Shown piece by piece: positions 1 to 64,000 of a DNA stretch of 64,000 nucleotides. The stretch comes from Ilex aquifolium. Taxonomy: Eukaryota; Streptophyta; Magnoliopsida; Aquifoliales; Aquifoliaceae. The DNA lies in the NCBI GenBank assembly GCA_951799425.1, contig OX637398.1, positions 5,265,501-5,329,500 of the forward strand, given 5' to 3'. The notes beneath the pieces were generated by a model that searched no databases, was not told the DNA's origin, and worked only from the letters and a program-made list of their open reading frames with translations. The position numbers and the translations under genes are program-made. Each line of letters opens with the position of its first letter. The first letter of the stretch is position 1.

Positions 1-3000
1 CCACGGTTACCAGTCGCTCCTCAACCTTCACATTGACATGTCAGGGTTTGGGAAAATAATGAAGTGATTTGAAAATTGAACCAATTGCACACTTGAGTAA
101 TGAAGATAAGCTAACAACATTAAGACCTCGGGTTAGGAGGAAAAGAGGGGTGGGGTACATCAATGATTCTAAATATTAGATCAATTGAAGAACCCGACAG
201 TTCTAAACCACAGAAATTAACCTCCAAAATGTTCTCCAGTCAAATAGATGAGGAATAAATAATAACAATCATTACGAGTGAGTAAAGTTACAGAGATACA
301 TTTAATAGAAAAGCGAAGCAACTGCCAAAACATGAGGCGTGCATGTGTGGAATTGTACAAACCCAGAAGTTGTTACTAATATGGACCCGTGCGTGCCTCA
401 ATTTTGAAATCAACATGTCATCCCATCTGATGAATTCTACTTACGTAATTGCACAAGAGGATATATGACACGATACTAGTGGGGTGCAGTGAGGGGTAAA
501 CAACAAGAGATAATCAAAAATCTCAACTCAACACAATTAAGCCTTATCCCAACTATTTGAGATCAGCATGTGGATCCTGTTTTGCTATCCTGCTGTGTGT
601 CGTATCCTAAGTTCAACCACAAGCTATCAAGTCTTTCTTTACCTTCTATCTATAATTTTTTTAAGCACTCAATTCATATCAATCTTTAGATCAACAAATT
701 AACTTCAAACACATTACCTTCAACAAAGACCAGGACCCTCTTTCTCATTCATGTGGTAATTTATCCATTTTTTATACGAATGTGGTAGTTTATCCATGTG
801 TTCCATCATTTCAGTTGATTTTCTCTTCATTTTTTCACAGATAACTAGCCAATATTCTAAAAATAAGGTGTAGTGGGAAGCGTATATCAGAACAACAAAG
901 CAAATTTGAGAAATTGACTTGGTCTGCAAGAATTGTACGAGCAGGCCTATGATTTGTACCCCTTCATATTTCATATTTGTTAGTTGGCTCCACATTTTAT
1001 ATGTTCACATTAATAAGTAACACCCAACATCAATTTTGAGCAGAAACAAAGAAGATGAATAGTGACAAGTCTACTATCAATTATCTAAACTGCATTTCTT
1101 TAATATTACCCCATAAATATTTCGTAGAATCATGGCTGACCGTAAATACCTGGAATCCTTGGCTGCAAGCAACATCGATTATACTCTTTCGTGTAATGCC
1201 AGGCAGGATGGTCCCCTTTATGGCAGGAGTAGATATAACATTTCCCTAGTTGAGCATAGCAATTGAAACCGCATAAGACATCACTGCCTTTAATGATAAA
1301 ATGCTCCATATCAGTAACCATGAAGCACCAGAGAAATAAAGGAGGTAAGGCAACCATCTCACAATTATCAAATCCGTAAAAATCGAAGTATAACCAGCCC
1401 CAAAAGTTTGAAATTATAAAGTCAATATAAAATCAAAGTGAAAAGAAAAAAGGACATTGTAAATCTTGTCTTATATATCGTTGAAAATTCAAACCCAAAC
1501 AATTATGTGCACAATCAGCTATGCAATCAACATGAGCTAATTATGGCATTACAAAACTACCTTCCTGATCAATCTAAATATAAAAAATAACTCTTACCGA
1601 ATGATCACCGAATGAATTTGTCAGACCACATTCATATACAGAGTAATGGATACTAACACACATGCATGGTCGAAGCCCAAAAGAGGCCAATCCGCATTCT
1701 AGATCAAACCTCTCATGGGAGATGGAATGCATTTATCGAACAACCATGAAAAGGGTGATAGTATTTAGATGCAGCCCTGGTTGGTGCTGGGTGAAAAGAA
1801 ATTCCAACAAAGATGATTTTGATCCCTTTTCACTGGAAACTTTCCGCTTCTTATCAACAAGAACGTGATCAACATCTGCCTCCTGTTTGATCTGATGGTG
1901 TAATGCATTTGTTTGAATTGATCAGGGGCCTCTTTCTCATTGACTCCTTCACCTGGATTTCTACATATCCACTTAAATCTAAGTTTCTTATTCGGTGGAA
2001 TTCTACATTTACTTCAAGGCTTGCTCTGCAACACCAGGCCTATAGGTCAGGGTCTTAGGTCTAAATCATTGGCCCCAATTTCACCAATCTGTACATTGGA
2101 CAGACTCTTAAGAGGGACAAGGAACAGCTAGAAGCATGTCAATTATAGAATATTTGGCAAGAACTAACACTATGACTTATAGGACGACCTTTCCAGAAAG
2201 TGTATAGCCTTTTCAACGACCTAAGCAAACCATGTACTAAGCTTTTTAAGAGGATTACACAAACTCCTGTCAATAAATTTCATCTGATATAATTATAAAT
2301 ACAGCACTAAACACAAACATAATAATACAGCTTGCATATTTCATATAATCAACATGCTCCAAAATACCATTAATGGCCATGAGATTGATTCAATGGGCAA
2401 CATTCACAACTTAATGTTTTTCTTGCCGTACTAAACAGCGAAAAATGCAAAGAAAAATTAGACAAAGAAGGAGTGAACCATGACATTAGGTGGACAATTT
2501 GTAAAAAAAACAATATTGATATTATGGACTGTCTTTTGACCAAAACAAATCCCTAAAATGTGACAGCTTTAAAAACTGGAATACATGTGCTGGATGTCAG
2601 CTGATGTAACAAATAGATACCTTCACGACGAACACATTACAAGAGGAAACCTCTTCCAAATATCTTTTGTGAATACTATCAAGGTAGAGGACATCAGAAT
2701 AGCCTTTGGCTTTTGCAATAGATTGTGCCTTTAGAACCTATAAATCATTATCAGAAAAGTGAAAAAAAAAATATTAGCAAATCCACAAGATAATTCAGGT
2801 TTCAGAGTCTGATCATAAGAATGATCTTCTTGACATTGAGATAAGAATGACCCCTTTCACAATGTTTGATGTCTCTTATCAGTAATCAGGATACAATATA
2901 TCTATATTTTTCGATAAGAAACAACTTTATTAATTATGAGAGCGCAAAATGTGGTACAAAAACCAATCACAGGTTGTAATCAGGATGCAAAATAAGCCCA

Positions 3001-6000
3001 CCCTGCTGGAAATTTATCATTTTGTAACACAAGACATCAAACAATTTAGTAGCAAGGAATGCTTACGGTGCTTAATACTAAGAGATTGAAAACCCACTGT
3101 GTAAAAGTGCAGGAATTTTGAAGTTAAAAGCCTTACATTCTGCCAGACCAAAAAAAAAGCCTTATATTCTGCTAGAACTTTTAAAAGTTAAAACGCAGAG
3201 AAGAACTTACTTTCAAAAGACTTGAAAAAGAAAAAAGACACAACAGCAAAATGGTAGTAGGTTTTTTTGAATCAAATAAAATGTATCAAGAAAATGGATA
3301 AGGAACAACAATCAGACGGTATAGAAAACTAAAGAACACTTGTTAGTTGTTAATTATCGTTCTGAAGTTCGGGGGTACAATCAACCAGAAGATTATCAAA
3401 TTAGTTCAAGGGTATTGGCAAGAGAATTTGAGATGCACACTGACATAATGGAGTCTCAACAAACAAGCATGGAAGACTAACTGACCGCAGCATAGTTTCC
3501 GATGGTCTTTACACCTCCAGTACCACCAGGGGTTGCTCTATGAGTTTCAGTCTCAACAACCAAATTAATCGGTGCCAAACCTTCCTGCATTGCATAACAA
3601 AATCATTAAATGAATCTGAGCAACAAATGTGCCAAAAAGAATTGAATGAAAATAATTAAAGACAAGAAATGCCAAAGGAAGAACCCAATGGAATTAATCT
3701 GTGAGCATTCCAAAAATCAGCCATGATTACGAAAACTGAAAACAGGGGGAGCCAATGACTGTTAATTGAAATTAACTCCAGAAAGTAAACATAACTACAG
3801 CCAAAATTCAGATCAATTGGATTCATTCCCCACGGTCAATGTCATATAGAAGTGTGGGTAATGAGGGATCGTGGTTTACAAGCCCCATTAAGTTGTTTCT
3901 CATGTAAAATAAGACAAATAACTACATGGAAAGGAAAATCCATCATTTTTTTTTAATTCTTGATGACATTTAACTTCATAGATTATGTTTGAACAAGTAA
4001 TTGGAAAAATGAAAAAGAAACTAGCAATCAAGTCGAATTTATATGCATGCCTTTACCTCAAGCAGATATATTTATATGCATAACGACAAGTTTGTGATTT
4101 CGTTTTTTATCCAGACATGTGAAATTCCATAAATGACTGGACATAACATGCAATCCACAAGAGTAAAGTGGGACAATATCGACAATTATCTGGTAAATTT
4201 TATTACGAGAAATTTTATGATTTAAAAATATGAAAAACACAAGGTATTTTCCAGAATTAGTCGAATATACAAGAATTTTAATAGAAACAGTAATAATTCA
4301 CGATATTTAAGATGTTCAAGAGAAATTTGCAAAATACTAACATATGCGGGATAAGTTTAAGATTTCTCATGTAGTGAGAGATATCGGAACTTACTCACAA
4401 AATTCGAGAAGCCAGAGAATTTAGTAAGATATTAAAACTAATCTTTAGCAATAAATTTGTGTTTACACTCCAATACAAAAATATGCAGCACACAATGAGA
4501 TGAATATACCCTCAGTATTTTTTAATGTGTCAATTAAATAAAGGTCAATTACAAGTAATTCCTCCATCAATCACCTTTTACCACTTCATGCATTGAATTA
4601 AAAACCCGACAGGATGTCCCCAATGGGTTTAAGTATTTTGGCATTTAACCCCCTTCCGTAAGGGTTCACGTCCCAAAACTAAAGGAAAAGGTCATGACTA
4701 ACGTGTCATTGGCATTTAATATCAGAATTAGCTCTCATTGGAGTGTTATATTATGCACACATATGCGAACATGTATACAAAGAAGTCTCCCTTTTATAGA
4801 CCTTTTTCGATATCATCCATTATAGATTTATGAGAATTTTCATTGACTCCCCATCTCTGTTTTCTACATACATATGTCACAAGTGCACCAACCAATCCGT
4901 GGTCAGAGTAGTGGACTAATTGTCAATAAAGCTGGAACTCTTTATTCACATTATACAATCAAGTCTAGAAAAAGTATAAAAAAATATAAGAAAAACTAAA
5001 AGCCAGCCCAAATTTCAACGGCATAGGGTTTATGTCTTGATTCTCTTGCCTCTAATAAGTCAGTACGGAAAATGAGAGGAATTATGGGCTCTCTTCTTCG
5101 TCATCCTCCATCTATATGTCCCAAAACATCAAATATAAGAAAAAAAGAGGGATCAGGACATGAGGGCTATATATAGACTCCACATATCAAGACATGTTCA
5201 AAAGTAAAAGTGAAATATTAATTTTGAATTCCTAAAAGAAAACTAAAATGAAAAAAGAATAAAGCATACTTTAATTTTCAATTGTTTCCCTAGACAAATT
5301 TGCAATTTAGGTTGCATCAGCTTCCAGTATATATGCTAGAACTTAAAAACCAAAAACCACCATTCAGACCAAGCAGGGACATCACTTTCTTGCATTGCAG
5401 AGCTTGGTTCTAACTAAACTTTAAAAAACAAATTGTGTCCTCATCATTAGGAATAACAGCCATTGAGAATAAAGATACAAAGATGGAATTCTAAAATAGA
5501 AAGGTGGAATAAGAGAAGCTGAAGGAGACGAGAAGAGAGCCGTGTATGACTTGGAGAGAGACATAAGAGGACAGCTTACAGAGGGGGGAGAAACGTGAGT
5601 GGGGAGTGGGAAGCTTTAAGGGGAAGTTAAAAATGGTCTTTATCTAGTATTTTCATTTTATTGTACATAAGATTAGGAGAGCAACCAATTGAGATAAGCC
5701 ACCTACGCATAGTTGTCAAATTGCAATTCGTATCGTGAATTGGAATCCTAAATTTGAGAATCGTGAATCGTAAGATTCGACACAAAATTTGAACAAAAAT
5801 AAAAAATAATACTACATATTTAAAATAGACAAAATATTGAATATTGAACATTATTACATTCTAAAAATAATCAATTGACATAATCATGTCGTCTAAATGA
5901 AAAGACGCTAACTTTTTGCTTCATTTTCATCTTTTATTTAACCATTTTCAAATTCAACAACTTGAAAAAAAAAAAATCATTAAAGAACCATGGCTATTCA

Positions 6001-9000
6001 AGAACCAAAATAGTGATACCCAGTATAGATTAGGTTATAAACTTGAATGAAAAAAGACAAATAAGAAAATTGATTGAGAGAAAACATATAGCCTAACATT
6101 TTGAAACAAAAAATTAGAACTTAACAAATTACCCATGAAAGAATTGAGAGCAAAATCAATCGATAATGCGAGAGCGTTAGCCGTGACCTTTAGTTTTAGA
6201 CAACGCAATGCGAGCTTTAGATGACGTCAGAGAGAGAACGAGCAAATATTTTGAATTTTTATTAGGGCGTGAGTTCCTCTGTAAATAAAACGACGTCGTT
6301 TTACTGTTTAGCGGACGAAACGACGTCGTTTTGCCAAAAATTTGAGTTTAAAAAAAAAATAATTGAATCGTGCAATTCGTGAGATACGAATCGAATCGCA
6401 CAAGTTGTACGATTCAGTCGCGATTTAATTCTAAAACGATTCTCATATAAGATACGAATCGTTTTGTACTTGTATCGAATCGAATCGTATGAATCGAATC
6501 ATGAATCGTACGATTTTGATAACTATACACCTAAGTTTTAAAAAATCATAAAATCAAAAAAACAAAAAAAGAGGAAAATTGGGATGAGGATTTGGAGCGC
6601 TTTAAATGCTACTACATTGCTATCTATATATAGATATAAACATGCCACATGTGCACCAACCTATCCGTGCTCAGATTAGTGGACTCATGGCCAAAAAACC
6701 TTAAACAACACTGCACCAGAGAACACGACGACCCTCCAGATCCAGAATTTGGTAGAATCCCAGAAATATAATATATGATAGAATCTGGTGAATTTAGAAG
6801 GTTCCCCAAAACAAGCCTACACATTTAACAATTTTTGTGATTATATAACTAATGCATCTGGACCATAGTTATCAGTAATGTACGATACATAATAAGTATC
6901 GTACGATACGCCACGATACACAAGAAAAACGATATGAATCGTGCTTCTGTATCATTTTTGCACCGTCTCGTACGATAAGTATCCTCCCTCAATTTTATTT
7001 TTTTTACGCTAAAACGATGTCGTTTCACATTAGATATTATTTTTTTAAACCCTAGTCAATGAAACGACATCGTTTCACTGGCAAGGGCTTAAAAAATAAA
7101 ACTTCTTCATTTCTTCTAATCAATGAAGACCTGAAACAACATCTGTCCCTCTGGATCTACGAAGTAGTAGATGCCCCTCTCTAGTCCATCACACAACAAA
7201 AACCCCTTCAAAGTTTGAATTAGTGGTCTTTGCATTTTGAAATTAGTGAACTATGTTGGAAACTTAAATAGTTAGTGGCATATTAATGAAATACTATATT
7301 ATTACGAGCTTATGACTTTTTTTGCAAATGTATATATATATTTTATTAATAATTATTTAAAATTGTGATACGATACGTCTTCTGACATAAGATTTGACAA
7401 CCATGATCTTTCCAAATACCAGATATTGTAGCAACCCAAAAATGAGTAGATACTGAAAAGTACATATCGAGAAGTGTCATAAAACACAATAAACCAAGAA
7501 GCAGACATAACATCATCAATACATTAAAACATGGCATTTCGGGGCAAACTAACAACACATAATTCACTAAGCATGTGAGAGCAGATAATAGAATCTTGTT
7601 TAAAGAAGAAGAGGGTTAAAAAATAGCACAACTTGAAATGGTAACCTACATTTGGTACCTTCAAAAAAAAACCTACACTTGGTTGCAAGAGGCATGCAAA
7701 GAGGATAAACAACCAACCTTGAAATAGTTACCAACGGGAGAAACATAAATCACAAAGGTGTACTCAGGAGCTGGTGCAAGGCCAAGGACAGCTCCACTCC
7801 CCATAAGCAAAGGCCTAATATATAAGGAGCCTTTACCTGGAGGGGGTACCTGAAACAAGGCATTAAATCAAAGGATTCACTAACTTAACACCTATCACCA
7901 GCTAGCAAAAGATCTCACACAGTCAAATTGAAGTGCCACATTACCCATCTTCTATTTGCTAAAACAGTGACCTTAACAGCTTCTACAAACTGTTCAACAG
8001 TTGGTGAAGGCATGCACATACGCTCTGCACCCGTCCTCAACCGCAATGCGTTTTCTTCAGGACGAAACAATAAAATTTTGCCATCACGTTTCCGGTACGC
8101 TTTCAAACCTTCAAATAATCCCTACACACAAATACAGAAGAAGAATATATATTCCACTTACAGCAAAAGAAACTTAAACAACCAAAATAAAGCTCCGATC
8201 CAAGTCCAAGAAGACGAATTTGATGAGGTATCACTAACTTCTGATATTATAAAGAATCCTATCATAAGGTAAACCAAGTAGCTCTCCATTATGATTCAGA
8301 ATAATGATTTCAGAGAATAGCAAGGGGATAAGTGGTGAAAGCAATTATGCAATGAATTTCTACAGAGTTGGCAAACCCTTGACCAAATAATAGAAACATA
8401 CATTGTAATCACCGCAGTCCTAAGAACCAACAGGGAAAGCAATATGAGCTTCTAGGAAAAATAAAATGAGAAAGTGAAGAACATGCAGAAGGCAATGTGT
8501 ATACCAGAAGAACATATTATAGTATTCGGCAAAAAAAAAAAAAATAGAAAGAAAAAATCAAACTTGAGAACAAGATAAAGCTTTAAAGGACTAACCTGCC
8601 CATAATTCAAGACCCCAGCTGATGGGGTCAATTCAATGTTTCCAAAACGCTGTAATTCGCCTTTAGAAAAGTTTTCATCTTGAGAACATTTCATGATATA
8701 CATATAATCAGCCGGATTAAGTCCAAATCCAAGGTTGTCCCAATCAATGTCGGCCAATTCCACTGTTGCATTGCTGTAATAGGACTAATATCAATAGGAA
8801 ACTAGCTTACCAGCATGCAAACACTTCAAATGTAGTGTCTCGTGCAATTTTATTTCTTTTAAAAAATGGAAAAAGAACAAGGAAAAGAACAAGAACTTGG
8901 GAAAAAGAGGACTACTATGGCTTGAAAACAGTAGCGGTCAATGGGCGTTGAAGAATTTATCACTACCTTGGTGCCCAATTGCTTGCACCCATCTGATCCA

Positions 9001-10453
9001 AATAGAACTGGCAAACACAAACAATTACATGTACAGGGAAAAAAAACCAGAAACTGATGTGCACCAAGGCTATCCTTAAAAGGGGTGGTTGAAAGTCACC
9101 AAATTCAACCTAAGCAACTAGGTCCATGCGGTAAATTTTTTCCTTGTAAAGAATCCATACGATAGGGCAAAGCCCATGACAAATTAGACAGTTACTGCAT
9201 CACTTTACCAGTGAATAATGTTTTCCCAAAAGAAAGGTAACTACAAAACAGATTCTTCCGATATCCATCCAAGAAGCCCAATATTGAGCAACTTCGTTGG
9301 TTGCACCAACATACAAACAAAATTCTGAGATGATTCTAAGGCAAATTCAGTATATTATGTTTCACAATGTACTTACGCTCCTTTTGGTTCATGAACTTTT
9401 CCTCTGCCATAATTGCCATGGAAACTGTATTCAGCATTCCTTAATTCGTTAGGAGAGAAAATTTCCTCTTTACTTCACCTTTTCCTTTTAAATCTCGCTT
9501 TCTTCGTATCCAACCAAATGGAGTGTCAACAGGCAAGAATTTCACTTTTAAATCTGGCACATAAAGGGATTAGACCCATAAATTCCCCTCCCAACAATCA
9601 AGTAGCTGGCCAACTTACCCCCCAGAAAGTAAGGGGGGAAAAAAGGGAATTAGTTCCTTCCCCAGCTACCTCTACAAAGTGTGTAACTGCTTTGACAATT
9701 ACTTATGCCATCACTGTCCATGATGCATGACGCGAAATCAAGACAAGCCACACATTGGTTACTACAATGAACCAAGCAAAGATAAATGAGATTTCGCCAC
9801 ACCAGCAATCAATGTGCGAAATTCAGTAGATTTATGTGAACAAAGGAAAACAACATGATTCGGCAATTTCGATAATTTGATATTCATAAAATTGTATATC
9901 CAAGAAACAAAGTTACATGTAACGTACTGGAAGTGAAATTCTCAATATACATAATTTTATTCATAATGTTCTTCCCTGTTTTGAGGAATTAATGATTTTT
10001 ATTGACATAATTATTACAGTATTATAAAATTTCAACTAGCTTGAGCCCCAAAAAAATCATATTTTCATGCAATAGTTTAAACTAGATATTAAGATTTTAC
10101 GTACCTTGCGGGTGAGGCCACTCGAACAGGGGTAAAATTACCATCATTACAAGAAGAAGCGAAAAGTGACTGCTTCTGAAGCTGCATGCAAACGACATCA
10201 TATCACTCGAATTATATAAAATCGGATACAGGTACACTCATACGAAGCCTTGATCATGTAAATCTATTGGACGAATTGTAATGAAGGGAAAATAAAGTGG
10301 AGAGGACGAAAGTGGTATTACCTTGAGAGACGGAGGAGAAAAGTGTGATTTGTCGGCGAAGAGGGGAGAGAGAAGCGTCGAAGGGGTACGCGATGGGCAG
10401 AAGAGGTGAGTCGAGGTGGCGTGAGGACCAGCGAACACGGCGGCGCTCTCCAT
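1..10453 (-). CDS. BCAT: Branched-chain amino acid aminotransferase, plastid type (3' end beyond window)
   Basis: This PLP fold-type IV aminotransferase interconverts Leu, Ile and Val with their 2-oxo acids, using glutamate/2-oxoglutarate. Nine coding exons can be read: 10453-10322, 10181-10105, 8773-8596, 8121-7945, 7849-7718, 3584-3486, 2737-2621, 1245-1150 and 25-1 (cut by the edge). All junctions are GT..AG and keep frame; only the second intron is not phase 0. The first ~70 residues are rich in Ser, Pro and basic residues with few acidic ones, which suggests a plastid transit peptide (inferred). Family landmarks are [13 protein letters not shown] (exon 3), [11 protein letters not shown] (exon 4), [15 protein letters not shown] (exon 5) and [13 protein letters not shown] (exon 6), whose Lys (about residue 258) should bind PLP. 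About 344 of an expected ~400 residues are inside the window. The 4.1 kb intron between exons 5 and 6 holds two inverted-repeat elements. The isoform cannot be assigned. Confidence 0.93.
4866..4926. repeat. Short dispersed repeat, second copy at about 6638-6695
   Basis: About 55 bases containing GTGCACCAACC and AGTGGACT recur some 1.8 kb away in the same BCAT intron, in the same orientation, with several substitutions. They probably belong to a degraded repeat that could not be classified. Confidence 0.35.
5708..6527. mobile_element. Inverted-repeat element in BCAT intron, hAT-like duplication (copy 1)
   Basis: The ends are CATAGTTGTCAAA at 5708 and, inverted, TATAGTTATCAAA ending at 6527. 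The flanks CACCTACG (5700-5707) and CACCTAAG (6528-6535) match at 7 of 8 bases, as an aged 8 bp target duplication would. The interior is packed with ATCGTGAATCG / CGATTC words and carries two exact copies of AAACGACGTCGTTTT. No coding capacity is seen. The class (hAT-like, non-autonomous) rests on the duplication length only. Confidence 0.6.
6864..7404. mobile_element. Inverted-repeat element in BCAT intron (copy 2, related)
   Basis: It starts CATAGTTATCA and ends with the inverse of CATGGTTGTCA. Like the neighbouring element it is full of GTACGATAC / ATCGTACGAT words and holds two AAACGAYRTCGTTT palindromes, here with GATGTC and GACATC cores. No convincing target duplication was found, so both ends are approximate. 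Confidence 0.45.
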
Positions 10454-10571
10454 TGCTTCGTCCCTGACCAGAGTAACGCAGAGAGACGGATAGAGACTGT
10501 GTTAGAATTTTAGGTTGATTTTGATTGTTTGTTTTGGTAAAATTGGCTCCTAGATTCACCAAATTACTTAA

Positions 10572-10868
10572 TATGAAGAATTACACTTTGCACCCTAAGT
10601 TTCTCACTTTATAATTTTAAAAATTAAATTTTATATATTAGACCTTTAATATATTAAAAATATTATAATATAACTTTTCTATTAGTTTTTCGTTAATTTT
10701 TTCGTCGGCGTAAATAATTTAGTTTTTGACGGAAAAAGTAACAAAACTAATAGAAATGTCAAATTACAAAACTTTTGATATATTAAGAGTATAATATAAA
10801 ATTTTAATTTTTAAAAATACAAAATAAAAATCTTAAAAGTTTTTAGGGTATAAAGTGAGAAAAATCCT
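10572..10868. mobile_element. Foldback (MITE-like) element in the BCAT promoter
   Basis: The left arm (CTTTGCACCCTAAG, CACTTTATAATTTT) is mirrored by the right arm (TTTTTAGGGTATAAAGTG). A second, inner pair also folds back: TTCTATTAGTTTT with AAAACTAATAGAA, and TTTTTCGTC with GACGGAAAAA. Nearly the whole ~300 bp can therefore fold on itself, and no protein is encoded. It begins about 120 bases upstream of the BCAT start codon. TTAATAT occurs near both ends, but a target duplication is not proven. Confidence 0.6.
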
Positions 10869-10869
10869 T

Positions 10870-12310
10870 ATTAATATTTAAGGTTAAAAAATAACCCACC
10901 CCAAAACCTTGTCCCCACTTTGAATATTCTTAAAATTGGGAACTGAAACTACGGGTCTGGTAAGTGTCGGCAACTTTGAACTTTCTTAAACTGTAAAAAT
11001 GTTGACGTCTTTGGACCAAACACCTATTAAAAATAAAAAATATTATTGAATTAATTAATAGCAGTCGGACAGTCAATTTAATGACTAATAGTGATTAATT
11101 TAATAATAAGATTAATTAATTAAATCTAAATAATATTATTATTAAAAAATAAAAATAAATAATAATCAAAAATAGAAAATTTTAGTGTCCAATTCATATA
11201 TAATACAAATAGTATTTTTATCTTTTCTCTGTTCGGTGTATGTATATCCCTCTCTCTTCAACAATATTTAACCACCTAAATTCATTATAATTTGTCTATT
11301 TTAGTCCCCCCCCAAACTTCAATGTCTCCTATCTCACTCTTGTATAAGTCCCAGAGGGACTCACTCCTTACTAATACATACTGATCGTTACGTAAAATGG
11401 AGTCCTAAAACTAGAGTTTAAGAAAAGCAAGAGAAATGCAGGAAACTCCATTCTTAGAATAACTTCATTTCGAATAGCAAGGCAGGCAACCTAAGTCTAT
11501 ATGTTGCTCGTGAGCCACAAAGTAACAGTCTCGCAAGAGTATCGGCGTAAACTTCCATATCTCTCCCTATCTCACTCTTGTACAATCAAACACACAATTG
11601 TTCAGGAACAAGATGATTCATTTACAACCCCACTCGTCCATCCATCCTCATGGTCCAAATACATTGCTATCACCTTATACAGTTATACTTTCCAGTTTCG
11701 GAGAAACAAAGACTCCGCAATGGACTGGGAGACAAATTTCCATTTTCTCAAACGGGTGCTTAAGCACAACCCAACATTTCAATGGTATGGTGACTTAGTT
11801 CGCCAGTAAAAATTACCACTTTGCATAAATATAAAACATACAACCCACAAACCAGGACTAGAGATTAGGTTATCCATCTCACAAATAGCACTAAACCTCA
11901 CAACATGTGTCAATGAAAAGAAAAAAAAAACTCCTAAACAGCACTCCAACCAGATAAAGCCTATATAACACCAAACATTTACTTATCACTGAAAAAATCA
12001 AAGCTAGCCATATCATTTACATATTTGAGCTGCAGTCAGACAAGTCACCACCCATAACAAAAGAACCAATGCAAGTCTATGTTGCTCACTTCAGCTATTC
12101 TGCATTGGGGTGAGGGGAAAGATTTTGTTAGTGAACTAGATTTTACGAAGCTTAAATTATCCTGATAGAAGGGGCTGCACTACAAAGCCGAGACAAAAAG
12201 AGCTGGGGAAAATGAAGATACCTTCATGTTAGCTGATCTTCAAGCAAACCACACTAGTGTTTATAAAGCAAGCAGATTTTTTTTTACAATTCCTGGTTAG
12301 ACCTTGTCCT
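10870..12310. other. Spacer between BCAT promoter and CRWN4 stop
   Basis: This is AT-rich to about 11200 and mixed sequence after that. It should hold the distal BCAT promoter and the CRWN4 3' untranslated region and polyadenylation site. An open frame at 11501-11809 has no recognisable family and was not called. Nothing else is supported. Confidence 0.4.
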
Positions 12311-15300
12311 TCAAACTTTCTGCTCAATCTTCCCGTTTTCATCAGGTCTGAAAGTGCCATTATTTCCAAGCTTCTCATCACTCTCCTGGGACACATCTTC
12401 TTCCTGAAGCTGCAGAAGTGGAACATCCAGAATTATTGAACCATGTTAAAGGGAAGATTACAAACTAGATGAAAATATTGAAAAAATAACATATTTTTAC
12501 ACAGAGAAGAAGAAACCTCTCAGCTAAATTCTCCATTGTTCCCCAGAATGATTGACAGCCAGAAAAGAGGCAAAGTCACATTTCACAAATCTGCATCGGT
12601 CTAAGTAGTTTCAAAATGATCCGTAGCCATTTCCACTAGTCTCCACCCAAATATTCTTTTCTAATAGCATGTCCTAATTTATTTACATAACATACTATAC
12701 TTTTGCATTATAGTTTTCCATATTATCTTCCTTTTACTTTGAATATGAAGCCCCACTGTCACTACATTCAATCCCACCCATATCTGATGAAGTTATTTAT
12801 CAGGTAAGGATAAATACAACCACTAGTAAGTAGGTAGGTTTAGACACAGAACCAAAACCAAAGAGCTGTCAGATTCTGTCAGGAGACGCATCAAATTAGA
12901 AGGAACTACCCTTGGGAAATTTTAGGGGGTGAGAGGAGGATATAGGCAATTTACAGCAAATATGTTATCCAGTGTATGTGTAATCTTGAGGCAGTAACAC
13001 AAAATTAAAAAAGGCAAGTAATCCTCAACTCCCTTGACATTGATGCTAGCACAAGCATTAGAGAACAATTTTTCTTCATAAGCAACACGAAAACACCCTT
13101 TCCATATAGCGAAGTAATCTTGGACAACATAAGAGTCATACAGTGCTCTTGAAACAAACTCATCCATTATAGCGCAATATCAAGAGCAAAATAAGAAAGT
13201 TCCCAAAAAGCATCCACAAGCCATATGAAATAATTTGCTTCCTTGTGTAAGTGAAATAGGAGGGTATGGACTGCTTCGAAATTTTAAACTACCTGATTGT
13301 CCCCTGTCACTCTTCCACCATGAACCGAGGTTACTTCCCGGATTGTGATGATCTTATCAACATATACAGTTGTCTCCTGAGTACCGCCTGGAGTTTGATC
13401 CAATGACATCGCTGCCTGTTCATCCTCAGGTGCATTTGATTGTGTTGATAACGTACTAAAAACAAATAAAGAAGTGAATGAGCTTCCAGAAATGCAGATT
13501 GACACAAAAAAGAAAAAAAAAAGGGTCTTGACAAAATGCAGTGTCATAACAACATAAATTCAAAATGCATAGTGTCATAACAACAACCCTTAATTCAAAA
13601 CACATGAAGAGTTCAATTGTAAAAGAAGATAAAGCTACCAGGGGGTCATGATCTCTTCTGATTGTGTCACTTCAACATCTTTTTGTTGCCTTCTTTTCTT
13701 ATTACTTTGTGTTTGCTCCAGCAGTGTATCAGCACATCGTTTGAGCCATGACAAAGGAACTGAAAGCGGAGGAGAGGAGATAAGTGAACCTTTCTTAGAA
13801 GACAACTCACGTCTAATGACATCGTCACCTTCTTTGTGACCTGAATTAAATTCAGCCTGGAGCTTCGAAAATCTTTTTGCAGAAGCCTTTCGTTTATCAG
13901 ACTGTGGATCACCTTGTTTCATCTCAGGAGCAACAATACGATCGGGGACAACTTTCAAATCCTCCAATTTATTCAACCTCTCAATCTGAGCAAGAATCTC
14001 TTCTCTGTCTGCACGCAGTAATTCTCTTTGTTTCTCCAATTTCTGCCTTTGCACCTTAAGTTCTTCTATACAATTATTTAGCTCTGCCCACTCTTTGTCC
14101 CTTTTTTCACGATCCAAATTGATCTCTATTCTCTCACTGTCAAGGCTTTTCATTTCCAAGTTAACTTGTTCCATCTCCTTTGCCACTGTTTCCCTAAGGG
14201 ACACAATATGTTGAAGTTCTTTCTTCCTTTCTTCCTCAAAATCTCTCTCTCTATCCCTAAGATGGCCTTCTATTTCTTCACGCCTCTTATCAGTGCAGTT
14301 CTCAAGCTCCCTTTTCTGCATCCCAATATCCAGTAACACATCTGAACGTTCTTTCTGAATCTTGCTGAACCACTCGGAACGCTCACGCTCCATTTCGCTC
14401 ATCAAGGCTTCCCGGTCACGAGAAAGTGACTCGACATCATGTTTATATTGATCCCGCATTGCATCCTTCTCCAATTTCAGACTATCACGCTCATCTTTCA
14501 GAAACTTAGAAATTGCTAGCCTTTCCTCAGCAACACGCTCCGCTTCCTTTTGTAGCTCTTCTCTCTTTTCATCAATCAACTCCCACTCAGTTTCAAACTT
14601 GGCCTTCTCTGCTTTCAACTTATCTGCCTCAATTTCAAGTTCCAGGTTTTGGGCTCTAATCATATCAATTTCTTCTTTAAGTCTCTTTTCTAAAACCATT
14701 AATTCTTTTGTTTCTTTTCTCATGTCCTTTATTTTCTCTTCTGCATGATCAATTTCTTTCTTTTTGTTTTCCAGTACATCCAAAGATTTTTGAACGTCAA
14801 TCTTCATGTTGAGGATCTCTTCTTTTTCTGTCAGCAAAAGGGTTTTCTTCACCTCCACGTCATTTTCTGCAGCAGCAAGAGTTCTCTCTTTCCCCTCAAG
14901 TAAATCCGATCTCTCCATTAAATCCTTCTCCTTGTCTGCCAATGTGTTTGATTGATTCTCCAACTCATGCTCTTTCTCCAATATTAAGTCCTCTCTCTGA
15001 CTAAGATCCACTTCCCTCAACTCCCAAGCCCTCCTCCTGTTCTCAATTTCCTCTTCCACCAATTTGCGCTTAATTTCCAATTGTGCTTCAAATTCAGACT
15101 CCCTAATTTTCAAAGAAGCTTCATGATTAGCCATTACTTGCTGAATTCTATTCTGCATAATTCATCAAGAAGCAGGATTAGAAGAGAATCATACAAATAA
15201 TAAGAAAAACCTGAGATATTTGTATATTTGCAATTATCACAAATTACTGATGCAATGCAAGGACACATTACGCACAACTGGGATTTAGCATAAAAGAAAC

Positions 15301-15481
15301 TAATAATGAAAATGACTCACAGACTCCTTGCTTGCAAGTTTCTCCTGTTGAATAAGCAGTCCTTCCTCTTTCTTTCTCAGCTCACATTCCCTTTTGATAA
15401 CAGCCTGGCAAGCAATCAAAATAAAACTGATATAAATCAATTCAGAAATTCACAGTTAATAAGTATTTCAAGGAAAAAATG

Positions 15482-15524
<43 letters not shown>

Positions 15525-17495
15525 CCTCCTCTCTTGCTGATAATGAAGTGGCCTCCAGCTCCAGATTTGTTTTTATCTCATTTATGGCTCTAAATTCTTT
15601 CTCAATGTTTGCTTTTGATGCCTCCAACTCCTTCTCAAGCTGATCTAATTCCTGAGATCTATTGAAAATGTGTTCCTCCCTCTGATTTAGCAATGCTTGC
15701 CCATCTAGTAATCTTTCTTGTGATTGCTGCAGAGTTTTTTGCCTTTCAGATAAAGATTGCCTCTCAAGAAGAATCTCTTTCTCTTTTGCATCACAACTAT
15801 GAGATCACCAAAACAAAGTTCTCAGGATCACATCAGGCCTACTGCATTTCCATATGGAGAATTATACGAAAGAAAACCAAATCAACAAATGATCAAATAG
15901 AGAAAATCAAGAATAAGGGAATGTGTAGATACTTTGACCATGGAATTGATCAACCTTCAGCTCTAACACAAAGCATCAAAAGTTCTCAAATACCTTAAAT
16001 GCAGCTAAATCAGATTCAAGTTTCATTTTCTATTACACATAGTTTTCCTCTTAGTCGGGCCCACAACATGGTGGCACGAGTAGCGCAACAGACAGAACAA
16101 AGTGACGAATACATGTATACTAACTAGCGGGCATATGATGATAAAAGTCAAAAGCACTCAGGATGATTTAATGAAGTCAACACAATTACAAAACACTCTG
16201 CGTTGAGTGATTTGATTTAGCAAAGAGATTTAGTAAGACATACTCAGACTTGAATGAAATTATCTTCCTCCTAAGGTCATCTTCACGGGCTTCAACTTCA
16301 TGGAGCTTCCTTTCAGCAGCACGGTGGCAGCGGCTTGCTTCTGCTTCCAAAGATTCAGCTGCGTGCATCTTTGCTTCAGCCTCGCTGAATTTTTTCTGAG
16401 CATCCTCCATCATACTTCGCGTTTCGGCCAATTTACTCTCTGCTGCGACCTTTGCCTCGGCACATTCTGCCCGCATCTCATGCAATGCCTTCTCAATCTA
16501 CAGAAAAATTCTAAATGAGATACAAATATAAAACAAAACACATAGGAACCAACATGAATTCCAGTAAGCATACATTGGCAACACATTCTTTCTCGATTCC
16601 AAGAGCCTTCTTCAAATTATCTTCCCGTTTCTTTGCTTCAGCTAAAGCAGAAGAGTGTGCAGCCTGCTCGCGCTTATACATTAACTCGGCGGATTCAGCA
16701 GCGGCCTTGAGTTGCTCATGCTTGGAATCCCAATCTTTTCTTTCCAAAATCAGAAGGCCCATGTGATGTTGATGTTCATAGATCTACATGAAATTAAAAC
16801 CTCAGAGGCACAAACTAAGATATGAAAGCGTATCCACAAAAAAAAAAAAAAACATAAATCTTATCCAAATGAGGAAAGCTGAAGCCTTGATCCAGTAAAG
16901 CATTATACGAGCATCGCAATCACTTGCCAAAAGGATTTTATGGTAGACTATTCATATAATAAACAAAACCCATTTCCCGCTCATTTTATCTTCTTCAATT
17001 ATAAAATAACAAAAGAAAAACTACCAATGAGACCATATCTACCATAAATGAATGATACCATGCACAATTCAAGATTGACCAAAAGTTCTTCTTTTTTCAA
17101 TCTTTGTTTTTCATAACAACCGAGACAACTAAATGGCTTATTGGACGCTGCTATACCTCGTTTTCAGATCAAAAGAATAATAAGCATCTCTGATTATAAC
17201 ATATTAGACAACCAATTGGCAAGGTACACATATGTGCGTATAGATCAAGTCCAAAGATCAAGAAACATAAATTACATACGAGTATATGAATTCGGCTTAC
17301 CTCAGCTTCGATTTTGGCAATATAAGCGATGAGAGCAGCTTTGTCCCTCCGTTTGATGGACTCTTCGTCAAACCCTGCATCTCGAAGCCGCTTCCACATG
17401 GTTTCATCACTGAAAGGAGTTCTCAAAACCCTACCAGAGCCAAGCGTTCTTGGACTCTGAATCATCGCTAGTCGCTCCGATTGAGGAGTCCCCAT
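12311..17495 (-). CDS. CRWN4: CROWDED NUCLEI 4-like nuclear lamina coiled-coil protein (NMCP family)
   Basis: CRWN/NMCP proteins line the inner nuclear membrane of plants and set nuclear size and heterochromatin organisation. Eight coding exons are read: 17495-17301, 16783-16574, 16497-16244, 15796-15526, 15404-15321, 15152-13639, 13455-13293 and 12409-12311 (TGA). All are GT..AG and in frame, giving 929 residues. The N-terminus carries the family signature MWKRLRDAGFDEESIKRRD followed by KAALIAYIAKIEAE (about 33-65). Residues ~66-780 are almost continuous Glu/Lys/Arg-rich heptads. Basic clusters (SDKRKASAKRF, SNKKRRQQ) near 760 and 830 could be nuclear localisation signals. The tail SLDQTPGG and the lack of the C-terminal box of CRWN1-3 point to the CRWN4 branch, whose Arabidopsis member is slightly longer (about 1,010). 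The 504-codon sixth exon is typical. The first Met fits the family. Confidence 0.94.
15486..15519. repeat. (GA)n microsatellite beside a CRWN4 splice donor
   Basis: A run of about 16 GA units lies in the intron just 7 bases past the 5' splice site of CRWN4 exon 4 (exon end 15526). On the coding strand it is a CT tract directly after the donor. Confidence 0.85.
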
Positions 17496-17525
17496 TCCTT
17501 CAACTTGAAATCAAGAAACCCTAGA

Positions 17526-17696
17526 CTCTCTCTCTCTCTATCTCGGCTCTCTTTTCCGTTCAAATCAATGAGTGACTTCGTTTGTGTTCTTGGACTAGCA
17601 CTGATCTTATTTTACAAGCGGTGGAGCCCCAGAAGTACTCAGCTTTTTCTATGCCTTTATGCTTTTCTCTCCTACAGCTCCCTCACTCTGTCTCTT

Positions 17697-17731
<35 letters not shown>
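17526..17731. promoter_or_regulatory. CT-rich 5' leader/promoter region of CRWN4
   Basis: CT tracts lie at 17526-17540 and 17694-17731 on the plus strand, 30 to 240 bases upstream of the CRWN4 ATG (GA on the coding strand). GA/CT tracts are common in plant 5' leaders and core promoters. No TATA box was fixed. Confidence 0.45.
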
Positions 17732-17733
<2 letters not shown>

Positions 17734-17844
17734 ACTATCCTAGTAAAGACGAAAGAAGTGAAATGATTTTGAAAAACGGAACAAGGTTTTCACTGTCGCA
17801 CGGGACTGGATGAACAATACGACGACGTGTGGTGGTATTCTTTC

Positions 17845-18115
17845 GTTTAGGGTAAATATTATAATTAGACTCTAAATTTTGCCTCTAATTTCAATTTGGT
17901 CTCTTAACTTTCAACTGTCCCCATTTAGTCCTCCAACTATCAATTTTATCTCAATTAAGTTCTGATCTAATGGTGAAAATGGACGGGAGGATTTAATTGA
18001 AATGAAATTGATAATTGCATTATTAAATTAAGATAATTGAAAATTTTAAGACCAAACTAAAATAAAAAATAAAGTGTAAGGACCAAGTATGCAATTTACT
18101 CTTTTGTTTATGGAA
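17845..18115. repeat. MITE-like repeat upstream of CRWN4
   Basis: It starts GGGTAAAT and ends ATTTACTC, with phrases such as AATTTGGTC, TTTAGTCC and AGGACCAA that recur in many plant intergenic repeats. A related stretch (CAATTTGGCCACTCAACTTT) occurs near 56080. Target duplication and class were not determined. Confidence 0.4.
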
Positions 18116-18391
18116 ATAGAATCGGATTTACTATTTTCACGCCGCCATGACCTTGATTAAATACTAAATTTGAAATTTTAATGGTCAAACAGTGAACACT
18201 ACTAATTAAATTGAGTATAAAAATATAATACAAAGGTTGTTAATGAATCCGATAGTAAGAGCGTGGGACCATGGGAGACTCCGTGGAACAAAGATGAAAA
18301 GGGTGTGAATGGCCGGTTCAATAGCACCCATTCTGCAGACCAATCAAAAGAATCGGACAGTAGGCCCAAAACCCGGTCATTCAACTCCAAC

Positions 18392-18797
18392 GGCCTGTTT
18401 GGTATTGGGGGGGGGGGGGGCCGGGGTTTGGAATATGGGTTGGGGAATGAATTCCCTCAAACTCATGTTTGACAAATGCAAATCTAGCCCAGAATTTGAA
18501 ACCCAACTCGATTTAGGCCCTGTCATAAAACTCATGAGGTGGGTTTTATATGTGGGTTAATGGATTTAACATCCAAATGACATTTATACTCCTCATATAT
18601 CCTATATATCCAATATTAAATTAGTTAAGGGATAAAATAGTCATTTATATACAAATATATTATCATAATAGTCATATATCTCTGCGCATACCAAACATAG
18701 GTATGAACAACATTAAATGTTGAATCCCATTTTTAGGTTTGGAAGGGTTTTGACAAACCAATCTAAACCCCTAAAAAAAAACATACCAAACTGGGCC
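18392..18797. mobile_element. Small non-autonomous DNA element, ends GGCCTGTTTGGTAT...ATACCAAACTGGGCC
   Basis: The left end GGCCTGTTTGGTAT is mirrored, with a small indel, by ATACCAAACTGGGCC at 18783-18797. The ~400 bp between them is AT-rich and noncoding. A run of 13 G at 18408-18420 follows the left end. A similar half-end, ACCAAACAGCCC, lies at about 19574-19585, so a larger or nested element is possible. No target duplication was identified. Confidence 0.45.
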
Positions 18798-18799
18798 CA

Positions 18800-21468
18800 A
18801 AAGAAAATTTTGGGTGGGTACACTTTTTAAGTATTATTTGGATATAAATTCGTTGTTTTAATATGTAAATATCAAAGTCTAAAACGGTTGAAGATCGAAG
18901 CGAATTCTGTGTTTCATAGCAGTGGAGAACGGTTGGTGTGATTCAATGAGATTTTTTGGGTTTTCATAATCGATTTTTGATGTTTCAGTGAGTGTTGTTA
19001 GAAGGTATTACTGCCATTTTCATTCAAAGTGATTTTTTATCCATAATTTTTTTTTAAATGCACTTTTATTCTAATAAATCCTATAAAGTGTACCAATTTC
19101 CGAAGTACCCAAAATTTAAACAAGGGCATTAGAGGGCTGTTAGGATTTTTTTTTTTTTTTTTGGATTGCATTTATGAAGCCTTTCTAAACTCAACCCCCA
19201 AAATTTTATACATAAGATTCAAACATAAATTATATACAACCCCATATTTGGTAAGTAACAAAAATACATATGAGACCCATGAATTCATGTTAAATCATAT
19301 TTATCAATTAACTAAAAATCCATTATTAAGTGAATAAAAGAATGATTTTTTGAGTAAAATAATTTGTTTACTTACAAATCCCATTTTTTACTTTTGAACC
19401 CCCCGTCATTCTTGAAACCCCCATACATGGACTGAAATCTATTATTTATATTGGACCATGATTAACCCAATTATTTAATCCCCTTTCCTTAAAAATAAAC
19501 CAAATATGAGTTATGTGAAGCCCCGAGCTATTTTTTTCTAAAGTCATCTACTAATTCACCTTAAACTCATGAACCAAACAGCCCAGAAGTTTACTTAGAA
19601 GCGTTTGGGAGGATGAATTAAATTTGGGCCTTCCAAGTTCAATTTGAGCTGGGTTTCATAAATGTAACCTTAAAAGCTGGTCATCTTCGACAAGAAAGAT
19701 ACAAAAGCTTTCCATTTGAATTCACAAAATGTTTGACTCTCAGTGTATGGGCTGTTGAAGCAGCCCATATCCAAATAACCAAAAGCCGAATCTATAATTT
19801 ATAATATAAAATAGAGTAGACTTTAATAAATTTATCTGATAATTTTAAATAGACTCATCAAACGGCTACCAACATCTCTCTTAAAAGAGGGAAGCAAACA
19901 ATATATTTTGTTAGAGATTAAAGTTGAAGATTCGAACCTCGTAATTTCCTTTTTCTGTAGGAGTGTTTGATTAAAAAAAATTAATAATATTCTTAGGAGT
20001 TCCAAGATAAACATTGAATCATATATAGTTTACAATACCATGAAGTGTGAGCAGTTTCATCATCTCTTTAGTTCTGATTCTGAACCTTTTATGCAGAGAA
20101 CTTAAACCCTAATTCCTCGAATAACAACTAATAAAAGGTAGGAAACAGTTTGTCTACTAAGATAATTTAATATATATTTATATAACTGGTTATAGAGGGG
20201 CCAGCCAAACCAGTTGAAGTGTCGAAAATGTTATCTACCATGCCTGGCCTACAACTTGATTGGGCCAAAATTTCTACTAGAAGCCCATTTTAAGGAAAAT
20301 GTTCTAGTCCAAGCCTTGATTTTATGGACTGAACTTTGGATTGGCCGCCCAGCCCATGGCCACCGCAATCGAGATGGGATCCAATCCCATCTCAAACGAT
20401 GTGGTTGCAAGCAAATTTTATACATTACACCCTCGAAGTCCCACCTTTACTATTAGTCTAAAGATACTAATTAATGATTAACTAAATTTCCGGGCCATTA
20501 AGAATCAAATGTTGTCTCTTCCCTCTCTTTTTTATGCCTAGATTGGGGAGCTTAGCTGCAATTATAAGATGGATTACTATATAAACTTTAGCCCCCAATC
20601 TTGACTTCGGGTTAGAAGCGATAGATAGTCGGAGTTATAATCGGAGACTGACAAATTAAAAAAAAACTGTTATTGCTATTGATATCATATTAAACCAAAA
20701 ACAAATGAACTAAAGGGCCACCTCCGAGTGTGAGACATTGTATTGTGTCTATGTAGTGGTTTTGGCCTCGTTCAACTGGATTATTTATGATAAGTATTTA
20801 ACATTGAAAAATAGATAATTTTATATCTAGCATGTTTTTATAGTTGATCAGTACTATAGTCGTTGCACTCTAAAATTAATTATTATGTGCAAGACCCTTC
20901 AAATGGTTGGACCCTGGGGAGGGACCCATTCACCATTAATTTGTGCCACAATTAGAGCCGGCATGCCTTCAACTGTATTTGCACCTTTCCCCCAACTACC
21001 AAGTCAAATTTGGCTATGCTCCCTCCTACTTGTACCCTTCCTAGTTGCTTCATCTGGGGCCTCCCACATGCTCTTTCGCTTTCTCTCTAGATGGCTCAAA
21101 GTCGGTAGTGCGAAAATGGACCGTATTAAATTCCGTGTTTATATTATATCGTGTCAAAAATTGAATTGTATTTAACCCTCCTAATAAAGTCTATAAATAG
21201 GTGCGTACATAGCATATTTAATTGAGTTTGTACCAATTCATTTATTTCAGGGATATGAGAACCGGGTCTCAAACCCACTAATTGAGCGAAGGCAATACTT
21301 CTAACTCATTGTAATCCAAATTCTATGAGAAAATTGAAGGTATGTATTTTCAGGTTAAAAAAAATGCATCCACTCATTTAACTTTCTAGTTCATTAAAGT
21401 TAAATATGAATTTACTAAATGGGTATTAATTTTTTGTTAAACTTTCAAATCATATTTAAAATTACCAT
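18800..21468. other. Gene-free AT-rich spacer
   Basis: There are T-runs near 19150, a GGTTCGAATC word on the minus strand near 19935 (tRNA box-B-like, without a recognisable SINE body), and scattered short open frames. The longest, 20885-21175, matches no family known to me. No gene is supported. Confidence 0.4.
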
Positions 21469-21482
21469 GCTAGAAATCAGTT

Positions 21483-21703
21483 TTGTTTTTTGGTTTAACG
21501 ATCAGGAGTATTTGAGTCAACTTACACGCACCTCGACTAATTCTCTCTCCAATCTAATCAAAGACAGACCATCCACGTCAGGACTAGAATATTCATAAGG
21601 GAAAAATTTCTCATATCTTAACTCTAAGAGATTGTTAAAATTCAAATTCAAAATGTGTAAACTTATAATTCATTTTTGTTACCACTTCAATTATTCTTGG
21701 GTG
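21483..21703 (-). mobile_element. SINE, family A, copy 1, with 14 bp target duplication
   Basis: GCTAGAAATCAGTT lies immediately on both sides (21469-21482 and 21704-21717), an exact 14 bp target duplication. On the minus strand the body begins near GAAGTGGTAAC (a box-A-like start), has a TTGAATTTGAATTTTAAC stretch where box B would be, and ends in an A-rich tail (T-rich on the plus strand). Related copies lie at about 24480, 34950, 50165 and 57255. Confidence 0.75.
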
Positions 21704-21721
21704 GCTAGAAATCAGTTACCA

Positions 21722-21766
21722 GGGGAGGGGAGGGGAGGGGAGGGGAGGAGAGGGGTTTGGGGGGCT
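21722..21766 (+). repeat. G-rich (GGGGA)n tract with quadruplex potential
   Basis: Five consecutive GGGGA units followed by GGAGAGGGG and GGGGGG. With more than four G-runs separated by single bases, the plus strand can form a G-quadruplex. It sits 5 bases beyond the right-hand duplication of the adjacent SINE. Confidence 0.8.
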
Positions 21767-22574
21767 CACTTTTCTCTACTTTTAGACGCAAGCAATGATG
21801 CTTCTATTTGAAAGCCTCATCCAAGAAAAAGTCACACGAAGAAAGAGGGTGAGAGTGGGCCAAAGGTATAGCTTTAATTTGCTTTAATGAAAGTCGGTGC
21901 ATATGATGATGCTTCCCCTCTTGTAAAAATCAAACCAGATATATATTTCTCTGACTTGGACGATTGTCTTATGTTCACTGCCAAACCATTCTCTTCCAAC
22001 ATATATTATTCTCATCTCTCACTCTCTCTCATCATCACAACTTTCTCTTATCAACTAGAGGAGAACAAACTGTTTTCTTATATTCTTTATACACCCCTTT
22101 TACATTATTGTACGAGCACTTTACTTTCTTTTCTTTTTCTTTTTCCTTTTCACTGGTGAATTGTTTTTGTTTTTGAAATAAAACTGGTTTATTTTATTTT
22201 CCTTTTTTACGATGGTGAGAAGATGCTGTTGCATATGTCCCTCCGTTGCACAAAGACAACTTTAAAAAATGTGCGAGAAATACAAGGAGGCATCTCATTA
22301 AATATCAAGTGGATGTTTTTTGTTTAGACATATGAATTAAGCACAAAGCTTTGGTCCAAATACATCTGATATGATACATATTGATACTGTAAAACATAAT
22401 TTTTTTTCTTCTATATATAATATACTTAGAAACGTTTTGAAAAATGAGCATTCAAGACATATTTATGCAAAACTAGTTATTTTTCGATTTGCTATTAAAG
22501 AATTTTTCAAAAGTTATTATTTTTAGATTATAAAATAATAAATAGCAAACTAAAAATATATTTTTATAACTATA
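21767..22574. other. Gene-free spacer
   Basis: CT-rich stretch around 22010-22160, then AT-rich sequence. No gene, RNA or mobile element is recognised. Confidence 0.4.
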
Positions 22575-23218
22575 TCTATATAATAAAGTAACTTACAATT
22601 CAAATCTCAAAAGATAAACAAAATGACTTTTGTTATTCGCGGTTGAAATCGCTTTAAATTTTACTTTAAAGTTAATCTAACGGTTAATATTAACACCCTA
22701 AATTTAATAGGAAAAATAAGCCCCTAAGGGTGTGTTTGGAGTGACTTTTTAAAAGTACTTCTAAAAATTATTTCTCATAAGTACTTTAAAAAAAAAAAAT
22801 AGTGTTTGAAACCGCCCTACCACTACCTCTACCACCACCACCACTACCTCTACTATCACCGTCACCGCCATCGCCGCCACAACCACCACCACCACCGCCG
22901 TCGCCACCACCCCCTACCACCGCCGCCCTCGCCGCCACCGCCCTCGCCCTCGCCGCCACCACCACTGTCGCCGTCACCGCCATCGTCGCCGCCGCCGCGG
23001 CCACCACCATCACCACCACCGCCACCACCACAGTCATTACCACCCACCACAACCATCACCGTCTCCTACCACCACCACCTCTTACCCCCACTACAACTGA
23101 TGCTTAAATTCATTTATCTCTCTTATATGTTTGTGATTTGATTTTAGATATGAATACAATATGTTTATTGTTTATCATTTTTTATTACTCTGTACCTTCA
23201 GGCACAGGCAATAACTAG
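22575..23218 (+). mobile_element. Helitron-like non-autonomous element A
   Basis: It has the expected Helitron ends. It starts TCTATATAATAAAG after an A and ends CTAG, the CTRR form, followed by T. A hairpin (TGTACCTTCAGGCACA at 23191-23206, loop TC, one mismatch) lies 8 bases before the CTAG. There are no terminal inverted repeats. The middle is a CCACCG-type microsatellite that gives open frames of Pro/His/Thr in every register, so those are not genes. The next element starts at the very next base. Confidence 0.72.
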
Positions 23219-23750
23219 TCTATATAATAAAGTAGCTTACAATTCAAATCTCAAAAGATAAACAAAATGACTTTTGCTATTCGCGGTTGAAATCGCTTTA
23301 AATTTTATTTTAAAGTTAATCTAACGGCTAATATTAACACCTTAAATTTAATAGAAAAAATTGGCCCCTAAGGGTGTGTTTGGAGTGATTTTTTAAAAGT
23401 ACTTTTAGAAATTATTTTTTATAAGTATTTTAAAAAAAATAATAGTGTTTGAAACTTCCTCACCACTACCTCTACCCTTACCACCCCCACAACCACCACC
23501 GTCGTCGTTGCCGCCACGGCCGCCACCACCACACCACCGTCACCGCCGCCGACTCCTTCGCCGCCATCCACCGACGCCACGGTCATTGTAACCCACCACC
23601 ACCACTGCCGCCCACTATCTCTCACCCCCACTACAAATCGATGCTTAAATTCATTTATCTCTTCTTTATGTTTGTGATTTGATTTTAGATATGAATACAA
23701 ATATGTTTATTATTTATTACACCGTATCTTCAGACACAGACAATAACTAT
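23219..23750 (+). mobile_element. Helitron-like non-autonomous element B, tandem with A
   Basis: The first ~170 bases match element A at over 90 percent by eye, starting TCTATATAATAAAG directly after A's CTAG. The end reads CTAT instead of CTAG. The hairpin is conserved with paired changes: GTATCTTCAGACAC, where A has a C-G stem pair and B has T-A. The inner CCACC microsatellite is shorter. The two units therefore form a head-to-tail tandem. Confidence 0.68.
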
Positions 23751-24477
23751 TGTATTATATTATACTTGTATGGCGTATCCAGATACACATGACACGGGCA
23801 GCGTAGGATAAGCAACATGCAGTGGACAATGTATACAGAAGTGTTTGGTTGTGGTATGAAGAGACCCAAACAAAGTGAAAACCCAAATGACAAAAATTAT
23901 ATATACACTAACCAGTGTGAGCAACATTGGTCGGCTGGCCGTAAAAGCAGGAACTAACAAAGGACGTCAAACAAACCTTATCCTTCAAACTTCTACCCCT
24001 CCCATCATGGCCAATTTCTACGCTCCATAGTCATCAATCCCCCACGGAATCAAATGCCCATCATACAAAATCATTGGTGGGTCCTACTTGTCCCCCCCCC
24101 CCCCCCCCCCTTCCTTTCCTTTCTCTCTCTATCTCTCTTCCATCCACACACGAAACCTCCTGATCCTATTATGAGGACCACTGATTGAGGGTGTTTGTTC
24201 ACACGACAGATAAGGCTTTGGTGATGGCATAAAAGCCACCCACTTGGGCCATGCTTTTAATGGTTTGTTTAAATCACTTTTATTATAGGGATTAGATTGG
24301 ATGTGTGATTGGTTTAAGAAAGGGGTGATTACTCTGATGGATTGTTAATTATTCCCAATCATTTCAATGAAGTGTAAGTTAGGGCGAATACCACGTATTA
24401 TTTTGAATATATATAGTACAATTTATATCAATTGATTATGCATCATATAACCTTGAAAGAATAGCACAAATAATAAT
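23751..24477. other. Gene-free spacer with a C homopolymer
   Basis: It contains an uninterrupted run of about 19 C at about 24092-24110 followed by a CT-rich tract. Nothing else is recognised. Confidence 0.4.
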
Positions 24478-24590
24478 AAAGACGGAATATAAATTCAAAT
24501 CAGTTCGAATCTTGACAATTTTTTAAAGTCAAGTCATGAAAAATTTATCTTTTATGAATCTTATACTTCTGGGGTGGATGACCTACCTAT

Positions 24591-25292
24591 TGATGATGCA
24601 CAAATTGGTCTTCGTGCAAGATCATTAGTCAAGTAATTAATATCGTGCAATTAATGATGAAAGGTAAATAAGCAAGCAATACAAGAGTTTATAATGGTTC
24701 GGTCTCGGATGACCTACGTCCACTCTCAAGGAGATGATGAACATGCCCCTCCATGTGGAGAGGGGCTTACATTATATAGGTTCACCAAGGCGGTGAGGCA
24801 GTGACGTGAGGAAGAGGTCTTCCACTCTTTTGGGAAGTACAATCATGGTAGGAATAGATCTCTGTGTCCCGATATTTTCTCCCTCGTGCCCCTATTCCTT
24901 CGAAGGAGGACTCCCAGCTGGATTGGGCTTGATCCTCGTCTTGAGCTCGGACTTGTCTTGAGTTGGTGTGACTTGGACTTGGACTTGGATTGAAGTATCA
25001 AGGTGAAGAGGAGTAAAGAGGGGAGGAGAGGACCAAGGAGGGAGGCCATGGGCGGCGCCCACATGGAGACCAACATGGGCGGCGCCCCCCTTGGGTACCC
25101 TTGGGCGACGCCCACTTGGGTCCCTTGGGCAGCGCCCACCCCCTTGGGATCCTTGAGATGCCTCTTGGTTCCCTTGGTGCCTTGGAGCTTTGGGTGTTGA
25201 CCTCTTTAGTTTTTTTGGATTTTCTTCCGATGGGTTGACCCAACTTTGATTGGGCTCTTTTTGGGCTTTCTCGGTTTATTTTCGGGCTATCA
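24591..25292. mobile_element. Solo LTR (LTR retrotransposon fossil) inside a SINE
   Basis: It begins TGATGATGCAC, ends GGGCTATCA, and is flanked by the exact 5 bp duplication CCTAT (24586-24590 and 25293-25297), as LTR retrotransposon integration makes. No internal coding region is present, so only one LTR remains. It includes a GAGTTTATAATGGTTC block also seen, slightly changed, in the solo LTR at 59898, and four GC-rich repeats at 25048-25140. The superfamily is not resolved. It is younger than the SINE it interrupts. Confidence 0.8.
25048..25140. repeat. Four GC-rich repeats with GGGCGGCGCCC-type palindromic core
   Basis: Units of about 24-27 bp begin GGGCGGCGCCC (twice), GGGCGACGCCC and GGGCAGCGCCC, each followed by CTTGGG- or CATGG-like spacers. 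The tract is strikingly GC-rich for this window and lies within the solo LTR. Confidence 0.75.
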
Positions 25293-25369
25293 CCTATGAT
25301 TAAACTGGAGAGGAGATTAATCCAAATACGCATAAACTGATCCGAATATTTCTAATCATTGAATAAAAA

Positions 25370-27660
25370 ATAGAAACTAACGTAATTAACTCAGCAAAGC
25401 CGAGTTAGTATAGTGGGTGATCAAGCATTAAAAAAAAACAGAAAATGTATTTGAGGCGTGATATAATTTCTAACATAATATATCATCCTGTCAAAATCAA
25501 ATGTCTCTCAAATTGCTGTTGGCACTCACGCGTGCATTCAAGACGAAACCTATGGGATAATAATGACGAAACCTATGGGATAATAATGATTTTAAAAATA
25601 TAATTATGTATATTTAACCATAATTATATAATTTAATCAACGTAATAATCATTCAAAAAGGGGCTTGTCTTAATCTTGTTGGCACAATCTAGGACCGAAA
25701 GCACTAGAAATATTAAAGAGAGAATAATATATATAGTTTGACATTATACATTGAATGACATAAGAGTATAAGTATATAGCTAGGCTAGCCACAGCCCACA
25801 GGGTCAAATACGAAAAAGAATCAAGGCTTTTGATCATTGCGAGTGGGCACGAATCATTATGACTTGAGAATCAATATGACTTGAGAATCAATTCTGTTTG
25901 ATTCAAACTATCTTTTTCTTATGAGAATATAGAATATGAAGATCATATTCTATTTTATTTTGATTCTGTGTGCCATTACATGCTTCAAAAAATGGATAAT
26001 TAAATGTAATAATTAATTAATTAATTAACATCTGATCAATCTCGTATTCTTTCTCTTCCCTTGTATCCTAACCAACAAGTATGATCAAAAAAACAAAAAA
26101 AAGTTATTTTATGAGGTTTAATATGATCATTTCTTGCTCTTCACTGTGTTAATTGGTTTGTGTTATGGTTTGCCTACCTGAGGAATACTAAATCCAAAAA
26201 TGGTCAAACCAATTTACTAATCTAAGATGACTTAATGGGTGGGAAATCCTTTTGAATTTTCTCCCAAGTAATGCATCTTTTAATTCAAAAGTATTAATCG
26301 TATCAAAAATGGTCAAATCAATTTACCTGATTCATTTATTAATCGTATTGGATCGGGTCTACTTGTTTACGAAATGAGTGACTTAAAAAAGACTCAAACT
26401 TTCTAATTTCATGTCATATTCGTATTGTATTAACCAGTCGTGTTATACTTTGACAGATCAAGATTTCATGGAGGTCCTAGAAAGCTAGATGCACCACACC
26501 CTTCCGATCGATAATTGGGACGATCCATGCTGTTAAGGGGAACAATTCAAACATAACCCGTAACTTAATACTACCCATAATTTAATACTAACCAGTAAAA
26601 GAGCATGTTGTTGCTAGTAATCCTTCCAATAATTTAGATTTATCCTGTTTTCTTGGTGACCTAACATCTCATCAGCATAGCCGACAATGCATTATTGAAT
26701 GTGTAAATAAATGTACAGATTAGTAGGCCCCATAAAATCCACATCAACTTTCTGGTTAAGCAAAGATCTTGATTCTTGTTGATGAATCATATTCCATGGC
26801 ACCATTATAACTCTTTGAAACTTCAATGGTGTCTTCTACCTACTTTTTATTTTTCCTTTTATTTTATTTTTTTCTTCTTTCCCACAATACAAACAAAACC
26901 AATGAAGCCATGCATCATGCACCTCTAGATGGTGCACATCTCTATCTCATCTTCCCACATTCATAATGGAATTATCACCACCCTCCATTATAGAATGCGT
27001 AGCCAAGTCACATTAGCTGATCTATAGCTAATTAAATGGGGAGTGAAATCCACTTTAATACATTTTTTATTCATATTTCCTTGAGTAAATATGATTGGGA
27101 TGCGGTGGATCCTCCACTGATACATGGTGGATGATTGATTATTGAGTGAAATTGAAGAAAAATGTATTAGGAGAATTTGGATTTATTTAACCAAGCATGG
27201 AGTGAAAGACAGTTCATGCTGTGTGTTCCATTGTGGGGAAAAAAAACCCTATTAAGAATCTCTCTGGTCAAGATTGCCAAGCAACAGCTCAATTGATATA
27301 TCTAAAATTGGTTGATTTCCATCTAAGATGAGGGCAATAATATGGGCCACCTAATACTGTTGTGGAAAGAGCAAGAGAAAGTTAAAAAGGGAATAATGTT
27401 CTGTTCATGTCTGCTTTCCCACAAGCTATGCAAAGCAAGTTGTCTAATAATTGGTACATGTATGTGGATAATAAAGTAAAACCAAACACATAAGAATCGT
27501 CCAAGGAAAAAAAATAAAGGTAAAAAGGTTTTGGTTCAAAGAGTGATATTTGGTATGTTAATGGGTGGTGAGTGGCGGACGAATCATTCTCTTGGTGTTT
27601 TTCCCACTGCCATGTGAATCCACGTACTCTTCTGTACATTGATTCTATCATTCTACTTCT
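25370..27660. other. Gene-free spacer upstream of the HAT22-like gene
   Basis: AT-rich sequence with no recognised gene. A short tandem duplication (CGAAACCTATGGGATAATAA twice) lies at about 25543-25585. The distal part should include upstream regulatory sequence of the HAT22-like gene, but no specific element can be fixed. Confidence 0.35.
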
Positions 27661-27663
27661 CTG

Positions 27664-27667
<4 letters not shown>

Positions 27668-27709
<42 letters not shown>
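27668..27709. repeat. (GA)n microsatellite in the HAT22-like promoter
   Basis: About 21 GA units, ending ~357 bases upstream of the HAT22-like start codon. GA tracts are frequent in plant promoters and can bind BPC/GAGA factors; here that is inference only. Confidence 0.8.
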
Positions 27710-27712
<3 letters not shown>

Positions 27713-28065
27713 GTTTCCTGGTTTGTTGGTTGGAAATAATGGAGATGACAGTAGTGGGGTTCAAATGGTCAACCTATGTAAAGAGAGATAGAGGGACTTT
27801 TCATAATTCCTCCACACCATATTCGTTCCTGTACTCATTCATTCCTTTGATTATTAATCATAGATAGATAGCCACCCACCCACCCAAATAAGCCCACAAA
27901 GTCTCCTTCATTCTCTCCCCTTCTTATTCTTCATTCCTCCCCCAAGACTCTTTCACTCCATACCTTTCAACAAACAAACCAACCAGTCTTCAAATATACC
28001 ACAACCCTCTCTCTATTTTTCTCCATTGCTCACCAGAAAAGTTCCCTCTTTTTAATCATTCGTAA

Positions 28066-29380
28066 ATGGGTTTTGATGATATTTGTAACACAGGCCTTGT
28101 TTTAGGTTTAGGTTTGTCATCAAAGGTAAAAAGTTTCCCTTTGAAGACAGATGATCCGAAGAAACCGTGTTTAAAGGTTGATCAGATGGCAAAGACTGCC
28201 TTAAGTTTTGAGCCATCACTGACTTTGAGTCTCTCTGGCGAGATTTATGATAAGGTAGCTAAGAAGATTGATGCGAATAAGGCTTGTAATGGTCAGTCTG
28301 CCGATTTATATCGTCAAGACAGTGCTGCTTCATCGTTCTCTAATGTCAGTGTAAAGAGGGAGAGAGAGCTGGGCAGTGAAGAGGGAGAGATAGAGAGAAA
28401 TTTCTCAAGAGTAAGTGATGAAGATGATGATGGTCCTAATGGAAGGAAGAAACTTAGACTCACCAAAGCACAATCTGCCCTTCTTGAAGAAAGCTTCAAA
28501 CAACACAGCACTCTTAATCCTGTAAATCTCTCTCTCTCTCTCTCCCTCTCCCTCTCTGAATTCATCTATGTTCTTTGTTTTGATGGATAGCCGTTTATTT
28601 TCTTCAAAAATAAAAACTAAAAAATCGATTGTTCTTGAATTACCAGAAACAAAAGCAAGAGTTGGCCAGGGAGCTAAAGCTAAGGCCACGACAAGTTGAA
28701 GTTTGGTTCCAGAACAGGAGAGCCAGGTTCTTACCCTCAACTCATTAACACCGCCAAAGAATTAATTAAAAATCTCGTAAAAAAATAATTTTAATAAAAA
28801 AGGATTTGTGGTTCAAAATTTTAAGCAGAAGTGCTAATTGGCATACCTAATTAGTTTTGGATTGTATTTTGAGTTTGTCTGTAGGAAAGGGTTGAAATCG
28901 CATAAATAGTTTTTTTGCACGTAAATAAAACTACTAGTATCTCACCATTTCTAAATTATTGATGGGAGTCGCTTGCACTGAGTCCTTCTTCTTTGTTTTG
29001 GGGGGTTTTGTTTGTGTACCAGTTTCTTGTCAAAGGTGTTTTTCTTATTTAACCTTTTTTTTTTTTTTTATGTCAATCTAAATATGTTTGTGCTGTTAAT
29101 TATTTATAGGACAAAGCTGAAGCAAACCGAAGTGGACTGTGAGTTCTTGAAGAAATGCTGTGAGACTCTAACAGATGAGAACAGAAGATTACAGAAGGAG
29201 CTACAAGAACTGAAAGCACTAAAACTGGCCCAACCCTTATACATGCAGCTGCCGGCGGCGACCCTCACCATGTGTCCGTCGTGCGAAAGGATCGGAGAAA
29301 ATAACTCTAAGAGCCCATTTACCATGGCTCCAAAACCTCACTTCTACAATCCCTTCACTAATCCATCAGCTGCTTGTTGA
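28066..29380 (+). CDS. HAT22: HD-Zip class II transcription factor, HAT22/HAT9-like
   Basis: A nuclear DNA-binding protein; class II HD-Zip factors are mostly repressors in auxin, shade or cytokinin responses. There are three exons (28066-28521, 28647-28726, 29110-29380), all GT..AG, giving 268 residues, close to Arabidopsis HAT22 (278). The N-terminus [17 protein letters not shown] matches that clade, and LxLxL motifs at 11-17 and 52-56 (LTLSL) fit EAR repression motifs. The homeodomain spans about 126-185 and contains [16 protein letters not shown] leucine zipper follows at once ([16 protein letters not shown] onward, to ~220), then the class II redox motif CPSCE at 234-238 and the ending [12 protein letters not shown]. 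Both introns interrupt the homeodomain, as is usual in class II. The first intron starts with a CT microsatellite 5 bases after the donor. The 5' leader is CT-rich. Confidence 0.96.
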
Positions 29381-30327
29381 TTTTTAGTATTAGTGATATA
29401 CATATATATGGGAGTGTAGACCCATCCACAACCCTACTGTTTTTAGTACAAGGGGCTCGTAATGAAAGGTTTATTTGTAGAAAAATAGAAATTACTGATC
29501 AATTTTCTCCTCCTTATATATATATTTGTATGTAAATGATTAAGAAGTATATGTTAATGAAGATGTTCTTTTTAATTACCATCTTTTTCCTTTTACGTAT
29601 TCTTTTGGCTTTCTTATTGTTCATCTGTTTGGTAATTGTTGTGGTGGTGGTGATTTGGGTGCTCTATGTTCGGATGCTTAGCCTACAAAGATCAGTCTAA
29701 TTTACAAAATTCTTGTTATTTTGCGATTTAAGAAGCGTTGTATATACGCAGATTTACTGTGTAAGCAGAGAAACTATTTTTTTAAAATAAATATATGACA
29801 TCTAGACATCGATAGTACCACAACTTTATGCTTTTCTAAGAACTTGGCTTTATTTATTTTGGGTTGTTTTGCTTATCTATATATATATGATTATGAAACT
29901 CGAATTTCCCGAGTTATCTACACACAAAGTAGATAGATTACCTAATCCGGTATGATATTATTGGAATCAAAAGATCTAACTTAATATATCGATCTCATAA
30001 TGTGTCTAATGATATATATTTCTAATAAATAAAATTAACGGTTATAATTATAATAAAAATATTATTATTATATCAAAAAATTAGACCAAGATCTTAAATT
30101 CCAGTAATATTATTTCATAATGGAAGGGGATGCACATGTGAATTATTTATGGTGGGCTTTTACCAAAAAACAAAAAGAGAAGGATAATGATGAATCAGTT
30201 GGAGGTTATATGAGAGTGAGGGAGGGGTTGGCTCACGTGTACCTGTCTGTACTGTCGTTGTGTTGCTTATTAGAGAGAGAAACACGGTAGGAGGGTGGTG
30301 AGAGGCGTGTAGATATAGAAAAGAATG

Positions 30328-30371
<44 letters not shown>

Positions 30372-31342
30372 CAGGTTTTTAGGGTCATAGGTTCATGGCC
30401 GCGTTAGATGCTCCAACTTTTAGAGGACCGGTGGGTCACACCCCACGTGGTGGGTCTCTCCTTTCCCACCTAGTCTCTTACCTCACTTTTTTTTCTCAAA
30501 ATCTAACCATGATTCATGATACTTCCATGAAGGTGAGGAGGACCTTCTACTTAGGTGGGCCACAACCCATTAACCCACCCAAACCCTTTTGATTTAATTC
30601 AATTCTAAATTCTTACCAAAAAATAGAACTCATTAATGTTGGTACTAAATCATTTCATATTAAATTCATACTTATATATATATATATTTTAATTTTATTT
30701 AGTTTATATTAAATTAATTTATGATGAATTCATGTCAACTTTTTTATGATGAATGTTTGGCCAATCGATTTAAATATATTACGATTAGATACCATATTTT
30801 AGAAGTTTTATATCAGTGTCGTCTTACCAGGTCTCATAGAGTCTAAAATTGATCTTAAAATATTTTAGGTTTAGTTGCTTATTTTATGCTTCACTTTTAG
30901 GTATGAAAGTGAAGATTTGTATTGTTATTTTACTTCATCAACACGTTATCATGATTGGGTGTGGTTAAATTAGTCTAATGAATAATGAGGAAAAATCTCT
31001 CATGGTCATGGGCCACGAATCATCCATTATTTTCTCACTAGCCACTACAAATCATCTATGATATTGATACGGAAATGGACCAATATACATCATGAAGGGG
31101 CTTTCCAAGAAGCTACACGGCCTGCCTGATGGTCCCACCAACATTAAACTATCACATTTTTTTTACTTCCACTTAATTTTAAGATTTAATCTAAACCTTA
31201 ATCATTTAAAAGTGTTAGATTAAACGTGAATTTTATTTGACATTAAAACTTATAATTAATTTAATAATGATATTAAATTAGATCTCTGATTAAATCCCTC
31301 AACCAGATTCTATAACATTGCTCTTTTTTTAACTCAATTCTC
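29381..31342. other. HAT22-like 3' region and gene-free spacer
   Basis: The first ~200 bases should be 3' untranslated. A (GA)n tract lies at about 30332-30369, then a CCCACGTGG G-box-like word near 30441. The open frame at 30395-30592 matches no family and was not called. AT-rich from 30600 onward. Confidence 0.4.
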
Positions 31343-31351
31343 TTGAATCAT

Positions 31352-31604
31352 AACCCTCGAGTGAGGTGGTCCAGTGGGGCATTGATTGAATTTCTCACTC
31401 TGAGGTTGAAAATTCGAGTCTTGCAGTCTATATTGGGGCTTGATGGTTAAACCCTACGCTAGCCTAATTAAGTTTGTTCCTAAGAGGAGTAACAGACGCA
31501 GTCAAGAGCGTCACTATCTCACAAGTGAAGACCTATGAGGTGGTCTCTTAGCGTTCTTCTTGTCCCCACCCTTATTTTCACTTATATAAAAAAACAAAAA
31601 AATA
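31352..31604 (+). mobile_element. SINE, family B, with 9 bp target duplication
   Basis: TTGAATCAT flanks it on both sides (31343-31351 and 31605-31613). The head carries the tRNA-like promoter: a box-A-like GAGGTGGTCCAGTGGGGCA and a box-B-like GGTTGAAAATTCGAGTC about 35 bases later. The 3' end is an A-rich tail. It shares no obvious body with family A. Confidence 0.75.
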
Positions 31605-31613
31605 TTGAATCAT

Positions 31614-32670
31614 GTTCTTTCAAACTTCCCTTTGAAGTCCAATCTAAATAATGATGTCTATTTTTTAAAAAAAAAAAGAGGAAAAGAAAGAAAAAAAGTG
31701 TAATTAAATTACTAATGCAGCCGTTATCAATGACTAATTGTTTTTTGGGATTAGTAATCATTGACTGATTGACATATTCGAAAAGTGATATTGTTAAGTC
31801 ATAGTTTGTGACATAATTTTTTTTGGTGGCGTTAAATTAGCAGTGAATCACGACATTTAATAAAAAAGATTGTCAATTCAATATTAATAATAAAATCGGT
31901 TAATAAATTAAGTTGAAATGATATTATTGTTACTCAAACAATATTTTAATTACTATTCAAAATATTAAAAGACATGGTTAAAAGTTGTAAAACTAATGGT
32001 TGTGGTGAAATATAATTATGGTCATTAAACCATACCCGTTATGGCATTTAGGTCAAACTAAAAATAATGATTTAAATGGACTAACGGAATTGATTATGTG
32101 CGCCTTACATGACTGCACTTAAGAGGATAGTTTAGTTTTCAATTTATGTCACTTTGGTGTTTATTTTCTTATTTTCACCACTGTAATGACTCCAATTCTC
32201 AAATAGACGGGTGTGACCATTTTCTCTAAGGCATTATGAACTATAATTTTTTATTAGACTAAAATAACACACATTAAAAGCTTGGGTGACCAAAATGACA
32301 AATAATGAGGATGAGAGAGAGAGAGAGAGAGGGGGGGCTGTCCTGCTTTTTCACTCCATGTTGCAATAATGTGGATCAGCATTTGCTTAAAATAATGGTT
32401 AGGAATTATTTATTATTTTATGTATTGTCAATCGTGGTCGACAGCAACCTAGCAATCTGGTCTGGTCCAATCTTAATGATATGGTTTTGCTGTTTAATTT
32501 TGAATTTTACTCATAACAAGCAACATATTAATTATATTATATTGTTTGATTATGAAACATTGTCCGCAATCTCCCTAAGCACCCATGCCTTCACCAAATA
32601 ATAAAATGCCACATAGCTCAAAACCGCATGCCTGCGATTATAGAAACTCGATTATATATATATATATATA

Positions 32671-32717
<47 letters not shown>

Positions 32718-34180
32718 CACTAATTCAAGCTTATAATGCTAAGTTTAGTCAATTGTACATATATGAGGTTAAGCCAATTTTGCAATAAAATATTTAGATA
32801 AGGCATGATTCAACCCAATGCACTGCCAATCTTAGAAACTATCAAAACAAACCATTTGTTAAAATATAGATATTAAAGTTACATCCTCTATAATAACTTA
32901 AGTTTTTAAAGTAGATGCTAATTTAACATAGTTGTTCAGATCAAATTCTATATTTTTGACAAACAGACGATGAACGATATTTGTTTAATGAATAAAGTCA
33001 GTCAAAGAGATTTACTACATGGTATTCATTTAATCAAAAAATGGATATGCAGCCGATTGATGTGGCCTCTTCAAATGCAAGAGCAGTTATAACCCTTGCA
33101 AGAGAGAAAATGAAACAGAGAAAATAAAACAGTAATCTTGAAATTTAAGAAGGCAGAAACTTGAGGGAGAATTGTCGGAAGAAACTAGGAATTTGAAAAG
33201 GGACAATTGAAATAAGGAAGAAACTTGAGGGAGAACTGTCGAAAGAAACTAGAGTAACTGTCAATGAAAAAATGCATATAAAAGAGACATTAATTACAAG
33301 AAAAAGACACGATTAGACCCATCAAAGACCCACAATTTGAACACCTTAGGAGTAGTTTTTGACTAGATTTAGAGTTATGATTAGTTTCGGAGAATGTTTT
33401 ATCAATCTGTTGTAATACATAAACCTTCAAGATTAATAAAAATATATTTCCTTTTGTTAATCCTTTTATTGTCCTTCTACTTGCTTTAAATCTGTCGACT
33501 GATATCATTTAAAGAAGTCATGAGACAAGATATTTGAACCTAACATCAAACGATGACCTAAAATCTCTTTGTAAAGGGATTAAGTCTGTCGACTGCATGG
33601 GAAATTCTTTGTAGAAGTACCACAACAAAAAGTTCTATCTCCCTAAGAAAAAGATTAAGCTCCCCAACAAGTCTATTTATATGTGGTTTAACAGTTTATT
33701 ACTTCTATCTCCCTAAGAAAAAGATTAAATTCTTTCTTGCTAGACTAGGGCTTGGTTGGTTTTATTACTTCTAGATGATGCTATAAATAAACTGCAATAT
33801 ACACAAAAGCCGCCCTAAAGAAGGACAAAGCTTCAATAATTGAAGTTGCTATTTCATCTACATATGTAAATTATTGCACAGAAAGTCTAAGATTCAATCA
33901 CTACACATTATTGCCATATATGACTGACCTTTCCCCTTTGCCCACTCCATTGTTCTGCAAGACCAAACCAACCATCTAAGACAACGACATTTGAGCAAAC
34001 TTTAGGGTTTTCAAAATTTGCATAGGAGGTGAAATAATAAATAGTTCAGGGGCAATTTTAGAAGCAAGATTAAGTGGTGGAAGTTCATCTATATTCTAGA
34101 ATGGCATATCTAGTTATTTACCTTTACGTTTGATACGAGAGCACCTTTGCTCGAGGACTTGTAAGACTGAATTGACTCGT
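31614..34180. other. Gene-free spacer with microsatellites and short duplications
   Basis: It contains (GA)n at about 32312-32331 and a compound (AT)n(GT)n(GA)n tract at 32653-32716. A ~33 bp segment (GAAACTTGAGGGAGAAYTGTC) is repeated about 64 bases apart near 33157 and 33221, and TTCTATCTCCCTAAGAAAAA recurs near 33630 and 33702. No gene is recognised. Confidence 0.5.
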
Positions 34181-34182
34181 TT

Positions 34183-34184
34183 TT

Positions 34185-34216
<32 letters not shown>

Positions 34217-34222
34217 TTTGTT
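34183..34222. repeat. (GTTTT)n pentanucleotide tract
   Basis: Several uninterrupted GTTTT units bounded by T-runs. On the minus strand this would be an AAAAC tail and may mark the end of a decayed retroposon read on that strand. Confidence 0.6.
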
Positions 34223-34946
34223 ATAGGGTATTCAGGTTTGTACCGACTACTTTTTCGAATTCAACGATTGTTATCGTGTCGTGAGCTAGGTTAGACCATG
34301 TCCTTGAAGAATTAAGATATCTGGCCCTTAAGGGGTGTGAGTATGCTTCCGGAGTTATAAATTACTATTTTTTTTAGACTAGCAAAAATAGGAGAACATT
34401 AGTGGTACAACATCTTGATATTTGAAGTTTTAGTCTCTGTCAACATGATGATTGTGGTTTATCGGTGATTATATGCATTTGAAGTTATAAATTTAAAAGA
34501 CGTGACTTCACACGATTCTCTATTGTGTAAAAGAGAAAAAAAAAAAGTATTTCGTTGCTGAAGACCAACCACCTCAAAGAGATTGTAATTGACATAAGAT
34601 ACAGAATATGGGAAAGTCACTAGATTAATCTTTGATGAAGACATCTTTTTCTTCCTGCCTCCTATTGAAAGTTCCAGCCCCGGTCCTGACCATAGAGACG
34701 TTCTTAGCCCCCACTAGAGACGTTTTTTGATTGTCACCTGTCCTATTCTTATTTTAGAAAATATTATTTTGATGGCTATTATGATTTGGGCCGCATACAC
34801 ACGTACTCTCTTACGATCTCGCACTTTTTTTTTCCGCTATTATTGATGTTAATTTTATCTACCATGTTCTGTAGCGTATAAACTAGTTTCTGGTTCATAT
34901 CATTGAGTTTGAAAAAAAAAAGCGATATTCTCCACTCAAAAGGAAA

Positions 34947-35163
34947 ATTTAGACGTTCTGTAACAGGAACGAACTGTAAATTCAGACGTCTTGAGTTCGA
35001 ATTTTAACGACTCTTTAAGGCGAAACTATGAGAGATTTCTCTCTCATTAATACCTTAATTCTGATGTGGATGATCTATTTTTAACCAGATCGGGGAGGGA
35101 ATTAATCGATATGTGCATAAGTTGATCTAAACACCCTTGATCATTGAACCAAAAACAAAAAAA
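34947..35163 (+). mobile_element. SINE, family A, most complete copy
   Basis: The order of parts is a box-A-like GTAACAGGAACG, a box-B-like TTGAGTTCGAATT, a central hairpin around GAGAGATTTCTCTCTC, the segment CCAGATCGGGGAGGGAATTAA, then TGCATAAGTTGATC and an A-rich tail (CCAAAAACAAAAAAAGG). The left end is approximate and no exact target duplication was found. It is the best guide to the family's layout here. Confidence 0.65.
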
Positions 35164-35169
35164 GGTAAA

Positions 35170-37096
35170 TTCAATTCCACGTTTTACATATTTATGGCAT
35201 AAAATGGCTTCATTTGGTTATCAAACTTTTCAAAAGCTTTCCAACTTGCAATAGATTGAATTGTGAATTGGGGGAAAAGAAGCATACAATAATAATGGTC
35301 CACATCCATTTGGCCGAGTGCTTGCCTTTCCTGGAAAAATAGTAGTAGACAACATTAATATGGTCATTTGAAATCCCTACCTTTGATGTGTTGACTCATG
35401 ATGTCATTGGACTACAATGCCCTAGGTTTGCTAAATTTATATCAATTGTCTTAGTGACTCTCAACGACCAATATTAAAAATTCAACGATTGTGATTATTT
35501 CGAATCGTTTCGTTCAAGCATTTGACATTCGCCACTTTATTAACAAGACAATTGAAAGTAATCAGAAGTCTGTGCTCCCCTTTTTTCGCAAAATCACATG
35601 GTTTGAGTGGCAATGTGATGACTTTTTCTCTTATTTATAATAAACATTTACGACTGTATTAATGTGAGATTAATAACAACAGTTAAAAGGGTAGTACAAA
35701 ATCACAACAATTGTGGGGGCAACTGACCACCATAGTCTGAGCAAGTTTAGAATATGTTCCTTAAGGAATAAGGGTGACTATCATTTAGAGTTATGAGAAG
35801 TGTTAAATTTGAGACCTCCATGTTATCAGAGATCAAACTCAGTCACAAAATCATCTCTAAGAGTTAGTTATGCTTGTTAAACATTCTAGAGAAATGACAA
35901 ATCATACCGCTCCATTTCTACCGTGCGGCTATAGAGAATTGAATTTCACCCTCTAAAGTTTTGTCCAATTTTATAAGATCTAAATATGAGAATACTACTA
36001 TTGTGAAGTGTTATTAAACTGAATAAAGGGCTAAATCAATTTTTTTTTTTTCATGGGAAATTATAGTAGCATAGGGGATAATATGTCCACGGCCTTGGAT
36101 TGAGTTGTGGTGACTGGTACCAAACCAGACACCAAATTGAAGTCTACATCCAACGAGTGCCAATCAAAACAGGATAAAAGGACTGCAACTACTAGCCACC
36201 CCACCCCACACTAACCCCAAACTACTGCAACAGAACAAAAATTTGTCAACGTTTCCGATGGAACCGTTACTTGTGAAAGTGAGTTAATGTAGATGCTTCG
36301 ATTGTATTCATTCAGTAAAACAAGCTCAGGTACACATCACCATTATGCTCACTGCAATTTGATTTCGGTATCGAAAGAGGTACAATACCGGAGTTTACAA
36401 TTTTTGTGGTTTATTATACAAATTTAGTGTGTGTTCATAGTTAAAAGTAGAAAAAAATTAGGATGGATTTTAAAAAATTATAACTTTTGGGGCTATTTCA
36501 TAACTTTTAGGAGACTGTTACAATTTTTTTGGGGATTGAGATTTATGCTAGTAACTTTAGGATTTTATGGAATTAGTATTGGGATCAATTGCAAAAGCTT
36601 TAGAAGTTGTAAATAACCCTCTAAAATTATACAAAAAATCTTAACAAGTTATATATGGTGGTACAATACTGATATATTTTTTTTTTGGATACGGTAGCGT
36701 TCTCCTATTCGCTGGACCCAAAATTTCCTCCCTATGATTTTGTTTTTCATTTTTTTTGATACAATCACGCACCTATTTTAGTGAAATCGTTTGATGAAAC
36801 TTGTGAACTGAACACCTATTTAAATTCAATTTGTCGGGACAGATAATTGAATAAAGTTTGAAATGAATTAATAAATAAAATTAAGACAATACGAGTGGGT
36901 AAAATCTAGTAGAGGGTTGTAATTAAACCTCGAGGTAGCTGTGTTCTAAGCAGTTATGCATGCATTCCTACTTCTTATTTATATATGGACTTGTGGGATT
37001 AACAACAACTGTCTAAGGCAATGGGATGGTAGTGAAGCGTTGTGGATTTTGCGTGAACACGATTATACATAATTGAGTTATGAAATTGGTTCTTAA
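35170..37096. other. Gene-free spacer left of the Mutator element
   Basis: AT-rich. A segment near 35735-35810 resembles one near 34235-34340, suggesting an unclassified degraded repeat. No gene or RNA is recognised. Confidence 0.35.
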
Positions 37097-37105
37097 TAAA
37101 GTCAA

Positions 37106-37187
37106 GGGAAATTTGGAGGCCGGTCCCCCTAGACAGACTTGTTTGGAGATAAGTCCTGCAAGGAAACTTATTTGGTTTGAAGTCCAC
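37106..37187 (+). repeat. Left terminal inverted repeat of the MULE
   Basis: Starts GGGAAATTTGGAGG and runs through GGTCCCCCTAGACAGACTTG to GAAGTCCAC. Weaker match to the right end continues to about 37245 (ACGGTGTTAA). Confidence 0.9.
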
Positions 37188-37411
37188 TTTTTGCGATTTT
37201 TACCATTATACCCTTAATTATTAAAAAAACCTAAACGGTGTTAAAGTTGCTGTTTGTACAGTAGACGAAGTAACGCTTGGTTTTCGAGAAGGAACACGAA
37301 AACTCCCCCTCCATTCCAGGCAAAAAATCCGGCAAAAATCCATCACAATCTATATCATCTTCCTTCTTCAAAATTCAAAAGCTGATATTAACTAATATAT
37401 GTTGGTTTCAA

Positions 37412-37594
37412 ACCGCCATTATCCAATCGGCATTACCCAATTCGAACCAGCTTCAAACATTCAAAGCTTCCAATCGGCATTACCCAAACTTTTATAAACT
37501 GCCATTATCCAAATCTTTCACTTCAAGACCGAAAATTGGATTTATTCAGCAAGATCCATTGTTGACGTTAAAGTGGGTATCGGCATTATCCAAC
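37412..37594 (+). repeat. Five copies of a GCATTAYCCAA-type motif in the Ulp1-gene leader
   Basis: CGCCATTATCCAA, CGGCATTACCCAA (twice), TGCCATTATCCAA and CGGCATTATCCAA occur between 37413 and 37593 with irregular spacing, in what is probably the 5' untranslated exon. Possible binding sites or remnants of a tandem duplication. Confidence 0.6.
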
Positions 37595-38397
37595 TCTTTA
37601 CAAAACCTTTGGTGTTCTTATTAAAAAAGAGAGGTATGTTTCTTTACATTGGAATTTGATGTTTGCTTTTGGGTTTTATATCAACATTAAAATTGAGATT
37701 TCTTTGTCACTATATAACAGATTTGGGTATTTTTTTTTATTTTTTATTTTTTGGTTGGTGTTATACATTCGAATTTGATTTGGGTATTTGGAATTTTTTA
37801 TGTTACTGTGTGCGAAATTTTCAAAGTATATTGATTTTAATGTCGATATCATGAGGTTTATTGTTTTTCAAAGTTTATTGATTAGTAATTCGATGTTACA
37901 TGACACAATACAGACTTGGAGGGATGAAACTGTACATATTAATGTTGCTTAATGAATGTGTTATATAATAGGATGTGTAATTTTTGTGTTGGTTTCTTCT
38001 TTGTTCATGAAATTTGGAAACCATTGGATCAAGAGTACTGATTTAAGTGTCAGTCACTTGTAGTTAATTGATGTGTTACTAGTGCAAATCTTGGAAGCTT
38101 TGAAATGTGGCAATCACATATTTAATGTGTAGTTTTTGAAAAATGTTGATGATACTGTGGATGTTAATGTGAATTGATGTTACTGTGAATGTGTTTGTGA
38201 TCGCAACCCTATGATTTTTGTTGGAGAATTATATGTATATGTTACATCATATATCTCTCAAGTTTTTTTTTTGCTAGTGTAAGAGAAAATTGGTGTTACT
38301 TGTGTGTTACTATTTTAAATGCTTGCAATCTTCAGTTTGAAATCTTCAAATCAATAGTTTTCCATTTAAATTGGATTCAGTTAATAGATTAAGATTA

Positions 38398-38479
38398 GGG
38401 AAATTTGGAGGCCGGTCCCCCTACACGGACTTGTTTGGTGATAAGTCCTGCAAGGAAACTTATTTGGTTTGAAGTCCAC
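38398..38479 (+). repeat. Internal direct copy of the left MULE terminus
   Basis: 82 bases that differ from the left terminal repeat at only about 3 positions, in the same orientation, inside the 5' leader intron of the Ulp1 gene. It is much closer to the left end than the right end is. The following ~60 bases resemble sequence near 37990-38045, so the duplicated block may be larger and rearranged. Confidence 0.85.
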
Positions 38480-38818
38480 TGGTTGCTTTCTTCGTTGTTC
38501 ATGAAATTCTAAAAACATTGGTTGAAGAGTTGATTGAAACTTTTCAGGTTACTGTGTGATTTCATAATTTCACATGTATGGATTTGATTTGGTACTGTGG
38601 GTATTACTAAATGATTAGTGTTACTATGAACATGTTACTGATCAACCCCTTTGTGTTTTTTTAAAATTTTAATCCATCTAATTTGGTGTTACTCTTTATT
38701 CTACTTTTGAATAAAGATTTTTTGGTTAACTGTTGTATATCCATTAAGTGTAGTGAATTGGTGTAATGTTAATGTATTATACTCAGTTATTTATATGTAA
38801 CTGTCATATTATAGGTTG

Positions 38819-41800
38819 ATGGCTCCAAAAACATCCTCATTTCACCAATTCAGGTCCAACTTCCTGCCATTGGTGAGGGTTATTAGTGAACTAAACATCA
38901 AAGATGTTCACGAAGAACAATTGAGGAGAACACCATTTTGGTATTTGTATCAGGCAATATCTCAATATGAAGTTGATAAGGAATGGTTCAAGAAGAATGA
39001 CAAAATAATTGTGGACATCATTAATACATTTGATGTTGAAACATCAAGATTTAGAATTGGTGGGAAAAATTTAAAGATACGGAAGAGTGATGTATCCCTC
39101 ATTTTTGGTATAGAAAATGGTGTGGAACCAATTTTGTCCCCCCAAAGTGCAAAGAAAATGTCAGATTTTGTAAGGAGGAGATTCAATAACACAAAAAGAT
39201 TGAATGCTCCAATTATCAAAAGCAAAATGGAGGATGCTGCCATGAGTGATGCAAAGGATGATTGTGAAGACTTTGCTAGGTTATTCTCATTATATGTCTT
39301 AGTGACATTGCTGATTACAAATATGGGTCAATCAATTGGGTGGGGGTATGTTTCATATATTGAGAATTTAGATGAGATCAAAAGATATGACTGGTGTCAA
39401 GCAACAATTGATGCAATCATTAATTCTATACGGTTGAAGATTGACACACCAAGTGCAGTAACCGGTTGTGTAGTACTGTTACCTGTAAGTTTTTCATTGT
39501 TATTTTTTTTAAGTGCTTTTTAAAATTCATAAACATTATGTGTTCAGAATAATGTGACAAAACTTAATTTGCAGTATTTGATATGTGAACACACATATCT
39601 TGTTATGGCCGACAACGCGGATGCTTTCCCCCGTTGGATGAAATGGGATTTAAGAAAGCTCTGGATGTATCTCGGACAAAACAAACTCTCCGACATCACA
39701 CGTGATCAGGTATTAATAAAAATTTGGATTATCTTAGTTCGATTAATTTTGACAATTTGTTAATTGCATGAGAGTGTTATTTTTTGTGTTCCTATCATAA
39801 ATTGTTCTAAATGTTACTATGTATGTTTCTATGTAAATTATGTTACTGTGCATGTTACTGTGTAACTCATTGCATGGGATTGTCAACTTGATGTTACTAT
39901 GGCTGATGTTATTTTGAATGTATGTTACTGTGAATGTTAATGCAGTAAAATGCATGTTACTTTAGATGTTACTGTGTAATGCACAGGCATTTAATTAGAT
40001 TAAATGTGAACAATTATTGAATACATTTTTAATATGTTACTAATAATGTTGTCAGGTTGTCCGAAAGAGACTTAAGAAAACAAATGCTGAGAAAATATTA
40101 TGGAAAGGAAATGGGGAAAATGGCAAGGATGTACAGCAGATTGTGGAGGTTCCACAACCAAAAACTGTTCCTAGCAATACTGGTTTAAATTCAGAATTAG
40201 AACATGTAGGTGGTGAACCTAATGTGGCTGATGATGATACTCTTGTGGTGAATGAAGATGTTCATGAATTTGATGATGCAGTTTCGGTTCCAACAAACGA
40301 TGATCCTGTCCAACAGGAGAATGATAACAAGCAACCATTTGATGCGTTTGTTGATGTGGTCATCCGAGAATCAGCATGTTTGGAACAAGATGAAGTGGAA
40401 CCTCGAGAGGAAAAATCACAACAGCCTTCCCATGACAATGAAGGTGAGGCTGGGTTGATTGCTGAGAATGTGGTTCAAAAATTAACCATCCAAATGTTGA
40501 CTGTTGAGAACGAAGCACTTAGAACAGTCATCAAGAATCTTGGGGGCAACCAAAGGGAGGATGAATTGAAAGAGATTGAAGAATATTCCATGAAACTAGT
40601 TGACAGGGAAAACAAAATTTCAGAATTGAGGGTTTTGGTTGATCTCTTGGAGAGAAACAAAGAAACACAAGATGAACAAATTAAAACACTAAAATCTAGG
40701 GTTTACGAATTAGAGGAAGAGAACCATTCCCTACATGATACTGTAGCTGATATGGCTGTTCATGCCGTTACTCAAAGGTTCACAGGGACTCCACCAAAAC
40801 CTCAGCCCACCGAAGCTGCTGAACAGACATCAATGGTGAGGAAAATCAAAAGGAAAGAAAGAAAAAGAAAGATAGATGACAAATTTGAGTATATGGTGAA
40901 AAAACAGGGAGGAAAGAAAAAAATGAAACAAGTTGAAATCCAGGACCAACCCGACAAAGTTAAAGGGAAGGAGAAGATATCAGAAAGTTACATTGATGTT
41001 GATAATTTGGATATTAAAATCCCAAGTGAAAAGCCAGAGAATAAAAGAGTTGAAGCTAGACGATGGAAGGCATGCAAGAAATTATCCCCAAATGATTACG
41101 CCAAATTGGTTCAAATGTTTGAGGCCGAGGGAAAAACGTAAGTAACTAAATTCCCCATTATGAAACATTTTATAAATATTACTGTTTATTCTCTATGTTA
41201 TTAACATTGTCAGTTTTAAATTAAAAGGGCAACCTTATGGTGTGGAAGAAAGTATGGAAATACTCTTGATGTTGATGATGTGTTGAAATTCATGGTCGGG
41301 GAAGAGCTGCACAACAATGTAATGTACCATGCCTCTTTTCAATTTAAACAAAATTAGGAATACTTTAATATTTGTTAATTCATAGAATCGTGTTATCACA
41401 CAGGTGATTGATTGTTGGGCTGAAATTCTGATGGAGGAAGCAAATTGCAAATGTTTCTTTTTCAACAGTCTTTGCTGGGTGAGTTTGTTTTGATTTTATG
41501 TTTGAATTCTTTATTGAAGGAATTTTGAATTGAAATACGAGTTTAGTAACATACAGTTTACTATAGTAACATACATGTTACTACAGTAACATACATGTTA
41601 CTACAGTAACATTAACGCAGTGAAATTCAGGTTACTAGGAATAAAACTATTATACCATTGATGTGATTTGTGTTACTATAGTAATATGTAAGAAAACAAT
41701 ATGTGCTGGGTGATATTGGTTACTGGATTAGCGAATCAGACACAGTGAGTATAGTAACATGCATGTTACTATACAACATAACAGACAGTAACATTTATGT

Positions 41801-42689
41801 TACTTAGAATTGAATGAAATCCCCCATGTTAATATAGTAACATGAATGTTACTGTATAAAAAACATATGTGATATTGTTATATATTAACTTTGATATATA
41901 TTGACATTGTTATATATATAAAATTTATGGGTTACCCTTGATTACCATGTAGTCATTCGTAACGATTGACGAACAAGAACCATCACGGCAAGTTGAGATA
42001 GACAACAACCTTAACATGGGGAAATTTCTTCCATTCCTAGTGTTTCCAATGAATTCAGATGCACAGGGCACCGAACCCTCGCCATTCCACTGGACCTTGC
42101 TTGTACTAGATACAGAAGCAGGGGAATGGATCCATTTCAACTCTTTGAAACCGCGAAGTGGAATACTAGACAAGTTTTTTGAGGATGCAAAAATATTGGT
42201 AAGTTATTAAAATCTGAACAACCCATATTGTTTGATATATTTTCGTTGTACAAAATTAACAGCAATGTATTGTGGCAGAAAGACTATGTGGAGTCGGCAT
42301 CAAAAGAAGGACAAAGGAAGGCATTGAAGCCAAAGGATGACATTGTTGTCAGTACACAAGACATCAAATGTCCAATATCTTCATTTGAGAAATGCCCTCA
42401 ACAACGAGCTGACACGTATGTAAATAATAAAAATAGTGTACATTTAATGTCTCGGATGTTAATATCATTAACAAAAAATCATGAATGCAGGGTCGACTGC
42501 GGATTGTACGTGTGTTACTTAATGCAGCAGCTTGCTCGTGGACAGCACATAGAAGATAAATTGAAACCACCGCAACTTAATGCTCTACGGATCGATATGG
42601 TGTCTACCTTCATAAACCATAGGAATGCATGGAGTGTTGAAGACTACAAGACAAGATCAAGATTGAGAAAGAGATACCGTGACAAATAG
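38819..42689 (+). CDS. Ulp1/C48-type protease-domain protein of the MULE
   Basis: Eight coding exons (38819-39484, 39575-39709, 40056-41137, 41228-41318, 41404-41478, 41953-42198, 42279-42415, 42491-42689) join in frame at GT..AG sites to 876 residues with no premature stop. The N-terminal ~265 residues, with FRIGGKNLKIRKSDVSLIFGI, resemble the DUF1985/plant-mobile-type domain often fused to Ulp1 in plant transposons (family assignment inferred). An acidic region follows, then a coiled coil (~405-510) and a basic stretch KRKERKRKIDDK (a possible nuclear signal). The C-terminal cysteine protease domain has FHWTLLVLD (His ~729), WIHFNSL (~746), PQQRADTVDCG (Gln ~806, Cys ~814). Asn stands where SUMO proteases usually have Asp. 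A 5' leader exon ending at 37633 probably splices to 38815, 4 bases before the ATG. Its target is unknown, either SUMO-like processing or a role in transposition. Confidence 0.86.
41545..41870. repeat. Dense GTAAC/GTTAC motif cluster
   Basis: The intron between exons 5 and 6 of the Ulp1 gene is built largely of GTAACATACATGTTACTA-like words in both orientations. The same GTAACAT/ATGTTAC words are frequent in other noncoding parts of the element (37940-38660, 39770-40050, 42940-43090, 44290-44370, 45540-45650) and sparse outside it. Confidence 0.75.
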
Positions 42690-43229
42690 ACAGTTCTGTT
42701 GTGGGTGGTAGCTATTCAATGTAGGCTGATTACAGGATTGGTTAGACTAATTGCAAGATAGGTTATAAAATTGGTTGTAATTGGTTGGTGGTTGATATTA
42801 TCCCTATAAATTGGTTGTAATTGTTGGGTGTTTGATATTTGGTGAGAAATTTATTGTAAATGTTGACAGGTTGATATTTGATTTTAATGGAATGTTTGCC
42901 GAACAAAGGAAACTCTGTCCACATTCTTATTGAAATAATCACCCAAACAGTAACATGTGTATTAAATTATTTAAAAATTATCCAAAGTAACAATCACACC
43001 AAATACTTGTTTAAAAGTATAATTATTTAATTGCCACATGATCATTAACTAGTAACATTGTAGTAACATTAACAGTAACATGAAAGCAAATATTGAACAT
43101 GTGATGATCACATTACACTATTAAAAAATCATACTGTATAAACCATGATAATTCCAATGTCTTACATGATAAACTCAAACAACATGGAAAATAACGTAAC
43201 ATCTTATTCCTAAAAAAACATACGGAATA

Positions 43230-45480
43230 CTACAATGGCTCGTTACATGTCTTCTTATTATGACTACCTAAACGGCCACAACGGCCACAATGAATTTTTC
43301 TAACAAGCTCACCCCTAGACCTAAATCTACGCTTCCTTGGACGACCTGGTTGTTTTTTTGACAATGGTGGCAACATATCAACTTCAACCGCTGAAAAGTC
43401 AGGACGACCGAGTGTTGGAATTGGGTGTATAGGCTCAGAATAACACAATTTGTAAGTAGTAACCTGATAAAAGTAATCAACAAACTCATTGATGTTTCTT
43501 CCACTCTTTTGAATTGCAGCAACAGCATGGGCACATGGTAAGCCATTGATCTGCCATTGGTGGCATGAGCACGTGCAACTCTTAATGTCTACAGTCACTG
43601 AAGGATGTGAATTAACCTCGTAAACATGACTTGATGACACCCTAACAAACCAGGAACGACACTCCGTGAAAGCAGCTTGAAGTTTGGTTTCAATATTTGG
43701 ACAATTAATGCCCATCCACTGTGACGATGCATTCAAGCGGCACCCCATTTGGTTCATGATCTGCCCCCTTATTGTGTCAATCATACTTGTGACAGGTAGG
43801 TGACGTGACTTTGTGATCCAAGCATTGAATGACTCCGCCGCATTTGAAGACATCTCCCCATAACGTCACCCCTTAAAAAAGGCATTCGTCCATTTCTCAA
43901 ACGGAAGGTTTTCCAGGAACTTATCAGCAATGGCTCCTCCTTCACTTCGAAACGCATCAAGCTTTTCATTGAAAAATGCATCTGTTGGAGCATAAGCACA
44001 CAATGTAAACAAAAAAACCATACGCTCGCGAAACGCATGGGTAAAACGACCCCCACTAAACTTATCTCTCAGATTTGCTTTTAGGTGTTGTAGACAGAAA
44101 GAATGGTGCACCGTTGGGAACACCTTTGGCATTGCTTCCATTAACCCGACGTTGCGATCAGACATAATGGTTAGTTCCCTAGTATTATCAACAATCTCAG
44201 ATAATTGCTCTAAAAACCAACGCCAATTACACTCATTCTCTGAATCAACAACCGCAAAAGCCAAGGGGAACAAACCTGCAATTCATATACCAACACAACA
44301 GTAACATCAAAAAAAAGTAACATACAATAAAAAATTAAAATTTAACAGTAACATAAAATCAGTAACACCAAAATAAACCAACAAAATATTCACCTTGGTT
44401 GCCATCTTTTGCAGTTGCAGACAAAATAATTCCTTTATACCTACCCTTTAAAAATGTACCATCAACAAACAATATGGGTCGACAGTAGTTAAATCCATGT
44501 ATACATGCCTTAAATGACATGAACAACCTACTAAACCGTTGTGAGTGTGAATCACCTTCCAACACAAAATGACTACCTGGATTGCTTTCATTAGCAGCAT
44601 GTACATACCACCGTAATTGCTGGTATGACAATGAATGGTCCCCAAACAGCATACCCCTTGCTTTTTCAACACTCATCCAAGCTTGATCATACGATATGGT
44701 CAGCCCATAATCTGTATGAAACATACTTTTCACATCAACTGGTCGTGTGTCAGGTTTTTGTCTGACGTTATCAACAATAAGACCTCCAACCAAATTAGAA
44801 GTCAATCTTTTGTTCTTTGTAGTACGTGCAGCCACACCACATGTGTGCTGATTGTTTAGTTTCTTAATGTAAAACCATCCATTTATCCGTTGGAGAGTAG
44901 CAACAACAAACCATTCACACCCAGCAGAATATTTCATGGCACATTCAGCCTTCACCCTTGTTTTTTCATTCTTCACATAATTAAACTGAAAACCAACCTC
45001 TATTGCAAATTTGCATAAAGCATTCCGAAACTCAACTACTCCTCCCTCAAACTTCTGACCAACCTCTACTATTCCATTCGACCATCCATCAGTCAACAAA
45101 ACCTTCTCATTATGAGAACAAAAACGAGGGAGAAGATCAACCTCGCAACCAACTGGGTCAACAATAAATTCTGAACTTTCCACCACTTCCCCACCCTCTA
45201 CATCATGAACCACATTCCCTTTAACATCAACAGTAACTTCAACAAAATTCAACTGTACAGATCGTGCAATTAAAAACATGTTTCTCACATCATGATCATT
45301 TTGCAAAACACAATTCGGATGTCCAGGAATAGCGTACGACAATACAACACAATTAGAACTCAACCCATTCCAATTGTCACGGCAACCAACTAACACATCA
45401 TCATATGTGGAATTCATTGTAATTCTTAGCACAACAGTCTCAGAACAATACTTGCAACAAACCAAAATGTTATCCTCCAT
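43230..45480 (-). CDS. MURA-type Mutator transposase, one in-frame stop
   Basis: Two coding exons, 45480-44394 and 44275-43230, join in frame to 711 codons including the terminal TAG. The protein has a PB1-like N-terminus (~1-85), a Cys/His DNA-binding region (~165-220, ending NNQHTCG), and a DDE catalytic core: VDGTFLKGRYKG (D~340), MSDRN (D~402), SSNAAESFN (E~510). A SWIM zinc finger CTCSCHQWQINGLPCAHA (~595-612) and a C-terminal zinc knuckle CGRCGRLGSHNKKTC follow. Codon 499 is TGA (43868-43866), between FFKG and RYGEMSSN, so the normal product would lack the catalytic Glu and SWIM finger; a single C-to-T change from CGA would explain it. Everything else is open. An AG lies directly before the ATG, so a 5' leader exon (~45890-46000) is likely. 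Confidence 0.92.
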
Positions 45481-46226
45481 CTGTTAAAACCAAGAAAACC
45501 AATATAACCGTAAAATTAAAATATGAAAATAATTCTAATTTCATTATAACAGAACAGTAACATGAGAAATAGAACTTAAAAAATAATTTAAAAATAAAAA
45601 ACGGTTGTTGAACATCACACTACATTCAATGCATAGTAACATTGAATTTCAGCAAGTACAAAGTAAAAACGAAAATTAATTAATAATAATTCCGGTAAAT
45701 AACTTTCAAATGTATCTTCCTGTGAGAAATATCGAAATTTCGGCAATAAACTTTCATTATACATAAATTGTGAAAGCATCAACGTTAATCACAATACGTA
45801 AACTAATAAAACTGAAATGAAAATACATCAGAAAAATCGGAACCAGTAGAATAGACAGCATTCATAGGAAAAATCGAAATCTTACTGGTATCCCTTCGAA
45901 ACTCCTGCTGGTATCACCTTCGAATCTCCTACAGCTTGAACTCCGGCGAAAATCCTACTGCAATGCTTTCGAAACTCCTGCAAAACACAATATGAAGTAT
46001 CCGTGTGATATGGAGAAGAAGACCAGTGGTAATTTCCTGGACAGATAAAAAACGTTAATTGTGATTCAACGATTTTTATGTGATTCAGAATTTGAATTTG
46101 AATTTAAATGCATAATGAAATCTTATAAATCTGTATTTGAATCAGGTTTTCACAACTCATGCCGTGATTCAAGCCTTATGGAAACTGAAAAATTCAGTTT
46201 CCATAAAAACCGCTGTTTCTGTTGAT

Positions 46227-46246
46227 ATATCTATATATATATATCC

Positions 46247-46277
<31 letters not shown>
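46227..46277. repeat. (TA)n(GA)n microsatellite near the right MULE end
   Basis: Two TA runs separated by TCC, followed by GAGAGAGAGAGA. About 200 bases inside the right terminus. Confidence 0.8.
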
Positions 46278-46278
<1 letters not shown>

Positions 46279-46398
46279 AATATATCTAAAATTAAAACAA
46301 CAATGACGGTACTGTTTCTGACCATAATTAACACCGTTAAGGGTGTTTTAGGGATTAAAAATAAAAGTGGACTTAACTCATTACACATAATTTTAAAA

Positions 46399-46480
46399 AC
46401 GGACTTAGCCCCTTATAAGTTTCCTTGCCGGACTTAAGTCCAAACAAGTCCATCTAGGGGGACTCACATCCAATTTTCAC
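46399..46480 (-). repeat. Right terminal inverted repeat of the MULE
   Basis: Read inward on the minus strand it starts GTGAAAATTGGATG, then GTCCCCCTAGATGGACTTG and GCAAGGAAACTTATAAGG. An extra ~35 bp segment relative to the left side, ending in TTAAGTCCACTTTT, lies just inside it. Confidence 0.88.
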
Positions 46481-46489
46481 TAAAGTCAA

Positions 46490-46780
46490 AAATGGAATTC
46501 TTGGCCCATCAACAAAAGCCCATCACATTGATCTTTTGTATTACGGGCCCAAATAATGGCCCAGTCTATATAAAGTGTAAGCACATATCACTTAGCCTAT
46601 GTTTGAAATAGGCATTAGGCACAAGGAAATTGCATGAAGAAGACCGAATTGGGCACAATTTCAGGTTAAAGCAAAAGCAGAGGCCTCCTCGGTTGGGCCG
46701 GAAAAAGACCGTGACAGTCAATAGTTCGATGTAGGGCCGACCCAATAGTTTTGGAGACGTAAACACCTTATGTATATGGT
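46490..46780. other. Spacer between the MULE and the hAT relic
   Basis: Unique-looking sequence. A TATAAAG word lies near 46570. Nothing further is recognised. Confidence 0.35.
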
Positions 46781-46781
46781 T

Positions 46782-46962
46782 AAGGGTGTTCACCCTACCC
46801 TACGGGTAAGAAATATAGTCTTTCGTCTTCCTACCCGATACTTTGTGAAGGAATTTTTTCTTGACCTACCCTACCCGATCAGGTGTGGTATTCCTACTCG
46901 ACTTCCTACCCGATTAATCGGGTAAGAAGTTGGGTAAACATTTTTATAGCTATTGTAGGTAC
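46782..46962 (-). mobile_element. Truncated end of a hAT element (same family as 51310-53004)
   Basis: About 180 bases align in inverse orientation with the right end of the complete hAT element. The terminus reads TAAGGGTGTTCA against TAGGGGTGTTCA, and ATATAGTCTT, CCCGATACTTTG, CCGATCAGGTGT and TAATCGGGTA are shared in order. Similarity stops after GTAAACATTTTTATAGCTATT. No second terminus or target duplication is present, so this is a relic. Confidence 0.75.
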
Positions 46963-47195
46963 AATGCAAAACGCAGACACTGACTCCAGTTGGATTTTGA
47001 TTTAAGACTTGAAATTTAGGGTTTTTCATGTTTGATGTTAACTAGATAAGTTTTGAAAGCTTAAAAAAAAAATAGAGAAGGCCTGAACGATACTTGAAAG
47101 TTAAAGTTTTGAGGTTCATTAACTTGATGCTTAAAAAAAAAAAAATTAGATCTGTAGATGAAGGCCTGAATGATGAAGGCCACCAGATTGCGCCC

Positions 47196-47234
<39 letters not shown>

Positions 47235-48200
47235 TAGACAGAGAGAAAGAGAGAGAGTATCTGGGGAGGTCGGGACTGAACGATATGAAGTTTAGAAGAC
47301 AAAATACTAAAAAAATAATTATGTAACTGTAGGATATACAAGATTCGTAACCTGAATAGATCTAACAAAAATTTGGTATACTATATAGTACATCACAATG
47401 GAACAATTGACATTCCTTTGCCAAAACTCGAATTTGAAGTGGTTGCATCTTTATACTATACTTTTGAAAATATATTTTTTTTGACAACATGACGTAAAAT
47501 CTTCAATTTATTTTTCGATGATTCACAATATGACTATCAATGGTCCTCTCAATGGATAGTTAACAATTGTCTTATTCATTTTAAATTTATTTATAATTGT
47601 ATATAGTCGATTTTTTATTATGTCAGACTTGTGTCATTTTCGGGTTTGTGACGTGTCTGGTTCATTATGTATATGATCAATATTTGATCGAGTTTATGTT
47701 GTATTTAATCCAATTCGTGTTGATCTTTTCAGTTGATAGCTTACCAAATGACCTCGCTTAAGCTAAAACCAAACTAGGTAATTATGCATAATTTGTATGA
47801 GTGTCTATATTTCCCTTACTTGTGATATTTCACTTAACCTTGAAACTTACAACGAATTTAATAGATGTAATGAATTAGGTTATAATTCTCAAATTAGACC
47901 CGCATAAATCAATCTATTCCGTGACGCAATGAAAGTGCTACAAATGACCCACATACTAAGTATCTGACTAGCTTGAGGAGGAAGGGGGGGGGGGGGGGGG
48001 GGGGGGGACGCATGAGTAATGCTACTTCTTTCTTCTATCATTCATGAATAAAAAAGTAATGACGACAAAAACTTGAGCATGTTCTGTCCCAAAAGCTTCT
48101 TGTTTTTTTTAGTTGAACCGTCTGAGAGAATGTCCGACTTATCATATTCACATTTCGACTAGCCCCAAAAGCTTCTTGCCATCAGATGTTCAAATAGAAA
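46963..48200. other. Gene-free spacer left of the CLE gene
   Basis: A repeated ~30-base phrase (TGCTTAAAAAAAA...GAAGGCCTGAAYGAT) occurs near 47065 and 47130. (GA)n lies at about 47201-47254, and there is a run of about 21 G at 47987-48007. No gene is recognised. Confidence 0.45.
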
Positions 48201-48201
48201 C

Positions 48202-48210
48202 GTTATAAAG
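48202..48210 (+). promoter_or_regulatory. Possible TATA box of the CLE gene
   Basis: TTATAAAG, about 150 bases upstream of the CLE start codon, is the only good TATA-like word at a plausible distance. It would give a leader of roughly 120 bases. Confidence 0.35.
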
Positions 48211-48358
48211 TCCTCTATGATCGCATCCACGAGTTTTGGCAGTTCTTTTACTCCTCCTCAATTTAATCTCTCCCATTGCAGGTTTTTCAACTAATTCTCT
48301 ACAATCGTGTTGGTCTGGTAAGTTTTGAAGGATTTAAGGCTTGGTTTCGGGCTATCAA

Positions 48359-48550
48359 ATGGCGAACACAGATGCACTCAGCTTCTTACTGATTCTGCTG
48401 ATTTTTGCAAGCCTCAGATTTGTTACAGTCGCTAGGGGGATTTCGAATCATACCAACCTTTTCAATTCTTCTTGCGATGGTTCTGGCAATGGTGTTTTGG
48501 AAGAAAATAGAGGTGTGCCAACAGGAGCAAATCCTCTGCATAACAGGTAG
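48359..48550 (+). CDS. CLE: CLE family signalling peptide precursor
   Basis: A single-exon, 63-residue precursor. Residues 1 to ~26 form a secretion signal with a leucine-rich core (LSFLLILLIFASL). A short variable region follows, and the C-terminus is RGVPTGANPLHNR directly before the stop. This fits the 12-residue CLE box (consensus RxVPxGPNPLHN), with Pro4, Gly6, Asn8, Pro9, His11 and Asn12 conserved. CLE peptides are cleaved from secreted precursors and perceived by CLV1/BAM/PXY-type receptor kinases to control meristem or vascular cell fate. Position 7 is Ala where most members have a hydroxylated, arabinosylated Pro. The length and single exon suit the family. The ATG at 48359 puts the signal peptide at the very N-terminus. 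Which receptor it uses cannot be told. Confidence 0.85.
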   Translation: MANTDALSFLLILLIFASLRFVTVARGISNHTNLFNSSCDGSGNGVLEENRGVPTGANPLHNR

Positions 48551-50160
48551 CTACAGAATACAAAGAGATAGAGAGAGAGAGTCTAAATTCTTTTTGTTAT
48601 CCATTGTTGTTTGTTTCTTCAAGTGTTAACGAATCTGGGATACATGCATGTTGTTGTTGTTTGGATGTCTCGTCTCTTGTTTCTATGTGGTTCTTCATAT
48701 AACATAGTCTAATGAAAATGAAATTTGACCAGCTCTGACATGTTTGTGAATGGGTTGTCTCCTGTTCTAATAGAAGGAAAAAGGAAAGGAAATGGCTTTG
48801 TTGCATGCTTATGATAAGTGTCTTCCTGTGTTCCACAATGAAGTGCTTGTAAGTGCAGGCCAGGGGAGGACCTCAAAACCACCTTTTTCGATGGGCAACA
48901 ACCTCAGCCACTGAAACAGAGACAATTCAAACCCAACTATTGAATTAATCGTGATTTCCAATGTTAGATGAAACTCACTTTCAATCCATTGAATATAGTT
49001 GCTAACATTAGAACTCACCATTAATTTTGTGATTTTTTATGTACCTAGATCATAACATATGTAATATGATCGAACTTTTAAGTCGATGTCCCTGGCAAAA
49101 CTCACTCTGTAGAGTCATTACTCGGGCCCAGAACTGTGATCGTTTTCCCCGAATGCTACCAGTAATTTTAACTTAGTGTATAGCTCGTATCTATCGCTTG
49201 ACTCTTGATGCCAATGGGTAAAAACCCACATCAATACACCAAAATCTTTAAGAAATATCAAATGAAACGCGTGAAGTTTGGGTGGTTAGACAAAGTTTTT
49301 ATTCAACATACGCATGCTTCATCTTTGTATTACTTAACAAAAACATTGAAAGGATGGAATTTGCATCTTTAATTTGATATGTAGAGGGGCAAATGGATAA
49401 CACAATAAAATAACATATACAGATGCAATTTCTTTATATAATATCAGCAAAACAGTATAGGAAAAGAAATATTGAGGTAGTATAGTGTAATTTATACCAT
49501 GCATGCGTGATTATATTAAGCACTTTTCAACATGAGATAAGCTTTTATAATTATGTGATGCAATCGAAGTAGACTAGCTGTTGGATGAATACTGGGATGC
49601 TTATGTGCTTGTCTGGCTCAGCATCAGAGCTGCTCCACTGTTCTCTTTTGGTGTTTTATGGACTTGCCAGTTTTTACATGAGAGTTGATCTCTCTCATGG
49701 GGGAGAAAAATATAATCTGGATCAAAGATAGAAAAAAAAAAGGTGATCTAAAAAAAGTTTGTTGTTTGAATACGGAATAAAATTTAAAAATCTGACCTAA
49801 TCATACGACAACCGAAACAATCCAATAGTTTTAAGGACAAGAAGAATAATACTCTTTGAGGATTTAAATAACTGATATATTACCTTGATCTAATGATTTG
49901 CTTACTAATATGATCTAAATGAAGAAGTTTAACAGTTGGATCATATCTAGTGGCACATCATTAGATCAGTAAATTATGTCTCAATAACATTAATCTTGTC
50001 ACAATATTATTGGACCATATCGACTGACATATCATTAATTCAATGTTGTAGGTCAAATTTTTAGATTTCAAAGCATCATTTCCCTTCAAAATATTTGTAT
50101 TGTTTTCTTGATGACCACAGTGGCAGCATAAAGAGTGTATACACCTCCTCATCTAATTTT
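48551..50160. other. CLE 3' region and gene-free spacer
   Basis: The first few hundred bases probably include the CLE 3' untranslated region. The rest is AT-rich with no recognised gene, RNA or repeat. Confidence 0.35.
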
Positions 50161-50392
50161 CTTTTTTTGTTTGGTTTAATGGTTAAGAATGTCCGAATCA
50201 GTTTATGCGCACCTCTATTAATCCATTCCCCAATCTGGTAAAAAATAGACTATTTACGCCAAAATTAGGATATTCATGAGAGATAATTCTCTCATGGCCT
50301 AGTCACAAGGAATTACTAAGTTTTAAATTCAGGACGTCTGAATTTACAGCTTATCTCTGTTACCACTTAAACTATCCATTAGAAGTCCTCTA
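50160..50392 (-). mobile_element. SINE, family A, copy
   Basis: On the minus strand it reads GATAGTTTAAGTGGTAACAG (box-A-like), GACGTCCTGAATTTAAAAC, the palindrome TGAGAGAATTATCTCTCA, CCAGATTGGGGAATGGATTAA, GTGCGCATAAACTGATTC and an A-rich tail. The order matches the copies at 34947 and 57250. Ends are approximate; no clear target duplication. Confidence 0.65.
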
Positions 50393-51300
50393 AAATATTT
50401 AGCATTAGATTCACAAAGCCTAAAGTATGCATCTTCAAGGGTGCACCAGGTTTTCTCCCCTCCTTTTTTTTTTGGGGCATTCATTGGCCATTGTAATATG
50501 AAGGACCTGATTGGATTAGAGAGCTTTCATCAAATGCTGCATGTGGGCTTAGCCATTTCCATCCCAAGTGGTGGCCCGATTTGGCCTCTGACCCTCCGCT
50601 ACGTCTCATCTTAATTTGGCTATACTTATATGTAACCAGCCATATTAGCTCCACATGGAAGGCACTCATCAGTAAGCTCGGCCCAAAATTCACTGCTCAA
50701 GCACTCGTGACTTAAATTTTTCATCCATGTGTTGCGATCAATCGATGATGATGCGTAGGTTTTCAATTATATGTCTTCTGTTTCAGTCTTTATCCCCCAG
50801 CCCTTGAGTTGATTGTAAGCATATCATACTTAATTGAAACTCAACTTATAAAACACAACGGTCAAGATTAATTTAATATTCTTCTATTTTAATCTGATGG
50901 TATAAAATTCATCTTAATTTTTTTTTTCTTACTCAAAAACGTTCTTTTCACTGCACAACCCTCAATACTAGACAATCCCATTAATTCACATTCACACTCC
51001 TCTTTTTATTCCCTTTATCTTAATGCCCGAAGATGTTGGCTGGGGTCCCTAGCCTAAACTAGGTTGATTGTGTGCTTATTGATTCATGTCAGCTTCTTTT
51101 TTTTTCTACTCATTTAACGGGTCTAGCAGACCCACTTGACAATTATCAAAACGTCTTAAGAATAAATTTAGACTCATTAATGTCGTCTGGACTCAGATTC
51201 ATAGATCGTACTATACGTCTGAATTTTGGGAACGGTACTGCAAGGAGTTGTCAATGTGAACAAAGTGAGCAGCTATTTGGAACTTTGGTCAGTCGGAGAC
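50393..51300. other. Gene-free spacer left of the hAT element
   Basis: No gene, RNA or repeat is recognised. An open frame at 51072-51305 has no family resemblance. Confidence 0.35.
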
Positions 51301-51309
51301 AGTAAGACA

Positions 51310-53004
51310 TAGGGGTGTTCAAATTTTCGATTGGCCGCAAGTTCCTACCCTACCCTACCCTACCCTACCCTACTAAACGGTTAGCCGCAAAAATCGGGTA
51401 GGAATGCGGAAGAATTTTTTGTCTTCCGATTAAAATCGGGTAGGAATGCGGAATAACCATTCATTTCCGCATTCCTACCCTACCCTACCCGCATTAATTA
51501 ATTAAATTATATATATATATATAAACCAAAAAAAACCCTAATAGAACATATGTGTCCCAACTCCAAGAGCGCATCTGTGTCCCAACTCCAAGAGCGCCTC
51601 CATCGTTCCAGACTTCCAGTCCCTACTGCCCGATTCCAACCCAGGTACTCTCTCTCTCTCTCTCAGCGATCTGTTTCAGATGCTCTAACATCTCTATCAG
51701 CTATTCTAAGTTGTAACATTCAGAATTTTTTAGCTTTTAAAATCCTTGCAGCTTCTTGCCTTCTTCTATATTATGTTTTGGTTTGTTAGATCCCATCTTC
51801 TTCTATATTACATGTATTAGACTGACTTAAAACCGAGAGTCACGGGAAGTGGTGGCCATCTGCTTGCACGAGCTTTTGATTGCCTCCATTAGGAACTTCT
51901 TTATGTGTGAAATCTTTCTTCTATAATTCTCCATGAGTTTCAGTCGTATTATAATTCCCTTGCATATTCAGGTACAAGCATCATTGAACCTTTGTGGGCA
52001 TGGATTCTTGAAAGGCCTTTGTGGCTATTGATTTATTAGTTTTTTTTTCTATTTTAGAGGGTTTTATGTGTTTTTTTTTTAATATTTGTTTTCTTTAATT
52101 AATTTCGTTTTTATGATTGAGAGAGAGTCAGTCAGTATGGTTGTGATTTGCCTTTGTCCCTGTAAGTTTCTAAATGTTTGTTAGTCACAGATGATGTAGA
52201 TTTTCAATTATATAATCTTCAGATGTTTATTTTTCTCTGGATGAGGGACGCCAGAGAGAGATGAGGTGAAGATGGTGTGATCTCTATGCCTTGTTTGTTC
52301 TTGCTCTGTTGTCACAAGTGTGATCTCTTTGCTTTGGCCTTTTGGGCAGTGTAGTCCACATCCAAGCTATTAAAAAAATATTGATCTGACGAGGTTTTGC
52401 TTCTCTCGTGTTAGTAGTAATATATGCAGCAGAGAACTTTGATATCCCTTGGCTACCTATCTGCTGGTAGTGTCACCAGTAGGAAGTCTGGAGAGAAGAA
52501 AGATACAAGCTGAGGAAATAAAGACAACTCCAGCAAAACAAGCAAGATCCAACCCAGTAGTTATGATTTTAATGTATTCGTGTTTGTGTAACAATTATGG
52601 TGGATTGTGTTTATGTAACAATTATGGTGAATTGTATTTGTGTAATAATTATGGTAGATTGTATTTGTAACAATTATGGTGGATTTATGACTAAAACAAT
52701 TATGGTGGACTGATGGCTAAAACAATTATAATTGTTTTTTTAATTGTTTTAGATTTTAGTGTTATTGATTTATTGTGTTGTTAAATTGATACATGTTATT
52801 TAATTAAATTGTTAAAATGATTCAAAAATTAATAGCTACAAAAGTGTTTAGCCGACTTCCTACCCGATTATTCGGGTAGGAATGCGGGTAGGAATACTAC
52901 ACCTGATCGGGTAGGGTAGGGTAAGAAAAAAATTTTCCGCAAAGTATCGGGTAGGAATGCGGAAGACTATATTTCCTACCCGTCGGGTAGGGTGAACACC
53001 CCTA
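51310..53004. mobile_element. Non-autonomous hAT element with perfect ends and 8 bp duplication
   Basis: The 12 bp ends TAGGGGTGTTCA (51310-51321) and TGAACACCCCTA (52993-53004) are perfect inverted repeats, and GTAAGACA (51302-51309 and 53005-53012) is an exact 8 bp target duplication, as hAT transposases make. Subterminal regions carry many CCTACCC / GGGTAGG and TCGGGTAGG words, comparable to the subterminal transposase sites of Ac-type elements. No hAT transposase is encoded. Inside are a duplicated GTCCCAACTCCAAGAGCGC unit near 51551-51598, a CT microsatellite and an ATTATGG minisatellite. The interior may be captured host sequence, but its source is not recognised. Confidence 0.9.
52568..52725 (+). 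repeat. Minisatellite, AACAATTATGGTGGAT units
   Basis: At least six imperfect units containing ACAATTATGGTGGATT, spaced ~24-30 bases and joined by TGTGTTTATGT- or TGACTAAA-type linkers, inside the hAT element. Short translated repeats over it are by-products. Confidence 0.75.
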
Positions 53005-53012
53005 GTAAGACA

Positions 53013-53769
53013 TATCTCGAAAGAGTAATAATATTTGGACTTAAAAAATTGACCTAATTTGTTGACATAATGATGTGGTTTTATAGGAATCATTGAATCA
53101 ACACCAAGTTTCAATGTTTGATGGGGTCTACATTGAATTCAAAGGTCATAGTGAATTAAGTCAACAAATTATGTAAATAAATTAGGTCCCAATAACGTTG
53201 CTCATCTCGAAATAGGACCGACTCTCCATGAGTACTTCTGGTCCACTATTTCAACTCCCATGACAATGCATGAAAGTCCTTTGCACCCACGGCTGATTAA
53301 TGTTTTCCAAGTACCCATTGCCAAACGGGGTCCATATTACATAATTGGAGAAGGGGCCCACTTGATATACATTGCTCAATCATGACCATCTGATTGGGAT
53401 AACATACAATGGAAGATCAGACCAGTCATTGACTAAAAGCATACACATAAAACTTTAAGTTTCTGCTTCGAGTTGAAAAACTGATACTATAAAGTACTAA
53501 CACATCCTTTTCACAACCATGCAAAAGCATTATTGGCACACAGTGTACAGCAAATACAGACAAAAACAATACAGCAATAATGTTACATTGACTCTTACCC
53601 ACAAACCTCATAAACTTAGCTTTTATATCCACACAATAATAATCTTATTCTCTCCATGCCCCTTGAGTTGCACGGCTTTTAACACAATATATAAGTTGTC
53701 TATATGCGAATTTACGCAAATATAAATACATATTTACCAACAAATTGATGGTGGTCTGTTGCATGGAGC
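53013..53769. other. XTH 3' flank
   Basis: Spacer between the hAT element and the XTH stop codon. The right half should be the XTH 3' untranslated region. No further feature is recognised. Confidence 0.4.
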
Positions 53770-55018
53770 TTAGATTCCTGCCAAGCACTCCGGTGGAGTG
53801 ACTGGGTATCGTGATTTGTCGGTGCAGTAGTCGTAGATCATGTGGTTCAGGCGAACCCACCGGTATCTTCTAGCTTCAACGGGGTTAAGTTGTTGGTATG
53901 CAACTCCTTCCCACCAGTTATTAGGGTTTGAGGCACATGTTGCTGGTCCAGGCCTGGGACATCCTTCAATGTCAAAATCCTTGTAGTATGCATAAAAGGG
54001 AGCTTTGCTCCAATCTATCTTCTCGAGTCCACCTCTTGTAGCCCAGTCATCGGCTTCCCACAATGTGGAGTAGACTCCCATTGGTTGGAACTTGGGGAAT
54101 GGAATTCCTTTTGCTTCATTGTTCTTGTAAACCCTGATTGGCACATCATCCACATAGAAACTACACCACAAACATAAAAAAAATAATATATACCATTAGG
54201 CTCGTATGTTGATAAGACTTTATTGAGTTGAATTGAATTTATTTTGTAACAGTGATGATAACACGAAAAGGGAAAATATATCATTAGTAATGAATGGTGA
54301 TTGAAATAGTGAACCAACTTACACAATATGACGATGGTTCCAAAGAATTGTATAAGTGTGGAACTCTGCTGCAGGATCAAACCAAAGGTTGATCCTTTGT
54401 TCTCTATCGCCCTTCCCGTGGGCATAGATATTGGTTTGAACAGTGTAAGGTTGTCCTGTACGATTTCCCAAAAACTCAAAATCTATCTCATCACGTATTG
54501 CATCTGTGTTCGAATTCATCTGCCACAAAATTTGAAGCAAATAAACAAAAATCCAATAATTTAAAGGATAATAAACTACTCTCTATGCTCTTGAAACTCA
54601 AGCATGTGAATAGAAAAATAAAACTCACATAAAAGGCGGTAACAGTGCCGGCAGAGTCCCCAGGAACGAGTTTGATCTTCATGCTAACACGTCCAAACAA
54701 GTACTGGTTCTTGGAGGCAAACCCACATCCTAAAAAGCAAATACAAGGTTATCCTATAATCATGATCCAATTGAATTTCATTGATCCATAATAAACATAA
54801 CAAGGGACCCCACGAAAAGTTGTACCTGAACTTTGGTCTAGCACAAGTTGAATGGCCCTCCCTCCGTCGATTTGCCGGATATGGTAGTCGGACCAGGTAA
54901 TCCGAAAGTCCTGCAGAAACGTGGCCGGTCGCGCCTGGACAGAGAACGAAAGGGCCAGGACATATAAGAAAAGAGAGACAATGGCGTTTCTCATGGATGG
55001 GTATGTCAATGTGGCCAT
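53770..55018 (-). CDS. XTH: Xyloglucan endotransglucosylase/hydrolase, XTH6/XTH7-like
   Basis: A glycoside hydrolase family 16 enzyme that cuts and rejoins xyloglucan chains in the cell wall. Four exons (55018-54826, 54729-54629, 54519-54323, 54160-53770) join in frame to 293 residues, the usual XTH length. Residues 1 to ~29 form a secretion signal ending near FSVQA. The catalytic motif DEIDFEFLG (108-116) carries the nucleophile Glu109 and acid/base Glu113, and the expected N-glycosylation site NRT follows at 117. Downstream, [39 protein letters not shown] and the Cys-containing C-terminal extension ([29 protein letters not shown]) are all present. The overall sequence is closest to the XTH6/7 type as I recall it. 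An active transglucosylase rather than a pure hydrolase is expected, because the hydrolase-specific loop extension is not seen. Confidence 0.95.
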
Positions 55019-55090
55019 AATTGTGCTACAGAGTGGTATTATCTGTAGATGTTTGTGTACATGTGTTTGAAGAAAAGAGAAGTCATGGCC

Positions 55091-55100
55091 TTATATATAT
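55091..55100 (-). promoter_or_regulatory. TATA box of the XTH gene
   Basis: ATATATATAA on the minus strand, about 75-80 bases upstream of the XTH ATG, which would give a leader of about 45 bases. Confidence 0.6.
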
Positions 55101-55110
55101 TTGTTTTGGG

Positions 55111-55122
55111 GGGTTTTTTTTT

Positions 55123-55153
<31 letters not shown>

Positions 55154-55156
55154 GGG
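55111..55156 (+). repeat. T-run then G-run directly upstream of the XTH TATA box
   Basis: About 20 T followed by about 24 G on the plus strand, broken only by the following ATGGGG. It lies 10-55 bases beyond the TATA box and may be hard to sequence accurately, so its length is uncertain. Confidence 0.75.
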
Positions 55157-55159
55157 ATG

Positions 55160-55599
55160 GGGACTGCTGCATTCAAATGGAAAGGGCCATCACCACCAGC
55201 TTTGCTTTCCATACAGCTAAGGGCAAGCCGTCATTGGACCCGCCATCTGGCCCATCTCTCTCTACCCAGCCTTATAATTGTTATTGTTGTTCGTCTTTCA
55301 TATCTTCCCGCCCCTTCTTTTAACGTCTAGCATATCATTTCCTACATATTCTTACTCCTATACAGTGCAAGCTAGGGAAGCCCTACAAATAAAAAATACA
55401 CCAACAATAGCTTGTAATTTTTGCCTCTACTTTTCTTACATTTTTGTGTTTAAGTGCCTAACTAATGTTATCATTCCATGACCTTGTGTTAAAGTTTCAC
55501 GGAAGGAAAAACTTTACCACAAGTTCATGGAATGACAACATTAGTCCATGACCTTGTGGTAAAGTTGATTGTGAAGGAAGTAGAGATTTTGGACAGATA

Positions 55600-55634
<35 letters not shown>

Positions 55635-57245
55635 GAGTGTTGTAGCTAAAACCTATAAGAAACTTTGTATTGACTATACATCTAATTCTAAGTCGAGCGT
55701 AGCAAAAATGAAGTGGTGGTTATCCACATCTAGCATGGAGTTATTGCAGCCCAATCACTACCCTGAGTATACCTGTTTGACAGCCAAGAGAAGATGTTGA
55801 TATATGTTACGTCAGATTGGCTAATACCTCCAAGATGGGCCCTCAATATTGGTGGGCCTACTACCACAACTTCTTTGGACAAGGCTCGCATTGTGGTTAC
55901 TCAGTAGGCCACAATCCTACAAGTCTTAATGAAAGATCTGTGCATGTAATTTGGAAAATTCTTCGGCCAATAGGGCCTAAGATGGACACGTTTCCATTCC
56001 AACACCAACCAATAATATTTCTATAAATTTTAGACCAAATATGATTGATGCCCCCCAAACTTTGAAACAACTGTCAATTTGGCCACTCAACTTTCAATTA
56101 TCTCAACTTAAATATCCTTGTAATGTAAATCGTAAAAATTAGTCTTTTCATGCAATTTTCCTTTCCAAACAAACCAAAAAAGACTGAAAAAACAAAAAGA
56201 TCAGGTAGCAGATTGAACTAATTATTAGGGACTTTTAAAACATTTGTTTAAACAAAAAGTTAGTCGAAAGAAATGATTATTATAACTTATGTTTTGACGA
56301 AAATTTGAACGAAAGAGACTGATCATTACAATGTACATGATTTAAGGATTGAACAAAGAAAATCAACAGATGTTGGCCATTTTAAAATTAAAAGCATAAT
56401 TGGAAAGCATATGTGATATTTTTTTAACAGGAGTATTTTTGAGTAAGAAAATTTGAGTTCTTATTCGTTTGAATAATTGCCGGGTGATGACATATGTAAT
56501 ACTCATCCAAATATATGTGCTCTATAAGGTTGTGCATGGATAGAAACGAGTTGTTTGAGGGTTGGACCTACCAAACAGGAACTTGGACAGACGGGGAAAA
56601 GATTTGATGAGACCATTGTCTAAAAGACAAATAGATCACTTTGCTCTTAACTGTACAAATGGAATGATCTGAGTAGAAGAATAATTCATCTCACCAATAA
56701 TTATATGCCACGTTTTAAGAACCCATTATACTCGGAACCCACCACGTTTTTCTTGAATTTCCGTGCCCTAACCGCAGTACCATATCTCCATCAATGCTTA
56801 CGTGGCAAAATATGATTGGCTGGGAGCATGATAAGAAGGTACAAAATGGGGCTTTGGGACGACTGACCGATGTGCTCGGCTAGTAGTTAAAGGGCCCGAA
56901 GAGGACCCCCGCTTGCGGGAAAGGAAGTGGTGATGGTGATCGAGCCACCGACGGAAACAAAAATCTACTACAGTGCTTGTGGTCTAACTTATATTTGTGG
57001 CCAAGTTTGGGCACTTTTGGTATTTGGTAAAAGTATTTTAACGACGAATGAGGTTATACCGGACCCACAACAATGTAGATAAATATTTTCAATTACTTGC
57101 TAATTACAATGAAGATCGAAACTAAACGTCCTGGGTCATGGAGTTTACACCATGCTGCTGCTCTATATGTGTAAGCTCAATATTCGTATTTATGTTTTTC
57201 TCTAAGTCGTAAGCATGTACTGAAACATATTCAAGTCAATTTCTT
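55160..57245. other. Gene-free spacer right of XTH
   Basis: The left part is the XTH upstream region. A phrase CATGACCTTGTG.TAAAGTT recurs at about 55479 and 55550, with an inverse copy at 55510-55535, forming a small hairpin-prone block. (CT)n lies at about 55602-55630. The stretch near 56040-56130 resembles the MITE-like repeat at 17845. No gene is recognised. Confidence 0.45.
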
Positions 57246-57249
57246 TCTC

Positions 57250-57460
57250 TTTTTTTTTTGATTAAACGGTCAAGGTGTCTAGATTAATTTACGCGCACTT
57301 CGACTAATTCATTCTTTAGTCCAATTTGGTCAAGGCAGGTCATTCATGCTGGGAGTAACGTATTCATGAGAGATAATTCTCTCATGACTTGACCCCAATG
57401 GATTAACTTAAAACGTCTGAGTTTACAGTTCCTCATTGTTTTCACTTGACCAATCTTTGA
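57250..57460 (-). mobile_element. SINE, family A, copy
   Basis: On the minus strand: GGTCAAGTGAAAACAATGAGG, GTAAACTCAGACG, the palindrome TGAGAGAATTATCTCTCA, CCAAATTGGACTAAAGAATG, GTGCGCGTAAATTAATC and an A tail. TCAATTTC occurs outside both ends but at uncertain distances. Ends are approximate. Confidence 0.6.
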
Positions 57461-57469
57461 GCTTTCACA

Positions 57470-59225
57470 TCAATTTCATCCGACATTATTTGGTTCAGTT
57501 GTTGTGTGAAGGATATTTTTGAAATTTTTTATTTTTTGTTGAGGGGTAATCAGGGGCATTATAGGTATTTCAATAAAAAAAATTGATGATTTCAACACCT
57601 AATTGAGATTCTAATGATTTGCCAAACCAGGACTTCAAAATAAAGTAGCGTCGTAGTCGGTGCGCAAGACACTAATTTGTATTGAAATTTTAGAGAAGTA
57701 AACTACTTAAAGGGATTGATTTTAGACCTATTTCAAAAGAGGTCATTGATATTATTAAAATTAAAAGGAGGTGTCCCTATTATAGCTATATACCTCACAG
57801 GGTGTCCATAGGTGTGACTGGCTAATGGAATTATGAACACTATTACTATATATGAGCCCATTGAAACCAGCTTAGGTCAAATCATACACATAAACCATGA
57901 TGTAACATTTGATTCTTTTTATCAGGAGGGGTACAATGAATAGCTCGGATTTTGGTTGCTTTCATTGTACCCTAGAGAATTCTAGCAGTGAAACATTTAC
58001 TTGCAAATAATTGTGAACTTACTAAACATTGATCTTGGCAAATTGAAATAAACTATCCTTCCTTGCATTTTCAAGTGCACTTCATTGAATCTAACCAAGT
58101 ATTCTTTGCAACTGACTTTGCACTTGAGCAAAGGCCTTACTACTATCGATGTCGTGGTGAGAATTATTACGAATTATTTGATTAGTAGATTCATTTTTAT
58201 TTGATATTTGATACATGTGGATAACTCAGTTTATTGGACATCATACGTCTAGAAAAAATCAAATGTACTATATACGATAAAACATTTTTCATATGAAATT
58301 ACATAATTTGTAGTAAAGAGAATGTCTACCGTACGTGAAGATCAATAATTGAATTCCTGATGTCGCATCGTCATTTAGAACTGTGGGTAGGCCCCTGTAT
58401 GTGATTTGCATGATATTTGTTAGAGTAACTACAAGCTTATTCAATAGTTGCGGGGCATTGTGTTTCTGAGTAAAAAGGATGGCTTTAAACTTATGCTAGA
58501 TGTGAATTTTACCTTTTCCAAAAGGAAGAGCTGAAACTGTATTACCTTTCTTCAAGGATGAGAATAATTTTTTCCAAACGTATAGACTTCCTTTTGTTCA
58601 TCTGATATACCTATACACTTCAAAAGAATTCATCATCCTCTCCAATGTTTAGGGTTTCTCTATTTCATCTTCAATACGTTTTTTCGTATATGTTAACTAC
58701 TTTTTTCGAAAATATTATTTAGATCCCTATTGTAATGGAAAATAAATTAATAAAGTTTTTGAATCGTATTTACATCATCTTTTGATTGGTAGAATCTTGA
58801 CAAAATATTGATTAACTACCCAAGAGAGTATACAAGTTGAAGAGCAGCAAGCCCCACTCAACTCAACTCCTCAACCAAGCCTAATGTGATTGAAGATTAG
58901 ACGGAAGTTTTTTGAGATTGTAAGACAAGGGTTAGACAATATTAATGTTTGTTAAATTTTTGCTGCTAATCAGGGTGGACAGGTTTGACAGACGAACAAC
59001 ATTAATCCCTACCAAAGAGGGTACTTATATAAATTAAACTAGTGGTTATGGCACTACTTAATGAGATGATAGTCATCTATTAGGGTGCTTGACTGGTTAT
59101 TATTGTGTTAGTTAAATGGTGGTTATAACTACTTTCATTCTCAACTTTAATTTTGACCTTTTTCGGTAACGATAATAAATAAACATACATGTGACTTCTG
59201 GACAAAAAAATTAGTATTTAGAATT
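57470..59225. other. Gene-free spacer
   Basis: It contains a perfect 12 bp inverted repeat with a 20-base loop at 57929-57972 (GGGTACAATGAA / TTCATTGTACCC). Otherwise AT-rich, with no recognised gene. Confidence 0.4.
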
Positions 59226-59240
59226 CTTAATTTTATACTT

Positions 59241-59473
59241 TTTTTGGTAATTCAGCTGTCTCAATGAATCACAGCAGTACGTTATCTCGCTCACTCACCA
59301 GACTAGTTCTGGACTCTATGTAAAGCCGCCTCTTCACACAAGATATAAATCTATGGGCGGTGACCCCAAAAGGGTGAACGCTTTGTGAGATATTCGAATT
59401 CCTAACCTATGTCTGTGAAAACACTTATCAGGTGATCGAGCTACGACTAGGCTAACCACTTGGAGTTAATTTA
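59241..59473 (-). mobile_element. SINE, family C, with 13 bp target duplication
   Basis: TAATTTTATACTT flanks it exactly (59228-59240 and 59474-59486). On the minus strand a tRNA-like head reads TGGTTAGCCTAGTCGTAGCTCG (box A) and GGTTAGGAATTCGAATA (box B), and the 3' end is a short A-run. The body differs from families A and B. Confidence 0.8.
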
Positions 59474-59486
59474 TAATTTTATACTT

Positions 59487-59892
59487 GATCTTACAATTTT
59501 GAGAATTTTACTTTGCACATGGATTTTGTTTGATCTTTCAAAAGTCCAAAATTTTCCATTACTATTGTCCACGCTACTTTTGGGAATTGCGTGAATTTTG
59601 TAGTTTATTTTCCCCCCTCAATATTCTGAGTAATCGTTTAGAACTTCAGAAGCTCTCACTTGTAAATGATTATATACATCCCGAGTACACTTAGTAGCCA
59701 CGAATTGAAAAAACACAAAGTTAAGAGGGTTCTTGGTTAAAAGAAAAACACAATTTTTCCCATTATGAAATAGTGGTTGGAGCTCAAACACATTGGGTGT
59801 TGTTTTAAGAGGGTGCTTGATACTCATATGATCTCATTTTTTACTCATTTCAAATTGAAAATAGCTTTCTTAATTCCTTGAAATTACTAATG
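59487..59892. other. Gene-free spacer between SINE and solo LTR
   Basis: No recognisable features; an open frame at 59618-59827 (minus) has no family resemblance. Confidence 0.35.
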
Positions 59893-59897
59893 AAAAG

Positions 59898-60471
59898 TGA
59901 TGATGTTTATAGCACAACAGAGCAGAGATAGGGATTTAATGAGAACTGAGTTATTCAGTCTGAGTTCTTAAACTCTTAAGATTTGGGGTTAGCAAATAGG
60001 GGTTTACACGTGAAGAGTTTATAGTGGTTCACCAGTTCGGGAGCTCGATTAATCCACTCTTAAGGGAGTCTCTTGCTCCTGGGACTTATATTAATAAAAA
60101 AAAGTTACAGAATTGTTGTTCAGACTACAATGACTCGTCCCTATTGCTGGGGGAGATGTCATTTATTTATAGTTGATCCTATTGGCGAGATCCGTGCTCT
60201 TCCTTATAACGGTTGCTACTATCCCACAACTGTTACGAAGGGTGTGGGGACAATTACGGTTCCTCTGTCTGAATATGCGACGGTTATTATCTGAGAGGTG
60301 CGTGGGTGGAAGCCAGCTGTTTCTTGCGTTACTCTCCTTGAGACCCAGCTTGTAGGAATGGGGGGTCTGACTTCGAGCTTCATGGGCATCCAAAACTGGT
60401 TGGACTCCCAGTCTAAAAAAATACGACCTGAATTACCGAACTCATCCTTGAACATGTTTAGGGTATCATCA
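59898..60471. mobile_element. Solo LTR (LTR retrotransposon fossil)
   Basis: It begins TGATGATG, ends GGGTATCATCA, and is flanked by the exact 5 bp duplication AAAAG (59893-59897 and 60472-60476). The ends form a perfect 7 bp inverted repeat. It contains AGAGTTTATAGTGGTTC, shared with the solo LTR at 24591, so the two may belong to related families. No internal region is present. Superfamily not resolved. Confidence 0.75.
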
Positions 60472-60979
60472 AAAAGCATTGTCCAGATTGAAACCACACG
60501 AACAGAAAGCTAAGTATCAATCCATAGTATTATTATTGGCAGACTTACTGGTAGTGTGTCAACATCAGCCATGTCCCATGTGAGATGGACTCGGACATGC
60601 CCATACAATGTATTAGCTTTAATGTCAACCATATTCATACAGATGAAGAGTAGTTATCTCATTGATGGTGTTTGGAAAGGAGTTTTCTATTTAACTCCCC
60701 TTATCCGGAATACCAAATATTGATGTTAATTGGTCCACATCTGGTCAAATATAATTCATGTTGTGGGGTTTTTGGATGGAGATCATCGCTTTTGACCACA
60801 AAGTAGGGCAAGAGAAGAAGAAAAAAGTAAGTTCAAGTAGATTTTTTCAAGAAATATGCAGAACTCTATAGCGGACCATCTGTTATCGAGGCAATCAATT
60901 GTGAACAGGTTATATCTAAGAAGTTTTTTACGGGGTGGTGAGGAAAATGGAAGAAGAAAGAACATTTTTTTGTAGCTAA

Positions 60980-61529
60980 TGATGAACTCAGATCCAATTG
61001 GGTCAGACCCAATTAATTAAGGAAGTCTAAATTAGTTACAAAACAGGTCAAGTTCAGCTCATGGTTTCGGTCCAGTCTAAAGTTCAAGGAGTCCAAAAGG
61101 ATTAACGCACGTGAGAAGCAATCATCGAGATAACCACTCTCCTAAATGAAAACTATCTCTAATTGTACATATCCTAGTTATAGTTATCCTCCACGAAAAA
61201 TTAGTAACCTACCCATTATGCTACCCCCTTAACCAAGATTCTGTGTCTATAAATTGTAAGCCCGGACACATCTCTACATCACATACACAACTATCTCTCT
61301 CATAACTACCTCACCACACATAGGCTTACTCGTGCTCTCCCTTCAACTACTTTATCAATAAAGTCCTCCGGCCAACGTTGCCCCCTTCAAAGTGGAGTAG
61401 GCTACTCTGATCGAACCACTCTATATATGTGTTGTCTGTGTTGATCTCACCTTTATATTTACTGTATTTATTACTCATATTAATTACTCGACTGTTGATT
61501 GTACATAAATTAACTTTTGTGCATCATCA
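60980..61529 (+). mobile_element. Probable LTR-like fossil, no target duplication found
   Basis: It starts TGATGAACTC, ends GTGCATCA(TCA), and has promoter-like TCTATAAATTG (about 61246) and AATAAA (about 61351) in the order expected of an LTR. The flanking 5-mers do not match, so ends and identity are tentative. Confidence 0.45.
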
Positions 61530-61559
61530 TTTATAATTGATTGATTTCAAGTTTAAGGT

Positions 61560-63015
61560 GTAACTAACAACAGATGAGTACTATATATACAAAATAAAAG
61601 GCTTGGAGGCAATTAATTCACTTACATCATAGATCATGCCTATGGTAAGCATCTACTTAGCAGTTCAAACACATTAGTATATGGATTCAAATGCATCGAG
61701 TATAAGCAAGTTCTATAGTGATTAGTGAGTTGTTGGACACTTGGACTCTACATAGGATTTTCTCCTGCAATCAATATAACACTTAAAAGTTGATCTCAGG
61801 CAATTGTTGGATGTTGGGTTCAATTGTCTTATTTTAGAACTTTCTTAGATGATAACAATCGACAAATTTAAAGCAAGGAAAATGACAATAAAAATATTAA
61901 CAAAAGGACCGACACTTTTATTAATCTGAAAAGAGTTTTGAATTATAACAAATTGATGAATTAGTCTCGGCACTAATTCTATCTTAAAACCAATCTAAAA
62001 CCACTTCTAAAATGTTCATGGGTCTTTAATGAGTTTGGTTGTGTTTTTTTTCCTGCAATCAATGCCTTTTTTATAGGTATTTTTCCATCGATGGTTACAC
62101 TGGCTTTTTAGGCTATTTTTTTTCTCTTGTTTTAACTATTGTCTTACCGGTATTAGAAACCTAATTAGCTTTAATAATTATCACCTTTTTGAATCCCAAA
62201 GTAATTGTTTTAATCCCTCCAACGCAGGGACTGTAACCATCCCTAAATTTGAAAAGGCACATTGATAGGCTGTCTTTTCTTTTACTAATTAAATGAATAT
62301 TATGTGACGTACCATTTTTGTTGATTTATTTCAATGACATATGTTACTCATTGTTTATTCATCAAAATTATAAAATATGGGCTCGTGTTGAGACCTTAAC
62401 TTCAGCCTCACATAAGTGCAGTAGAGTCTTCTACAGATAGTTTCGTGTGTTGGGGACAATACTTTCTAGGGGATATGTGGAGTAGTTTATTTGTATATTA
62501 ATATTTTGTATAAAAATTATAAAATATGGTCCAAACCTAGCCCTAGACTATGCCCTGTTAACATGTCCTCGACTACAACATAAAGAAAACAAATAGAAAT
62601 AACATAATCCACATACAGAAGTAGGCTCTAAACATTTGTCGTTAATGGGCTGGCCTGGAAAAGCCCCTTTAGAAACCAACGACTCACGGCCTGTTTGTTG
62701 GGCCAATCCTAAATTTCCTTTAAGTCTGTTATCCATTAGACGATCCTAAAAATCCTAATTTTGTTTCCAACGGCCTTTGAACACCATAATCGGATCGGGC
62801 CAGCCCAATTAGTCTTACAGACCGAAAATAACAAGGGTCATTTGGAAGTCGGTACACCAAATTAGACATAATTGTAAAAAAATACACAGAGCAAAATATT
62901 TGGAAAAAAGTACATAGCTGAGATACAAAGACGTAAATGCCCATTTTGTAAAAAAAAATTTCCTAAAAACTGTAATAAGGCATTTATCTTAAACGCTGAA
63001 ATTTAAGATCATTTA
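61560..63015. other. Gene-free spacer
   Basis: No gene, RNA or repeat is recognised. Short open frames near 62548-62944 on the minus strand match no family. Confidence 0.35.
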
Positions 63016-63029
63016 ATTCGAAATCTCTA

Positions 63030-63625
63030 ATGCACCTTAGTTCATGTGTATTTTTTTTTGGAAAGTGATATTATTTTCAAATTATATTTATGCATTAAAT
63101 ATCTCCTAGTTTTATGGGAGAACTTTAATATTCCGTTTATTTTAAGATATATCATTTTATTTGAATTTCAAAATTTGTTAATTATTTTTTTATATAATTA
63201 TTATTTTTATATAATTTGAAATATAAAATTATTTACATTATAACAAAAACGTAACAAATTCATTAAGTAGTAGTGTAACAAAGACAGTGTAACAATACAC
63301 TGTAACAAAAACAGTGTTCAGTGATTTTGTGCATGTGGTAACAAATTCAAAACAGAGATGGACTGTTTTGAATGAAATTATATTAAAATATATATTTGAC
63401 AAAATGTAATAGTACAATATTTTGTATAAATGTCTTGTTACACTGTTATTATTACACTGTTATGGAGTTCAGATATTAATATAATTTGAAAACAAAACCA
63501 CTTTCCAAAAAAAATACGCATGAATCAAGCAAGGACATAAAAATACGGAATATTAAAATTTTTCCATAAAACTAGGAGATGTTTAATGCATCACTTTTCA
63601 AAAAAAATACATAGATCAAAGGAGG
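63030..63625. mobile_element. Nested foldback (MITE-like) element
   Basis: The left arm (GTGTATTTTTTTTTGGAAAG, CATTAAATATCTCCTAGTTT, TAATATTCCG) is mirrored by CGGAATATTAAAA, AAACTAGGAGATGTTTAATG and CTTTTCAAAAAAAATACATAG at 63546-63615. A second mirror lies just inside (AATATAATTTGAAAAC, CCACTTTCCAAAAAAAATAC). The centre holds AGTGTAACAA / TTGTTACACT words in both orientations. Noncoding; family and target duplication undetermined. Confidence 0.6.
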
Positions 63626-63629
63626 ATAT

Positions 63630-64000
63630 AAATGTCAGAAAAAAATATAGAAATTTCAAATAATAACTTGGAAACAAAGGAGTTGGCTTCAATACAGAAA
63701 AGCTGAAAATGGGTAAGATACAAAAAACCTAAAATGATTATAAGGTCGCCACATGTACACTCTCAAACCCACTAAACCCATAACCGGTGAAACCGGTATA
63801 TATTTAAAAAAAAACCGCTATACACTTTAAAAATAAGTGATAATAGAAATTAAAATTAGTTTTAAAAAATGATAATTATTTATCTTATTTAAACCTAAAT
63901 AAAAATATAAGAAAAAATTTACAATATTTGGGGTTATTGAGTGACATTAAATTTACCATTTTAGATTAAGTTAAAAATATTAGGATGTTAGATTAGGTTA
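63630..64000. other. Gene-free AT-rich right edge
   Basis: No feature is recognised. ACCGGTGAAACCGGT near 63784 is a short palindrome. Confidence 0.35.

Follow-up and report, generated by a model that had tools for sequence, protein, structure and literature searches.

The window analysed here, a 64,000-nucleotide stretch of Ilex aquifolium contig OX637398.1, contains a whole Mutator-like element with a Ulp1-domain gene at 37106-46480. Perfectly matching 9-bp target-site duplications, TAAAGTCAA, abut its left and right ends exactly (37097..37105 and 46481..46489); since the same 9-mer occurs twice more elsewhere in the window, it is position and not rarity that carries the duplication argument. 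The outer left terminal inverted repeat (TIR; 37106..37195, plus strand) pairs with the right TIR (46391..46480, minus strand) at 67 of the 90 outermost positions, and weaker inverted similarity extends across approximately 150 bp (70%). With a mudrA-type transposase in addition to the 9-bp duplication and the TIRs, the element has the defining features of a MULE. Two multi-exon genes converge on an intergenic region at 42690..43229, confirming the ends, exact duplication and convergent gene pair reported in a first-pass annotation of this DNA. Its statement that each gene starts near its own terminal repeat is loosely true, the ATGs lying 1.7 kb and 1.0 kb from the ends; splice-like sites suggest that a 5'-UTR intron precedes each ATG. 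tRNA and Rfam scans of the window gave no match.

The transposase gene runs on the minus strand from 45480 to 43230. Its first coding exon (44394..45480) encodes the DBD_Tnp_Mut domain and its second (43230..44275) the MULE and SWIM domains, with Pfam E-values of 1.7e-11, 3.5e-13 and 3.2e-10, respectively. An intron at 44276..44393 separates the two coding exons, and a leader at 45481..46390 presumably contains the 5'-UTR intron. The transposase frame is interrupted by a single in-frame stop (43866..43868), which is a sense codon in all 7 near-identical sisters of the element.

The Ulp1 gene occupies 38819-42689 on the plus strand and has 8 coding exons separated exclusively by GT-AG introns. 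It encodes 876 amino acids followed by a stop, in agreement with the earlier claim of an intact 876-codon frame. Exon 1 (38819..39484) starts with the ATG and encodes an N-terminal domain that resembles a plant mobile domain (PMD) with a score under the cut-off; the DUF1985 cut-off (35.1 bits) is also unreached, both by this exon (12.6 bits, E = 0.14) and by exon 1 of the relative L031 (15.2 bits, E = 0.022). Exon 2 (39575..39709) is followed by the long exon 3 (40056..41137), which encodes the faster-evolving middle part, and by exons 4 (41228..41318) and 5 (41404..41478). The sole Pfam match above cut-off is to Peptidase_C48 (E = 1.6e-6, 28.6 bits, cut-off 20.7). Within this domain, exon 6 (41953..42198) supplies a catalytic-type His together with an Asn at the position where Ulp1 has Asp, and, after exon 7 (42279..42415), exon 8 (42491..42689) supplies a catalytic-type Cys in VDCG and the stop. 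Of the His-Asp-Cys residues, with Gln, that characterise an active C48 protease, the His and Cys are present in the window copy, while the Cys is changed in the relative L032. As Asn stands in the Asp place in all 4 lineages compared, protease activity of the C48 domain is only putative. A PDB sequence search returned a single match (E = 0.19), to the middle part, and an AlphaFold model of exon 1 alone was set aside for its mean pLDDT of 36.7.

The element is complete and has recently multiplied. It is one of 8 near-identical copies (99.73-99.98%), and each of the 7 sisters is flanked by a different duplicated 9-mer. The search for further copies with the same ends, which the first-pass annotation had proposed, extended to 20 fetched copies; rather than sharing only the interior, 18 of them have both ends, and in the fetched stretches of the other two (L026 and L027) the left end was not found. 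A perfect 9-bp duplication flanks 15 of the 18, counting L018, which is uninformative because its duplication sits in a poly-T tract. The transposase frame of 710 codons is open in all 7 sisters. The Ulp1 gene has one stop in L011 and L017 and is open in 6 of the 8 young copies, including that of the window, so that 5 sisters have both genes open. The best C48 matches (L001-L008) were discarded as relatives, showing no similarity to either element protein at E 0.01.

The first-pass annotation took the combination of an open Ulp1 frame with a transposase stop to suggest either recent insertion or retention for a function. Both are supported, but the contrast itself is no evidence for retention, since the transposase stop is private to the window copy among the 8. 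The argument for retention comes instead from the dN/dS comparison between copies that was proposed at the same time. The Ulp1 gene evolves under purifying selection, with a whole-gene dN/dS of 0.36-0.44 against three relatives that are 75-84% identical (L031, L032 and L034). By part, the ratios are 0.26-0.36 for the N-terminal part and 0.31-0.54 for the C48 part, and 0.47-0.51 for residues 276-640, which rank highest of the three in the comparisons with L031 and L034, though not with L032. Against seven close copies the C48 part gives 0.40-1.16, based on few changes. That the gene is a captured host fragment, carried as a functionless passenger in the manner of a Pack-MULE, would be in keeping with the frequency of Ulp1 domains in plant transposons and with a grapevine paper that regards them as transduplications (PMC2528002). 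We nevertheless consider this very improbable given the ratios against the three relatives, whole-gene, N-terminal and C48 alike, and the open frame in most young copies.

A feature overlooked by the first-pass annotation is a second left terminal repeat, 1.3 kb inside the element (about 38398-38487, plus strand). It is identical to the outer left end at 84 of 90 positions and lies inside the presumed 5'-UTR intron. Between the outer and this inner (fossil) end is the leader of the young subfamily (37196..38397, plus strand), which presumably comprises the promoter, a 5'-UTR exon with a donor-like site after 37633, and the start of the 5'-UTR intron. The leader is 84% identical to that of L031 and 82% to that of L032, and only approximately 61% to those of 11 older copies compared. 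The young subfamily thus looks like a chimera, with a new left end stacked on the old one, and yet it has amplified. An intact nested insertion was rejected as the source of the inner end because there is no second right end among the window repeats, and the continuity of the leader in relatives also counters it; L033 was rejected as leader donor, being truncated by other DNA that bears another repeated word. In tomato, three-TIR ('solo TIR') MULEs are described that carry one additional terminal repeat; among 12 distinct elements, a second copy existed for one, and the only one similar to a transposase was degenerate (PMC3310237). The window element shares the extra repeat with these, whereas its family has 8 copies, 5 of them with both genes open.

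The noncoding DNA of the element carries an array of a short word, AGTAACAT, which the first-pass annotation did not mention. The word occurs 32 times in the 4611 noncoding bp of the element and is absent from its 4764 coding bp, with one further occurrence in the other 54.6 kb of the window. The window total of 33 compares with 3.26 in 100 shuffles (largest 7); given that the word was picked by a scan of all 6- to 9-mers, p-values are only descriptive. The words occupy 6 separate noncoding compartments across both genes. There are 8 in Ulp1 intron 2 (39710..40055), all reading ATGTTACT on the sense strand, 12 in intron 5 (41479..41952), 4 between the convergent genes, 3 in the transposase intron, and 2 each in the transposase leader and the leader of the young subfamily. 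Apart from those of intron 5 and the intergenic region, the words, 16 in all, share one orientation, reading ATGTTACT along the sense strand of the gene to which they belong. Intron 5 contains five face-to-face pairs in which the two words start 10 bp apart, and a 20-bp unit of this intron has been gained in L015 and lost in L016. Across the 18 copies with both ends, noncoding counts are 23-35 and coding counts 0, although shared ancestry means that these counts are not independent; L001, one of the discarded C48 matches, has no AGTAACAT words.

The array could consist of binding sites for the transposase, like the subterminal repeats of other DNA transposons, with the Ulp1 gene as an unrelated accessory. 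In favour of this, AGTAACAT is also carried by other elements whose ends are related (see below) and which would depend on transposase sites for their mobility. However, the word is missing from the first 694 bp and the last 838 bp of the element and is densest mid-element, in introns 2 and 5, while MULE transposases bind at the terminal repeats. We regard transposase sites as an improbable explanation.

The array is conserved in the 75-84%-identical relatives. These contain 29 (L031), 22 (L032, with 4 more outside the element) and 25 (L034) words and, apart from one in exon 3 of L031, all are noncoding as far as the alignments place them. In each of the three, AGTAACAT is the commonest 8-mer listed once A/T-only and two-letter words are dropped. 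In all 10 comparisons made, the words diverge less per base than the rest of the noncoding DNA. Against the 82-84%-identical relatives, divergence is 4% inside words and 17% in the remaining noncoding DNA (0.042 versus 0.165 for L031), and the gap is small in two comparisons (0.060 versus 0.076 for L021; 0.052 versus 0.074 for L030). Tandem-repeat turnover could explain part of this conservation.

Genome-wide, the array co-occurs with the family. The face-to-face pair AGTAACATNNATGTTACT is found at 276 places in the 800-Mb genome and the reversed pattern at none; pairs in the same orientation number 8,345. On contigs 1 and 2, to which the following count was confined, Ulp1-gene exon 1 has a face-to-face pair no more than 8 kb away in 9 of 10 copies whose identity is 74-100%, but in none of 2 copies at 68-69% and none of 13 at 42-58%; the 93%-identical copy C1:59505684 has no pair within that distance. 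Three pair sites away from known full copies were fetched, and all belong to elements with a 69-76%-identical right end (L037-L039), one of which (L039) has a marginal 54-aa match to the Ulp1 protein (28%, E = 0.006). These elements are possibly non-autonomous; we do not count them as such, because only approximately 1 kb of each was seen, and the window element likewise has no coding exon within that distance of its right end.

The words might alternatively be sites for host factors (promoter, enhancer or splicing signals) or the product of neutral tandem-repeat expansion, unlinked to the Ulp1 protein. The uniform ATGTTACT orientation of the 16 words fits T-rich introns, and the coming and going of 20-bp units fits expansion. 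We judge this as unlikely as transposase sites: AGTAACAT is also the commonest listed 8-mer in the three relatives, in comparisons with L031 and L032 its conservation exceeds that of the remaining noncoding DNA approximately fourfold, and its paired form was not found near the 13 sister-family copies (42-58% exon 1 identity).

Sequence-specific anti-silencing encoded by a transposon has been worked out in the VANDALs of Arabidopsis (PMC5735166). Because the anatomy of the array is that of the VANDAL/VANC systems, the most fitting reading of the Ulp1 gene is a word-targeting factor akin to VANC, and the element is probably a Mutator-like DNA transposon that encodes an anti-silencing system of its own, directed at a specific sequence. 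The transposase excises and inserts the element, as the ends, duplications and recent copies show. The Ulp1-domain protein would recognise AGTAACAT, often as face-to-face pairs approximately one helical turn apart, the recognised words being scattered over introns, leaders and the intergenic region and kept out of exons. Binding would then remove or exclude silencing marks, both on the family itself and on further elements that carry AGTAACAT between related ends. Word binding and demethylation are attributed to the protein by analogy with VANC21 and VANC6. More speculatively, the C48 domain could act at this step by taking SUMO off chromatin proteins. Two features stand against a VANC-like reading, namely an N-terminal domain below the DUF1985 cut-off and the presence of TIRs, which VANDALs have largely lost.

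A second word, CAGTGTAACA, points to a sister family whose first exon is 44% identical, and would be the candidate word of that family. This raises a wider and more tentative possibility, to which we give somewhat less than even weight. Several parallel anti-silencing systems of one protein family may operate here, each with a private word (AGTAACAT for the window family, CAGTGTAACA for at least one sister family) and each protecting its own autonomous copies along with numerous further elements that carry the word, many of which are short. TIRs would be kept in these systems, without a recognisable DUF1985, and one system would have driven the amplification of a three-TIR chimera, a type considered dead on arrival. 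Private words, if real, would also help to tell which repeats fall under the control of each system.

If word-targeting, the Ulp1 gene may shield the element from plant silencing, as in a system known from thale cress, although the element here is built differently. The locus adds, from a genome other than that of Arabidopsis, an element of the Ulp1 type that retains TIRs. Its word is defined and it has 8 near-identical copies, five of which have both genes open, so that experiments could directly address which factor recognises the word, what role the protease domain plays, whether the TIRs have to be lost, and in what way changes in protein and word go together.

The first-pass annotation had compared the element with maize MuDR, a MULE with two convergent genes and long, nearly identical terminal repeats. 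The convergent layout stands, but MuDR is a weak analogy: the terminal repeats here are short and 74% alike, and the second gene, as judged by domain matches, has C48 and a PMD-like region. A better analogy is with VANDAL and Kaonashi elements, whose second gene has an established or possible anti-silencing role. VANDAL21 (Hi)/VANC21 and VANDAL6/VANC6 have arrays of short words in noncoding DNA that change by repeat units (PMC5735166), as does the window element. The words there are YAGTATTAY and AGTTGTCC/AGTTGTAC, compared with AGTAACAT in the window family, and a literature search for the latter gave only unrelated titles among the matches listed. Unlike VANDALs, whose ends are degenerate (non-)TIRs (PMC10398659), the window element retains TIRs, carries a C48 domain and leaves the DUF1985 cut-off unreached, and the third VANDAL gene, vanB, was not recognised in it; beyond the two genes, the frames that reach 110 codons are one of 116 codons in the leader and one of 121 codons antisense to exon 1. 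Sasaki et al. 2022 (EMBO J) reportedly dealt with KIU specificity, domain gain and loss, and the helical periodicity of motifs. According to a 2026 review, some VANC genes carry Ulp1 (KIU; PMC13317346). In Kaonashi (KI-MULE) elements of Arabidopsis, a Ulp1-domain gene faces the mudrA gene as it does here, although these are non-TIR elements (PMC2528002). Melon and grapevine have TIR-MULEs with a Ulp1 gene in either orientation, which thus share both the TIRs and the gene with the window element; they are compared by description only, and the relevant passage of that source describes no word array (PMC2528002). Ulp1-carrying MULEs and Ulp1-VANC genes are therefore already known, and what differs here is that the element retains TIRs, that its N-terminal domain scores below the DUF1985 cut-off and that its word is new; in addition, there is a lead to a sister family that would use a different word.

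The element at 37106-46480 is flanked on both sides by perfect copies of TAAAGTCAA, and 67 of the 90 outer base pairs of its terminal inverted repeats (TIRs) pair. Its Ulp1 gene (38819-42689, plus strand) has 8 coding exons, with introns that are all GT-AG, and encodes 876 aa; residues 707-834 match Peptidase_C48 (E=1.6e-6), and the N-terminal region resembles a plant mobile domain below the cut-off (E=5.5e-5; 22.9 bits versus 34.9). The mudrA-type transposase gene (45480-43230, minus strand) has 2 exons and one in-frame stop at 43866-43868. The bounds, 9-bp duplication, two genes and transposase stop described in the first-pass annotation were all reproduced. Just downstream lies a 174-nt inverted pair (46781-46954 and 52831-53004, 87% alike), with no obvious flanking duplication. 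Host genes in the window encode a xyloglucan endotransglucosylase/hydrolase (53770-55090, minus strand; XET_C and GH16), a homeodomain-leucine zipper protein (28066-29380, plus strand; HALZ match, the homeodomain being our assumption) and a coiled-coil protein (13635-17510, minus strand; long exon without Pfam match), which we take to be CRWN/NMCP-like. Direct duplications (224 nt, 93%; 61 nt, 95%) surround CCACCACC-type repeats at 22575-23700.

Scanning all 6- to 9-mers revealed a word, AGTAACAT, with 32 occurrences (either strand) in the element's 4611 bp of noncoding DNA, none in its 4764 bp of coding sequence and a single one in the remaining 54.6 kb of the window. The whole-window count of 33 compares with a mean of 3.26 and a maximum of 7 in 100 window shuffles. 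Words lie in the Ulp1 leader and 5'-UTR intron (3), intron 2 (8), intron 5 (12), the intergenic region (4), and the transposase intron (3) and leader (2), and none in the five introns of 75-90 bp. Of 51 face-to-face pairs no more than 64 bp apart, 28 have an offset of exactly 10 bp, and the commonest same-direction offsets are 12, 32 and 20 bp (20, 18 and 13 of 184); both distributions pool 15 related sequences and are descriptive.

We searched the genome (800 Mb in 103 contigs; the window is contig 8, 5265501-5329500) with the transposase, scored 40 matches among 413 candidates and examined 20 of the 39 matches outside the window. Further copies with the same ends, which the first-pass annotation had suggested seeking, do exist: both ends were located in 18 of the 20, of which 15 are flanked by a perfect 9-bp duplication. 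The window element and seven sisters, L011-L017, form a young subfamily with pairwise identities of 99.73-99.98%, each sister having its own distinct 9-mer duplication. Among the best 40 candidates scored in each of the left-end and leader searches, just the 8 young copies reach 99-100%, and the next matches are at 91% or less. Both genes are open in 5 of the 8 (L012-L016), and L011 and L017 have an open transposase and one stop each in the Ulp1 gene. All seven sisters have a sense codon in place of the window copy's transposase stop, which therefore arose in that copy alone, so that the contrast drawn earlier between an open Ulp1 frame and a stopped transposase says nothing about why the former is open. 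Among the private substitutions of the young copies, 20 of 33 are C>T (5 CG, 7 CHG, 8 CHH), a pattern compatible with methylation after insertion. Older copies (L030 and contig 18 near 17472355, 17481417 and 17490479) are seemingly arranged head-to-tail, repeating every 9,062 bp, with TTAAGTA as a 7-bp spacer.

The word is retained across these copies. The 18 two-ended copies have 23-35 noncoding words and no coding ones, counts that are non-independent because the sequences are related. The 75-84%-identical relatives L031, L032 and L034 contain 29, 22 and 25, respectively, with 4 more in DNA adjoining L032; interrupted or truncated relatives contain 7 (L033), 8 (L035) and 16 (L036). One word in L031 falls in exon 3. 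In L034, global alignment puts two at transposase-aligned positions, in an exon mostly missing there, whereas BLAST matches the stretch holding them to the intergenic region instead. Divergence is lower inside words than in other noncoding bases in 10 of 10 comparisons (L031, 0.042 versus 0.165; L032, 0.036 versus 0.168), with a small gap for L021 (0.060 versus 0.076) and L030 (0.052 versus 0.074), and repeat turnover may add to this difference. Compared with the remaining six young copies, intron 5 contains an extra 20-bp unit in L015 and lacks one in L016, gain and loss of the same kind as the VANDAL21 repeat dynamics described in PMC5735166.

The genome contains 8,345 same-direction AGTAACAT pairs spaced 2-27 bp apart, compared with 277 for the control, and therefore a large population of word-bearing repeats; many of the pairs listed form short clusters with recurring spacings. 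The face-to-face pair AGTAACATNNATGTTACT occurs at 276 places and its reversed pattern at none. Among the 50 of the 276 places listed, which cover contigs 1 and 2 except the end of contig 2, and with exon 1 positions from the best 150 of 891 candidates, Ulp1 exon 1 has such a pair within 8 kb in 9 of the 10 copies that are 74-100% identical, in neither of the 2 at 68-69% and in none of the 13 at 42-58% (one of the 13 being just past the listed part of contig 2). Three word-pair sites away from known full copies (L037-L039) all have a right end 69-76% identical to that of the element and 6-8 words in 1.2 kb. Their main mutual matches are 87-91% alike, and they may be one family; in the approximately 1 kb seen inside each end, the protein trace is one marginal 54-aa match in L039 (28% identity, E=0.006). 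The word tracks the element's own family as well as elements whose ends are related.

Could sister families, with a related Ulp1 gene, have words of their own? An inverted-repeat element of approximately 0.5 kb (63090-63591; 53-nt ends, 89%) carries AGTGTAACA three times, a count matched in 3 of 100 window shuffles and weak alone. The genome contains 447 pairs of CAGTGTAACA spaced 1-30 bp apart, compared with 2 for the control. Two of the 13 sister-family exon 1 matches on contigs 1 and 2, each 44% identical, have such a pair within 4 kb, and none of the 10 copies of the window element's own family there does; random placement reaches at least 2 in 12 of 20,000 trials, a figure that ignores transposon clustering. 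Of 4 further sister matches within the contig 3 listing, none has a pair nearby (nearest 364 kb). A sister family with its own word should be taken as a lead rather than a result; for this reason, and because L037-L039 may or may not be autonomous, we rate parallel systems with private words as slightly less probable. Behind the truncated copy in L033, positions 5815-9363 hold 12 scattered AGTGACAA words and may belong to a separate element that has a private word.

The comparison of Ulp1 dN/dS between copies, also proposed in the first-pass annotation, gave 0.36-0.44 against three relatives (L031 0.37, L032 0.44, L034 0.36), values inflated by neutral decay because these relatives carry stops. 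By part, the N-terminal region gave 0.26-0.36, the middle 0.47-0.51 and C48 0.31-0.54; the transposase gave 0.27-0.42. Against ten closer copies, the whole Ulp1 gene ranges from 0.41 to 0.68 and the transposase from 0.12 to 0.32; in the 7 of these split by domain, the N-terminal region gave 0.17-0.46, the middle 0.53-0.81 and C48, with few changes, 0.40-1.16. The middle of the gene evolves faster in most comparisons. The window C48 domain retains His and Cys, and in 4 of 4 lineages compared has Asn at the position that in Ulp1 is Asp; with this substitution, protease activity is a candidate function only.

The left end is probably chimeric. An inner left terminal repeat (about 38398-38487), 84/90 identical to the outer one, lies inside the presumed 5'-UTR intron. 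In 11 older copies compared, the leader is approximately 61% similar to that of the window element, and the junction with the window element's body falls at element positions 1357-1439, directly at the inner repeat or a little behind it. In L031 and L032, a window-like leader (84% and 82%) continues into the gene and the inner repeat is absent. In the simplest reading, the young subfamily would have formed when an L031-like end and leader were stacked onto an older copy at its old left end, with loss of the leader that this copy had. Of the tomato solo-additional-TIR elements in PMC3310237, 1 of 12 distinct elements has a second copy, and 'death on birth' is the phrase used there; the three-TIR element of the window, by contrast, attained eight copies.

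According to PMC5735166 and PMC10398659, Arabidopsis VANC proteins of VANDALs bind short noncoding words of their own family and cause silencing marks to be lost at these sites, with different words for VANC21 and VANC6 (PMC5735166); some VANC genes (KIU) carry Ulp1, according to a review (PMC13317346). The element has parts that match these systems as so described, namely purifying selection on the second gene, whose middle part evolves faster in most comparisons, and a conserved word that is dense in noncoding DNA and follows both the family and elements of related ends, and for this reason we consider it probable that the Ulp1 gene product would act as a VANC-like anti-silencing factor. The Ulp1 protein differs from VANC in that the DUF1985 profile did not reach its cut-off, and the element differs in keeping TIRs; we therefore do not file the second gene as VANC. 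A multi-copy, transposon-like family among the genome C48 matches (L001-L006) has weak C48 and DUF1985 matches approximately 3 kb apart, with DUF1985 near several, and no similarity to the two proteins of the element at E 0.01. Ulp1-carrying MULEs, including TIR-bearing ones and in both orientations, are known (PMC2528002), VANC anti-silencing is already known, and parts of the system described here may already have been reported for other eudicots. The distinguishing features of the present case are its combination with TIRs, a new word, a domain below the DUF1985 cut-off and a successful, probably chimeric, three-TIR element.
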